Positions 1 through 64,000 of a stretch of DNA of 64,000 nt are shown here, in pieces (the first letter of the stretch is position 1; every line of letters begins with the position of its first letter). Location: NCBI RefSeq assembly GCF_037126465.1, contig NC_088205.1:27449482-27513481 (forward strand), written 5' to 3'. The DNA comes from Ornithodoros turicata. Lineage: Eukaryota; Arthropoda; Arachnida; Ixodida; Argasidae. The notes under the pieces were generated by a model. The model ran no database searches, was not told the origin of the DNA, and saw only the letters and a program-made list of their open reading frames with translations. A program made the position numbers and the translations under genes.

Positions 1-3000
1 TCCATCACTCTTACTGTCTTCACTTTCTGGTATGGCTTGGCCCAAAATGAGATGTCTGTGCCTGTGGGTATCAGCACTGGAAACTTCAACACAAATGTTG
101 TCAGGTAAGCTCATATACAATTTGTGCCTTTATGCTTTAATATGCCCACATTGCTGCTTTTTCGTGAAATGAATGTGTAAAAGACCGCACTTCCAGTGCA
201 CTTTATGATAATTTATGGCGAGGCTGATTTTTCAGGTGGTTTTGTAAATTGAGTTGCGCAATGTACGACACAGTTCGTAAAAAATAATTTGCATGTTCAC
301 CTCTGGTAGGCTGCTTGATTAATTAAGTGGAGTTTCGAGCAGTCCCACATATTGTTTCACGGCTCCTTTAATTTGACTAGTATCGAGATATCAAGAGATA
401 TCGAGATATCAAGAGAGATATCGAGATACTGAGTCTTACCCAAAGAGGTCAGGACCATTGATATCACATATTAGTAGAGCCTGAAGTTTTAGGGTTTTAC
501 CCGATTCTTCCCCGAATTTGCACCCCGAATTGAAGGTTGCCTCTTCAGGGTGAAACCCGATTTTTACCCGTCAAATTGCTCTCACTGGGATGTCTGTAGG
601 AATGCACTAACTTACTTGTTTGGCAAAAAAATGCAGTTACATCACCGTTTGTACTAAACCGCTACAGTTAGTTTGAATAACTGAGCCCGATTTCTCCCCG
701 AATTTAGCCTATTGGAAGTTTTTTCGCCCGAATTTGCATGAATTTAGTGCACATATTTATTTACCCAATTTTTACCCCCTGAATGTAGGAAAAAATATTT
801 CCAGAAAACTTCAGACTCTACACTTTAGTGATGTCCATGTCAGTGCTGGATTTACGTTACAAAGATGCGCTTGGCGAGTGAAGTTGACAAAGTAGTGTTG
901 TATTGTTCCATTGTTCTTCTGCCCAGGATGAACTGTATTGTGGCGATGTGTCTGCTACAAGCATGGATGATGTGGAACTTTGTCAACTTCCACCTAAGGC
1001 GTATGCGTGAGCGCTCAGCTGCCCGTCAAGCAGCCCAGGCCAAACGGCGTGTGGTGGGACCTGCACGCAAGGAACGCAAGCCCAAGAAGGAGGACTGTGA
1101 GTGACCTTTCACATTTAATGTGAAGCTCTATGCTCCAGATACTAGTATTATTGAATCAGATGTTACATTAATGAAAGTGCACTATGAGCAAAATGTATAT
1201 AGAAACTATGCAACTGTAATACATGTGTAGGGTTCTTCGTTTTCGGGTTAAACCCGATTTTTCACGATAGTTCCCCCCCGAACACGTTTTCAAGGATTCG
1301 GGTAAAACCCGATATCTACCCGAAATCCTTATGGTCCTTCAGCTTGTTGTTCTAGCTAAACCGTCGGAAAAGTGAATCATAATATCAGCAAAGAGAGCTA
1401 TTTGTGACAACCTATTTGTCCTCCTTTTATAATCCCCTCCTGCAGGAGTGAAAGACGAGTTTTTGTGGAGCTCGGGCAAGTGTTTGAATGCCGCTGTCAT
1501 TCACTGCCCCAGTTCGGAGTGGAAATATAAAGTGTCTTGTTTCTTGTCCAAGTGTCACAGCAATGGCTTGTTTCATATGCCTTTCGTTTCACCCGAAAAA
1601 TCCCCGATGACATATCAAAAAGAGATCGTAGCGCCCGAATTCTCTTGTGTAAATAGCACCCGATTTTTACCCCCCGAATTTGAAAAATCATGAAACCTGA
1701 AAACGAAGAACCCTGTACATGTGGAATAGCATTACTACTACTGGCATCCATGGGCCCATGGCCCTTCCATCCATGGACCTTGCAAGGTGTCAGCAATTCC
1801 TAGAGCAGAAAAACTTCTGTCAAAAGTTCAGCTTACCGTATACTGCATGTGATAATTATGGTTGCATGATGTTGTCTTCAATCCGAATATTTTTACTCAT
1901 TGTTCTTCAAGTTTTCCACAATAGATACAGTTATGAGTGTATCAAGGAGCAAGAGTGAAAATTTGAATGAGTTGGTGAAATGTATTTGAAACAGTGATCT
2001 CCGTTTCAAACAGAAGGCTGCAGTAAAAGCAGTAAAGCTGCAGCAAACTATTACAAAGTAATGTTTCTAATGTTGCTGTACTGATCTGACCTGCAAGCTT
2101 CCAGAAACTTATTTTAAACTTTGATTGACATTGCAAACGGTTTTATCAATGAGGTACTTGGATTAGCCTCAGTTGTATTGCAGCATAAGGCCAACATAGG
2201 CTTACTAGTATCAACTCAGATTAGCCAACTAAATTGCATTACCCTACAGCTTGCAGTGAACTGCAAGCACGAAACTATATATCTACAGCGAATCAGTGCA
2301 TGCAGTGAATCTTTCCCTCATAATAGCTGCACACATGCTAAATGCAATCTCATGCTGCATGTACTCAATAGTAACATAAAGTAATATGTATAGTCAATAG
2401 TAGTCGGTAGTCATACCCAGAGGTCGTACCCATGTAAGTGAACGGTGAGTTTTGACCGTTCGTACATATTGGGTAGCATGGCATAGTAAAACAAATGTAA
2501 TGGATTATGTGACATAGTAAAACTGAGGTAATGGCTGACGAAGCACACACACACAAATGCCACATGCACCGTAGCGTGGAAATGTTGGGTAATGGAGGTA
2601 GGTAGGGAAATGTAGGGTAATTAATGAAGAACTTGTACATGTGAGTTACAAGTATCGTCACATGACATAATTGAAAACTGTGTAAGAACTGAACAAAAAA
2701 AATTAGATCATGCACTGCTGGCACCTCGTAGAATATATATTGAACTTCTGGGTCTGTTTGCATAAAAGTTTAGTACAAGACTCAGACTCAATCTCAATAG
2801 CATTGGCAGTGCATTGAGCACACGCTCGCTGCTCGTGCAGAAAGCACTAGCGAAGCTGTTGAGATTGAGTCTGAGACTCAAACTGAACGCAAATGGACCC
2901 TGTATGTATTATTGTACACTTAGAAGTGATGGCAGCCTTAAGTGTGTCTGCTGCACAGCTGAAAGTTATGTCATCACAGTATAATTTTTGTGGACATTAC

Positions 3001-6000
3001 TAAATCTGCCTCCAAGTGCAGCATACATCAAAATAGTTCATCCAAATGCACATCCTTTGTTTTCACCTCAAAAAAGTATTCCAAGATCCTTCAGGTATCC
3101 CTTGTCACCATGCCAGAGATGTGTTCAATCAAAAAACACGAATTTCATATGTGGAAATTAGTGAAATATGCATTCGCTTGCCAAACAGAACACAAGTAAA
3201 TGACTATAGTGCACCATCGCGCACACTCCATCCTGCACCCCTTGGCCTCTTATTCATTTCTCTTAAAGGGACCATGAAAGGATATTTGACAAGCCTATGA
3301 TCATTCTCAATTTGTTTCTCTGTACTAAAGCGTTCACCCTGTGAAATATGAAGTTGAAAATCGTTCAAATAGCGAAAATATTTTATATTAACCACGGCTG
3401 TGAACAGCGGCTGCTATGACCCGCCTGCGAGGTGAACTGGCTGTGACACAGGGGATGTTGCCGATTCGGGGACAGTCTTTTGCGAGCAAATTGCAAAATT
3501 TGCAAGCAAGCTTGCAAACTTCGCCACGAAATACGTTTTAATTTGACCTGGAGCTAAGATCGTATCTAATCATTGACACAGAATCCTACCAGAAGTGTAA
3601 TGTAGCTGTTGATTGTCAGCATGGTTACCGGAGCACGTTTTCCTCCCTGAGTTTCTTCTTCATCAGAAAATGTCTTTGTTGGTGGCCTTTTGGAAGCTGC
3701 TGCGTACGGAACGATTGCTAGACGCTGTGTGCGTGGCATAATCTCTTCCTCCATCGCTGACGATTTGCGTTCCATGATATTTCTACTGATTTCGACGGCA
3801 GATATACGAGGACGTCGTTGTCCACCCCGAAACTATGCACACACGTGGTCCCATGGGGTATGTGCTGCAGATCGTCTGCAATTGGCTGTGAGGACTGGAC
3901 GTTGATGATGTAAGAAAGGGATGTATCCGGTGGTCATGTCTTTGCATGGTAACTGTGTCCCCAGTGCACTGAATACGGTTAAAAGTCAATGTGTGTGTGA
4001 TACTGAGTGATCATGAGAACCGTTTCCGGCAGAGTACTCGGAATTCGCGAAAATCATTTCATGGTCCCTTTAACAAGAGCATGCAGCTTGGAATACGCAT
4101 TTTTGTCTTTTCATAATATTGTCCTGAAAGTTCACATTAGACAAATAATGAAGAAATGTGTGCACACTAGTAGCGTAGATGTCCCACCTTTACGTGAAGA
4201 GGGACATAATGCTTTGCTTCTGTGGCCTTAGGCACTGTGGAAGGGCTCTAGGTGATGGAATAACCTCCTGGCTTATCAGTAGACTGGAGAAAAAAAAAAG
4301 CCTGTGTTTAAGGTTTAAAATGTGGAAGACATGAACACATTTCTTTCAGACGCTGTAATCTTTTCCCTTTGTGGTCAGTCCCTGGCATGTTGACGAGAAG
4401 GTTGTGCTAGCGTGGCATCTCTTAATTAGTGGCTCACTTGGCCTAAAGAATTATGTGTAGAAATTTCGCACTCTCGCTCACTGACCTCACTACCCATCCC
4501 ATCTCCATCAGCTGCCAATAATTCTTTCATTAATCTTTTAAGCCTTACTTAGTCTTAAAGAACAATGGAAGTAACACTGACTGCAAACCTGCTTTAGTTG
4601 CCTTTCCTGCAAGTAAAAAAAAAAATGCTTGCTTTGCAAAATACCTTTGAGAGGGAAGGAGTAGATGTGGAACTTACGTTTGGTGATATTTTCATTTTTT
4701 TGCAGAGTGTGCATGTTTTGTCTGATGTCAAAACTTGTGCTCGTTGTTAAGGTGAGCCCTGCAGAATCCAACTCTTAGCAAACTTTGCATGAACCAAGCG
4801 TGGCATAAACTGTCATATGCAATGTCTCATTGACTTGCTGTTCTGTTTGTAGGTCGCCTTGTTATTTCACATTCGGGCTAGAAACCCTTTTAAACAATTG
4901 TATTTCACATATGTTGAACCCTTTTTGTTGCACACATTTTGCACTTCTTTACAGTGATCATATTTTCTCTGTTTGTACATTGTGATGTGTTAGTGCTTAT
5001 CTAGGTTGGATGCTCAGACTAGTAATTAATGGCCATAGTAGCTGGTGAAAATATTAATTTCTGCAATTTTCATCCAGTTACATGCACCCACATATTATTT
5101 ATTCACCTTCCTGTGCACAGTTACCCACTCATGCATTAGAGGATTATGCCAAACAGTAAAATACCTGAGGTTTGGACTAAACATTACGCTTATGCCACTG
5201 AAACCAATCAGTAGTATGCCTCCTACAACGGACGCGACGTTGATGCTAACGCTGCTGAAGCACCACATGTCGACGTCACGTTAGTCTCAATCATCGATGA
5301 ATTTGCATCTTTGCTTCTACTAAATACGTCTATCGCAGTAACATCGTCGGCTTCCTCACTTGAAGTTGAGGGCGACATTTTGGTGTTTCTGGTACTCATA
5401 GTCAAAGACACACGCATATTGAAGGATAACCATTTGCAACACGTCTGAAGTGCTGCATTTGGTTTCAGTCGTGCGCACATAAGCTCCGCCTTCCCGCAGG
5501 CGCGCTTCTGTTTCGAATGGCCTTCGTTTCATAATGCAGTTCAAAATATCGGGCGCGAGAGCACATTGTTCTGCTGTATTTCTGGCTCAAGGGAGATGGT
5601 AAGTCTCCTAAATCGTGCAGCCTTGAAGCAAGATAAGTGCGAATAATCAAGCATGTCTTCTGAGGAACCTTCCGAATTATTGGACGTGGAAATACATATG
5701 TTTGACGGTGCCAACATTTTGGTCCAAAAAATTAAAATCTGATTTTTTGGAGTCAGAATTATCGGTTGGCGACTGTACTTGAAAAGCAAGGCGGAAAGGT
5801 TGCAGGAAGATTACCGTTTAAAGGGGTTGCGACAGGTCATCCCAGGTATCCCAAATAAAAGTAAAAAGTGGTGCTTTGCATCGATGTGAACCTCCGTTGA
5901 AAGTTTCACAGTGAGGAGGGCACCACGGATACCGAAACTCATGTGGCTCTGACATCACAGACCTCACCGTCACCAGTGAGGCAGTGCACGAGAAATCACG

Positions 6001-9000
6001 TGTTTGCGGCTGCCAATGGGAATGGACGCAACTCTAAGCTCTCTGACGTCTGTGCTTTGCTCGGGAGTGCATTCGAGGGCTTGTATCTCGCTAAGTACGA
6101 CACGTAGAAGAAGAATTATTTTTTCCTCTGTATTCTGGCGTGCAGTACAATGCGTCCATGATGTGATGAGCCGCATCTATGAAAGTGCCTCAACCCCTTT
6201 AAGCTATACTGCAGAATTGCCTGGTATTTTTGATCAGCTATGTTCAGTCATTGAACGTTGGCAGCTCATTTAGATCGTTCTATCTATGATGCTCAGACAT
6301 GCACAAGCTCCTCCAGCCATGACGTGCACAGTGCAGACTGTTCACTGTGCTACATATAGCATTCATTTCATTGTTTGCAATTCAGAAAAGACTAGTAAAT
6401 GAATAAGTTTTAATGATTTGTTGAAAGTTTGTAACTAAGTAATCACATGTTTACAAGAACATGTACATTGGTTCTTGCTAGAGCTATGCGAATTTCCGAA
6501 ATGTCTAATATAATCGAATATCTAATGATATTCGAATGCTATTTGCAACCTATTTTCAGTATTCGACATTTTCGACTAATTTTTGAACACGGTAAAACCC
6601 GCGCACAACGATTTCTCGCGTAGCAACATACCCCGTAGAACGATCGTTTTTGCTTTTGCCATCGAAATATACATTGTCTCTATGGAGAATGGACCCGCGC
6701 ATAACGATAAAGTTCGCTGTTCTGAGGATTCGTACAGTGATATCTGAAGCCCTCACGCTCGCGGACCAACTTCAGCAGCGCGCTGTACGGAGTTGCACCC
6801 TTCCGCGAATTGTAGGACACTGCGGGAACGGAACTTCGGGAGGATGTACACTCGCACTTTTTCTCACGGGGTAGCGGAAAACAATCGTATAATCCGAAAT
6901 TCATATCAAAAGAATTAACCAAAATAAAAATTGAGGCAAGAAAATAGACAGTGACTGTTCATTTTCCAACACTGTCAGTGAAAGAGGTTGGTCGTAATGC
7001 TTTCGTGTCTTCGTTTGTGGCCAAAGCTGCCCAAATTCGCGAGATGATTGATTCAAAAGACCCACCACGTGCTTTCCACCCTTGAGTCGCCCGACAGTGT
7101 TCTAAAGTGAGCTTCTCCTGAAGCACGCAGGCATTAGGTGAAGCCGACTTGTGGAATGGTGACGCATAATGTTGCCAGAAGTTGTCCTGATATGTTCCCT
7201 CCACGTGTTCTGGTCGCTGTTTTCCCAAGCCAGTGCTATGTGACACAGCCTCGCAGTTTATTGTTGCGAGGGGGGGAAAGACCAAAACAGAGATAAGATG
7301 ATAACGTTCCGGGCCGTGCAATGCCATTGATCTTATCTTCACGACCACCAACGGGAGAGTCATAGCCTGCATAGCGCAACATGATGTAAGGCAGTTCATG
7401 GTGAAGGTGGTGAGGTCCTCCCTCCCTTTTCGAAAGAAGGAGCAGCATGACTTGCGCGCCACGGGCGAACGTCCTGTCGCATCCTCGGCTCGTTCGTATC
7501 ATCCGTAAAGGCAAGATAACTCGTTCGTATCATCCGAACTCTAATACATGGGAAGAATAGGCATTCCGGCCGGGAACCGAAAATAATTCGTATCATCCTG
7601 AAATTCGTATCATTCGTGATCGTATCAACGATATTCTACTGTATTTCCACCCTCTTTCGTAGCGTCCGTCGCTAGCGTCGCTCGCGGGATAACACGCAGC
7701 GCTTGACTTCCGTAGGATGGGCGCTGACCTAGGTAAGCACTCCTGTAGCGATATCCCTCGCATAACGATTAAATTAGTGATAACCCCCGATATCGGTATA
7801 CGCGGGTTTCACTTAGTACTGAAACGTATACGAAGAGGGGAGTCAAGTCCTATAGATCACATCAACAAAATACAGAAACCGACACTGAAGATTTTTGTTT
7901 AATTTATACAAGCTTTCGCGTGGAGGTCCACGCTTCTTCAGGTACAAAGTGAAGTGGCGCATAAGTATATATAGTATAGACATATACACGACTAAACACA
8001 ATGCTGTACAAAGAAAGGGAAAGGAGATATGGTGCCACATGTCTGTGTACAATGAATTGATGACGCACCCTGGAAGTCGCTGAGAAGGCGTGTTAGCTTG
8101 GCTCAATTGGTAGAGCCCTGGACTGGCAATCCAGAATATGTGGGTTCGAGTCCTACAGCTGGCTAACCTTTTCAGTGACTTTCATCTTTCATCGTTAATT
8201 TCTTAGGCAAATTGAGGCTTTGTATGTATTTGTCCCTTCTATGTTGTTTCAGCCTCAGATCATCAGTTCTTTCATGTTCAACGTTGCTGCCTGCATCGAT
8301 CCCGTCGTATGAATGTGTGTATGAGTGAGCAAAAATGTAAGAGTGAAAGGAGGATGAGTGAGAGAGAGTGGCTGGTTTGTCCCTTCAGATGATGCACCCT
8401 GGAAGTCTCTGAGAAGGCGTGTTAGCTTAGCTCAATTGGTAGAGCCCTGGACCAGCAATCCAATTGCTGGGTAGATGGATAAGTGACCTCTAACAGTTTA
8501 AGAACAGTAATGGGTGTTATTGTGTACAAAAAGGCTCGCCAACCTAGTTTCGCGGAAAAGGGGGAGGGGGGGTCCAGGAGTGTGGGAAACGAGTGGCCCA
8601 GAATGGACAAAAGGGAATGTAGTACCGAAGCGAGGTATCGCTGTCGCCATTCTGCAATTGGGCTTCGCCTTATTGCATCCAAGTGTTAGGTGAAGCCCAC
8701 TTCACCTTACCGCCGTTGTTTTTTTTTCCTCCATTCTGCAAATTGGCTTCACATCATTACACTCGAGTGTTAGGTGAAGCCCGCTTTACACTGCTTACAG
8801 TATTCTGCCAATAAAGTCCAAGTTCTGTGACCTCATGCTCATTCATGGTCAACACTGTACTCTGGGCACTGCATGTTCCAGTAAATGTACTCCCAACTTT
8901 CAGAGTTACGTTCAGGAACTGATGGAAATATATGCAGTTTCTAAAAAAAAGTGCAGGAAATGCATGATGTAAACATAGAAATAAGGAGGTGCACACAAAG

Positions 9001-12000
9001 CAGGCTGCATGGATCGGGAACCGGAAAAAATGTCCCCTGAGAAACATCCACTTCTGGTATAGTTCTGGTATGCGTGGAATTGTTGCGAAATCCCCGGTTG
9101 CGATATTGCCGGTCTTGAAGTCCTCGGGCTAACAATAAATACTAAAATACCTAACCACTTATTAAGTGTTTTTACTTGGAAAGCTTGGGCCACTTTCACT
9201 TATGATTTCGCATAGAGAATACACTGCAATCAATTGTCACGTTTGTTGATACAACGTGCACACTTGGCTGGGATATTCTTATTCTGTTACCTTCTTCTTA
9301 TACTAAGAAGTATATCGTGCGTGACGTCACACTGACTGGTGTGCAATCAGAACGCCGGGATCTTGCGACCGTAGATTTTAGGCCTGATGACACAGCTATC
9401 CTTTCAGGTTTGAGGGAATTAAGAACGGGACATACATTTTTCTGTACCTACTCACGTGGAGTAGCGGTTAGGATGATCGCCTTTCACGCCAAGGCTGGGA
9501 AGTGGCGCGGGTTCGAATCCCCGTAGCGGCTGTGCTGTCTGACGTTTTCACTGGGTTTTCCCGCAGCCTTTCCAGACGAGTGACGGCACACTTCACCCTG
9601 AAGTCTGCCCTGGACGCATACTAACCCCCTGTCACCCTCCTTCCCGCTGTCCTCTGTCCATGCCTGTACACCACGTATAGCAACAGTTGCTTCGCGGTGC
9701 TAACACGGAAAAACATGTTCTCTGCTAATTAACACAAATGTATAGTGCCAGAGAAAGGCGTACGCCACCCAGTTTCAACAAATCAGGAGAGATGTCATTC
9801 GGAATGACTAGAAGTATGTCAAGTTCTGTTTTAAAAGTGTGCGGATCAACATACAGGGTGATGTGTAAAAAGGAAAATAAAATGCGGGGGGAAAAGCAAC
9901 AAAATTGACAGGAAAAAATGTATTTCAATGTCTCTTGCGGTGTCACGTGTTGCGTCTCGGGAGCCCCATGACTGTACAGGAAGCTTTAGTGCAAGAAACA
10001 ACGAAATAAATGCACCAAAACTGTCCCTGGTCACCCATAGCGACCCCTAAGCAAAGAAATGCTGTGTGTGAATAGTCATTATAAAACGGAATTTGAATAT
10101 GAATAAATTAAGCGACTCGTTGAATAACCGTATCGTATACATACAGGGTGTTTCAAAAAACGTGTCATTCGGAGTTTATAAAAAAACGGGGCGACGGAAA
10201 AATACGGGGTAAACGGCATTTGTGTGGCAACTGAATTTGCCACCTTGAAAAAATATTTTCTTCTGGTTTTATTTAAAATAAATTGAATTTCTTTAATTGA
10301 ACTCCAAAATTTCCCAAGTCAACCTAACGTTTTTTTTTACAGAATTAGAGAGCCCGTAGCGAACTTAGTCAGATCCACTAAGAAATCCGCTCGATATTGC
10401 AAATGGAACTGCCCAAACAAAGTCCCGAAATTGAGGCTTCAAAGTTTCGGGTATTCAACGGCGCACCAAATCAGACGCAAAGATTCGTGGAGAGGAGGAC
10501 ATGCTCCTGCCCCATGAAAGATAGAAGGTAAAAAAAACACAGGGCGGGATAATAGAGGCGGAATCATTTTTGTTTGCCGCTTATCAACGTATGGTGGAAT
10601 GTCATCTGCCTTGTTATCTGCGCGTCTTGTGCTGCACGCCAGTCCGGCGATAAACTGTTCTAGCTTCATGGGGGCAGGAGCATGTCCTGCCCTCCGCGCA
10701 TTTTTCCGACTGATTTGGTGCGCTGTTGAATACCCGAAACTCTGAAGCCTCAACTTCGGGACTTTTTTTGGGCAGTTCCATTTGCAATATCGAGCGGATT
10801 TCTTGGTGGATCTGACTAAGTTCGCTACGGGCTCTCTAATTCTGTAAAAAAAAACGTTAGGTTGACTTGGGAAATTTTGGAGTTCAATTAAAGAAATTCA
10901 ATTAATTTTAATTAAAATCAAATGAAAATATTTTTGCAAGATGGCAAATTCAGTTGCCACACAAGTGCCCTTTACCCCGTATTTTTCCGTCGCCCCGTTT
11001 TTTTATAAAGTCCGAATGACACGTTTTTTGAAACACCCTGTATATTGCATATGTTGGAATATAAACATGTACGGTATGTATGTGTAAGTATATAGCTGAT
11101 ATAACGCTCACTCTGTTTTATGCCCTCCATGTGCAGGGCTTACGTGTGCAGCTTCGGGACTATTCAAATATATTCGATTTAGAAGAAACATCAATTCGAT
11201 TCTGAATTTCAACATTGAATTCCATATTTGATTCGGAAATGGAATAGGATATGCGATTACTCGCTTTGGTGTTACAAAAATCAAAATATTCACACAGTCC
11301 TAGTAAAAAGTCAACATCCGAAGTCAACCAGTCCACGCGTACCAAAAGTGAATGTTCCTCAGGGGACATTTCTCCCAGGGGACATTTTTTCCTAGACCCA
11401 CACGGATCGTGTTGACTAACTCTCGATGCAGTTACCACTACTATTGCAGTCTACCATACACAACACAGAGGGACCCTTCTGTCATGATTATGCTGCGGGA
11501 AAACGCTCACAAGTTTGGAGCAAAACATTATTGAATGAGCACACCACCACAAAATATTTCACCAGGAGATATTCAAAATTATTCGAATTGGGCCTTTTCT
11601 GATTATTCAGATTCGATTCGCCTTCTGAAGAAATTATTAGGATTCGATTCGCAATGGAAATTTTGCTATTTGCACACCTCTAGTTCTTGAGTGACGAGGG
11701 AGCCCGGAATACTGTGGAAAAATTATTCCCTTGTGGATCATATGACATCCAGTGGTCGGCACTTGAGACTCCTGCTCACTTATGCTCACTCATCTTTTGC
11801 TTAGCTCCTTGTTTGCTCACTCACTTCTTGCTCAGTTCATCGTTTGCTCACTCATGCTCAACTCATTCATCAAATTGAGAATGAATGAGCATGCTCATGA
11901 GTGTGAAATTTGTCAGGTACGCCACGTTCCACCGTGTAGCAGCTGCAGGCACCTTCACCATGAGACTGCAATTCGTCCATGTTGTTCTTCTGCCATTGTA

Positions 12001-13459
12001 ACTGTTCACAATATCGAGAATGACTTGGGGGGGGGGGGGGGGGCAAATATCTGAGTGTGCCCTCCCAGGTCCAAAAGGTAGACGCTGGCCTTGGTGGTAG
12101 TCGAACGGTAGTCGAACGGTAGTGAAACTGCGCTTCTTCAGGAAGACTAATTAGGTTTGAACTGAGCTTTCCACCACAAACTTGTATGTACCTGGTTAAC
12201 AAAACTGGATCCAAAACTGCAGTCCCCGCGTGTACACCATACTGCAGCTGCCATGCTCGGTCTGCGTCAAAGGGGAAAAGATGGCGTCGCTTTCCAGACT
12301 TTAAAAACTGCAGGTCTAAAACTGCATCTGTGGATTGCAAAGAGAATGCTCCATGGCAACTTCAAGGTCACAGGTGCCATGCACATGTGCGCAGACGATT
12401 ATGAAAGAGGTCCGTTAAGGAGGCTTTTGTGTAATTCTTAGTGTCAGTTCACTGCTCCTTAAGATGTGCTTCTGCAAGCTTCTTGCAGTTCGCAGTGATC
12501 AGGCTACTGCCGCGTGATAATTCAGTGCATACCTGCATGCCGTTCTTCTTACAGAATTGAATTATGCTGTTGGGGCAGTTGCGTGCTTAAGCACCCCCCA
12601 GCCCCATAGATCTTAGAACAATGCCCCCTCAAAAAAGCATGGAACTGGGTATTATCCCCACCACCTACAGAACTGAGAAAGCCTGGCATATTTCTGTGCT
12701 CACATGCACTCAAAGCACCCAGAGGACGTTGATGTGATTTCTGATGCTGCAGAACTGTCAAATATTGGCATCACGATAGTCTCAACTGCTATTACATTGT
12801 AATCGACTCCACATTCAGCACTGCAATAGCAGTATTATGCCCTCGAAGTGGTGTGATTGATGGTTGAGCGCTTTCATGTTAGCTCTGCCTACGCACAGGC
12901 TTTGCACATGCGGTGCCTGAAAAATAAAAAAATGCCAATTCTTTCTTTCTTTTTTTAGTGGGGGCTGTGACTGTATTTTATTCCCATCACTGACTAAATA
13001 TTCAAATTTTGACTTGGTGGCCTTGCTTTGATTTACCAGTGCTTATATCTGGATCGGTTGTTATACCTTGTGTGAAATGTCTTTTGCTGTTCGAAGTATG
13101 CATGTGTAACAAATGATAGCTGCAGGAACACATTACGTTTGTTGTAACCTCTTCTGAGTTATTCTTTTTTAGTGATATTTCCTGTCTTTTTACGCATTGT
13201 TCCATTACACAGCACTTGGTGTTCTTGGGCTTGTGTGAGTCTGGGCTCCTTACACTTGACCCGCGACATATGACATCAGCAGAAGTTGTGCGGGTAATTT
13301 GTATCACCGACAAAGTACAAACTGCGTTTCTTTTATTATCTTTGTGCAGTGAAACGTCAGCAAGATGAAGATGTCAGTGAGCTTCCAGAAGTGGACCAGA
13401 ATGCAAAGAAGGATCAACGGGCACGCTATCCAGCCAGTCCTAAAGTTAAAAAGGCTTGA
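1..13459 (+). CDS. TRAM1: TRAM1-like translocating chain-associated membrane protein, 3' end (partial)
   Basis: Three terminal exons of a host gene that begins left of the window: 1-104, 927-1096 and 13350-13459, joined at tcag/gtaagc, gcccag/gatg, aggact/gtgagt and tgtgcag/tgaaac. All junctions keep one frame and give 127 residues ending in TGA at 13457-13459. The peptide has a hydrophobic segment (TVFTFWYGLA), then STGNFNTNVVR, a last membrane helix (MNCIVAMCLLQAWMMWNFVNF), and a basic Lys/Arg-rich cytosolic tail ending KVKKA. This order and the motifs GNFN, QAWMMWNFVNF and LRRMRE match the C-terminus of TRAM proteins, multi-pass ER proteins that assist nascent-chain insertion at Sec61. The tail is typical of the family. 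The match is from memory of the family, not a search. The intron before the last exon is 12.25 kb. Confidence 0.85.
381..430. repeat. short GATATC-rich tandem repeat
   Basis: About 50 bases made of overlapping units of tatcgagatatcaagaga. It lies in the penultimate intron of the TRAM1-like gene. No coding or RNA function is apparent. Confidence 0.6.
477..818. mobile_element. MITE with TA flanks and inverted ends GAGCCTGAAGTTTT
   Basis: The left end reads TA-GAGCCTGAAGTTTT and the right end AAAACTTCAGACTC-TA, an inverted repeat of 14 bases with one mismatch, flanked by TA on both sides. The 342-base interior is non-coding and repeats CCCGAATTT/ACCCGATTTTT motifs. Similar interior motifs occur in the element at 1230-1713. 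It is probably a Tc1/mariner-type non-autonomous element, inferred only from TA and size. Confidence 0.6.
1230..1713. mobile_element. MITE with inverted ends GGGTTCTTCGTTTTC
   Basis: The left end GGGTTCTTCGTTTTCGGGTT is matched by the inverted right end AACCTGAAAACGAAGAACCC. TGTA directly precedes and follows the element (1226-1229 and 1714-1717), a possible 4-base or TA target duplication. The 484-base interior has the same CCCGAATTT-type motifs as the neighbour at 477-818, so the two may be related families. There is no credible coding content. Confidence 0.65.
3267..4069. mobile_element. Kolobok-like non-autonomous element (TTAA target)
   Basis: TTAA at 3263-3266 and 4070-4073 flanks a body that begins AGGGACCATGAAA and ends with its inverse TTTCATGGTCCCT. 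The target TTAA and AGGGAC termini are shared with the 10.5-kb THAP transposase element at 53225-63753. The 803-base interior has no convincing gene. It is probably mobilised in trans by a Kolobok-type transposase. Confidence 0.7.
5235..5510. repeat. diverged repeat shared with 14260-14512
   Basis: The stretch from gatgctaac through tcgatgaatttgcatc, cttctactaaatacg, atcgcagtaacatcg and gaagttgagggcgac recurs, with many substitutions and small indels, at 14260-14512. Both copies are on the same strand. On the minus strand this copy has a short acidic Ser-rich reading frame, but there is no intact gene. It is probably an old transposon fragment of unknown class. Confidence 0.55.
5822..6198. 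mobile_element. second Kolobok-like MITE (TTAA target)
   Basis: TTAA at 5818-5821 and 6199-6202 flanks a 377-base body beginning AGGGGTTGCGAC and ending with the inverse of AGGGGTTGAGGC. It contains no gene. The AGGG terminus and TTAA duplication suggest the same superfamily as the element at 3267-4069, although the terminal sequence differs. Confidence 0.6.
8056..8280 (+). mobile_element. tRNA-derived SINE, full copy
   Basis: A tRNA-like head at 8092-8167 opens GTTAGC and closes GCTAAC, with an A-box-like segment (TGGCTCAATTGGTAGAGCC) and a B box GGGTTCGAGTCC at 8142-8153. A non-tRNA tail follows (TTTCATCTTTCATCG, TTAATTTCTTAGGCAA, CCAGCCTCAGA-type end). The same tail occurs at 61768-61870 and 47355-47454, and a partial head at 8391-8475. 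It resembles the tRNA-SINEs of ixodid ticks (Ruka-type); exact family assignment needs a library search. It is too frequently repeated to be a functional tRNA gene. Confidence 0.75.
8391..8475 (+). mobile_element. truncated copy of the same tRNA-SINE
   Basis: It repeats CACCCTGGAAGT, GAGAAGGCGTGTTAGCTTAG and CTCAATTGGTAGAGCCCTGG, then breaks off in the anticodon-arm region. It shares the head of the 8056-8280 copy 300 bases upstream but lacks the B box and tail. Confidence 0.65.
9455..9700 (+). mobile_element. tRNA-derived SINE of a second family
   Basis: The head has an A-box-like GTAGCGGTTAGGATGATCGC, an anticodon-like CTTTCACG, and a B box GGGTTCGAATCC at about 9512-9523. It is followed by a tail with CACTGGGTTTTCCCGCAGCC and GAGTGACGGCACACTTC. 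The plan is similar to the minus-strand SINE at 24085-24290, but the sequence differs. Confidence 0.65.
10144..11040. mobile_element. foldback DNA element with ~370-base inverted arms
   Basis: The element begins CAGGGTGTTTCAAAAAACGT after TA and ends with the inverse before TA (11041-11042). Each arm is near-perfectly mirrored for some 370 bases, including GTCATTCGGA, CGGGGCGACGG, TCTAATTCTGTAAAAA, GATATTGCAAATGG and ATTCAACGGCGCACC. About 200 unmatched bases lie in the centre. A TA target and very long arms point to a non-autonomous DNA transposon. There is no gene. Confidence 0.8.
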
Positions 13460-13577
13460 TCTGTGTCATCAGGAGCAGACATTGGGCAGCAGATGTTTCT
13501 AAAGAAAAAAAACATTTTGTTTTGTTAAATTGTGCTCACATATTGAACGGGAGTGGGAACAGTGTTTCTTTTTTTTA

Positions 13578-13583
13578 AATAAA
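13578..13583 (+). promoter_or_regulatory. polyadenylation signal AATAAA of the TRAM1-like gene
   Basis: AATAAA lies about 120 bases after the stop codon of the TRAM1-like gene, in a T-rich 3' UTR. It is the first canonical hexamer after the stop, so it is the probable end of the transcript. Confidence 0.6.
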
Positions 13584-16459
13584 TGATTTTTTTTTTTTCC
13601 AAGTTATGATTGGAAATGTTGTTCCAGCCTAATGACTGCTCGATACATAATGTCTCATTTTCTTTGCCACACGGACACGAACATGCGGTGCCACAAAGAC
13701 CAGTTTAAATGTCATTTGCCTTTATGCATTTAATGGGTTCCCCACAACTCAACTGCTAATGTTATGCCTACTCTCACTCTCATGTAGTAATGGTTTTAGT
13801 TTGCATGAAATAACCGTCAACTGTGCAACATCAGATGGTTTCATAAATTTTGGCCTGCATGAGTATCTTTTCACGAAAGAACATTGGAGCTAATAGTAAT
13901 TTCCACTGACAAAACTAAGTCACGCGCCACTGCCAAGGGCAGAAACAATGGTTTTGGGAGTTGGCAACCTATCAGAAGCATCTGGGCCCGTTTGCACAAA
14001 AATTCTGCGAGGAAGCTAACCGTAAGGAACTTCCTTTAGCTCAGCCATAGCCTCCCATATATGTATATAGGAGTCTATGGTTCAGCCTTGCAACTTTTTT
14101 AAGCATGTGGTGCGACCTTCGCCTATGGAGGTGAAGTTCAGCGAGCGTAGTAGTATTGTGCGCGCCAATGTAGTCACCCGATTCCCGCTGTGGACAGAGG
14201 CGCGTCAGCGACACTGCTGTCGTTTTCATATTTTTTTTCTTATTTTGTTGGTGCCGAGACGATGTTGATGTTGAAGCCTCAAACGGTGACGTCATGTTAG
14301 TCTCGGTCGTCGATGAATTTGTGTCTTCGCTTCTACTAAGTGCATTTATCGCAGTAACATAATCAAAGTTGAGGGCGACGCTTCAGTATTTCCTATACTC
14401 GTAATCGAAGACGCGCCTGTTGAAAGATTTGACCTTGCAAACGCGTCTGAAGCGGAGCGTTCGATTTCGGTCGAATGAATACGCTCCACCTTCGCGCATC
14501 TGCGCACGTGTAATGCCAAGAAGAATGAAAGCACGTAACAACCACCAGAACAACCATCGCTCGTCAAGGCGCTCTCTGCGGAAGCGACATAGGTCAACCT
14601 TGGCTCATCGAGCGTCGGATTCGGAGTGGATCTGAAGCAACTCCGTTGTCAAGAAGGCGGGTATCAACATCCTTATAGCACATCCTGATAAATCTGAGCA
14701 TAGTTGAACGGACCGATTCCTACATGAGTCAGCACTCTAAATACACACCTGCTCAACCACTTCCAAGGGTGCGACATTTGAAGGGACAAACTACATCCAC
14801 TCACTCACTGACTCAAACCACTTTCACACTTACATGTTTCCTCACTCACGCACACATTCATACAACGGGGCGATGCAAGCAGCATCTGTTGAATACGACG
14901 GAAATTGATGTTCTGAGGCTGGAACACAGAAGAAAGGACAACACAATACAAAGCCTCAGCTGTTGTGTAGTGTGTTGTGTTCTGCAGCTACAGCACCTCC
15001 GGCTCCCTCAGAAAGCGCTCCTGCAACGTTCGAGGATGCGCAGTCCAGAGTTGGTGGATCTGACGCGTCGGCCCCCAGTCCACCATGATGATATGGAATG
15101 AAGTGAAGAGGACGGGGCAGCTGAAATCGTTTACTCATAAGAAGGCACTAATTCTGCCCCATCCCGGAAGCGCAACCCAGTAAACCAGAAATATCCCAGG
15201 TACGTCCCACAAAGGCCACATATGTCCGCGACGTCTGTTCGATGTTTCCTATACTGCACGGGCCCGGGCTTACCCGAAAGCTCAGCCTGCGGGCTAGGCT
15301 TTGCTGTTTTTATGAGGGCCTTTTGCTTTTATTCTTGCTTCTTTTTTTCTGGGCCTTCTGCTTTTTTTATGCGGGAGGTACGGGTACGGGCTTGACAACG
15401 CAGGCCATGGTCGGGCATGTACGCGACCATATTTCACGAGGCTCGACAGCTGAATTTTCATGTCACTTTTTTCCCCATTGGGTATGGGATAGCATGGTAT
15501 TCTCATCTGAGAACTATCACTTTTTATATATGATCATGCTTTTTTCGTGTAATGGGTCTGGATTTCACACGTGCACTCACACACATTTGTGGACGATTGG
15601 TGTGGCGGGCGAGCTGAGGGTCCTGCACGAGCGTCAGTTAGCTTAGGTGTTGGGATATGATTTCGTTCTCGTGAGAGTTCGAGAAAGGGGAACTAACACC
15701 CGGTGCATGCGCAATAGAGCAGAGATTAGTCTCTCTTGAACCTCAAGGTACATATACATATTGGCCACGCGCCACTGCGCGCTGCCTTCCCAAGCATGCA
15801 AACGCAGAGCGGCTTGCCAGCAGAGAAACACAGCCGATACGTTCGAGTGTACCTCCTCACTCTCTACCAATCAGCTGCGTCCTTTTCTTCGCTGCGCTTG
15901 GCTCTTTAGTAAATCTAAATACGCCTCCGTGCCCCGAGAACACATAGAGCAGAGGCGGGCTCGGATAGGGCCTGAGCATGGGCCCGGGCTGGAAATCTGT
16001 AGAAGACGTTGGGCTGGGTGCGGGCCGTAGCAGCCGGGCCTGGGCCGTGCACGGGCCTGAAAACTAGGCCCGTGAAGTGCTCTAACCTGTACGTCCATCA
16101 GTGTGACTTCGAAAAGTGTCTTACTTTCTATGTCTCTGGGACGTCTGGTAGATGTCAAAAGAAAGGAGGCAAGCGCACGTTATTTTTCGGAGACATCTAG
16201 GACACGTGACCCTTAGTGGCATGATGTAAGCAAACAGGGAAAAATTTTGGGTTTACTACATTATTTACTAAGTAATCACATTATAGACGGTAGCTTGAGT
16301 TAAAAACACGATATTTACCAGGATGGGGGTGTCTCGAACGTTATCAGCCCAGTAAACATATAAAACACCTGACGAAATGCAGTCCACTGCATTAAAGCTT
16401 GTGTCCATTAAAGCATGGTCCCTCGATAGCTTTCTGGTCATGCAGCTCCGCCAAAAAGT
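13584..16459. other. intergenic stretch with repeat fragments, no gene seen
   Basis: It contains the second copy of the diverged repeat (14260-14512) and an inverted fragment of the tRNA-SINE tail at about 14906-14965 (gatgttctgaggctggaac). A GC-rich possible MITE occupies about 15250-16085, where GCACGGGCCCGGGC near the left is mirrored by GGCCGTGCACGGGCC near the right. No reading frame here resembles a known protein. Confidence 0.55.
14260..14512. repeat. second copy of the diverged repeat at 5235-5510
   Basis: Shared blocks include tcgatgaatttgtgtc, cttctactaagtgc, atcgcagtaacat, aaagttgagggcgac and gcgtctgaagc, in the same order as at 5235-5510. No intact gene lies in either copy. Confidence 0.55.
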
Positions 16460-19400
16460 TGGCCTAGGGTTCAGGTTCAGGTTTGCTTAATCCCTTTCGA
16501 AACAGGGCAGGTATCTGCCCAAAAGGAGATACCACGAGCGAGGATCTAGACAAATTGTCTAGAAAAAAGAAAGGGAAGAAGAGGATAACACATCCGCTGG
16601 GTTGTTCGTGGGGTGTCACTAGTGTCGCTGCACAGTTGCACATACACCGTCACTGTAGTCGCTGTAGTCACTGGGATCCTGCTGGCTTCGATCGTCTTGG
16701 CCTCGGGATTCGGTGTTGGCTTTTTTAGTGTACAATGGTCGGGTTTACTTTCGGTTTCTAATTTTCAGAGAATGTCCGCTGAGGCGCAGTTCCTCAATCG
16801 CTGGCCGTGGCTGAGGCATGACTTTTTGTGTTAGGGCTCCTGGATTGTACTTGTGTGGCCTTATCCCATGCTAGTAGGCGTCGTTTTGTTTCATTGATGG
16901 TGCCCTTGTCTGCGTTGTCGAATCCGAGGGCGGAGGTAACAGGTTTTTGCAGTGCTGGTACATGTAATGCAGGGCATGATCTTAAGACATGTTCGAGATC
17001 TTCAATTTCATCGGTGTCGCATAGCGGACACGTTGGGGGGTCCCTCCCAAACAATTCAGATAATCTTTTCCTGGTCAGATTCGATCCTGTCCGAGCCTGA
17101 AACAGGAGTCCACTGGGTCGGTCTCCTTTGTAGAATGGTTCCGGGGCTGGTGCAATCTTATTTTGGCTATAGATGTTCATGCTCTACTTTTTCATCGTTG
17201 TAGTATGCCAATTATCTTCTTCATCCAATGCATCTCCTTTTTAACTGTGTTGTTCCACTCTTGTTCGGTCTGGCTTTATGGCGGACGGTGTCTTTGCTGT
17301 ATATGCGGTCTATCTGATTTACTTTTTTAATCCACTTGGTGCGGAGGCCTGTGTCGCGCAGATGGCGAAAAACGTGGGTGATCAGTGTGTAGTCTGGTCT
17401 GTGGATGAGTCGTCCTAGAAAACGGGTTTTGGAGCGGGCTTCCCGGTAAGAGTAAGACGACCAGCCCATTTCGCCCTGGATAGCTGGGTTTGGGGTGGCA
17501 AATGAACCGTGTAGTATCCACTTACCAATCTCGCGTTGTTGTCGCTCCAGTTGCTTTAGAGTTTCACTGCTTAGACATATGACGTCGTTGGCGTAGGTGG
17601 CAATTGGTACGGCAGCCGTTTTCCAAAGCAGTCTACCCACTTCGTAAGGATGGTAGGAGTGTCGGGATAAGTTCCAAGTTTGGCCTTTTTTCATATTAAT
17701 TTTCCTTATACGGTTTAACTCATGCTGGAGTAGGTAATCTTTCTTGTTTTCGATTTCGATACCAAGATAAGTGTATGCCTGCGTAGCTTGGACTTCGTAG
17801 CCCCGCAGATGAAGCCGTGCTTTGGTAGTTTGATTTCCGAAGGTCATCACGTTAGATTTTTATTTGCTGAAACGTATGCCATCGGAGCGTCCCTTTTCCG
17901 AGCAGATATTCAGAAGCTCCTGCGTGTCCTCGGTGTTATTTGCAATCAGAACAATATCATCCGCGAACGCCAGGGTGGTAATCCAAGTGTCTTCTACGCT
18001 CCCGTCTGCCTTTTGGGTATGCAAGTGCACTCCTTTTTGCGTGGAGTCGAGTGCAACGAGGAGGTCATTGATGAATATGTTGAAAAGGGTCGGCGAGAGG
18101 GGTCATCCCCGTCTTAAGCCGACCTCATGCTTTACTGTTTTCGATGTGAAATTTCCTATGTGGTATTTGTTTGAGCAGTCCTTGTAAATGGCTCTGATCA
18201 AATCTGTCATGTGCTTCGAAATGTCCACCGCATGCATTTTCATGAAGAGCGTGTTGTGTGGCACAGCATCATAAGCTTTTTCAATATCCAGAAAGGTCAG
18301 CTGTAAGTCCTTGCGTTCCGCTTGCGCTGCTTCAATAAGCTGGGTGAGAATAAAGATGTTATCACTTGCTCTCCTGTTTTTCCTGCATCCATTTTGTGTA
18401 TCCGATAGTTTTTGGTCGCATTCGTTTTGTAACCTCTCTGCCGGAAGTGCCGCGAATAGTTTGTAGATATTGCTTTGCAATGCTATGGGCCGATATGAAT
18501 TTAGTTCTTCTTTCGGTTTATTCTTGCCTTTATAAATTAGCTGGCTGTTGGCTTGTCTCCATTCTTCTGGTATCCTTTTGGTGTGCAGTACTTCGTTGAA
18601 GAGCATAGTCAATGTTTCAGTTGCTTTACGTTGCAAGGTTTTCAAGAATTCGTTGGGTATACCGTCTGGGCCTGTTGCCTTACCCGATGCAAGCGTTTAA
18701 ATTTTATTTTCTACTTCTGTTACGCTGAAGTCCATTATGGTAGTTGTCACGCTTGTGATTTCTCCATTGTCTGTTGGAGTAGCTGCTGCTTGCCTCTGTA
18801 GGAGTTCCTGTTGTTGTTGTCTAAAGTAGATCGTAGGGAATTTTTCTATGTCTAAGGCCGAGGTGAGCAAGTTGTGGTCCTTGTCGTAGAATGCATGGGC
18901 TGGTCCACTTTCTGTTTGTTGGCTCATGCCTCTGATGTAGCACCATAGAGCTGATCCGGCTCTCTGACCCTTCTCCTTAATCTGTTCCGCAATTTTTTTA
19001 TGAAAGGTCTGGATTTTATCTGCGACTATCAAATGTACCTTTTGTTTCTGTTCTTGGTATAGACGTTCTTCTGCCGAGAAATCTTTCTTTAGCCTTATTG
19101 CCAGTCTTCTATCTCTGTTGAGCTGTTTCCTATATTCGATTGCCGCCTTGACTTCGTCGTCGAACCACGGCTGGTTGGGTCTGCGCTTGGTCGACTTCCT
19201 TAGTGATGTTTTTCCGACAGTTTTGGTAGCTGCACTTTCGATATGTTCCATGAATTGTTTGTAGGTTATATGTGGTGCCTCAGGAAGGTTGGACTCAAGT
19301 AGTTCCGCAAATTTTTGCATGTTTTCCTCGTCGTGAATTTTCCACAGTTTACTCTTTTTTTGCAGATCGTCCGGGTTTTCTAGTTGGGGCTGTAGTGTTT

Positions 19401-19631
19401 GGACTTTTTATATTGAGCGAAGGTTTAAGAAGGTTGTGATCACTACCACAATTTGGTCGGCCCTCTTCATCAATGACAAGTTCCCAAGCGGTTGCTGGAC
19501 TGTTACAGTATTCATTGACCAGGACATAGTCTATCGTTGACGAATGGATTCCCTTTGTCCATGTTGTTTTGCCTTCACATAGCGGTTCCAGATTTAGTAT
19601 TTTCAATCGGTTATCTTCAGCTAGTGCACGT
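16460..19631 (-). mobile_element. 5'-truncated non-LTR retrotransposon (LINE C), degenerate
   Basis: Minus-strand pieces give the end of an APE-type endonuclease (19349-19606; IDYVLVNEY and SDHNLL motifs), a linker (18697-19320), reverse transcriptase (18103-18645; SYRPIALQSNIYKLF, FLDIEKAYDAVPH), and the RT catalytic block AFADDIVLIA near 17930. The thumb and C-terminus follow (17221-17850), ending in a Cys/His knuckle (CPLCDTDEIEDLEHVLRSC) in 16794-17180. In-frame stops and frameshifts separate the pieces, one of them directly after GLRRG in RT. The 5' end stops abruptly near 19631. It is a dead copy. The clade was not determined; there is no RNase H domain. Confidence 0.8.
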
Positions 19632-20639
19632 AGTTGATGGGCTGGCTAGGGACAACGGGAGCCGCGTGGTGGCGCCGCGATCGGAACGCGGTAGAATTAT
19701 GGCGGGCCATAGTAGAATCTCCCGCTCGGGCCAGTCATGGGAACGGCAGATGCAGTGTTGTTTTTGCGCTTTTCCAAACATCCTACGAGAAAATTATTTG
19801 TTGCAATGGTTGCCTGCTGCATTGCAGCAGGCAGACTATAATCGAATAATCGTTTTCTGTTCGGCATTATTTTATGCGGAAAGCTGCTGCCGACCACTTC
19901 GAGTGGCACGAATGTATTGTCGCGAGTCTCCTATCTTCAAACCCTCAACCGGAGATTCTAGCGCAGTTTATGTGCATAGGGCACGGTGGTAAGGTGATCT
20001 GTATTTATGGTACAGTACCTTTTACAGTTAATTGCGGGCATTTGCTGCGCCCATGACGGCGCGCGATCGGCCGATCGCAATCACACCAGTCCTTTCACGA
20101 GGTACCAGGTGAGTTACTCTCAGTCGTTGCTGCGAAGCTGATGAAGACAAAAGTATAGCGTCTAAAGAGATCCCGACTGATAGACATGTCACAAAATTTA
20201 ACCGCTGTGTCCTTGTCTTTCATCTCTTGTTTTAATCATCTATCGTGTCGACCTCATTTCTTTCACGAGACTGAAAGGAACCGCGACTATCCTTGCAACT
20301 CGAGTTGCTGGAGGTTGCCGGTGTTGGCCGACTGCCAAAAACTCCAAAGTTGCTCATAGTTGCTGAAAAAAGTTGCCCCGTGTGAACGCTGCCTTGGCAT
20401 TTGACGCGATCGCTCGATCGCGATTACACGATTATTACAAATGTTGACATCCCTGGGAGCCAAATCAGCTCAAAAGCCCCAGTTGCATGAGCAATTTTCT
20501 TTCAGATTCCATCCATAAAAGCACTAAGTTTGTTGTTGGTGTCTACGGCACACGCTTTCTTTTTACGGGGCTGTTTCCCTGGCATCGTTGTCTGACGGAA
20601 CGGCTGCAGTTTCGGCGTGCTCAGATACGACGGCAGCCG
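19632..20639. other. no gene seen
   Basis: Mixed sequence with short palindromes (gctgctgcattgcagcaggc near 19807; cgcgcgatcggccgatcgc near 20059). No frame resembles a known protein. It may be part of the same old THAP-type transposon as the fragment immediately to the right. Confidence 0.4.
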
Positions 20640-20925
20640 TCGAATATACGCGGCACTGAATCTTCGCGAAGCATTGACTTTCCACGCTTGTGCAGCACTT
20701 TATCGCCGTTGATGACGAGTTCGTAGTGCCATACGACATCGCTATGGTCAAAGTGCTTCTCGCAGACACGTGTCGGGGGAGTCAAAACTGAACTGCCCAC
20801 CATCAATGCAATGGATGGCACGTTTCCACTTCTCACGCTTGTCAGAATACGCAGGAAAAGCGAACATGACTACCTTGCCACCCCTCGAATACCCAGAGCG
20901 GCACTTGGTAACACAACATGTCTCT
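20640..20925 (-). pseudogene. THAP zinc-finger domain fragment, frameshifted
   Basis: Reading the minus strand from about 20925, one frame gives CCVTKC, then FAFPAYSDKREKWKRAI. After a one-base frame change near 20778 the sequence continues VCEKHF and ends in LREDSVPRIF. The C2CH residues, the conserved Trp in KREKWKRAI and the terminal AVPxxF-like VPRIF are the hallmarks of a THAP domain. The frameshift and the absence of clear following exons suggest a transposase or THAP-gene relic rather than an active gene. Confidence 0.65.
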
Positions 20926-21864
20926 GGAATGCTGCTAGCACACTGTTATAACGCGACAACAGCCGAAAAACGTGTACTGCAATGGGAGACGCAGGCGTCT
21001 CTCTCCCGTGTTCTGATGGCAGCGCCACCACGCGGGCGCTCCTGTCCCTGGGCAAAGCTTCCCCATAGAGTTACGGAGAAGCTGCGTGACCAGGAAGCTA
21101 TCAAGGGAAAGCTTCAGTGTTTTATACTTTTGTTGTTACCTTTGCCAAGTGGGTCTTGACCCAACCCTCTACATTCTCCAACAGCCGTAATCGTCGTTAC
21201 AAGCGTAGTACACCTCAGTGTGATTTCACTATATTTGCCGTATCTTGTACGCCAATAGAGGCTACCTCCATAGGTAGATCTCTTACTTGATGATCATTGG
21301 CGACGAATATCGCATCAAACATAGCATACATTAATAATTTATCAGAATGCTAACCTCGTAAATTACCTTGTAAAAAACCTGTACATTGTAAAGGGCGCCC
21401 AAGACCTGTTCTGCTCTTCAAGAGGGTGCGCCAGTACGCAGCCTACAAAGCCGCACGCGGCGACTTTCGTCAACTCTCCCGCGTATAGACGACCTGTACC
21501 TCTACGTCATTGATTACGTGACGCCTCCGCGCAAAGCATGCTGGTATGCACTATTAGCTTTATCAGCCGACGCGTTTTCCCCGCCTCTTGCCAACCGCGG
21601 CAAAATATAACATCGAACCGGTTCTCCCGTGACACCACATGCTTGTAAACAGAAAGTCGTCTATAAGGAGTATGCTGATACATGCGGTGCTGCAGCGTTC
21701 GCCATACTTTCTTCGCCAAAAATATTGTGGACGCTTTACGCGAGTTCAAGATGTTGAAAGCTATTTAGCTCCCGCCTCCAGAAAGGAAATCTGATCAACC
21801 GCGGTCTCCTAACTAGCGGAAGAAAGTGAGTCGCGACGAAATGACGCAAAGTGCGCGTCTTATA
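20926..21864. other. no gene seen
   Basis: No frame here resembles a known protein. The sequence contains no obvious repeat shared with the rest of the window. Confidence 0.4.
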
Positions 21865-22083
21865 GGCCCGGTTTCACCAACGTCGATCACCATTTGGACA
21901 GAGATCAACTGTCTCTTAACGTGAATTTAACGCTTAACACTGCTTCACTAAAGGGAATTATTATCACTGAAACATTCATCACGTCATCAACTAACGTTTA
22001 TAAAAAAGAATTGGGTGTCAAGTTTAATTTTTAGCAACCCTTGATCCCGTTTCAAAGTTAAACAGCATTGGTGAAACCGGGCC
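21865..22083. mobile_element. Harbinger-like MITE
   Basis: A 219-base element begins GGCCCGGTTTCACCAA and ends with its near-exact inverse TTGGTGAAACCGGGCC, flanked by ATA at 21862-21864 and 22084-22086. A 3-base target duplication and GG..CC termini fit the PIF/Harbinger superfamily. A second, inverted copy of the same 219-base length lies at 59803-60021 inside an intron of the THAP transposase. Confidence 0.7.
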
Positions 22084-23158
22084 ATAGAAACGAAAGAAAT
22101 TGTGGTTTGCGACGTGACTTAGCACTGGAGAACACACTAACTTATTGTTGTGTACCCAGGGCCTCTTCCATTATTTGGATTTGTGGTTATGTTGACCCAG
22201 GGTTGACATGGCAAGATTTTGTCTGTTGCTCTCATCCTATCTTTGATGAAATTTAAAGCCTTTAAATGTAAGCTCAGGGAGTTTTATGGGATTTTAATGA
22301 ATACAAGAACCTAAATATGACGCGAAATTGTACCACATCACTCATACGATGTAGCTTTTCCGAGGCTGAAGGAGAGCAACTTGCCAGCAGCAGATTTCTT
22401 TCTTGTCCAGAAAGCTCCTGCAGCGATAATATTGTGACCGACTCAATCAGTCAGTCCACTGTAGTGGCTAAGCGGGAAAAGTGCTCATATGTGTGATCTT
22501 CGTCTGGGGTCTCTCCGGCTATTCATACTTGCTTTACAGGCGGTCGCAACGTGTGAGCAGCATTGGTTGTGTTGCAGCCCAAAACGTTAAGCCCAAACGA
22601 AACCAAAGCCCAAACGCAACCCAAAAAGCCCCAAACTGCACATTTCATGTTGTATGTATACATACATCTTGATCAACGCACGACACGATACAGTGACGAG
22701 CAAACATCACCTCAAAACTGTACACAAAGTAAAGTACCACCATTGGTACTTTAAGGACAGTACTGAGTACCATACTGAAATCTAAACAAATCGCAAAGTA
22801 CTTCAAGTATACTGAGCAATAAGCTGTGTTAGTGCAACGTGTTACTGTGCACCTGGCTTATCCATCTACTCAGTGTACCCTGTTCTTGTGGCTTCGGTGT
22901 AGCATACAAGAAGACATACTTTCACACATAAAAGCAGAAGCCATTGGTGGGAAGCAGTTGACGGAAAAATTTAAGTCAACAGAGCGTGATTGATTATACC
23001 ATGAATGCCAGCGATTAAGCCGTTGAACTGGCGTGCACATGTAAAAACGCAGGCATGGGGTAACTTCAGACAGATTGCAAGAATAACCCGTTGGAGGAGA
23101 GAGCAGCGGTGGTGGTGGTGGTCGTGGTGCTGGTGAAAGGGCTCGCCGTTGTCGGCAT
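22084..23158. other. no gene seen; simple sequence
   Basis: Includes an A/C-rich tract with repeated CCCAAACG units near 22578-22640 and a GGT-rich microsatellite at 23105-23135. No coding signal is evident. Confidence 0.5.
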
Positions 23159-24074
23159 CAGGGTGTCGGAGCGAACCGAAAACCGGAACCGAAAACCGCT
23201 ATTTTGGTGCGAACCGGAACGGAATCGAAACCGTATACGTTTTTTTCGCTCAGGAGGGAAACCGAAAAATATATTTAACGGTTTTCGGTCCAAAATAAAA
23301 CTTCGCCGGTTTCGACTACGGGTAGGCGAATGAAACAGACGCCGTGTGCTCTGAAGTCATGTCATGGGTACCATACGAGGGTTACGGTTACGGTGGAATG
23401 TATGTCGGTATACTATGACCCTTAGGCTCCCTTTGTAATGGTTTATCATTCACCCAAGGGGGCTGTATAACGGCTTCTTTATCGGTAATGTCGCGCAACG
23501 CGTCCCTTGCTTGAGAGCAGCTATGTTGAATACATTTACGTATACGCGAGGGCAAGCCCGTGCGAAGTGGCAACTCTTTTGTGGACAGGACACAAAGAAA
23601 ATAAAACGGAGCCGTCGAGCGCGTTTGTGAGTGAAGGTGTTCCTCGATTTGCGTCGTACTCATGCGGTGGTGCTTGGTGGCTAGACAGTAGCAACAGACA
23701 TTCGGATGGGACGCGATCGCTCCAACCCAGCAAGAAAGCATTTTACGTATGACATCACGACAAACAAGTCCGTTTGTAGCATGTGCTTCAAGAAAGGAGA
23801 AAGCCTATTTGAACAGACAGTAACCTACAGGAACCAGGAGCTACCAATTTCACAGCTGTCTATTAATATTAAATACCATGTATGCGGAATAAACGGGTTT
23901 ACATTTTGTAACATTGATTTTTTTTGTGGGGATAAATATTCTCAGCAGAAGCGGAACCGGTTAAAAACCGGTATGAACCGTTATTTTTTTGCTCCGGAGC
24001 AGAACCGGTACCGGATCGTTTATGATGTAACCGGAACGAAAACGAGAACGAAAAACATTTCGGTTCGACACCCT
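23159..24074. mobile_element. hAT-like non-autonomous transposon with 8-bp target duplication
   Basis: The element starts CAGGGTGTCGGAGCGAACCG and ends CGGTTCGACACCCTG, an imperfect inverted terminal repeat. GTCGGCAT occurs directly on both sides (23151-23158 and 24075-24082), an exact 8-base target duplication diagnostic for the hAT superfamily. Subterminal AACCGGAAC-type repeats are abundant at both ends, as expected for transposase-binding sites. There is no transposase gene. Confidence 0.85.
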
Positions 24075-24084
24075 GGTCGGCATC

Positions 24085-24290
24085 ACATAGGTGGGCAACG
24101 TCATGACTAACGCCCTGGGGGAATGTGAGTCCTGGGCCGACTTCTGAGGGAACTGTGCCGACATATGTCTGAAAGCGTCTCAGGAAAACCCAGGAAAAAC
24201 CCCAGCCAGCACAGCCAGCACCGGGATTCGAACCCGGGTACCTTCAGGACAGAGCAGCGCTAGCGTCACCCCTCCAAACTCGACATACCG
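24085..24290 (-). mobile_element. tRNA-derived SINE (minus strand)
   Basis: On the minus strand a tRNA-like head contains the B box GGGTTCGAATCC (about 24219-24230). It is followed by GCTGGCTGTGCTGGCTGGGG, TTTTCCTGGGTTTTCCTGAG and GACATATGTCGGCACAG. This head-plus-TTTCCTGGG tail arrangement is characteristic of widespread ixodid tick tRNA-SINEs. The hAT-like element has inserted at its tail. Confidence 0.7.
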
Positions 24291-25242
24291 TATTGAGCCA
24301 AACGGGCCCCTATACACCATCCGAATGAGAAACAAGTTTTGAAGTTGGAGGATGTAGGACGTGTAGCGCATGCCGCTCGAAGTTGCAGTGCTTACAACAC
24401 TCTAATGTAATTGCTTGGTGCAACAGATCAGAGCGCATTGCCCACGGCGAGTTCACAGGCGCAGAGGGACAGACTCACGACAGACAGATTTGCAGACTCG
24501 CTGCTGTGACCCTATACGACGCGAACTCAAAGTATAGTTCACGTGGCTACCAGGTAAGCGTACAGACCCGATCAGGGAAACACGCACATTTAGTAGCTGG
24601 CTCTAGGGCGTGTGTTAAATTTTCATTTTCTTACAGGTATATGTCGCATATAACGGATATTTCACAAAAACCTCCTTGCTGAATAATTCTGATGCTTTCA
24701 GATAACTTGGCAAACATTTAGAGACATCGGCCAAGAGGTGAGCAGTGAGTGGCCCATTTGCATACGCCCATTAATTAAAGCTTTTATTTACCTAACAAGT
24801 ATGTGGAACTGAGCCACTCCCTAGTCTGCTCTTTGCCTATGTCTCAAGAAGGCCAAAAAGAAAGGTTTCCCCAACTCCATCACGCATCAACTCAACCTAA
24901 CCTTGTTCAGTAAACAGCGAATGTTTCGTTGCCTCGCACACATAAGGAGCGCGGTTCACGTGCTGGCGGTGGTTTGCGAGACCAACGTAATGTCGTATAT
25001 GTCATCCGCCAGGAGTGCAGTGCACCACGATGTCACTTTCCCGGGGTTTGGGTTCGCCACTCGGTGTTCATCGCGAAGTAGCCACTCCACGATTCCTATT
25101 GGAACCACGACGACCTATACATAGCAGTTATCGTTCGATAGTAGCGTTGTCAAAGTAAGAAGGTTGAAGGAGGAGGACACTGGTGTCCTGTGCAATGTTC
25201 AAAAGAATAAAGTCAGGTTGGGAAACCGGATGATCACTCAGC
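24291..25242. other. no gene seen
   Basis: Unremarkable sequence without a recognisable protein frame. The interval ends at the left terminus of the TA-flanked MITE. Confidence 0.4.
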
Positions 25243-25841
25243 TACACTCTAAGAAAGAAAGGAGTAAAATGGGGAGTAATTGCATCTTCTAGTCCCCTAG
25301 ACTGCAATTACTCTCTATCTTAGTCCCCTAACCCCCTAGGACTTTTACATTTACTCCCTAGGACTGCAAATTGTCACTGAACATTGCAAATGGTCTTCGG
25401 AATTCAACAGTCTACGTTGAGTTTAAGTTTGATTGTAGAAAAAAAACGGAAGATATTGAATTCGTCACAGACGAATTCTGCTACTCCCTCAAATGAAATG
25501 AAATGAATGAAAGGAGAAAGAAAACTGCAAAGATGAAAAGGTAAAAATAGAAAGACATCACCCCTCCCGGTCACCGAACTGTACGTGCATATGCGTAGCT
25601 ACGTCCCCTAGAAGTGAGCTGAAGTGAGCTGAAGTTAGCTAAGAAACTAACAGGAACGGGGAACTCGACGACACATGCCTAGAATGCGGTCCTAAAATAC
25701 AGATACCATCTCACTGCTCACTATGAAGTTGACAAGAGCTGACAACGCCGCATCTCTCTTCCCGGGTTCCCATACACCCAGCACCTTGACTATATCGAAT
25801 GTTCTATTGTCCAAGCGGTCTAGAGCAACCTTCAATGTAGC

Positions 25842-26092
25842 TGTCATAGTCCAAAGCGGCAACCGTCACAGCATGAAGGGGCATCTTGAAGTGTTTATTA
25901 TACGTATTGCGTACGAACTACAAGTACAACAAAACATGTGCACACAGACGTGCAACGACGAGCGACGGACATGCTGGCATGCGTCAGCATGAATATGTGT
26001 CACACAAGGGATAGTCTGGCCCGACCGCCAACATCAACCAAGCGGCATAGGGGGCGCTAGTAACATGCACCCAACTAAATAGATACATGACA
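25842..26092 (-). repeat. 3' LTR
   Basis: A 251-base long terminal repeat, nearly identical to 30689-30939. It is the 3' LTR because gag-pol runs on the minus strand. The poly-purine tract lies just outside at about 26093-26106. Confidence 0.95.
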
Positions 26093-26275
26093 TGCCCTTT
26101 TTTTTTTCTTTGCTAACAAACCCCTCAAGCTTTCTCTAGCTTTAAGATACTACATAAATATCAGTCCAACAAAAGTTAACACTGAAGTTAAGAAACAACT
26201 CCAACAATATTAATAACTCCAAAACGTACTACACCCAGTTCTCAGTAAACTCTCAAACACAAAAACTGCAAGTTT

Positions 26276-29200
26276 CTAGCCACAGTCATAACCCTGAAGA
26301 TATCCAGGACGTCGCACAACTCTTCCAGACCTTGTTACGCGAACTCCAGGTTCCAGATGCACAGTTACAGTTTCCTTTTGAGACGACGCACCCTGTGGAG
26401 ATGATACCGGCAGCCCTGCTGTTTCTGTTGGCTCAGCATCCTGTGTAGACGACGGCGGTTCGGCCTGCTCCAACAGGTTGTCCTGCTGTGGAACTATATA
26501 GTCTCTTGCGAAAGTGAATAATAATACTGCTCTGCGCTCCTTTCTTCCTCAGCGCCACAGTCCACCTTACGTGGCCTCAGATGATATCTATTTCTTCTAC
26601 GGACACCACCACTTGACAACTTCACCAGATAGCTTCTTGGTTGGGGCCAACCTGTAGAACGACTGCAGCCATCCACTTGGTACCTCGCCTTACCCACACA
26701 GGTTGTCCTGCATCCAGTTGAGACAACTGGGCACTTCTTCTATCATACCGGTGCTGCTGCTTCTGTCTCAACTCTAGGCCTTTCTGATGGTCTTCGCAGG
26801 GGTAATTTGGCTTGTACAGGGTCGGAAGTGCTGGCAGCAATGTTCTAACTCTTCGTCCCATCAACATCTCGGCAGGAGATGGCAAGTGTTCTGTCGGTGT
26901 CGCACGATAATTAAGTAGAGCAATATGAACATCTTGTTCATCATCCAACGTTTTCGTCAAGGTGGACTTAATGGTCTGCACACTTCTCTCCACCAGTCCA
27001 TTGGATCTTGGAAAGTGAGGGCTAGAGGTTATGTGACAAATGCCCCACTCCTTGTTGAAGGAAGCGAACAGTGCAGAATTAAAGGGAGGTCCATTGTCGG
27101 AAATCACCTCAGACGGAATCCCGTGGCGTGCATACACGGACTTCAAAAAGTTTATGACACACTTGGCGGTCACATTTGGCATTTCCTGCAACTCAACATA
27201 CTTGGAATAATGGTCAATGACGAGTAGATAAGTTAATCCTTGGTGATAGAAAAAGTCAAGGGCAGGCTTCTGCCACGGCAGTGACGGTAAGGGTACACTA
27301 AGCAGTGTCTCTTGAGGGTTGCTCCTGTAGTTTACTTGGCATGTCGTACACTGTTGTACCTTGCTCTCAATGTCTCTTGACATTCCTGGCCAGTATAGGG
27401 CTTCTCGTGCCCGTATCTTGGATGCTACCATACCTCGATGACCTTCATGAAGTCTGTTTAGGGTATGTTCCCTGCAACTCTTGTGAATCACCAAACGTCT
27501 TCCTCGGCAAAGTAAGCCTTCCTTCACGTGCAACTCATCTCTGCAATCCCAGTACAGTTTTGCTCCAAGCTGAACCTGCTTACGACACAGTGGCCAGCCC
27601 TGCTGGCAATATCTAACAACTTGCTGCAACGTCTCATCTTTCGCTGTTGCACCTCTGATGGCGTCCAAAGTAAGTGACGATGCTTGCACAAGAAGACACA
27701 ATGAGGCTGGTACCTCACAACTCGCCTCCCTAGTCACTTCCTGCAGTGGTGCCCGCAACAACGCATCAGCAACAGCAAGATCCTTTCCAGGAACATAAAC
27801 AAGCTGCGCTTGATAATGTTGCAGTCGCAGTAACAGTCGTTGCAATCTCGGTGATATGGAGTCGAAAGGCTTTTGCGAGAGTCCGACTAGGGGCTTATGG
27901 TCTGTCTGTACTTCAACAACCCTACCATAGGTGAAATAGTGAAAATGCTCTGCCGCAAACACGACTGCCAAAAGTTCTTTTTCTATCTGTGAATATCGTT
28001 GTTGTGTCTTCGTCAGCGACACTGACGCATAGGCTACAGGGTGGTCATTTTGAAGAAGTACAGCGCCCAATCCATAAGAGCTAGCATCCACTGACAGTGT
28101 CACCGGACAGTTCGCGTCGAAGTATGACAACACAGGAGCAGTCACCAGAAGTTGCTTGAGGTGTTTAAAACATTGTTGACAATTTTCATCCCAGACCCAC
28201 TCAACGTCTTTCCGTAGCAGCTGCCTTAGCACACGATTACTTTCTGACATTTTTGGAACAAATTTAGTGAGGTACGTCACCATTCCGATGAACCGTTGCA
28301 GCTGCTGCTTACTTGTCGGCACAGGATAGTCCGTAATGGCCTTCACCTTCTGTGGATCAGGCTCCACGCCTTGCGATGTCAGCACGTGGCCAAGGTACTT
28401 AACTCTTTGCACTGCTAGCTGTAGCTTTTCCTTATTAAGCTTCAGGTTTGATTTCCTTGCCACTTCAAGAACCTTTCGAAGCTGTTGGCAATGCTCCTCC
28501 ATGTCTCGAGACGCCAGCAGAATGTCGTCAAAATATGGGTGAACGTCTGGAAGCTCAGCAAACAGTTGGTCCACAGACTGCTGAAACGCTTCTGGGGCAC
28601 AGTTCAACCCATAGGGCATCACCAAGAAGCGATAACGACCGTAGGGCGTAGCAAACGTACATAACCGAGAACTTCCTTCATCCAGCTGCAGGTGGTGAAA
28701 GGCGTGTGATGCATCCATGACCGTAAATACTGTAGACCCGTGAAGTCTTGCAAACTGCCTTTCCTGTGTTGGGATCTGGTAATGAGGTCTCTTGATTGCC
28801 TCGTTTAACTTCCGAGGATCCAAACATACACGAATGTCTCCATTAGGTTTCGGCACAATTATAAGCGGACTGCACCAGTCAGTAGGCTCTGTCACTCTTG
28901 CAATGACACCGTCTCGTTCCATTCTCTCAAGCTCCAACTTGAGCTTCTCCTCTAAGGCCAAAGGCACTTTCCTGGGCGGTGAAATAGGCGGCTTCACATC
29001 TTCCTTTAGTATGATCTTATGAGTTCCTGGCAGTCGTCCAACACCTTGAAAAACATCTTTATATTCTGCAACAACTTGCTCTGGTGTCTCCCTGATACTC
29101 TCATGTCGAGCCACTTCACCTTTAACCTCGCAAACTCTCTTGAGAAGGTTGAACATCTGACATTCTTGAACACCCAGTATGGGCGACGACGACAAGTCGA

Positions 29201-29759
29201 CGACCAGAAACGTCACAGGGCACGTAAGTCCATTAGCAGTGCAGCTCAAGACTGTCTCTCCGACCACAGTAAGCTGCTCCCCAGTATACGTTGTGACACG
29301 GCGTTGAGACCTTCTGACAAGAGGTCTAGGATTCCAAGCTCGGACAATCTCTTTTGAAATCACATTCACCTCGGACCCTGTGTCAAGCTTGCAGTTGAGA
29401 AGGTGGCCTTCTACTCTGACGTCTTCTGTCCAGAATGCAGACCCTTCAAGGCTGTCAACAGTCAGGACATCAAGGGACACGAAGTCGCCCAATGTCCCTT
29501 GCATATGATCACCCGTAAGAACGTGCAGTTGAGAGTCATGCTTGTTATGACCACGGTTGGGACAGTTTGGAACACAGGCCCTCACTTGATTAGGGTTACG
29601 TTGTCCTGCTCTGCAGACTTGCGCGAAGTGGTTCAATTTTCCACACTTTCCACAACGCTGCCCATACGCTGGACAGTTGCGAGGGGGATGAGTCCTGCCA
29701 CACCTTCCACACGGTTCTGTCGTCTCTAACGGGCAACCCGTCTCCTGGGCATCCCGCAC
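26276..29759 (-). CDS. pol: pol polyprotein of the LTR element (protease, RT, RNase H, integrase)
   Basis: A 1045-residue open frame ends at 26622. It carries two Cys/His knuckles (residues 17-49, CGRCGRTHPPRNC and CGKCGKLNHFAQVC) and the aspartic protease motif LDTGSE (125-130). RT includes VMDASHAF, MPYGLNCAPEAFQ and the catalytic box YFDDIL (409-414). RNase H follows with SVDASSYGLGAV near 557, then the integrase HHCC finger (HEGHRGM, CTTCQ) and catalytic residues in LDFFYHQG, SDNGPPF and GLVERSVQ. After a frame change near 26640 a Pro/Glu-rich C-terminal tail continues to 26276 with RVTRSGRVVRRP. It replicates the element by reverse transcription and integration. The main frame is intact. 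Confidence 0.9.
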
Positions 29760-29975
29760 ACGGTGGGCTCACCAGCCAAGGCCCCTCCGGGGGGACTACC
29801 CCACACAGACTCCGGCTCCGTGTTGCCCTGCCGGGGGGGGGGGGGATATGTTTATTAAGAAAAAAAGAAAGGAAAGGTTAGCCAGGCAAAGAGCCGGCTT
29901 GCTATTCCGAAAAAAAAAGGGGGAAGGGGCAAACGAAAAAGAAAAGGAAGGAAAAAGAAACCCCTGCCGGGGTTT

Positions 29976-30625
29976 CGTAGTTAGTCCTCTGCCTAGGCCT
30001 CTTCCACGCCAGTGTTTGTAGGCTCCTTTCTTTTGACCTGTCGTATATACAGTTCATCAACGTGACCCTCCTGGACGGTGACTGCTAGAGAGTGACTCTT
30101 TGAAAGTTCCGCGCTCTTGCTCTGAAGAACGACGCTTTGTAGTGTAATGGCGGCATCACGTAGCAAACGCTCTCGAAGGGCGCTATCCTTTATGCCAAGA
30201 ACAAGACGGTCCTTGACATTGCGCTCGTACGCAGCCCAAACTCGTAAAGCTCCGCTTGCAGCTTGACTTCCTGAAGGAATTGATCAAATGGCTGTCCAGG
30301 CTTCTGACACAAGTTATTAAACACGAACGACGCATGCGTGAGATTCCTGTACGCCCTACTTGTCTAATGTGTCCCAAACGCTCTTCATCGTCCTCGCCTT
30401 TTCTTGAGCTTTGCCACCTGCCTCTGTTGTCTCCTCCTTTGGGAACTCCAACGTGCGTTCTTTTCCTCTCACATGAAGCAGAAGAGATAGCCGTGTTTCG
30501 TCATCTTCCTTGTGGTATTTTAGCGCACGTTCATACGTCTCGTACTCGCGGCGCCACTCCGAGCGTGCTTCAGCAGGGTTCGACGTAGTTTCAAAGGGGC
30601 GTACCTGCTTCAGGAACGTAGCCAT
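29976..30625 (-). pseudogene. gag of the LTR element, frame-disrupted
   Basis: It starts at 30625 with MATFLKQVRPFE, about 60 bases after the LTR, and continues through EWRREYETYERALKYHKEDD. That stretch looks like the Gag N-terminus of Ty3/Gypsy elements of the K02A2.6-like type. The frame stops at 30356 and resumes in another frame (30183-30377, motifs FNNLCQ and FDQFLQEVK-like). The Gag zinc knuckles lie in the pol frame (below). A 200-base stretch at 29760-29975 with G and A/G homopolymers separates gag from pol and may be a later small insertion. Confidence 0.65.
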
Positions 30626-30688
30626 CTTGTCAACCCTACTTGACAGTCAATCCTCGTTGTCAACCGGTCGACCCCACTTCTGGCACCA

Positions 30689-30939
30689 TGTCATAGTCCA
30701 AAGCGGCAACCGTCACAGCATGAAGGGGCATCTTGAAGTGTTTATTATACGTATTGCGTACGAACTACAAGTACAACAAAACATGTGCACACAGACGTGC
30801 AACGACGAGCGACGGACATGCTGGCATGTGTCAGCATGAATATGTGTCACACAAGGGATAGTCTGGCCCGACCGCCAACATCAACCAAGCGGCATAGGGG
30901 GCGCTAGTAACATGCACCCAACTAAATAGATACATGACA
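30689..30939 (-). repeat. 5' LTR
   Basis: A 251-base repeat carrying the presumed promoter. The adjoining minus-strand TGGTGCCAGAAGTGGGG is the tRNA primer-binding site; I did not assign the tRNA. Confidence 0.95.
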
Positions 30940-33900
30940 GTAGCCCTTTGGGATGCACATCTTGTGCAGTGCATAACGATGTGTTCCGTGTTTTCCACAG
31001 ATGCACACACTGGACAGTTTGCTGAACTAGCCCTACCGACTTTATGGAGAAACTGTTGACCATACGGAACGTTAAGGCGAAACCGATGCAAAAGTGTTTG
31101 TATAGGTCGCGGTATGCTGGACGGAACACGGAATTTCAGCTCCGGGTCAATCTGATGAAGCAAGGATGGCCGCCTGTCGACTTGTAACCATTGTCTTCTG
31201 CAAATGTCTTCTGTCAGCAATTTTAACATGTGCTTCACATCTGACGTGGAATATGTCACCGTGTGTTCCGTTGACGATAGGTGCGCTATATCAGCCATCT
31301 CATCTGCAGCTTCATTACCCCGTATGCCAACATGTCCAGGAATGCACTGAAGCAGTATGTCGTGGCCAGTATCTACTGCTTTCTTGTATGCGATGAGAAT
31401 GTCCCGTACTATTGCGGCCATACAGCCACTTCCCAAGAATGATGTTATGGCTTGGAGGCCGGCCTTTGAATCGCAATATATGACCCATTGCGCGGGCTCC
31501 TGGCGTGCGGCCACATACTGCATTGCAAGCTGCATGGCTACCAATTCCGCTGCTGTCGACGGTGTTCTGTGGGAAAGCCTTGCCATTCCTTCTCTACTAT
31601 GCTGTGGCAAAACAAACGCTGATGAAGACCCAGACGTTGACGTCGACCCGTCTGTGAAAATTGCGGTCCTAGCACGATGGCTCTCCATCAGAGTCAGACA
31701 GTACTGTTTCAGCACTGGAGATGGTAGTGAAGCCTTTTGGTGATATACACCAGGAACAGTCAGCGCGATACGAGGAAGTTGCAGTGTCCACGGAGGATCG
31801 ACCGCCGTTAATGTCAACTGTGCTTTTGGTAAAGCACTGCGATGTGGAGCGATCACGTTGATGAATTGCGAATTTCGACGTGCCACCTTCCTTGCAAGGG
31901 GGTGTTTGTGATGCTGTTTGCATAGACGAACGTAGTGTCGCACTGTTTCCTGCGTCCTCAGTACATCTAATGGAAGTTCTCTGGCTTCTACTGTAGTTAG
32001 GACATTTGAAGTTGCACAAGGTACACCGAGGCAGACTTTTAAGCTTTTCGATAATACACTTTGCAGTGTCCTCTCTGACGTGTCACTTATTCCATGCAGT
32101 ACTTGCAAATGGTAGGCCATCATCAGCCGAATGAGTGCTTTATGTATGGTGAGAAGAGACGCAGTCGACATTCCCCAGCGGGAGCCGCTGATGCGCCGTA
32201 GGATGTTGATACGTGTGTCAGTTCTTTCCTTGAGATGTTTAATGTGCGCAGCCCACGAGAGCTGCGAGTCGATTATTACTCCCAAGAACCGGTGATGAGA
32301 CACTCTCCTTATTGGCTGGCCGTCAAGCTTCAGTTGAAAAGTCTTCATTTTCTTTCGACTGAAGGGAAGAAATACGGTTTTCTCGACTGATATGTCCATT
32401 CCCCTCTCCGTTAAGAAGGAGACCGTACAATCTAAGGCATTTTGAAGGCGCTGCCGCAATGCGGGCATCTGCACACCAGAGCACCATATACAGATGTCGT
32501 CGGCGTACATACTAATGTGCACGTTCTTCGGCAACCGTTGCGGTAGGTTCGCCATGACCACGTTGAACAGCAGGGGACTCAACACGCCGCCCTGTGGCAC
32601 CCCGCTTATGAGGCCATGACTGTCACTATTCCCGTCTTCGGTTTGCACATACACTGACCTCCCTTCAAGGTAGTCTGCGATCCACCGTAGAGACCGACCT
32701 TGTATTCCTAGGCTATACAGATCATATAGGACGTGGCTGTAACTGACCGTGTCGTACGCCCTTTTGACGTCTAAAAATGCTGCCGCTGTCGTGCGACCTT
32801 GCGCGCGTTCATGTTCTACGAAGGTCACCAGGTCTAGTACGCTGTCCATAGTGCACCTGCCCTTACGGAAGCCAGACATGCATTCTGGAAGCAGCTTTTG
32901 TGTCTCGATGACCCATTCCACTCGACTTAACACCATCTTTTCCATTACCTTGCACACGCAGCTCGACAAGCTAATTGGCCTGAAGGATGCCATATCCCTG
33001 GGAGATTTCCCCGGTTTCAGCCAGGGCACTACTCTGGAGATTTTCCATATCGCAGGAAGTTTGCCCTCATTCCAGCTCTTATTGATTAGACTTAATAAAG
33101 TATTCTGAGCGTTGATGTGTAAGCTACCTATATGCTTGTAGGTAACACCGTCGGGACCTGGCGACGATTTGCATCTTCTTGAACTTGAAGCGGCGTCAAG
33201 TTCTGCTAGGCTGAAATCAGCATCCAGGGCTGCACACCGCGCGTTATCGGTCAACACAGTACTCTGTTTGGCATTTCCCACTGATACATGATATGTAGTT
33301 GTCGTGGATGATACAGATGGCCTAGTAAACAGTTTGCAAAATTCATTTGCGGCAGACCGCTCATCAGTATCGTGATGAATAGCCAGAGCCCTGAAAGGGT
33401 AAGATTGCGAGTTTGCTGTCCCAAGCGACCGGACTAGCTGCCATACACGCGTCATGGGTGTGAATGGCGAAAGTGTGGAACAGAAAGACCGCCACTGTTG
33501 CCGAGATAATCTTTGTAGGTGACGCCGTATTATACGCTGCAACCGGCATGATTCTCGATAGTCGTGTGGGTTTCCGGATCGTCGGAATCTCCTTTCCGCT
33601 CTGCGTCGAATCGCACGAAGCCTTTCGTATTCCGCATCTACGCGTGTGTAGGTATCGGGAACCGTAATAGCTTTCGATGCAGATTCCGCGGTTTTCTTCA
33701 CCGCAGCTGCAAAATCTTCAGCTGTATCTGTAGCTACGTGGGCGATGTCACGAGCTGATTGGAATTTATAACGCGACCAGTCCGTTACATTCACGCGTCG
33801 CCGCTTTTTCAGTGACCCCGAAAGACGGTGCTCAATGAGCACAGGCATATGGTCACTCCCCAATGAGTCAGTATGCGTGCCCCACTCAATACGCTGAGCA

Positions 33901-34474
33901 ATTTCAGTGGAGCACAGGGTGGCATCTATACAGCTGTGGCAACGCAGGCCGCGAAAAAACGTTGATGACCCGTCGTTGAGAACAGTGAGGTCAAGGTCAG
34001 TCACTACACTTTCAAATATTCGCCCACGAGCGTCAGTGTGCTGGCTGCCCCAGAGTACACTGTGGGCGTTCATATCCCCGCAGACAATGACCGGTGCAGG
34101 ATACGCCAGCAAGTAGGTCTCTGACCTGTTCCTCGGTAACTCTTACGTTCGACGCTACATACGCACTGGTCACAGTAATGTAGGTGCTCTTGAGTCGAAC
34201 GCGGCACGTGACGTATTCGAACTTTTCATTTGTCGACACCCGTATGAGGGCACACGGTATGTCCTTTCTCACGCACAACATGGCTCTACTCTGACTATTG
34301 GGTCGACAGGAGAAGTGCACCTCGTAGCCTGACAGTTTAAAGGCGTCATCGACTCTAGGTTCATTCAAGGCCAATATTGGGAAACGATGACGGAAAATGA
34401 AGTTACGAAAATCTCCCATTTTCTGCTGTAGACTGTTACAATTCCATTGAAAGATAGTAGCAGACTTGATTGCT

Positions 34475-35826
34475 TTAGTCATGTGAAGGTTCATTCAGCC
34501 GTCGACGCAGGTGATCCTGGTGTAGGACTGCCTCCATTGCTAGTACGGCTTGTACCTCTGGAAGATCCCCGGAGGTCGGGTGGTCTCGTAGAATTGCGCG
34601 TAAGACAGCAAACAGCAAGGGCACGATGATATCTAGTACTTCTGATGACGATCTGCTACAGTTATCTTTTGCGGTTTGTCTAGGAGCCTGACGTAAGGAC
34701 TCTTTCGACCTGGTATTGTACGCTGAAGTGGTCTTCCTGTCGGAGGGCTCAGGGAAGGACTCCTCGAGATGTTTCAAGCTTACGTGAGATTTAGAGGCAG
34801 CTACATTGGCGTATGTGTTAGATCCCTTGGACTCTGCTGATACTTTCCTCTTCGTTCGTGTAATGGGGTAGGGTACTGCTCTCAAGCGGTGAATCACCCC
34901 AGGCCATAGTCATGATTTAGTTGTTGTTGTTGTTGTTGTTTCCTCTTCGTTAAGTTTTGCTTTGGTGGCTTCGAGGTAGCGGGCTGGAGAACCTCTTGCT
35001 CGACGGCCCTCACGAATTCTGGGTTCGGTGGTGCCAATTTACTAGTGTTAGAGCGACCGAGAGTCACTCTTTGCACCTGTGCGGCGGCAGCCGCTTTAGC
35101 TATTCGGCATGCACCGTAGGTTGCTGTATGTGCGAGACCGCAATTTGCGCACTTCGGCTCTCGCCTCGCAGAGCATACCTTATAATCATGCGGCCCCGAA
35201 CAGATCTTGCACCGTTCTTCATTCCTGCAGTGCCAAGCAATGTGTCCAAAACGTTGTCAGCGGAAACATTGGGTTGGGGGTGCCACGTATTCATTTACCG
35301 CATAACTGGTGAAACCCAGCCTTACTTCCGTTGGAAGGGGTTGTCTTGGTTGGAACGTAAGGATTAAGCTGTCTTTTTCCAGAGGGCTAGATGTGCCGTC
35401 GTCAGCTCGGATGAATACGACTTCTCGCTTCACGGTTATGATGCCGTAAGAGCTCAAATAAGCTTTTAGTCGCTCTTCGGAGTACTGCATGGGGACTTTA
35501 CATATTCTCCCCATAGTCTGAAGTTATGATGATGGCACAAACGTTTCGACTGCGACTGTGGCTACTTTGTCGATTTGGAGCAAGCTTGTGGCTGATGCTT
35601 CAGTTGCCACATTAATAACTAAGCTTCCATCTTTGTTAATTCTGTGAGAAATGATTTTCTCCTGAGTTCCTTTCATGATGTCTTTTGCAATTGTATTGGG
35701 GTCCACATCCCAGAACGACTGGGCTGGGTCTTTTGGTTTAAAGACCACAGGAATGCCCGTGAGACGGTTCTTCTTGTATGAAACCACCTGGAACGGTGTT
35801 GGGTCGTCGTCGATTTCAAAGTTCAC
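34475..35826 (-). pseudogene. LINE A ORF1 (gag-like, CCHC knuckles), broken
   Basis: Pieces on the minus strand: 35524-35826 (starting MNFEIDDDPTPFQVV), 35257-35514, a CCHC knuckle region about 35077-35250 (motifs HIAWHC, CKICSGPHDYKVC, CANCGLAH) and 34475-35076 with a poly-Gln tract and a Ser/Thr-rich tail. An in-frame TGA stands directly before the first knuckle, and other frame changes occur. The protein would bind LINE RNA in the RNP. The 3' end overlaps the start of the endonuclease frame by about 20 bases. Confidence 0.7.
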
Positions 35827-36285
35827 TACTGTATCGTCAGAATCCAGGTTCGGGTCCTCGTGATTAGGATTCTGCCTCTCGAACTCATCATTTTCATCAC
35901 GAGGTCATCAACAGTCTACGTATATTTGTGCTCTTGGTCAATTTGATGGCATAAGGCTGCATAACTGAGCCAACTTAGCAATCTCCCACCCACACAAAGT
36001 AAGAAACACAGTGCGAGTGCTTCTTTCTTCGCAAATTGCGTCCTAGGTATGTCGCAAGATTTTATATAACTCGATATTTATTATTCCAAAACCCAAAGGA
36101 CCACTAAGGGTCATTACATGGGTAAACGATGAAGAAAAAACTAACAACAGCCTTTGCACACTATTAGTTTAAAAGGAGAACAAACAAGAATTATAACAAT
36201 AATAACAATAGTAATTCAATGCAATAACGATGGTACACTGGCCACAGTAGACCTAGGGAAGGAGGTCTATGTGACAACAGAGTTA

Positions 36286-39008
36286 TTAATGAAACAAATG
36301 GGAAAGTAAATGCCTGCGGAAGGCTAGGGGATCTGCGATGTCAACAATGTTCTGTGGGAGTGAGTTCCACTCGGTTTCGGCGAGCGGTATGAAAGAGTAT
36401 CTGAGGGACTCGGTGCGAGAGATAGTACGTGATACTTTCAGACTGTGATCGGTGCGATGAGAAATATACCGGGCCCGAATGATGTATAGCTGACTCAGGG
36501 ATGTAGTGTAGAATAATTTGTGGAATAAGCAGATCCGAAGGTACTTCCTCCTTAATGTCAAAGAGGGAAGACCTAGATTAAGTTTCATTAAGGACACACT
36601 TGATTGAATGGAATAGTCCGATAGGATGAAGCGGACGCACCGGTTCTGGACTGACTCAACAAGTGTTTCCAAATATGACTGATGTGGATCCCATATCGAG
36701 GCTGCATACTCAAACTGAGGTCGAACCAGAGTATTATATGCAATTATTTTAACATTTGAGGGCGCTTGTCTCATGTTGCGTCGAAGGAAAGCAAGTGAGC
36801 AATTGGCCCTCTTACAGATGGCTAAGACATGGTCCTTCCATGAAAGGTTAGATGAAAAGGTAAGGCCCAGTTACTTGCATGATGCGGAAGGGAACAGAAG
36901 ATGATTCGATATAGAGTAGGTAACAGTTACAGGTTGTGCGGAACGGGTGAAACGAACAAATACGCACATCGACAAGCTGAGTTCCATTTGCCTGACTTTG
37001 CACCATTCACCAATTAAGTTATGATCGCGTTGTAATATGACCTGGTCTAATATACTCGATATTGCTCGGTACACCACACAGTCGTCTGCGAAAAGCCGAA
37101 TTTTTGAAGTGATGTTGGTGGGGAGGTCGTTAAAGTATATGAGGAATAATAACGGGCCGAGAACGGTGCCCTGAGGGACACCCGACGTGACAGAACAGAA
37201 GGATGATAAGGTACCATTAACTATCGTGGCTTGTTTACGGCAAGATAGGAACTGTTCGATCCAGGTTAAGAGAGACGGGGGAAGGTTTAAACGAGATAAT
37301 TTATAAAGAAAACCCGTGTGAGATACCTTATCGAACGCCTTTTTGAGGTCGAGGAAGGAAGATAGCGTCTGTCTCCACCCTATTATCCAGGCCAATTTGT
37401 AGGTCATGAACGAAGCTGGCAAGTTGGGTTTCACAAGAGTATTTCTTACGGAATCCGTGTTGGTGTTGATAAAAGAAAGAACGGGCTTCCAAGAATGAAG
37501 AAAGATTTGAATAGATTATGTGTTCAAGAATTTTGGAAGGAACACTTGTCAGAGAAATGGGTCTGTAATTCAATGGTTCACTACGGTCCCCTCCTTTAAA
37601 AATTGGCACAACTCTCCCCAAGCGCCAGTCTAGAGGGACAATGCTGGACAAGAGCGATTGAAAAATGACTGCCAGAAACTCGCTAGATATCATTTTTGTA
37701 CTTTTCAGTAGTTTGGCGTTTATACCGTCAAATCCACAAGCCGAAGATATTTTGAGACCGTCAATTATCTTAGCGATCCCGTTTGCTGAGATTGAGATTT
37801 CGTTCATTGGCGGTAGGATGATTTCTTGGACAGGACGATTTTCACGGATATTACTCGAGATGAACACAGTTGCGAAGCTTTCATTAAATATTTCACAGAT
37901 GGTATTCTCGGGAAGGCTGTTGCCTTCATCGTCACTTAACTGAATTGTTTGAGTGGTACCCGGATTTAACACGTTCCAAAACTTCCGTGGATCTTGTGTC
38001 ATCATTTTGGGTAAGGTGTCCGCGTAAAAGTCCTTTTTCGCTTTCTTAATCGCGAAGGAGCATAGCTTTGCACATGCGCGGTAAGCGGCCAGGCGATCAG
38101 GGTTCGGGTCATGACGAATTCTGCGGAAAAGACGCTTCTTCTTGTTAATTAACCGCCTAGTTGATAGGTTGAACCACGGTGCTGATGGATTGTGTGATAT
38201 AGTGATCGATGGTACATGAGCAGTCACCAGGCCATTCAATAGCTCCTTGAAGACTGACCAGCTCTCCTCCGCTGTTCGGTGCAGAGACCGTTCAGTGAAT
38301 TCCGTTAAACACGAGGCCAATGTAGCGTTAACGACGTCAAAGTTTGCTTTGTTGTACAACTTAATTACTTTACATTTTTTCTTAGGTGGAGGGTGTTCAA
38401 ACTGCATATCTGCACAAACAGTAAGATGGTCACTAAGAGGACACGGTGATGTAAATACGGAATCGAAAAGTTCTGGGTCAGTCGTCAGAATGAGATCCAG
38501 AGTATTATTAGTTGTTGTGGTTATTCTCGTTGGAGATTGCACAATCTGGCTTAAACAAAAAGTGGAGCATAAGTCAAGAAAGTCACGCTCTTCGCGACAA
38601 AAAGAGCTCATGGATGACCAGTCGATACCCGGGTAGTTAAAGTCGCCAACCAGCACAATCTTGTCGTTGGGGTATCGCTGGGTGACCATGTCTAGAGCAC
38701 TGTGCAGAAGGAACTAAAATTTACGAAGTTTGGTGGCCTATAGCAGACACCAATTAATAAACGTGAAAAGCAGCCCTGAACGCACACCCACAACAGTTCA
38801 AGATCAAGTGAAATGTTCACGATATGAGAGTGCAAACAGTCTCCAACTGCGAGAAGGACACCCCTCCTCGCCGGGAAATGCGATCGTTTCTGTAGACTAC
38901 AAAGCCGGGAACATTCGGAAGGAGTTCGTTATCCGTTACATCAGGGGTTAACCACGTTTCGCACAAAGCAATGATATTGCATTGAGATGACATGATTTCA
39001 TCATACAA
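36286..39008 (-). pseudogene. LINE B ORF2 (endonuclease and RT), broken
   Basis: Endonuclease pieces lie at 38817-39008 (IIALCETWLTPDV) and 37328-38689 (VLVGDFNYPGIDW, SDHLTVCADM). RT motifs include NYRPISLTSVPSKILE, FRKKYSCETQL, then FLDLKKAFDKVSH (in a shifted frame near 37350), GVPQGTVLGPLLFLIYFNDL and the catalytic LFADDCVVYR. The thumb and C-terminus are at 36286-36774 (LVRPQFEYAASIWDPHQ). Frame changes at about 38700-38810, 37350 and 36780-36870 make it non-functional. Confidence 0.8.
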
Positions 39009-39092
39009 GCTATCTCGCTTTGGGATAAGACTCCTGACGTTAGAAACTAGAAATGATAATTTTGTGCGTTCCCTGGAGCTTGTCGGGCAGAG

Positions 39093-39990
39093 TTATCTTT
39101 GCACTTCCTTGACTTGGGATAATGTCGTGTCGTACTTGTAGCATTTTTCATTGACAATCAATTTATCATACCGTAGTTTGAAGGGGGCGTTTTGGGGCCT
39201 AGCGAAGGCAAGTAGATGTTTCCTCGAGGAGCGAACAGCTGCAGAGAAATATTCAGAAACAGACGTGTTTGTTTCTCTGAAGCCGGAGCAATGTTTGAGG
39301 ATTTCTTGCTTCGTTTTGTAGGAGGAGACCTTCACGATAATGGGACGCTTTTTTGATGGGTTAAATTTCCCAATGCGATGCGCACGCTCAATGTTGTTCG
39401 GTTCCAGCTGTATTGACAGGTGGGTGGAGCAGGCATCTATAACCAGTTGTACAGAATCACGCCAGGATTCACCCGCGTTATCGTCGAATCCGTAGAATAT
39501 CAGGTTATCCCGACGAGACCTGTCCTCGAGATCGTTTACGCGAGATACGAGTGTTTCAAGTCTTGAATTTATACTAGAAGTTGTTCTTTGGAGGCTGTGA
39601 ACCTCGTTAACAATTGGCTTCAGGGAAGTTAATTCTGATTCTATATTGGTGACCTTTTCGGTCAGTGTTTTAATGGCGGTGTCAGTTACTTTCTGTGAAC
39701 TTTGAAGTTTTTTCAGTTCATTGAGCAGCATAGTCTGTCCTTCTTGAAGATTGTGAAGCGCCAGTAATATCTCGTTATCACTGTCGACCCTCTTAGGAGG
39801 GCCAGGATTCGACTCAACGTCACCGGAACACATTACCATTTGTTCTATCAAGTTAACACACTCGACAGAAGATAGGCTAGTGATACACCTTATGTAAGCC
39901 ACGCACTGTATAAGCGAAAGAAGGCAATGTGGGCACTGCAGCTCCAGAAAGCATCTGTCACTTGTTTTACGGGAGAATTCTAAAAGTGGC
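39093..39990 (-). CDS. LINE B ORF1 with a 2A-like motif and coiled coil
   Basis: The frame is open through the 5' monomers, but the likely protein begins near the VMC of MVMCSGDVESNPGP (about 39800-39840). GDVESNPGP is the canonical 2A-like translational-recoding motif, separating G from the final P. Then comes a heptad-rich region (LLNELKKLQ, TLTEKVTNIESELTSL, INSRLETLVSRVNDLEDR) and a nucleic-acid-binding block RRDNLIFYGFDDN, continuing to KRPIIVKVSSYKTKQEIL. That is typical of an L1-ORF1p/transposase_22-like protein that coats LINE RNA. It ends at 39093, upstream of the ORF2 endonuclease. Confidence 0.8.
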
Positions 39991-40000
39991 CTTCTCACCT

Positions 40001-40620
40001 GCGTGAACAGTAGGGAAGCATTAGTCGAAATCCACATTTCGGAACCGCAGAGCCCACTATGCGCTGTGTGGTGGCTGAGTCCTTTATGAAATCTGTTGGC
40101 ATTCAGTGCTGCCGTTCCGCGGCGAAGACCGACGACAGTAATCGGTGTACTGTGTGGGGTGGCACGTGGATCATCGTTGAAATCACAGAACTTGTTTCCG
40201 GGACTGATGATGTCCTGTAGAACCTGACTGGAAATTGGGTCGGGTGCCGGCTGTTGCGATAGCAGCAATGTACTGAGCATCTGCGTGAACAGTAGGGAAG
40301 CATTAGTCGAAATCCACATTTCGGAACCGCAGAGCCCACTATGCGCTGTGTGGTGGCTGAGTCCTTTATGAAATCTGTTGGCATTCAGTGCTGCCGTTCC
40401 GCGGCGAAGACCGACGACAGTAATCGGTGTACTGTGTGGGGTGGCACGTGGATCATCGTTGAAATCACAGAACTTGTTTCCGGGACTGATGATGTCCTGT
40501 AGAACCTGACTGGAAATTGGGTCGGGTGCCGGCTGTTGCGATAGCAGCAATGTACTGAGCATCTGCGTGAACAGTAGGGAAGCATTAGTCGAAATCTACA
40601 TTTCGGAACCGCACAGCCCA
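40001..40620 (-). repeat. 2.2 tandem copies of a 282-base 5' monomer of LINE B
   Basis: GCGTGAACAGTAGGGAAGCA starts at 40001, 40283 and 40565, giving an exact period of 282 bases. Units 1 and 2 are essentially identical and unit 3 is truncated at 40620. Because 282 is a multiple of three, a reading frame crosses both units, but they more likely act as promoter monomers upstream of ORF1, as in other LINEs with tandem 5' ends. Confidence 0.85.
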
Positions 40621-41015
40621 CTCATATATATAGAGATATATCACGGTTGACGGTTTGATTCAAAGTATTGTCGTGCATGGACCCGAATTATGTACCTGGC
40701 ACCCTTAGAACAGAGCCTGAAATGTGGTCTCCACTCTGTGACATTCACTTACTCCCGAAAGGGACTATTTTTTGTGCCAATGCCTTTACTCCCCAAAAGG
40801 AGTAAAATTACTCTTTTTTTTCTTATAATGTAGGGGGAAGACGTCACACGAGTCCATCACTAATTTTATAGCTACCCGCAAGAGGAACGAGTGGAATGAT
40901 CACCAGTTTTGGTCCTTTGGCCCAAGGGAGCCTATGTAAATGGGCGGGTAAACACTTCTCAATGTGTGGAGGAAATGCTATGCCGCTCCCCCCCCTACAC
41001 GCAAGTAGTATGGGA

Positions 41016-41187
41016 TCAGCTCAAGAAGCCGGCAAGTCACACAGTCATCTGGACGCCATTAATTAGCAATTAGAGCTAATTGGGACCCCCCACAGTAATT
41101 AGGATCATTCAGGGAGTCATTACACTAATTGGGGAGCATCTAAGACGTGTCCAGACCACTGTGTGAGTTGCCGGCTACTTGAGCTGA
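41016..41187. repeat. inverted repeat, 39-base arms
   Basis: TCAGCTCAAGAAGCCGGCAA at 41016 is mirrored by TTGCCGGCTACTTGAGCTGA ending at 41187. The arms continue through CACACAGT and CTGGAC with few mismatches. The loop is AT-rich with repeated TTAATTAG/CTAATT motifs. It may be a tiny foldback MITE or a terminal hairpin. Confidence 0.65.
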
Positions 41188-41960
41188 TAAAAAATAAAAA
41201 ATAGGTAGAAAATAAAATAAAAAGATAGAGATAGAGTGGAGAGAAGGAGTTTAGTTGAAGACAGATGACGGCCATCTTGAAGAAAGCGGTCCGGAACGGC
41301 CGCTGACCGCCGCTGGGCGACGGAGCACAGAGGCAGGTTGCAAAGCATCGCAGCTATGACCACCAGTTCCGGACATCCTGTGACGTCATCATGGCATGTC
41401 TGGGCAAGTTAGGACAGCTCTGGACATGTAAGGAGAAAAACACTCGTAATACAGAGGCTGGGAAAGCAAGAGTATGCAAACTATCAATAGCTAACAAGAA
41501 AATAGAATTAGTTACACAACAAATAATCCCACCACAACAGGAGCGCAGAACGATGCGACTGCTCTATCCGACAGCCAGGCAGAGAACTGACTCGTAATGG
41601 TTTTTTTCTCCTGTATAAAGCCCCGCAGCTGCACCCCCAACGGTTACTTTCTCAACTAATCTCACAACAAAATTATTAAGAATCACACCAGCGCTACTCA
41701 CATTCCCAAGGCAGAAGAAGATAGAAAATGGCGGGGATGCCCGGACAACAGCAACCAGCACCTGACGTGCACCGGCACGAAAATCGCAAACAAAGCGGGA
41801 AGACGTGTCCAGACCACCCTGTGCGTTACGGACAACCTGTGTCCATAAAAAATAAAAAAATAGGTAGAAAATAAAATACAAAGATAGAAATAGAGTGGAG
41901 AGAAACAATTTATTCGAAAATCAACGATGCCGCGGCGAAGAAGCCGCTCCGCAACACCCG
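41135..41960. repeat. pair of ~150-base direct repeats
   Basis: AAGACGTGTCCAGACCAC, AAAATAAAAAATAGGTAGAA and GATAGAGTGGAGAGAA-type blocks occur at 41135-41300 and again, in the same order and orientation, at 41790-41960. The two copies bracket 490 bases of other sequence. Their position at the left edge of the viral-like gene block suggests a link with its terminus. Confidence 0.6.
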
Positions 41961-42781
41961 AGTGACCAGCGCCCGCCATGTTGGTAGTTGGCGACGGGCA
42001 GTTGCAGAGATCGACGACAGGTGGCCACTTAGTTGCAAGTCATCACACCAGATGGCGCCACCATCATAGCTCTAGACGAGAAAGACAGAGAACAAGATAC
42101 TAGCGGCAGGTAAAAATGGCAGCACTGCTAAACATGCTACTGTCTAGGCATGCGAGAGAAAAGGTCTAGCCGCTACTGCTAAAACAGCACGGAGAAAACA
42201 GTACACATCGGGGAAAAAGGCTTACGGGGGCGATCGCCTAGACCTAACCACAGCGTCACAACACTATGCAGCTAACACAAGGCGGGAACCACTGGGCACA
42301 CATCGCTAAACATGCGTCAACACGAACAAAAGGCTTGCTCACCGCAAAACAAGTCTAAACATGCGAGAAAAGGCTTAACACGAGCGCTGTCATATCACTC
42401 GTTGGTTGCCGCTAAACACGTCAAACATGCGAGAAAAGGAGCGCGTCAAATCACTCACCTTTTCCCCCGCGGCGACTGCTCATCAGCCAGGCAGAAACTG
42501 AGCGAGCGCGGACCACCCGAGCATACGTCTGCTTTCTGCGACAGCCAGCCAGAAACTGAGCGAGCGTGGGGAGCGCACGTCTGCTTTCCGCGACAGCCAG
42601 AGAGAAACTGACTGAGGCGACGCGCCGCGGCAGCTATGGATGCGCGCGCGCTCCTAGCGCCCTCTGCGCCGCCCGCGGGTGTTTTCGGTTTCGGCTCTCC
42701 GCTGCGCGCGCGCTCCTGGCGGCGACGGGTGGTTTCTGAGTTTCGGTTTCACTCTCCTTTCTTTGCGCGCGCGTTTATCTG

Positions 42782-42789
42782 TATAAAGG
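42782..42789 (+). promoter_or_regulatory. TATA box TATAAAGG
   Basis: TATAAAGG lies 59 bases upstream of the ATG at 42841, with about 30 bases to a plausible start site in gcgctcgcgtcatcattctg. It is the likely promoter for the first gene of the Polinton-like block. Confidence 0.6.
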
Positions 42790-42840
42790 CAGCGCGCACC
42801 GCGCTCGCGTCATCATTCTGACCGATACGTGGAAAACGCC

Positions 42841-43116
42841 ATGTGTGGTTTATTCTCCTGCGTTTCTCATCGTCGCAAGGAAAAGACAAAAAACGAAGAA
42901 CTTCGCGAATTTATTCGCGGCATCGTGGAGGAGGCCTTTCAAGTCCACCGCCTGGAATGGTTGCCAGCGCGTCAAGAAATGTGTCAGGACAAGATGAAGA
43001 CGCTCGACCGCATCTTAGCGGCGGACAGACTGGCGAAAAAGAAGTCCAACTTTAGCCTGGATAATCTGTATTGGGAACGCAGTTCCGATGTAGAGGAGGA
43101 CGACGACGACGTGTAA
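42841..43116 (+). CDS. small acidic-tailed protein of the Polinton-like element, function unknown
   Basis: A 91-residue frame with ATG at 42841 (MCGLFSCVSHRRKEK) and stop TAA at 43114-43116. It has an N-terminal CGLFSC, a Lys/Arg-rich stretch, a central helical region, and an Asp/Glu tail (VEEDDDDV). I recognise no family. It is intact and precedes the ATPase gene by 70 bases on the same strand. The stop overlaps the polyadenylation hexamer AATAAA (43116-43121), a compact arrangement seen in DNA viruses. It could be a small virion or regulatory protein. Confidence 0.6.
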   Translation: MCGLFSCVSHRRKEKTKNEELREFIRGIVEEAFQVHRLEWLPARQEMCQDKMKTLDRILAADRLAKKKSNFSLDNLYWERSSDVEEDDDDV

Positions 43117-43121
43117 ATAAA
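43116..43121 (+). promoter_or_regulatory. polyadenylation signal overlapping a stop codon
   Basis: gtgTAAATAAAAG: the TAA stop and AATAAA share a base. It marks the end of the first small transcript of the viral-like block. Confidence 0.55.
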
Positions 43122-43186
43122 AGCGATGCATTTCTCTTCGAGTCTCAGTCTCTTCTTTCTCTTCGTGCAACGTGTACGCACGCAAC

Positions 43187-43822
43187 ATGTCTTCCCCCGA
43201 ACCTTTTCGTTTCCGTCATCCTTTTCGCTGTATCTTAAGCGGCCCCTCCATGCGCGGCAAATCTACTTTCGTTGCTAACGTGCTGAGGAACTTGAAGGAC
43301 GTGGTGGACAAGCCTCCGTCACAAATATTCTACGTGCAGAAATATGCTTCGCCGAGCATGCAGGACGAATTCGGGGACTCCGTAAAATTTACCAAGGAGC
43401 TACCGCGAGAGTGGGACACGTCGCGCGCTACGCTGATCGTTGACGACGATCACATGACCGACGCCGGTTCCTTGAAGGAGGTGACCGATCTTTTCATTCG
43501 GGGTTCTCACCACGCCAACGCGTCGATCTTCTTACTCGTTCAAAACATCTTTTTCGACAGTAGCCATTTTAGAACAATATCCTACAATGCCAGTTACGTC
43601 GTCCTGTGGCGCACCGTGCGCAGCGTGCACCAGATGGAACATTTCGGCCAACAGCTATTTGGCAGAAAAAGATTGGAGTATTTTCTGGACGCATATAAAC
43701 AAGCGATGTCGTCGCCCCACGCATATTTACTCGTGGATCTTCACAACTATACGCACGAGGATCACAGGTTGCGTAGCAATATCTTTCCGGGCAAACGTCA
43801 ATATATCTACGCTCCGAAATGA
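43187..43822 (+). CDS. Polinton/adintovirus-type DNA-packaging ATPase
   Basis: A 211-residue frame with ATG at 43187 (MSSPEPFRFRHPF) and TGA at 43820-43822. The Walker A motif GPSMRGKST is near residue 24 and the Walker B TLIVDDD near residue 86; VQNIFF follows as a probable sensor region. This is the FtsK/HerA-type (A32-like) packaging ATPase found in Mavericks/Polintons and related DNA viruses, which drives genome packaging into the capsid. Size fits the family. No break is visible. It is the best preserved gene of the block. Confidence 0.85.
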   Translation: MSSPEPFRFRHPFRCILSGPSMRGKSTFVANVLRNLKDVVDKPPSQIFYVQKYASPSMQDEFGDSVKFTKELPREWDTSRATLIVDDDHMTDAGSLKEVTDLFIRGSHHANASIFLLVQNIFFDSSHFRTISYNASYVVLWRTVRSVHQMEHFGQQLFGRKRLEYFLDAYKQAMSSPHAYLLVDLHNYTHEDHRLRSNIFPGKRQYIYAPK

Positions 43823-43915
43823 ATCTCCGCCCTCACCTCACTTTACTCACAGTACTCTCCACTCTACCCCCTCCGCGCCGTTCGCGACGTCTTGAGACGT
43901 TCGTCCTTGTGCGAC

Positions 43916-44164
43916 ATGAAACACCTCTCCGAAATTTGCCTCAATGTATTGAACGGAAAGGTGGCTCTAGCTCCAGATACCTTCGCGCGTTTGAAGAAGC
44001 ACAAACGCTTTTTTCGACGGCTCGCCTACAAAAAGATTAACAAGAATCCACAACGTTTGAAGCACTATCTGTCTCAGCAGCGAGGACAGGGCGTTCTTTC
44101 GTCGGTGGTTTCTCTCCTGCTTTCCGCCGTGTTGAACCTTTTCGCCAATGGCCAAGAGAATTGA
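43916..44164 (+). CDS. small basic protein with hydrophobic C-terminus (pX-like)
   Basis: An 82-residue frame starting at ATG 43916 (MKHLSEICLNVLNG). The middle is strongly basic (FFRRLAYKKINKN) and the C-terminus is a predicted amphipathic or membrane helix (VLSSVVSLLLSAVLNLF). Genes of this kind, basic then hydrophobic, sit between ATPase and capsid genes in Polintons and adintoviruses and have been compared with adenoviral pX. Assignment rests on position and composition. The stop overlaps the next gene's start region by 17 bases. Confidence 0.6.
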   Translation: MKHLSEICLNVLNGKVALAPDTFARLKKHKRFFRRLAYKKINKNPQRLKHYLSQQRGQGVLSSVVSLLLSAVLNLFANGQEN

Positions 44165-44623
44165 AGTGACCACCTCCTCCTCCATCGGCAACATTCTTTC
44201 CTTGAAGGAGAATGACGACGTCAAAGTGAAACTCATACTGCAAGCACTGTATCGCATACTCAATACGGATTTGACCCCTACGACAATAAAAACAAGGCGT
44301 CCGACGCTACAAATGACTTTGACTATTCGCTCCTCTCTCCAGAGGTGGACGAAGAGGAAGCGGAAAGGGTCGTCTCGGAATTAAAGAAGGTTCTTTCCTG
44401 GGATCGCGAGGGTTGTGTCTCCGTGTCGGGCGAGCCCATCAGACACTCCTCTGTTTACGAACTCGTCAATTATTTGTTGCAACGTAAGACGGGAAAGAAA
44501 CCTTCCTGGTTCCCCAAAGTCTCGAAACTATTGCGTCTGATTTCTCTGCCCAAATCTCGCGAGCCTCAACAGCAGCAGCAGCAGCAAGCCTCCATTGCGT
44601 GGACGACTTATGGAGGGATATGA
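44148..44623 (+). pseudogene. unknown Polinton-element protein, frameshifted
   Basis: The frame starts at 44148 (MAKRIEVTTSSSIGN) and runs in one frame to about 44280. The coherent continuation (acidic VDEEEAERVVSELKKVL, then SVYELVNYLLQRKTGKK and a poly-Gln run near 44570) is in another frame, ending at 44623. One frameshift around 44275-44285 explains this. The protein would be about 158 residues. I do not recognise a family. It is positioned immediately before the integrase. Confidence 0.55.
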
Positions 44624-45652
44624 AAAGCCAGCGGGTGGTTTGGGGTGTGTGGAACGCATAGAAAAGCGCGTCACTTGAGCAAAAAGAAGGCTCTCGCCAT
44701 TCTCAGAAAGCTGGATGCCTACACGCTTCACCATCTGGTCAGAAGAAAGTTTAATAGGAGACGCATCATCGCGCTCAAGATCAACGACGTGTGGCAAATG
44801 GACCTCGCCGACTTTTCAAAATACAAAAGATTCAACGGTGGCTTCCGCTACATTCTCGTGGCAATCGATTCCCTCTCCCGCTTTCTGCGCACCCTCCCGC
44901 TAAAGACGAAGCGCCCTGCCAAAATGAAAAGGGCCATGATAAGACTTTTTTGAGGAGGTAACGTACCTACACGCATCTTTTGCGACAGAGGAGGGGAATT
45001 CTACAACAAGACCGTCAAGGAGTATCTCTCACGAAAGAAGGTACACATGTATTCCACCTTCTCTCCAGTAATCAAAACATCGCAGGCTGAACGCGTGATA
45101 CGCACTTTACGCGACAGAATATTCCGCTATTTTAGAGTAACCGGAAAATACCACTTCCTTTCCGCGCTTCCCAAGATCGTGCGCGACTACAACAACACCA
45201 AACACAGGACTTTGGGCATCAGCCCGTCCGAAGTCACACCCGAAAACGAATTGGAGCTGTTCAATAAGATAAATGGGAAGCCCGTCGTACCCTCCGTGAA
45301 AAAGAAGCTCAATGTGGGGGATAAAGTGAGGGTCCTACTACACAGAAAAGGTTTTCATAAGAGCTCGGAAGGGAGTTGGTCGCCTCAGATTTTCACCGTC
45401 TCCCGCCTGAGAGACACCTCCCCTCCCGTCGTGCACCTGGAAGATTACCGGGGTAAGGAAGTGGACAGATCTTTCTACCTGGAGGAGGTACTCGTCGTAA
45501 CCCGAGACGCCAATCAGCCTTGGCCAGTAACGAAAGTGCTGAGAAAGAAGCAAGTGAACGGTCAGAGCTTCTCCTTGGTTCACTGGTTTGGTTACGACAA
45601 AGAACACGACAGTTGGGTTCCGAGCAGCGACGTGGTTAAGATTGGGAAATGA
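44600..45652 (+). pseudogene. Polinton integrase (retroviral type) with chromodomain, interrupted
   Basis: The N-terminal piece (44645-44953) has DAYTLHHLVRRKF and the first catalytic Asp in QMDLADF. A single in-frame TGA (44951-44953) then interrupts it. The same frame resumes with the second Asp in FCDRGGEFY and the Glu in SQAERVIR, giving a DD~35E spacing. A DNA-binding barrel region follows (VGDKVRVL), then a C-terminal chromodomain-like VHWFGYDKEHDSWVP. This is the rve-type integrase of Mavericks/Polintons, which inserts the linear genome. The true N-terminus is unclear; a frame change around 44620-44660 is likely. The TGA overlaps the next ATG (ATGA at 45649). Confidence 0.8.
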
Positions 45653-46928
45653 CGTCAGACATCTACGTCCACCTGCTCTCGAATGCCAGCATGGATAAGT
45701 TTCCCTCGAATAAACTCAACGCCTTCACGGTAGCTTTCGATAGTCCGCTTCAGCTCTTGAATCAGTATAAAGTCGGTCTGATGGATCTCAGCATAAGTAA
45801 TGATTTTTTAAATATCGGGTACGAAAGGCAAGATGCGAAAATCGAGGTTTCTTTCGAGGACACGGTGGAAGCCGGCAGAACTTTTTATGTCACCTCGGAT
45901 CTCGAGAGGGATTTGGGAAAAGCCCTTTCGTAATTTAACGTTTCTTTCGCGTACAATAAATCGCGATACGACTTCGTCTTACCCGTGGACGTGAAAGCCG
46001 TGGAATTGGACCCTCGGCTCGCGCAGGCGCTCGACGCCTCGCATAGTGTCCCGCGAAGCAGGTCGTGCGGTGAAACCTCCCAAATTGAGCGAACGCGAAG
46101 CCACCTCCATGTTATTGGAGCACGCCGCACCCGTCGCTTTCGGCGACGTCACTCTGAATTCGGAAACCACGTCCCTACGGAACACACTCAACAAGTATTT
46201 CCAGACGCACAGGCTGGACACCTCGCTAGAATTCGCGGATAACGTCTACTCTCTGAAAACGCCGAAAGGGTTGCACGTACCGGAACCCTTTGTCAAGCTG
46301 CTACATCTCACAGCCGTCGAGGGACACGGAGAAACGCTACGCGTCTCTCTCCCCGTAGCGCGCCAATTTTCTTTCACGATCAAGACGAAAATTCCTCGAT
46401 CTTTGCAAGTACATCTGCCTCCCGGCTATTATGCGACGCCGCAAGCACTTCTGGATGCGATTAACCAGCGCGTAGGCGAACGCGCGCGCTTCAGCTTCGA
46501 CGGAACCGAACAGAAATGTAAAATTCGGCTTTCCGAGGGCACCTCCACCTTAAGACTTTCCGAGTACCTGGCCGTGCTTTTGGGCTTCGAATCGCGTACC
46601 GTGTTCACGGGGGAGGAGGAGGATGCCACGAGCTCCGTCGAGGTACTCCTGGAACCCCCGTTTCACAACATAATCGTCTACATGGATATCGTGGAAGCCA
46701 CGTACGTGGGGAGCGGGAAAAAACCGATATTAAAAATACTACCCTTTTATTACGAGAAAGACAAGCACGTCGTCACCTACCAGTTTATCTAACATCCAGT
46801 ATTTTAACCTGTCTCAATTCGAAATTCCCTCAGTGACGATCGTTCTCGCGGACGAAACGGGAAGACGTTTGCCGTTGCGGTCCAAAGGCAGAACCAATCT
46901 AACATTGCATTTCAAATATGTACCGTAA
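45649..46928 (+). pseudogene. minor capsid (penton-like) protein, three lesions
   Basis: It begins at 45649 (MTSDIYVHLLSNASMD, FTVAFDSPLQL) with the start typical of Polinton minor capsid proteins. An in-frame TAA stands at 45931-45933. A frame change near 46040 leads to the long central part (46046-46792; SLQVHLPPGYY, LSEYLAVLLGF, FHNIIVYMDIVE). A second one-base frameshift near 46790 precedes the C-terminus (IQYFNLSQF, VTIVLADETGRRL), which ends at 46926-46928. It would form the capsid vertex. It is predicted single jelly-roll from the family, not seen directly. The 3' end overlaps the next start by 11 bases. Confidence 0.8.
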
Positions 46929-47250
46929 TTCCCCCAAAATAATTCCTGTGTACACGGGACCCCTTTTCCAACGAGGGTGTGGTGTGTTGAGCAACATATC
47001 CAAGTTTATCGTTCCCATCTGGCAGCAAATAAAACCGATCGCCAAGAGAACGTTGAAGCGCTTGGCGCGGAATTTGGCCGATGGTGAAGGGATATCGCGC
47101 GCAGTAAAAAAGACGGCCATAGCAACGGGGAGAGACGTGCTGGATTCCATGGAGGGCTCTGGAAACAACAACAATGGAAAGAAACGCCGCAAAAGACAAC
47201 AAAAGGCGCCCACACACGATGCACCTGCAGATATCTTTGGTATGCCGTGA
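46918..47250 (+). CDS. pVI-like small virion protein of the Polinton-like element
   Basis: A 110-residue intact frame from ATG 46918 (MYRNSPKIIPVYTG). A Gly/Arg-containing N-terminus (PLFQRGCGV) is followed by an amphipathic helical part (IPIAKRTLKRLARNL-like region), a Gly/Asn linker (GSGNNNNGKKRRKRQQ) and a short tail. Proteins of this pattern accompany the capsid genes of Polintons/adintoviruses and are compared with adenoviral pVI. The name is by position and composition only. It lies just before the major capsid gene. Confidence 0.6.
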   Translation: MYRNSPKIIPVYTGPLFQRGCGVLSNISKFIVPIWQQIKPIAKRTLKRLARNLADGEGISRAVKKTAIATGRDVLDSMEGSGNNNNGKKRRKRQQKAPTHDAPADIFGMP

Positions 47251-47354
47251 AGGTCACACATCCGCTGCGCGCGCTCCGTCATGACGTCAATGAAAGCAAA
47301 AATACAGACGCAACGGTCACCGCATTGTCTAACGAGTGATGTGATGATATTCGA

Positions 47355-47454
47355 CGATGAAAGATGAAAGATCGTTGATTTCTTAGGCAATTTGAGGCTT
47401 TGTTTGTATCTGTCCCTTCTATGTTGTTCCAGCCTCAGAACATCAGTTTATCTC
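47355..47454 (+). mobile_element. 5'-truncated SINE inserted at the capsid start codon
   Basis: A 100-base tail segment of the tRNA-SINE (GATTTCTTAGGCAATTTGAG, GTCCCTTCTATGTTGTTCC, AGCCTCAGAACATCAGTT). It is flanked by an exact 11-base duplication ATGATATTCGA at 47344-47354 and 47455-47465. The duplicated target includes the ATG and first codons of the major capsid gene, so the SINE arrived after the viral element. The same tail is seen at 8180-8280 and 61770-61870. Confidence 0.85.
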
Positions 47455-48688
47455 ATGATATTCGAACCCGCTTCCATTCAATACGGCGTGGAAGATACTT
47501 CGTACCAACTCTTTTATCCTGTCAATGGAGTAAATAATTCCGTGATCGAATTTTCTATTCAAAATTTGCAAAGGGCACACTTGGATCTCTACGGTAGCTT
47601 CGTGTCTTTGACCGTGCGCATTGTTCGCGACGACGGGGAAGAAATGGACGAGAAAGATGTCGTTTTCCCAATAAACCACCTGTTGAGCGGCATGTTTAAG
47701 ACGGTCACCGTTTATGTGAACAACAAGCTCGTCAGTTCCAACGAGTTGTATGCCTACAGAAGTATTTTGGACGTCGTGCTTCATTCCACGCCCATGGCTC
47801 AAGAAAGAGTACACGCGGCTGGACTTTATGTCGAGGACGACGAACATTTAAAGAACGATTACGACGTCTCGTCTCGTGGTCCGAAACAACGTTACGAAGC
47901 GATGAAGGGTGGAAAATACTTTAGCCTGGTCGGACAGATCAATACCGACCTGTTTCAACAGCCGCGCCTGATGGTACCTGCCGTCGAGATTCGCGTCGTT
48001 TTCCTATTAAACAACGACGAATTTAAACTCATATCGGCCCCCAACGACAAGAAAACGTACAATTACGAGGTGGACATTAAAGAAATGCGTTACACTTGAA
48101 AAAAGTGACGCTGGCACCTCCCTATTTTTGGAATACGAGCGGCGGCTTCAGACCACGCCGGCCATCTACGTGTTACGCGCATTGGAAATCAAGGTGCGAA
48201 GCTTGAGTGCCGGGAGCTTGGACGCTCACTTAGAAAACGTTTACCCCGAAAGGGTGCCTTCCAAATTATGCGTCGCCCTGCTCGCCACGTCTGACTTTCT
48301 CGGCGACATCCAATCGAACCCCTACAAATTCTGCCATTACGACCTGTCTCATTCGATGCTCTCCGTGGACGGCCAGCAAGCGCGAGCCGAATACGACTTT
48401 CAGAACGACCTCGTCAAAATTCCCTACTTTAACTTCTTGCAAGAACTGGGTGAGAAACATTTCAAGTATAGCTAGGAGCGATTTAAAACGAACGGGTTCC
48501 TCCTCTACTTCAGCTTGGACGTGGACAAGTGTTCTTTTCCTTCGCATTTGAACGAGTGGCGAAAAGGAAACGTTCGCCTGCAATTACGCTTCGCTAACGC
48601 CCTTCCACACGCGGTCACCGTCCTCTTGATTTCGGAGTGTCCCAAGCTCATGTGCGTCGACAAGGACCGTACGGTCACCTTCCCATAG
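47455..48688 (+). pseudogene. major capsid protein (double jelly-roll), frameshift and stop
   Basis: From the ATG at 47455 (MIFEPASIQYGVED) the frame carries FPVNGVNNSVIEFSI and NLQRAHLDLYGSFVSL, typical of the Polinton/adintovirus major capsid N-terminus. A one-base frame change in the A-run near 48098 is followed by LEYERRLQTTPAIYV and FCHYDLSHSML. An in-frame TAG stands at 48473-48475, with clear coding beyond it (FLLYFSLDVDKC, LPHAVTVLLISECP) to the natural stop at 48686-48688. The expected length of about 410 residues fits the family. The protein would form the capsid hexons. The SINE insertion duplicated its start codon. Confidence 0.85.
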
Positions 48689-48693
48689 AAAAG

Positions 48694-49133
48694 ATGTACG
48701 AGAGCGACATCTTGGAACTCGTGTCCCTGAACCCCCTCGCTTCCTCCATGCTGAGAGGCATTTGCGCTTCCGACGAAGCCTTCGTTTTACGCAAGCCCGG
48801 CTATTTAATCATCAATACCGAAGAGCGAAGAAAGCGCGGGCAGCACTGGGTGCTCTACTTGAAAAACTACGACGGGTCTGCTGTGTTTTTCGACAGCTAC
48901 GCACTTCCCCCATCGAAGCAAACCTTCGAAGGACTTTACCTGCAGTGGACGAGTATAACGACAAGTGTATTCAATCACCCTTTTCGCCTTACTGCGGGCT
49001 TTTTTGTATCTACGTAGCCACACGCATGTCGAAACGCTACAGGTTGAAAAATTGTGTATCCATGTTTTCCTGTAACCACGAAGAGAATGACGAAACAATA
49101 AAACGTCTCCTCGTGAGCGAACTCGTTTCGTAA
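48694..49133 (+). pseudogene. adenain-like cysteine protease, one frameshift
   Basis: It starts at ATG 48694 (MYESDILELVSLN), five bases after the capsid stop. The catalytic His lies in GQHWVLYLKN and the Asp in VFFDSYALPP. A frame change near 48950 then moves coding into the frame holding EYNDKC and the catalytic Cys of SPYCGLFCIYVATRM; the end is at 49131-49133. The His-Asp-Cys order and the spacing define the Ulp1/adenain-type maturation protease of Polintons, adintoviruses and adenoviruses, which trims capsid proteins. AATAAA follows the Cys block inside the 3' part (about 49095). Confidence 0.85.
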
Positions 49134-49150
49134 AAATAGTCTATTTATTT

Positions 49151-49403
49151 TTTCACGACATACACAAGACGCTTGCGAGACGATCTTCCAACGTGCTGAC
49201 CCGACGCTTGCGAGACGATCTTCCAACGTGCTGACCCGACGCTCGTCGCCGCCGGTCACCGTGACGTCGAGGGATGTGTGGAGAAGCCAGTAGCGACGGA
49301 TGATAGGTCGGTTGAAACCCGCGTTGATGAGACATGGGTCGACTGTCTCTCCTCGTCTATACTTCTCCAGCAGCTCGAGCTTGTAATCTACGAAACGCTT
49401 CAT
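49151..49403 (-). pseudogene. small minus-strand gene disrupted by a 35-base tandem duplication
   Basis: The frame starts at 49403 (MKRFVDYKLELLEKYRRG) and reads LINAGFNRPIIRRYW and VSTLEDRLASV. There a 35-base unit (gcgtcgggtcagcacgttgg...) is present twice (about 49169-49238). The duplication shifts the frame; without the second unit the frame would stop a few codons after DRLASV. A minus-strand AATAAA lies nearby at about 49146, convergent with the protease gene. I recognise no family. The basic N-terminus with VSTLEDRL heptads could be a short coiled coil. Confidence 0.5.
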
Positions 49404-49606
49404 TTTCTTTGCTATCTTCCCACTGACGGTGAACAGACGTAAGGGTATTGTCTTGAGAATCGAGCGAAAGTCTCCCTCGCAGCTATCGCCGTGAATATAA
49501 TCGAATATAATCGCAGCAAGTCCCGATACATTCGCGTTTGCACAAAGGTTGCAAACCTCTGCTCGGGCGTCATGACTGAGATGGAATGAGAGTAGACAAC
49601 CTTTTT

Positions 49607-49612
49607 TTTATT
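49607..49612 (-). promoter_or_regulatory. polyadenylation signal of the Cys-rich minus-strand gene
   Basis: AATAAA on the minus strand, 17 bases beyond the stop of exon 4. It could serve both splice forms. Confidence 0.5.
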
Positions 49613-49628
49613 TCTTGTTACACATGAA

Positions 49629-50320
49629 TTAGGCTCCAGCTTTGGTTTCGTAGCCGGGAAGGCAGCCCAAATACGGACGAAGGCGCGAGTCTAACCAATG
49701 GCTGGGGTTTCTCGACCAGAGTCCACCGCAGCGACAAGTGGTCAGTTGATTGCCGATCCGCAAAAAGAAGGTCTTCGGAGGAGGCTTGAAGGTTAGGACC
49801 AGGGGTAGATCTCCCGTCAGTAGCCATTCGTAATCTGCAACGAAAGGAGCGTGAGAAACACGTTTTTTTATATCTCAAACACACACGTACAATCTTCTTC
49901 AGTCACAGAGTGACACTGATGGTCCATCTTCTCCATCTTCCTTCAATAGTCGAAGTCCTTCGCAACGTACGTCGAACGGTACCGTCCGACAGCCGAGAAA
50001 CGGGCGAATCAATCGGTCCGTCCAATGCTTTTGCTCTGAAAAAAATTTGAACGATTATAGAGCGTATTAAAAAATAACGAGGAAGCATACCTTTGGACCA
50101 CAATCCACCGCAATTGGTGCAGAAGAAGCGGGCGCTGCCAATCTCCCGAAATATGTGAGGCGGGAAAAAACCGACTTCACGCGCAGCAAAAGTGTTGTAC
50201 ACTGGAAAACGAAACCCTTCAAACATTTCGACGATGATGACGTCATGGGTATTACTTACGAGGATCTACCAAGCTGATCATGATGGCACGAGAATGACAA
50301 TCAAATGTTCGCTTCGACAT
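49629..50320 (-). CDS. spliced minus-strand gene with two alternative homologous Cys-rich 3' exons
   Basis: Exon 1 (50260-50320, MSKRTFDCHSRAIMIS) ends at a GTAAGT donor in phase 1. It can join exon 2 (50091-50201) and exon 3 (49899-50035, stop at 49899-49901). Alternatively it can join exon 4 (49629-49834), whose acceptor TTTCGTTGCAG is in the same phase. Both products contain a CxxC/CxC-GGLWS block (FFCTNCGGLWSK versus TTCRCGGLWSRN) followed by HW and RPFLGC or RPYLGC, so the two endings are duplicated exons. A minus-strand TATAAA directly precedes the first ATG, so the second ATG (50281) may be the real start. AATAAA is at 49607-49612. Function unknown; probably zinc-binding. Confidence 0.65.
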
Positions 50321-50339
50321 TTATAATAAAGCTTTGCCT

Positions 50340-50560
50340 CTCACTCTCTATGACGTCATTGAACGTGTTTGGACATGTTAAGACGTGTTTGAACATGTTT
50401 GGACGTGTTCAGACACGGGCGGCGAACCGTCGAAGTCGCCCCTGGACACACTCGTTCCTCTCACCCTCTCTATGACGTCATTGATCATGTTTGGACGTGT
50501 TTGAACATGTTGTGACGTATGTAGACACGAACCCCGCAATACGAAAAACGTCACGCAGTA
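50340..50560. promoter_or_regulatory. divergent promoter region with CRE palindromes and degenerate repeats
   Basis: Between the minus-strand Cys-rich gene and the plus-strand membrane gene lie two copies of CTATGACGTCATTGA (about 50349 and 50471). They sit among repeated TGTTTGGACGTGTTTGAACA-type units. TGACGTCA is the consensus site for CREB/ATF factors. Another TGACGTCA is in the first intron of the minus gene (about 50238). A role in regulating the divergent genes is inferred. Confidence 0.5.
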
Positions 50561-50640
50561 CAAATTAGACTGGTGGTCAGTGTGTCGCGCCCAGTGTAGA
50601 AGGATCCTGGGTTCGAATCCCACACTGGGTCTTCTCGTCG
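50560..50640 (+). repeat. tRNA-like B-box sequence, possible SINE fragment
   Basis: TGGTCAGTGTGTCGCG, then CCTGGGTTCGAATCCCACAC carries a B-box-like GGTTCGAATCC, with a CCCAGTGT/ACACTGGG inverted pair forming the arm. There is no convincing complete cloverleaf. It is probably a SINE head fragment. Confidence 0.4.
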
Positions 50641-50809
50641 TCATGTACAAGTCGGCCCAGAGTGTTAGCTAGAAATTAGTGTAATGTTTTATTCAACGTC
50701 GATGGTATCATTGTCATATGCGATATCGCAAAGAGGCGCGAAAGACGGAAGGCGGGGTGGTCAAAGTACAAACGACACCGTCGCAACGCGAGGAGAGCGG
50801 TGTAGCGAC

Positions 50810-50818
50810 TATAAAAGG
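50810..50818 (+). promoter_or_regulatory. TATA box TATAAAAGG
   Basis: TATAAAAGG about 30 bases upstream of the predicted transcription start of the spliced plus-strand gene at 50840-51809. Confidence 0.65.
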
Positions 50819-50839
50819 TACGCTGGTTCTACGACGATT

Positions 50840-51809
50840 GACAGGAAGCCCACGAGGGGCATCCATCCATCCACGACGTGAGGCGTCTCGTGGAGCAAAA
50901 TGTAAGTTGACCGTCTCTGCTGTGAGAGTGTATTCTATGTACGACATTGTTTTTCAGGAACCAACAGCCGCTGTCACCGCATGATACTGAACACACACAG
51001 GGACTCATCCCATCCTCTCTCATCATCATCATCAATCTCAAGCGTTCCTCAACTGAAGGGAAAAGTGAGCATTGTTTCGTGAGGGGGAATCTCGTACTGA
51101 TTTTGTTTGACCGCAGTGCCGCGCTGTCTCGTATGTCAGTACGACCCCATCGATGCCATGCTCGTGGCCGTAGAAAGAGAGCACGAAGCTAGAATAGAGA
51201 ATCTCGGTAACAGCCCAGTCGTCCTTTCAGATGACGACGACGACGACGACAGAGTCAGTAGTCCGCCTTTGGTAATACCTGAAACGGACGCCGACGACGA
51301 CGAACCCCCCCAGCAAACACGTATCGTTCACCGATTATCCCGTTTTGATCTCAATGCCCACACCCGGATGAGACGATCCATGCGTCGTCCTTGCGAGCAC
51401 CGTCCGCGACTAAAACCTCTTGCTCCCACACCCATCCACCCGAGAGCAAAATGCGAGCATTCAACTCTTGAGAGCGATGAGGTAGTGCGAAACTGTGGTG
51501 AGTTTATAAGATTACCTAACCATTTTGGCGTTGATGCGAGTTCTACAATGGAATTAGTTCTTTGCTATGTTACTGCAACATTATTACGCAGAAACACATT
51601 GAGTTTAGATCGCAGTGCACATACGTAACGGTCACCGTCGTACAACGTCCAGCGCCCGCGAGGTTCAAACGTGTTCTGACCGGTGCCCTGTGATCGTGCT
51701 CGTGACAGCCGCCCTTTTCTTCGTCGCCACGCTGGTGGAAGGATGTCAACCAACGGCAAGTGTCGGTTCCTTTAAACCTGTGCTACCTTTATGTTTCCGT
51801 GCCATATAA
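50840..51809 (+). CDS. spliced gene for an acidic single-pass membrane protein; ATG made by splicing
   Basis: Four exons by GT-AG junctions: about 50840-50901, 50958-51064, 51117-51497 and 51616-51809. Exon 2 ends in A and exon 3 begins TG, so splicing creates the ATG of MPRCLVCQYDPIDAM. The 191-residue product has a Cys pair (CLVC), an Asp-rich block (DDDDDDDRVSSPPLVIP), an Arg-rich region (TRMRRSMRRPCEHRPR) and a C-terminal membrane segment (CPVIVLVTAALFFVATLVEG) with a short tail. There is no signal peptide. I recognise no family. It sits between the Polinton structural genes and polB, so it is probably an accessory gene of that element. The exon model is inference from signals. Confidence 0.55.
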
Positions 51810-51850
51810 TCGGATTCACCAACTGCGCGCGCCCGACTATAATTTGAACA

Positions 51851-52075
51851 ATGTGGAGGTCGGATCGCATAGTCCGACGCAACGTCAGTGCTCGCGTGAA
51901 TGAAAGCCTACTTGCTTTAGCTTGTGCCAGTGAAGGAGGTCCAAATGTCTCGGACACATATTACAACCGTTCTCCACAGCCTCCAGAACGTGAAGAGATC
52001 GTGCATGAAAATTTCAGGACGTCTTCAGCCGGCAGGCCTAGTAAGAGCGGCGAGATCGTTGTTTTTCTAATTTGA
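51851..52075 (+). CDS. small hypothetical protein
   Basis: A 74-residue frame starting MWRSDRIVRRNVSARV, with a Ser/Pro/Glu-rich middle (NRSPQPPEREEIVHE). CTATAATTT lies about 15 bases before the ATG and AATAAA (about 52085) just after the stop. The close neighbours support a short transcript, or the 3' UTR of the membrane-protein gene just upstream. No family is recognised. Confidence 0.35.
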   Translation: MWRSDRIVRRNVSARVNESLLALACASEGGPNVSDTYYNRSPQPPEREEIVHENFRTSSAGRPSKSGEIVVFLI

Positions 52076-52327
52076 GGTTTTATGGAAATAAATATTTTCA
52101 AAACAACCACAAACTGTGACAACATGTAACATGTACAACCCAGTGTGGGCATATTCTCTGGGCACACGACGCTCCGTGTAGGCTGTCACAATGAAAGCAG
52201 TGACTCCATCATTGAAATGACGGTAAGTATGGCGATTCCAACAAGTTTTATTCCACATATCTGGCCTTCGTTTAACATCGGAAAATGAGCGTCGTCTGCC
52301 TCTTCGCAGCTACACCTTGCTACACGC

Positions 52328-52393
52328 TACCGCAGGAAGTTCCGCCCTGCACGCTGCCTTTGAGCGGCGCGCAGGGCGGAGCTTCTTGCGGTA
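52328..52393. repeat. hairpin with 23-base arms upstream of polB
   Basis: TACCGCAGGAAGTTCCGCCC at 52328 is mirrored at 52371-52393 with two mismatches over 23 bases, enclosing a 20-base loop that can pair further. It is GC-rich and about 230 bases before recognisable polB-type coding. It could be a regulatory or replication structure, or a tiny foldback. Confidence 0.6.
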
Positions 52394-52570
52394 AGGTGCG
52401 AACCGAAGGAACGCCCGGCCGTACGCAGTGGCTGCTCCGGAGAACGCGCGCGCTATGATCCCAACTTCACCCCACGGGTTATCTGTGGGAGCACACAGCG
52501 AATTCGAAACCGCGGACAAGTTGAGCATTTTTCACGGGTGTTTCGGGGATTGGCGCACGTCCCAGGTACG

Positions 52571-53224
52571 ATCGCATCATCGCATTTCGTGATCCATCGT
52601 TCCTCGCACGTACGGACTTTGGTTTGCTGGGCCTAGATGGGCACGACAATGCAGACGAATTGCTCATGTGGGAAGGGGATCAGTCGTATGCAAATTTCAT
52701 TCCTCTGTCTGGTAGGGTTCGAGATGAATCACCAGATGCAAGCCCAGAATTCCGAAACGAAGCTGAGCCTGTCCAGGGTCGTAGAATCGTTGAATTGCGA
52801 TAACACGTCGTAGAGAATCATCCCTCCGTCAGGGAGAGACGATTCCTTCCTTTCTTTGTCACAGATGAGGCATTTGACGGAACGGCTACTAGGTACACGC
52901 TTCTCTGTTCCCCGCACGACGACAACGTCGACGATTTGCGACTCTATCTACCAAGCATAGCTCCAGTAATCACGCGCGTCCTCGAAGCTTATCCAATGCC
53001 TTTCAAATTTTGTGTGTGCTCGAAGGCGCTCATGGTTAAGGACGGAGCCGACGGGCTGACTTCTCATCTCCTTCACGTGAACCTTCACATGAGAGTGGTT
53101 CATAACCGTCAAGAAATCGAAGGCACGATAAACGCTGCCATCGCAGAGTCCTCGCAACGCATAGAAAACTATGCGAGAGAAGGGTCTGGTTTCACCTCGA
53201 ACGACGTCCAATGTGTCGACTTAA
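52571..53224 (+). pseudogene. polB-type gene of the Polinton-like element, 5' part (interrupted)
   Basis: Coding-like sequence starts near 52571 (RIIAFRDPSFLARTDFG). It contains an in-frame TAA at about 52801-52803 and then runs without a break through FLPFFVTDEAFDG to the end at TTAA (53221-53224). The block PFKFCVCSKALM ... QEIEGTINAAI ... ENYAREGSGF ... VDLK is the conserved leader region that precedes protein-primed DNA polymerase B in Polinton/adintovirus-like polyproteins; this is from memory of the family. The 10.5-kb THAP transposon follows immediately. The reading frame resumes at 63758 without shift when the transposon and one TTAA are discounted. Confidence 0.7.
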
Positions 53225-53554
53225 AGGGACTATCGCATACGGAGAAATGGGTAGGAAATGGTTACGAGAATGGTTGGCATCATTCGACAATTCATTTCAT
53301 CAATTATCTTGGCTAGAAAATGTTCCTGTAATAAATAAACGAGTTTTTTCGATCAGCGAAACATCGGATGACGTCATTGTGACGAAGGCTTCAACAGGAC
53401 CAATGCGAGGTCGGCGCACCGCCGGCGCCGCTCCCCCATTTTCTCTCGGGGATATCGTCTGCTTTGTACATATGGCGTCGTGCATGTCTCTGTGTATGAA
53501 ACAACAAATTTCCTCGAAAGTGCTGTGAGTTTCGCTCAGTGGTGAAATTGCAAC

Positions 53555-56500
53555 ATGTCTTCGAGTTCGGGAACACGTTGTAATGTTCCTGGCTGTAAAA
53601 AATCGTCTGGTGCGAACCCAGAATTGACATTTCACGGGGCCAAGGACAGAGACACGAAACGAAAGTGGGAAGCAGCAATCGCCGGCAGTCTTCCTGTCGT
53701 GGCAGAGGAACTGCATGTTCGGCACGTTTGTTCCTCGCATTTTGCCGACGAGGCGTACGTGGAATCGGACTTATTGCAGTTCCGTATGGGACTGTCAGCC
53801 AAACGAAAGAGACTAAAGCCCGATGCTGTGCCCACATTGTTCGATGAGCAAATGGAAACCACCGACGTGCCGGATGAGCAGGTAAGCATTTGTTTTCGAT
53901 TCATTTCGAATGAAGCCCTACAAAATTGTGGTGTAGTGATATAATAGCTCACGAAGTGCCTCCATGTAGGCGATCGGGATCTAGGTGACTCAATGTAAAC
54001 ACACTACACTCGGAGTGTAATCACGTACAATAAAGGGGAGAGTATATCCTACCAGATGTCGGTTGTGCTGTTCGGCGTATATAACAAAAAGTACGTACGG
54101 AAGTACATTTTTTCACGCTCTATCCGCCGATTTCAGCCATTTGTTTCTGCAAATGCGCGCCAGAAAAAGTACACATGAAACACCGCGACCGGCAGTGATG
54201 TACCAGACACTCCTAGCCCCCACCAGCACCCTACGTATTTTTTTTGGCGACATCCCTCTATAACTTGCATTATTCAGATTCACTGTTTCTCCTGTGTCTT
54301 TCTTTGCTCATGTAACCCAGCATTTTTGTGAACTAGCAACGTCATTTTTGTGAGCTAGTGAGAGCAAAGGAGGCAGCTTTCCAACAGAATAACAATTAGG
54401 CATTACAGTTTTATGCATCATGTCCCACATCAGGTGCTCAATTTCTGTCACAGGTGGAGAGAAGCGGCTTGATGGAATCTGCTTCAGGTGGTGAGTACAA
54501 GAAACTTCCATTAGGGAAGTCCGTGTTGTACGGTTAATGAAATGTGAATTCTGATTTACACTGAATGTTCATGTTGTGAAACCGGCAGCGTATGCAGGAG
54601 TATCAGCCTCTACAAGTGGTGCAAGTGGGAGTTCAGTTCTGCAGCACATGACAGCCACATCATCAGAGGATGGTATGCTTTCCAGTTCACCTATCACAGC
54701 TCAAACAATAAGACTGTAAATTATGTACCAAAAAAGAACTGTAAAAACAGACATGGTGGTGGCAGAGTTTTGCCTGAGGGTGACACTCTAGCATCTTACA
54801 ATATAGGGTACACATATTTTCCAAGGTGGATGCAAATAGTCCACCACCCATCTAGCAAGTCACGTTTTGCACTCAGTCCGATGAGAAAATGTGCCACACC
54901 TGAAACTTGTGTCCAGCACTAAGTGTAGCTGAGCCTATAGCTATGCAGCTTGTCTCAAGAAAATACAGTAATCAATAATGTACCCATGATGACAATATTC
55001 ATACTATACAATATATACTACAATACATATACTGACAATATATATATACTGTGTGTTTGCTTAATTTTTTAAGTTCTCGTCCTGGATGAGCTGCCCCTTC
55101 AGCCTTTGGTTCCATACCAGAGTGTCAGCCAATATGGCTTTTTGTACACTTTGGTGCCACAGAAACAACGCTTGAAGGGTGGAAAGACGGCAAATAAGAA
55201 ATCACAGACAGCTGTTCCCACTGTAACACTTGGTAATTATGCTTCAAAATGTATTGTGCTTCACAAATATGTTTGTGTTTCTTATGCAGTGTAACTATAC
55301 GTAATGAATACTTTGGTTGCTTCCGTCATATTGCCCAACTGGTCAGGTGGAGAATTCCGTCATGAGTATATGAAGTTATAAGCCAAAACACTGTTGCACT
55401 TATTATAAAGAAGCAGTAGTGACATTGAACCAAATTAACTGCTGTGTAAGCTTTCAAAGAACTTTGTGAGAAACATGAGCTCAACGTGCATTCGTTTCAT
55501 CCTTTTTTAACCATGTATGTTTTTCACTTGTGTGTATGCAGCCACTCAAACAGGCATCCTCATGCCAAGCAGAGGAACTCAGACAGCTGTAACCTTCCCA
55601 CCCACTGGTGCACTCTCCTTTACATCCTCACAAGTTGCAGCAGAGTGTCCAGAAACCAGTGGAGACAAAGGCGCAGCTGTTTCTTTAGCAGAGGCTTTGC
55701 TGCCACATGATGACGCAGCACAGCTTTGTGTTGTCCCACTGGAGCATGCTAGTCTTTCGACGTCACCGCCTGGTGGCCGTACCTCTACTCCAGTGCCTGT
55801 GGACTTAGACACGACGGATGTGTCCACATGGTATGGGCAGTATTTTCTTTTTCAACATGTATTCAGCTTTGTTGTTATTTCTGGGAACTTTGTTTGGATT
55901 GGTGTACATAAAAATGACACTGTGGCATTTTCTCAGCAGAGATGAAAAGTGCTTGTGATGAAGGCAAATTAATCTGTTTCACTTGTGCGTGCAGCCCACC
56001 CGACCCAAAGGATATGACATTCCAGTTGTCTGAAACCGCAGAAAGCTCAGACACTGAAGAGTAAGCTTGAGATCATGAGGTAAATAGAAACTTTGAGAAT
56101 TTGTTTTCTTTTCTTGCAGTGAAGGAGACAAGATGTTGCAACCACGAGGGCTTTCAAAATCTCGTGGGCATCAAACGTAAGTGAAATATTTTGAAATATT
56201 TCTCAAAGCTTGTTCAAGACGCTGGTAGCATAATAATCTAAGAATTAAAAAATTTGGTTGGCTTTCCAGACCAAATCCAGATGAGCGATTTTTCCTGGTG
56301 GCAGAATCCAGTTTGAAAGAGCTGCTAACCCAGTGCCCCTATTGTGGGACCGATGATGTTGACATCAACACCACAACAAGGGGGACATGCTTGAAAGCTG
56401 TCATGCGTTGCAAGTGTGGGAGGGAACGGTCTTGGCACAGCCAACCTTGGCTGGGGGGCCGACCACTGGGGAACGTCCTGGTCTGCTCTGCAATCCTCTT

Positions 56501-59500
56501 CTCAGCTGTGACATCTCAAAAGCGTTTAGGATGTTTGAGCTTATGAAGATGGCAACACTTACAATGTCTCAGTACTTTCGAACGCAGAAGGAGCACCTCT
56601 TTCCTGCTGTGAATGATGTGAGTCCTGTGACGTGACGTGTGACTTTGCTGTGACATGCCACACAGAGTGGGATAAAAGGGGCACGTGATATGTTTGCGTT
56701 GAGTGTATGGCCCTGATTTTTCCTGCTGCTTAGATTATTGGCTGTGCCTTGAGTTCCCTCAGCAAACAGTCAAAGTAAAAAGTAGAAAGAACAACTATTT
56801 TTCTGTGATTGTGCTATGATCGTATAGTAAGAACCTCCTTTGGAGGTGCTTCAATCAATTGCAAATGCAATGCTGTAGGGCAGGCAGTCTAGTACGGTTT
56901 TGGCTTTACCACTATTTCTCTGACAATCATGGGTCATCTACCATGTGTACCCAGGGTTCCTCAATTTGCACTCATCCGAAAATGTTTTTAGGTCTACCTC
57001 ATGAGACAAGCAGAGATCCTTGACCAGCTTCGGCCACTGCCCCTGACCCTTGCCGGGGATGGCAGGTGCGACTCACCCGGCCACACTGCATTGTATGGCA
57101 CCTACACGCTTCTGGAGACTGCAGCCAACCGTATCGTGCACTTCGAGTTGGTTAAGGTACCTCAAGTTGTTTTGTGGACACCAGAAAAGTTTTGTGACAA
57201 AAGTTATCATGGATAAAAAAGCACCTACAATAGAAGAGCTTGGTCATGTTACATTCTAATTTGGGAATTCAAAAGTGACTCGCTTTTGCCTAATTGTCTA
57301 ATGTGAAGTGTGGATACAGCAGGCTGTAGTAGGACGAGACTAAAGTGCCCCCAGGCAAAACTTAGAATGCACATATGAAATGCTACATTCAGTGACCATC
57401 ACTTATTGTAGTGCAATAGCATGGACGACAGGAAAGACTGTCTATAAATCAAGCTTAGTCAAAACGATTAATTACTATCTATTACAGAGTATTCACTCGT
57501 AATGAAATTACTCACAAATTGCTTGGAAAAATTAATAAATTACTTGCCGCATTACTCACAAAAGTATCTCATTAATAGTATGGCAATTCGTTTAGTGCCT
57601 CACATACAATGTCTGACCCTGACCTTTCCTCCTATGCAGTCTACTGAGGTCAGCAGCAGCAATGCAATGGAAGCCTATGGTCTACTGAAATGCCTCGCCT
57701 TTCTCGAGGTACATGACATGACTGTGGACACCTTGGTCACTGACCGCCATTCTGGCATCAAAGCCATGCTAAGGTGACTGTGTCCACACATAACGCACAT
57801 ATTTGATGTGTGGCATGTTGTCAAAGGTGAGTGGAGCAATTTTCTGGAGGGGGTTTTATGTCACACGTGATAACATCCAACAGTAGTCAAGAAAAAGCTC
57901 TTGGGTCTCAGTCGCTCAACGAAACACCAAGTTGTGCAGCTCTGGATTGATAGCTTGACGAGACATGCATATTGGTGTCCGCGTACAAGCGGGGATGATG
58001 GGGACCTATGTCTTGCAAAGTGGGTGTCAGCAGTTAACCACATTGTTGACATCCATGAGCACGACAACCCGTTGTACCAGATTTGCTACCACGGCGCACT
58101 TTCTGAACCACGACAATGGCTCAGAGAAGGTAAACGCTGACATTTTGCAGTTTGTAAAACATTATATACAGAGTAGCGAAGTAATAAAAGTTTTCCTTAC
58201 TGACACTTATGGGTGAAATACACCACAAATTCAAAAATCTTACAACAAAATTAACACAATTGAAAACAGAAAAAAAAAATATGTTGCACACCTTATACTG
58301 CAGCCTCATTCCCATTCTCTGATCCACGATCTCGGTGGAGGTAAGATCTTGAGTATTATTTATCTCTTATTCTTTACGCAGTAAATTCTTTCTTCTGCCT
58401 TCAGCAAGGGGACAAGAGAGAACAATTGGTTTAAAATTTACTAAAATGAAATGTGAACATAGGCACACACAATGATCCTTCCTTGCATCAAGTAATTATT
58501 GTGAGTACTGCGTGCCAATAAGGATAAACTTTTATATGTGGCTCTCCTGTATTCATATTAATGTATCGGTAGTTGTTATTGAAAGCCCTTAACTTTACAC
58601 GATTCACAGAAATCTCGTAGAAGTGATGATTTTTTGCAGACCACAGGCGAATTTCCCCATTCATTATCATTAACTTATTTGTTGTTGTTGTTGCAGACCA
58701 CACGTTTTGTTGTGGTATTGCAAATAATTTTACTTTTTTTAAATTATGTAACCTAGAATTCTTTGCTGTGCCCTATGGAATGTGTCATTCTCACCAAACA
58801 ATTAAAGAAAAAGCAGTTGCAACAGAGCAAGTAGAGATGATCTACAACCCCTGCCCATGCGTGCAAGAGCACCTCATAGCTATTGATCAGGCAGGCATGG
58901 GCCTGTCTGACTGCCTACCTGCTTGGCTGGAAGCCATGGTTGGTGGGTGTTTTTGCATCTCTCTGGCATAAGCAAAGGTGTTAAAAATGCGAAATTGAAA
59001 TACCAAATACATGAGCACAGCAGATGCATGGCACTATGCCTGGAGAATAGTGTCAAGGAGTTTTAGTATCTGAGAGATAACTAGATTCTTTTCTGTTGAG
59101 AAACTGTTTGTCTATCAGTTGTGAACTTTTATACGCACTAAGAAATCCAGCACATGCCCCTTTTTTTATTTCTTTTTTGCCTGTAGACAACTGCAGATTA
59201 TCAGTTTGTCGTTCGCAGTATATTTGAAATTATCACTGCAGAAACGTAGGGGCTGTAACCTTTCAGTGTACATGATGAACATTTCAAGCACCTGACAACA
59301 CACAATTGTAGACACAGAGACGTACAGGCGAGTCCAGGACATCCTGTTGTCACCTGCACTCCTGAAGGATATCCCATTCCTGTCCTCACAAGAGCAGACA
59401 TATGGATTGGAGGCCTTTCACAGTGTCCTCATCCACTTCCTGCCGAAGTCCTACGCTTTTTCTGACGAGGGGATGGTGGCTAGGTATGAAGCGTATGGAC

Positions 59501-60567
59501 CCACGAGTTAGGAGCCAAGTCCAGCACGGTGACAAAGGGTATCATAAGAATGTAATGTACTCCACTTGTAGGACACAGTTGGCGATCATCCACTTCAACG
59601 AGAATGCAGATCGTGTCCAGTTGGAGAGGGAAGGCGCGAAGCAGTACCGTCTCAAGGCATTGAAGGTTAAGAAGACGTGGGTGGCTGTACCTCTGAAGGA
59701 GAGTGCTAGCTATGGTATGTGCTGGTTGCATGCATCATGAATGAATCTATGTTGCAGTCGTTGAGTTTTAGTTTTATTTATTTGCCAACAAATTACCACA
59801 CTGCCCAGTTACACCAACGCTGGGTAACTTTGAACCGAGATCAAGGGTTGCTAAAACGTAAAGTTAACACACAATTCTTTCTTTACAAATGCTAGATGGT
59901 CATGTGATGAACGTTTCAGTGACAATGACTCTTTTTAGTGATGAACAGTTATGTGTTAAATTCAAGTTAAGGGACCAGAGATCTTGGTTGAAATGGAAAT
60001 TGACGTTGGTGAAACCGTGCCTTCGCAACTTTCAGACAAGTAAGATAGGAGTAATATGGGAAAGGAACCTTCCTGAAATCCACTGTACATGTTACAAATA
60101 TTGAGTCCCACAGTGAGATCAAATATTCAAATCTAGTATTAATGTGAGATCATTGGGCAAGGAATATCCCTCTGTCCATAAACACTTTGCTTCACCATTA
60201 CCTATTTTTGAATTATTCAGCTGTGAGTGTCTCATCAAACATCCCGTTCAATGGGGAGCAGGGAATTTTCAGTGCATTGATCAGATAGTTTTCGTGCCAA
60301 CTCCCATCTTCTTATTGGATAGGTTATGCATCAGCCTTGATTGCTGAGGTGCTGACACGCATTCAGGAGCACAGAAGGGAGTCTGGAGCTGTGGCAACTC
60401 TGCCAACGCGGTCATCAACATATGGTGAGAGGCCAAGCCTTACAGAAGCAGTCGTGAAGCATCAGGCAAGGTTTGTGCACACTTTTCCTACCATATATTG
60501 CTCACATAATGTCATGGCTTGATGTTGTTATATATTGTGAATTTTTATTTTTAGGTTCCAGAAATGA
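53555..60567 (+). pseudogene. THAP-domain Kolobok-type transposase, 15 exons, two lesions
   Basis: Exons: 53555-53881, 54454-54490, 54589-54672, 55074-55232, 55542-55830, 55995-56060, 56120-56176, 56270-56617, 56992-57156, 57640-57826, 57884-58129, 59312-59483, 59572-59714, 60335-60470, 60555-60567. Exon 1 is a THAP finger (CNVPGC, KRKWEAAIAG, VCSSHF, AVPTLF). After a low-complexity linker come CPYCGTDD/CKCGRERSW, then the presumed catalytic residues in LAGDGRCDSPGH, LVTDRHSGIK and YGLEAFHSVLIHF; FDVWHVVK and IIHFNENADR are further family motifs. Junction phases all agree except exon 8, which is one base short (frame change near 56510). Exon 10 has an in-frame TGA at 57775-57777. It ends HQARFQK. 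The family is known to cut and paste at TTAA. Confidence 0.8.
59803..60021 (-). mobile_element. Harbinger-like MITE copy inside the transposase intron
   Basis: A 219-base inverted, diverged copy of the MITE at 21865-22083. It shares GATCAAGGGTTGCTAAAA and GACGTTGGTGAAACCGTGCC. It lies wholly within the intron between exons 13 and 14. Confidence 0.65.
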
Positions 60568-61064
60568 GGCTCCCACCTGCATCACACACTGAACATTGAA
60601 ACTAAGCTAAAAAAAGGCCCTTTTCAGGGCCACCACAAGGTTTATGCAGAGACAAGCGTTGCGTTATGAACCCACCAAAGTGCACATTATTGTTTTTGGT
60701 CCAGCTGCATACACTTTTCTGAATTGTGCTGCTGATTCAAATGAACTGTTTTTTTTTAAATTCCTTCTGTGGCTATTAATAGCATCTAACCATATGCGCA
60801 CCTGTGTGACTTTTATTGGAATTCCAGTTACAATTTCAGCGCACAGAGGACACACTAAGGATTCAAGAATATGGTGGTACCGGGCTCCGATATGCATATG
60901 ATGGTAAGTTTTTTTATCTTTGTCTTAAATTTGTGTTTTTACTTTTTTCAGCACATCGAGCTCGCACTGCTCGTATGGAAGAAAAGAACCTGTTACCATC
61001 CTGTCAACATGAACCATAATGCCAGCTCCCTACATAGCAACTGAAAATATAGCAAGAATGAGGA

Positions 61065-61070
61065 AATAAA
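61065..61070 (+). promoter_or_regulatory. polyadenylation signal of the transposase
   Basis: AATAAA about 500 bases after the stop. Two further possible 3' exons with GT-AG signals (60842-60903 and 60950-61020) lie between, so the 3' UTR may be spliced. Confidence 0.45.
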
Positions 61071-61564
61071 ATGTACTAAATACAATCAGTTCTTGTTCGA
61101 AATGTTTAATATATGTATCAGGTTCAGAAAGCTTCCATATACACAGAACTGTGGCAATACACACACCGGCAATAACTCTACCCTCCATTTAGAAATAAAG
61201 CATAAATCCAGGCTAAAGGAAAAAAAAGCATAAGTTTTTTTTTTCTTTGTAAACATAGGTGAAAAACATCGTACAAAAGAAACCTCGCTATGGTGAAGCT
61301 GGATAGACTATTCAAAATGTGTATTGCACCAGTACTTGTCCTCATTGTGGTTTGTACTTCCAAATGATTCTCAATGAAAATTGTTTACACATTCCAGTAT
61401 GCGACCTAAGTCTGTACACTGCTCTTGAAGTGAAACAAAGGGTCTAAACCTTCGGAACTGTGCATGCACATATATGACGTACAGTATGACCTGCTCAATA
61501 ATTTGTGACTTCGCTCTGCAACATTTCTTCACCATATGTGGTTATGGAAAGCAAACATCATGGA

Positions 61565-61870
61565 GGTGAAAGATGGAAGTCACTGAAAAGGTTAGCCAGG
61601 CTGTAGGACCCAAACCCACATCTTCTGGATTACTGTGATTGGTTTGTCCCTTCAGATGACGCACCCTGGAAGTCGCTGAGAAGGCATGTTACCTCAATTG
61701 GTAGAGCCCTGGACCGGTAATCCAGAAGATGTGGGTTCGAGTCCTACAGCCTGGCTAACCTTTTCAGTGACTTCCATCTTTCATCGTTAATTTCTTAGGC
61801 AACTTGAGGCCTTTTATGTGATTGTCCCTTCTATGTTGTTCCAGCCTCAGAACATCAGTTCTCTCTTGAT
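61565..61870. mobile_element. pair of tRNA-SINE copies in inverted orientation
   Basis: A minus-oriented copy (about 61565-61640: GATGGAAGTCACTGAAAAGG, TTAGCCAGGCTGTAGGACCC) directly abuts a plus-oriented copy (about 61655-61870: CTCAATTGGTAGAGCCCTGG, GGGTTCGAGTCCTACAGCC, and the full CTTAGGCAA...CAGCCTCAGAACATCAG tail). Together they can fold into a long hairpin. They lie between the two genes of the Kolobok-type transposon. Confidence 0.75.
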
Positions 61871-62658
61871 CATGGAGGTTTTGATTGTGTATACAGTTAC
61901 ATCTTCTAATAGCAAAGCACCGTACATGAACATGCGCAAACAACAATGACACTGATGAGTCCTAAAATGAGAGCGTCTATAATTAAAGCTCTAACGTGCC
62001 CAGAAATTATATTTAAAGCGAGCGACATGCTCGCCAAACTTCTTCCGAGAGACTTCTGGCCAAAGTAACACCTATTTATTTCGGAACGAATCCACCGCGT
62101 GACCGACCTCCACGAACTCCAAAGCCCAAAAAAAAAAAACCCCAAAAACCTCAACTCCAACTTCGTTCTCCTCTCATCGTCTCTCCTCGTCGTCTTCCTT
62201 CACAACAGTTCCTACACACTGCCCCCCCCCCTAAGAAATGTCATTTCTTCACACTTCAAGTTTATATAAAAGTTCACCACATCGGACGATAGTTGACCCG
62301 TTGGGCAGCTTAACTTCGAACGCCCGTGATTTCTGGTCCCTTCCTGGCAGGCATCGCGAAATCCTTCCTGTTGTCCACCTTTGCCTCGGTCTGCAGTCGA
62401 CCGCTACTTTTCAGCTACTTCACTAAGAAACAGGTGCAGCTAGTGAAGCAGTACCTGTTTCTTCAGTAAGAAACAGGTAATGCTTCCACTAGCAGCTCCA
62501 GTTCCTTGGTGAGGTAGCTCAAAAGTAGCACTCGTTTTAGACAAAACCTCTGGACACGTTAATTAGAGCAAACACCCTGCTGCACGAGTTGAATTTGAAA
62601 GGTGTTATGAAAAGTGAAGTATGTTACAATATATGACACATGGGATATATGCCTGGTG
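61871..62658. other. spacer between the two convergent transposon genes, no gene seen
   Basis: It contains an A-run and C-run microsatellite (62125-62235) and short mirrored CTTCACTAAGAAACAGGT / ACCTGTTTCTTCAGTAAG blocks at 62420-62480. No coding signal was recognised. Confidence 0.5.
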
Positions 62659-63456
62659 TTACTCGTAGTATCCCGTATATGAAACTGACAGGAACAACGT
62701 CCTGATTCTTCGAACAGCACATCCTGGAATCTGCCTTCGGTTTCTTATTCCAAGGTATCCATGAATCCATGTTGTGAACGCGCAATACGCGCTGTATCGG
62801 AGACGTCTGTGTGAAACAATAATAAAGGAGACAAAATATTGATTTGCTTGACTAAGAGCAGCAAACTTTTAGTAACACACATCCATGTGCTCGAAACGAA
62901 AGTGGCACGAAATCACGACATTTACGACGTATGAGAAGTTTTAGACACAGTACCTATTGTCAGATGGCTCGAGAACACGCATGCGACGGTCATCACGGCA
63001 AAACACTGGAGCATAGACAACCAGGAGCTCCCTCCGCAGACAAATGTCATTGAAGAGTGGGTGATCGGTGATACAATTGACCCCGGCACCCTCACAGACA
63101 GCCGACACCCGATCAACAGAACTGCAGCACCGGCGTTCATCGGGTTCCACTGGACTGCAGCGAGTGCAGAGGCATCTGTCATTTCCAAGTGGACAAATGT
63201 CAAAATGCTTAACAGTGCACAACCATCATGAGATATGATATGATCGGGATATGGCGTACCCGAAAGTGTCGTCGCTATCGGACGGCTCGCTTTCACTGGC
63301 TGCACCTTCACCTGCAGCACGACCTGCAGCAGGGTCAAGTGGTAGAGGGTCTGTGGAATAAGGGTCGTCGTCGAGCACAATTTCTTCGGAGCTGTAGTCC
63401 TCAGAATCGCTTGGAAGCGACGCGACGTCACTTTCGTATTCCGACGATTCCGACAT
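62659..63456 (-). pseudogene. P2X7 'ballast'-domain zinc protein carried by the transposon
   Basis: Two exons on the minus strand: 62954-63456 and 62659-62806, joined at aatag/gtactg and cacacag/acgtct. Together they are 651 bases, an exact multiple of three. The N-terminus is acidic and Ser-rich (MSESSEYESDVASLPSDSED). After an in-frame TGA (63226-63228) comes the Cys-rich core: CPLGNDRCLCTRC, RRCCSSVDRV and CITDHPLFNDICL. The second exon gives LRYSAYCAFTTWIHGYLG and IPGCAVRRIRTLF. This order (C..C, CC, CITxHPxF, YRxF..WxxGYLG, IPxCAVxxIRxxF) is the zinc-binding ballast domain of the P2X7 C-terminus, also found as stand-alone multicopy genes in invertebrates. Its role in a transposon is unknown. 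The stop makes this copy a pseudogene unless a short intron removes it. Confidence 0.8.
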
Positions 63457-63753
63457 TACGCTTGGTGTCTGCTGGCCGCCTCGCATCCAGATGCCCCGCG
63501 GCCCCACCGATCAGCTGTGCGGGAAGAAGCGCTCTCATTGGCGCTGTTGAGCGTGACGTTATCAAGGCGTTGTGGAGAGACGGTGGAGAGGGACCTCATT
63601 ATGCGTCGTCTGCTCTCTCGATGTATTTCATTAGATTGCTCAGCATATACGCGACCTATTCACTTGGGGTTTTCGCTGCCCTTGTCAGAGGGCACTGAGA
63701 AATATTGTGGTACTGAAGTTTCGGAATCGACCGAGATGGATGCGATAGTCCCT

Positions 63754-64000
63754 TTAAAACTAACGCTCTTAAAACCGAAGCGGATTGGGTGCACGGTCGA
63801 GCTTCTAGAAATCTTGAAAAGAAAAACAAGGACTCTCACAAACGTCAAACTCCCTCCGAGTCACGAAAACGAGTGTTTCAAGTATAGCGTGCTGGCACTC
63901 TTACATCCTTTGAGGAACAAGCCAAACGATTATGGCAGATACCGCAAATACATGAATCCTTCAAATCCAGAGACACGCGTAACGTACTGGCCGCCCTGCT
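63754..64000 (+). pseudogene. polB-type gene, continuation after the transposon (runs off the window)
   Basis: The frame resumes after TTAA (63754-63757) and is open to the window end. It includes LTLLKPKRIG and the motif NECFKYSVLALLHPL followed by DYGRYRKYMN. That ECFxxSVLAxLHP signature occurs in the linker just upstream of the endonuclease and DNA polymerase B domains in Polinton-like and related polB polyproteins. The polymerase catalytic core should lie to the right of the window. The exact frame agreement with 53220 supports both halves being one former gene. Confidence 0.7.

Follow-up and report, generated by a model that had tools for sequence, protein, structure and literature searches.

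The window analysed here is a 64 kb stretch of tick DNA. A Kolobok-type element of 10,529 bases (53225–63753) lies between two copies of TTAA (53221–53224 and 63754–63757), its limits being set by its termini and by the continuity of the flanking frame. At the left end (53221–53238, plus strand) the target-site TTAA is followed by a 14-base terminal repeat, TTAA-AGGGACTATCGCAT; the right end (63740–63757, minus strand) is the exact inverse of the left end (TTAAAGGGACTATCGCAT), and the left end is identical to its reverse complement at 18 of 18 positions. Allowing up to three mismatches, the end motif has two matches in the 64 kb window, and none of 100 shuffles gave two or more. The duplicated TTAA target site and the terminal bases AG...CT (5′-RR...YY-3′) are those of Kolobok, for which Kojima and Bao 2022 (PMC9587614) describe TTAA, 5′-RR/YY-3′ ends and a C/DxxH signature. 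Comparison of the left with the right side of the element revealed, apart from the 18-base ends, only short matches, with no long terminal direct repeats of the kind seen in KolobokP; nor did a self-comparison of the window show the element ends as long direct repeats. One other TTAA-started inverted 18-mer pair is present in the window (10293–10891); by eye, it belongs to a separate 0.6 kb fold-back repeat with ends (TTAATTGAACTCC...) unlike those of the Kolobok element.

With the element and one TTAA taken out, the reading frames on either side join in phase and free of stops; an in-phase join alone has a chance of one in three. The interrupted frame belongs to a cluster of open frames (43121–53220) resembling a Polinton-type element, a label that presumes the gene set and order taken here to be those of Polintons. 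Two of four upstream frames gave Pfam matches below cut-off (Pox_A32, 13.9 bits, cut-off 22.8; Chromo, 23.5 bits, cut-off 25.1) and the other two gave none, nor did the frames on either flank of the element match any Pfam family at E 0.1. A scan of viral contigs with exact short patterns from the flanking frame gave one pattern match, which was not confirmed.

The plus strand of the element carries a transposase gene. Its THAP domain is encoded by an exon at 53555–53881 (PF05485, E 6.4e-13, 49.7 bits against a cut-off of 23.9), and a piece at 56304–56507 encodes a CxxC...CxC zinc-ribbon-like stretch with a weak match to PF23451 (16.7 bits, below the cut-off of 27). The catalytic regions were assigned by eye, and comprise the first aspartate in GDGRCDSPGH (exon 56992–57156), the second in VTDRH together with DVWH (exon 57640–57831, 3′ end approximate) and the third residue in GLEAFHS (piece 59323–59481). 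The motifs of a DDD/E triad, with C/DxxH between the second D and the E, are in order when read by eye rather than against an aligned reference. A further piece (57910–58128) lies between DxxH and E, where Kolobok transposases have a zinc finger, and contains Cys and His residues as candidates for it. By eye, the exon pieces that separate the first D from the second have too few cysteines for a CCHC finger after the first D; such a finger is described only for KolobokP, E, D and 5 and a few solitary families (PMC9587614), and its absence agrees with the Kol0 lineage. The transposase has an in-frame TGA (57775–57777) and loses its frame between 56508 and 56527, and the copy is therefore not autonomous as assembled. 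Compared with the window, five transposase pieces returned only self-matches, apart from weak ones at E of at least 0.11.

Several repeats are found in or near the transposase gene. A 220-base stretch in a transposase intron (59803–60022) is 79% like 22082–21864. Further along, a nested repeat (61567–61872) has near-perfect 67-base inverted arms (61567–61633 and 61717–61783), and part of it (61655–61872) is 90% like 8059–8280. ARAGORN places a tRNA-Ala at 8092–8164, inside the latter copy, so this tRNA call probably falls in a dispersed SINE-like repeat and does not mark a tRNA gene. Between the transposase and the next gene lies a 137-base palindrome (62398–62534) with 48-base arms that are 81% complementary and an inner 19-base hairpin that is 95% complementary, possibly a fold-back insertion.

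The second gene of the element is on the minus strand, so that the two genes lie tail to tail. It is referred to here as KolX, the name given by Kojima and Bao 2022 (PMC9587614) to the second protein that the Kol0 group encodes besides its transposase. Its coding sequence (63456–62659) specifies 188 amino acids in three predicted exons of 197, 222 and 148 bases, and has no internal stop once spliced. Exon 1 (63260–63456) encodes an acidic N-terminus, exon 2 (62954–63175) the cysteines matched to P2X7 positions 477–506, and exon 3 (62659–62806) the C-terminal half of the ballast domain and the stop codon, its frame alone matching PF20478 at E 8.2e-05. The first two open stretches share one frame and are split by a TGA at 63228–63226, which rules out a two-exon model. 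An intron search found two in-frame GT-AG introns that would remove this TGA, the better-scoring being 63259–63176. For the second intron there were eight legal candidates, and the best score was shared by two of them, with acceptors after 62852 and after 62807. Intron 62953–62807 is preferred in the predicted model because NRRLRY then aligns with NSRLRH of P2X7 (an NxRLR match).

An earlier note on this DNA had proposed a two-exon minus-strand gene for the Cys-rich tail module of the P2X7 receptor, placed within the terminal repeats of a transposon. The strand, the span, the domain and the position inside identical 18-base ends flanked by TTAA all hold; the exon number becomes three. The domain is confirmed by an HMM search in which the spliced product of the three exons matches PF20478 (P2RX7_C) with E 1.4e-10 (41.8 bits, cut-off 23.5). 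Left unspliced, the frame of the last exon alone scores 23.0 bits, slightly short of this threshold; neither of the first two open stretches has a Pfam match, so the case for homology is carried by the spliced model. At E 0.1 the 188 amino acids match no other Pfam family, and no P2X channel domain was found. Four of 177,635 distinct PDB sequences match KolX at E 0.001, all of them P2X purinoceptor 7 (best E 2e-07).

KolX is about 30% identical to P2X7. Seven positions (477, 479, 482, 498, 499, 506 and 572) are taken here to be the ballast cysteines of P2X7, and six of them are kept in the automatic alignments (MAFFT, HMMER), which set the CC pair of P2X7 against V92-C93 of KolX and so pair C498 with a valine. 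Other animal ballast proteins have the CC pair followed by a longer spacer, and for this reason the pair was anchored by hand. KolX then has a cysteine at all seven positions, with a spacer from CC to CIT of 16 residues compared with 6 in P2X7. Compared with the P2X7 ballast structures (PDB 6u9v, 9e3q), KolX keeps R546, A549, Y550, W556, P570, R578 and F581, and these include the two GDP-contacting arginines, R546 and R578. In the hand-anchored alignment H547, I568, R574, P582 and K583 are changed, I568 being replaced by glutamine. According to Rump et al. 2020 (PMC7016195), invertebrates keep R546 and R578 alone among the GDP-contacting residues, H547 and K583 were found in no invertebrate, and I568 is highly conserved, as I or V. 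The arrangement of the gene also differs from that of the receptor. In P2X7 the ballast is joined to a P2X channel domain and lies in the last exon (PMC7016195), whereas in KolX no channel domain was found, and two introns fall inside the ballast domain or at its margin.

The gene content places the element among known Kolobok groups. Like Kol0 elements with KolX (PMC9587614; Kolobok-1_XT), it has TTAA, AG...CT ends, a DDE transposase with DxxH and a second protein bearing the ballast domain of P2X7 (PF20478, as above), so that the Kol0 type is most likely, the lineage being assigned by gene content; it differs in that its transposase is broken. The Kol0 hosts named there are vertebrates, annelids, cnidarians and sponges, with arthropods listed for Kolobok as a whole, and the present copy is from a tick. 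In the same account, complementary-strand accessory genes are described for KolobokP and one rhodophyte Kolobok. In KolobokP, as in the present element, the accessory gene follows the transposase and is read from the complementary strand, but KolobokP encodes a His-Me finger nuclease in place of KolX and has the long terminal direct repeats that were not found here. The Pfam scans of the present analysis covered selected reading frames.

That the minus-strand ballast gene is the second gene of a Kolobok-type transposon is supported by the termini, by the flanking frame and by the opposite orientation of the two genes. The locus as a whole is very probably a decayed Kolobok copy, with Kol0 as its most likely type, which was inserted at a TTAA in a Polinton-like-looking frame and carries tail to tail a broken THAP/DDE transposase and a KolX with an intact reading frame, the latter probably assisting the former.

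The gene might instead be a host ballast-domain gene captured as passive cargo by a single transposon copy. Stand-alone ballast genes are reported in many animals, including Ixodes scapularis, and are claimed to be linked to two markers that they share (Rump et al. 2020, PMC7016195). The evidence for KolX in the present analysis also comes from one copy; when KolX was compared with the window it matched itself only, with no second copy in 64 kb. However, KolX is reported as the second protein of Kol0 in diverse animals, and the tail-to-tail layout resembles that described for the KolobokP nuclease, the published orientation being that of KolobokP and not of KolX (PMC9587614). Capture of a host gene is accordingly thought improbable, and of the two possibilities in the earlier note, cargo or second transposon gene, the latter is supported by the termini, frame and orientation, while the former is less likely given that KolX is the second Kol0 protein. 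Another form of host involvement, in which the host took over KolX of this copy and selection now keeps it while the transposase decays, is suggested by the intact frame and workable splice sites of KolX beside a transposase with a stop and a frameshift, and by published proposals that Nanor and P2X7 are KolX-derived (PMC9587614). The transposase gene is about three times longer in its summed pieces, however, and two lesions there leave an intact KolX of 567 bases unsurprising; the 18-base ends of the element are also still identical. Such a takeover is thus quite unlikely.

The ends might also be those of a larger element or of a different one, with the ballast gene as a host gene caught between them. 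The terminal repeat extends only 14 bases beyond the TTAA, and the nested repeat (about 61567–61872) and the palindrome separate the transposase from KolX, both of which would suit such a history. Against it, the flanking frame joins in phase at exactly these TTAA points (the one-in-three chance given above applying here), and the gene content agrees with the published description of Kol0 (PMC9587614), making a caught host gene highly improbable.

On the reading of the locus as a Kol0-type copy with two genes of its own, KolX is most likely an accessory factor of transposition. It would be made from its own convergent gene and act in trans, would fold around two zinc ions, and may assist the transposase in the handling of DNA ends, in complex assembly or in regulation. 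Accessory proteins elsewhere in Kolobok are a DEDDh exonuclease, a lambda-exonuclease-like nuclease, a His-Me nuclease and a RecQ helicase (Kojima and Bao 2022, PMC9587614), and these nucleases and the helicase suggest a role for KolX in DNA handling or its control. A more specific role can be imagined, in which KolX senses zinc and guanine nucleotides and so regulates Kolobok transposition, the GDP/zinc ballast of P2X7 being a repurposed transposon cofactor switch. The GDP-contacting R546 and R578 are kept in this transposon copy, although H547 and K583 are changed, and this role is considered unlikely. Scans for relatives of KolX gave 7 and 25 pattern matches among viral contigs and 25 among prokaryote genome contigs, none of which was confirmed, as expected for an animal transposon; these scans used exact short patterns only, in collections from which records near the genome of the window may be absent.

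The pairing of KolX with a transposon, and the proposed origin of the P2X7 tail from it, were already published in 2022, and the present copy is a further example. In that work (Kojima and Bao 2022, PMC9587614), KolX matches residues 476–595 of human P2X7, with the ballast fold and seven cysteines, P2X7 is argued to descend from a P2X4-like gene that became fused to KolX, and Nanor is likely to be a domesticated KolX. The idea in the earlier note that transposons carry the ballast domain and offered a route by which a vertebrate receptor gained it is thereby supported from print. The stand-alone ZCD genes, including nanor, of Rump et al. 2020 (PMC7016195) resemble the present KolX in encoding a short protein with a C-terminal ballast domain; they were taken there as host genes, whereas the gene described here lies inside transposon termini. 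The portions of that paper covered here do not link the ballast domain to transposons, and the string 'transpos' is absent from its main text. The terms KolX and P2X are likewise absent from the main text of PMC6004289, and no tick-specific report of a ballast-carrying Kolobok was met among the listings returned by the literature search.

With its clean termini and interrupted flanking frame, the present copy fits the published transposon origin of the P2X7 ballast. The positions of the introns across KolX genes could reveal which lineage donated the P2X7 tail. The tick host suggests the same transposon source for the ballast genes that Rump et al. (PMC7016195) list from Ixodes.
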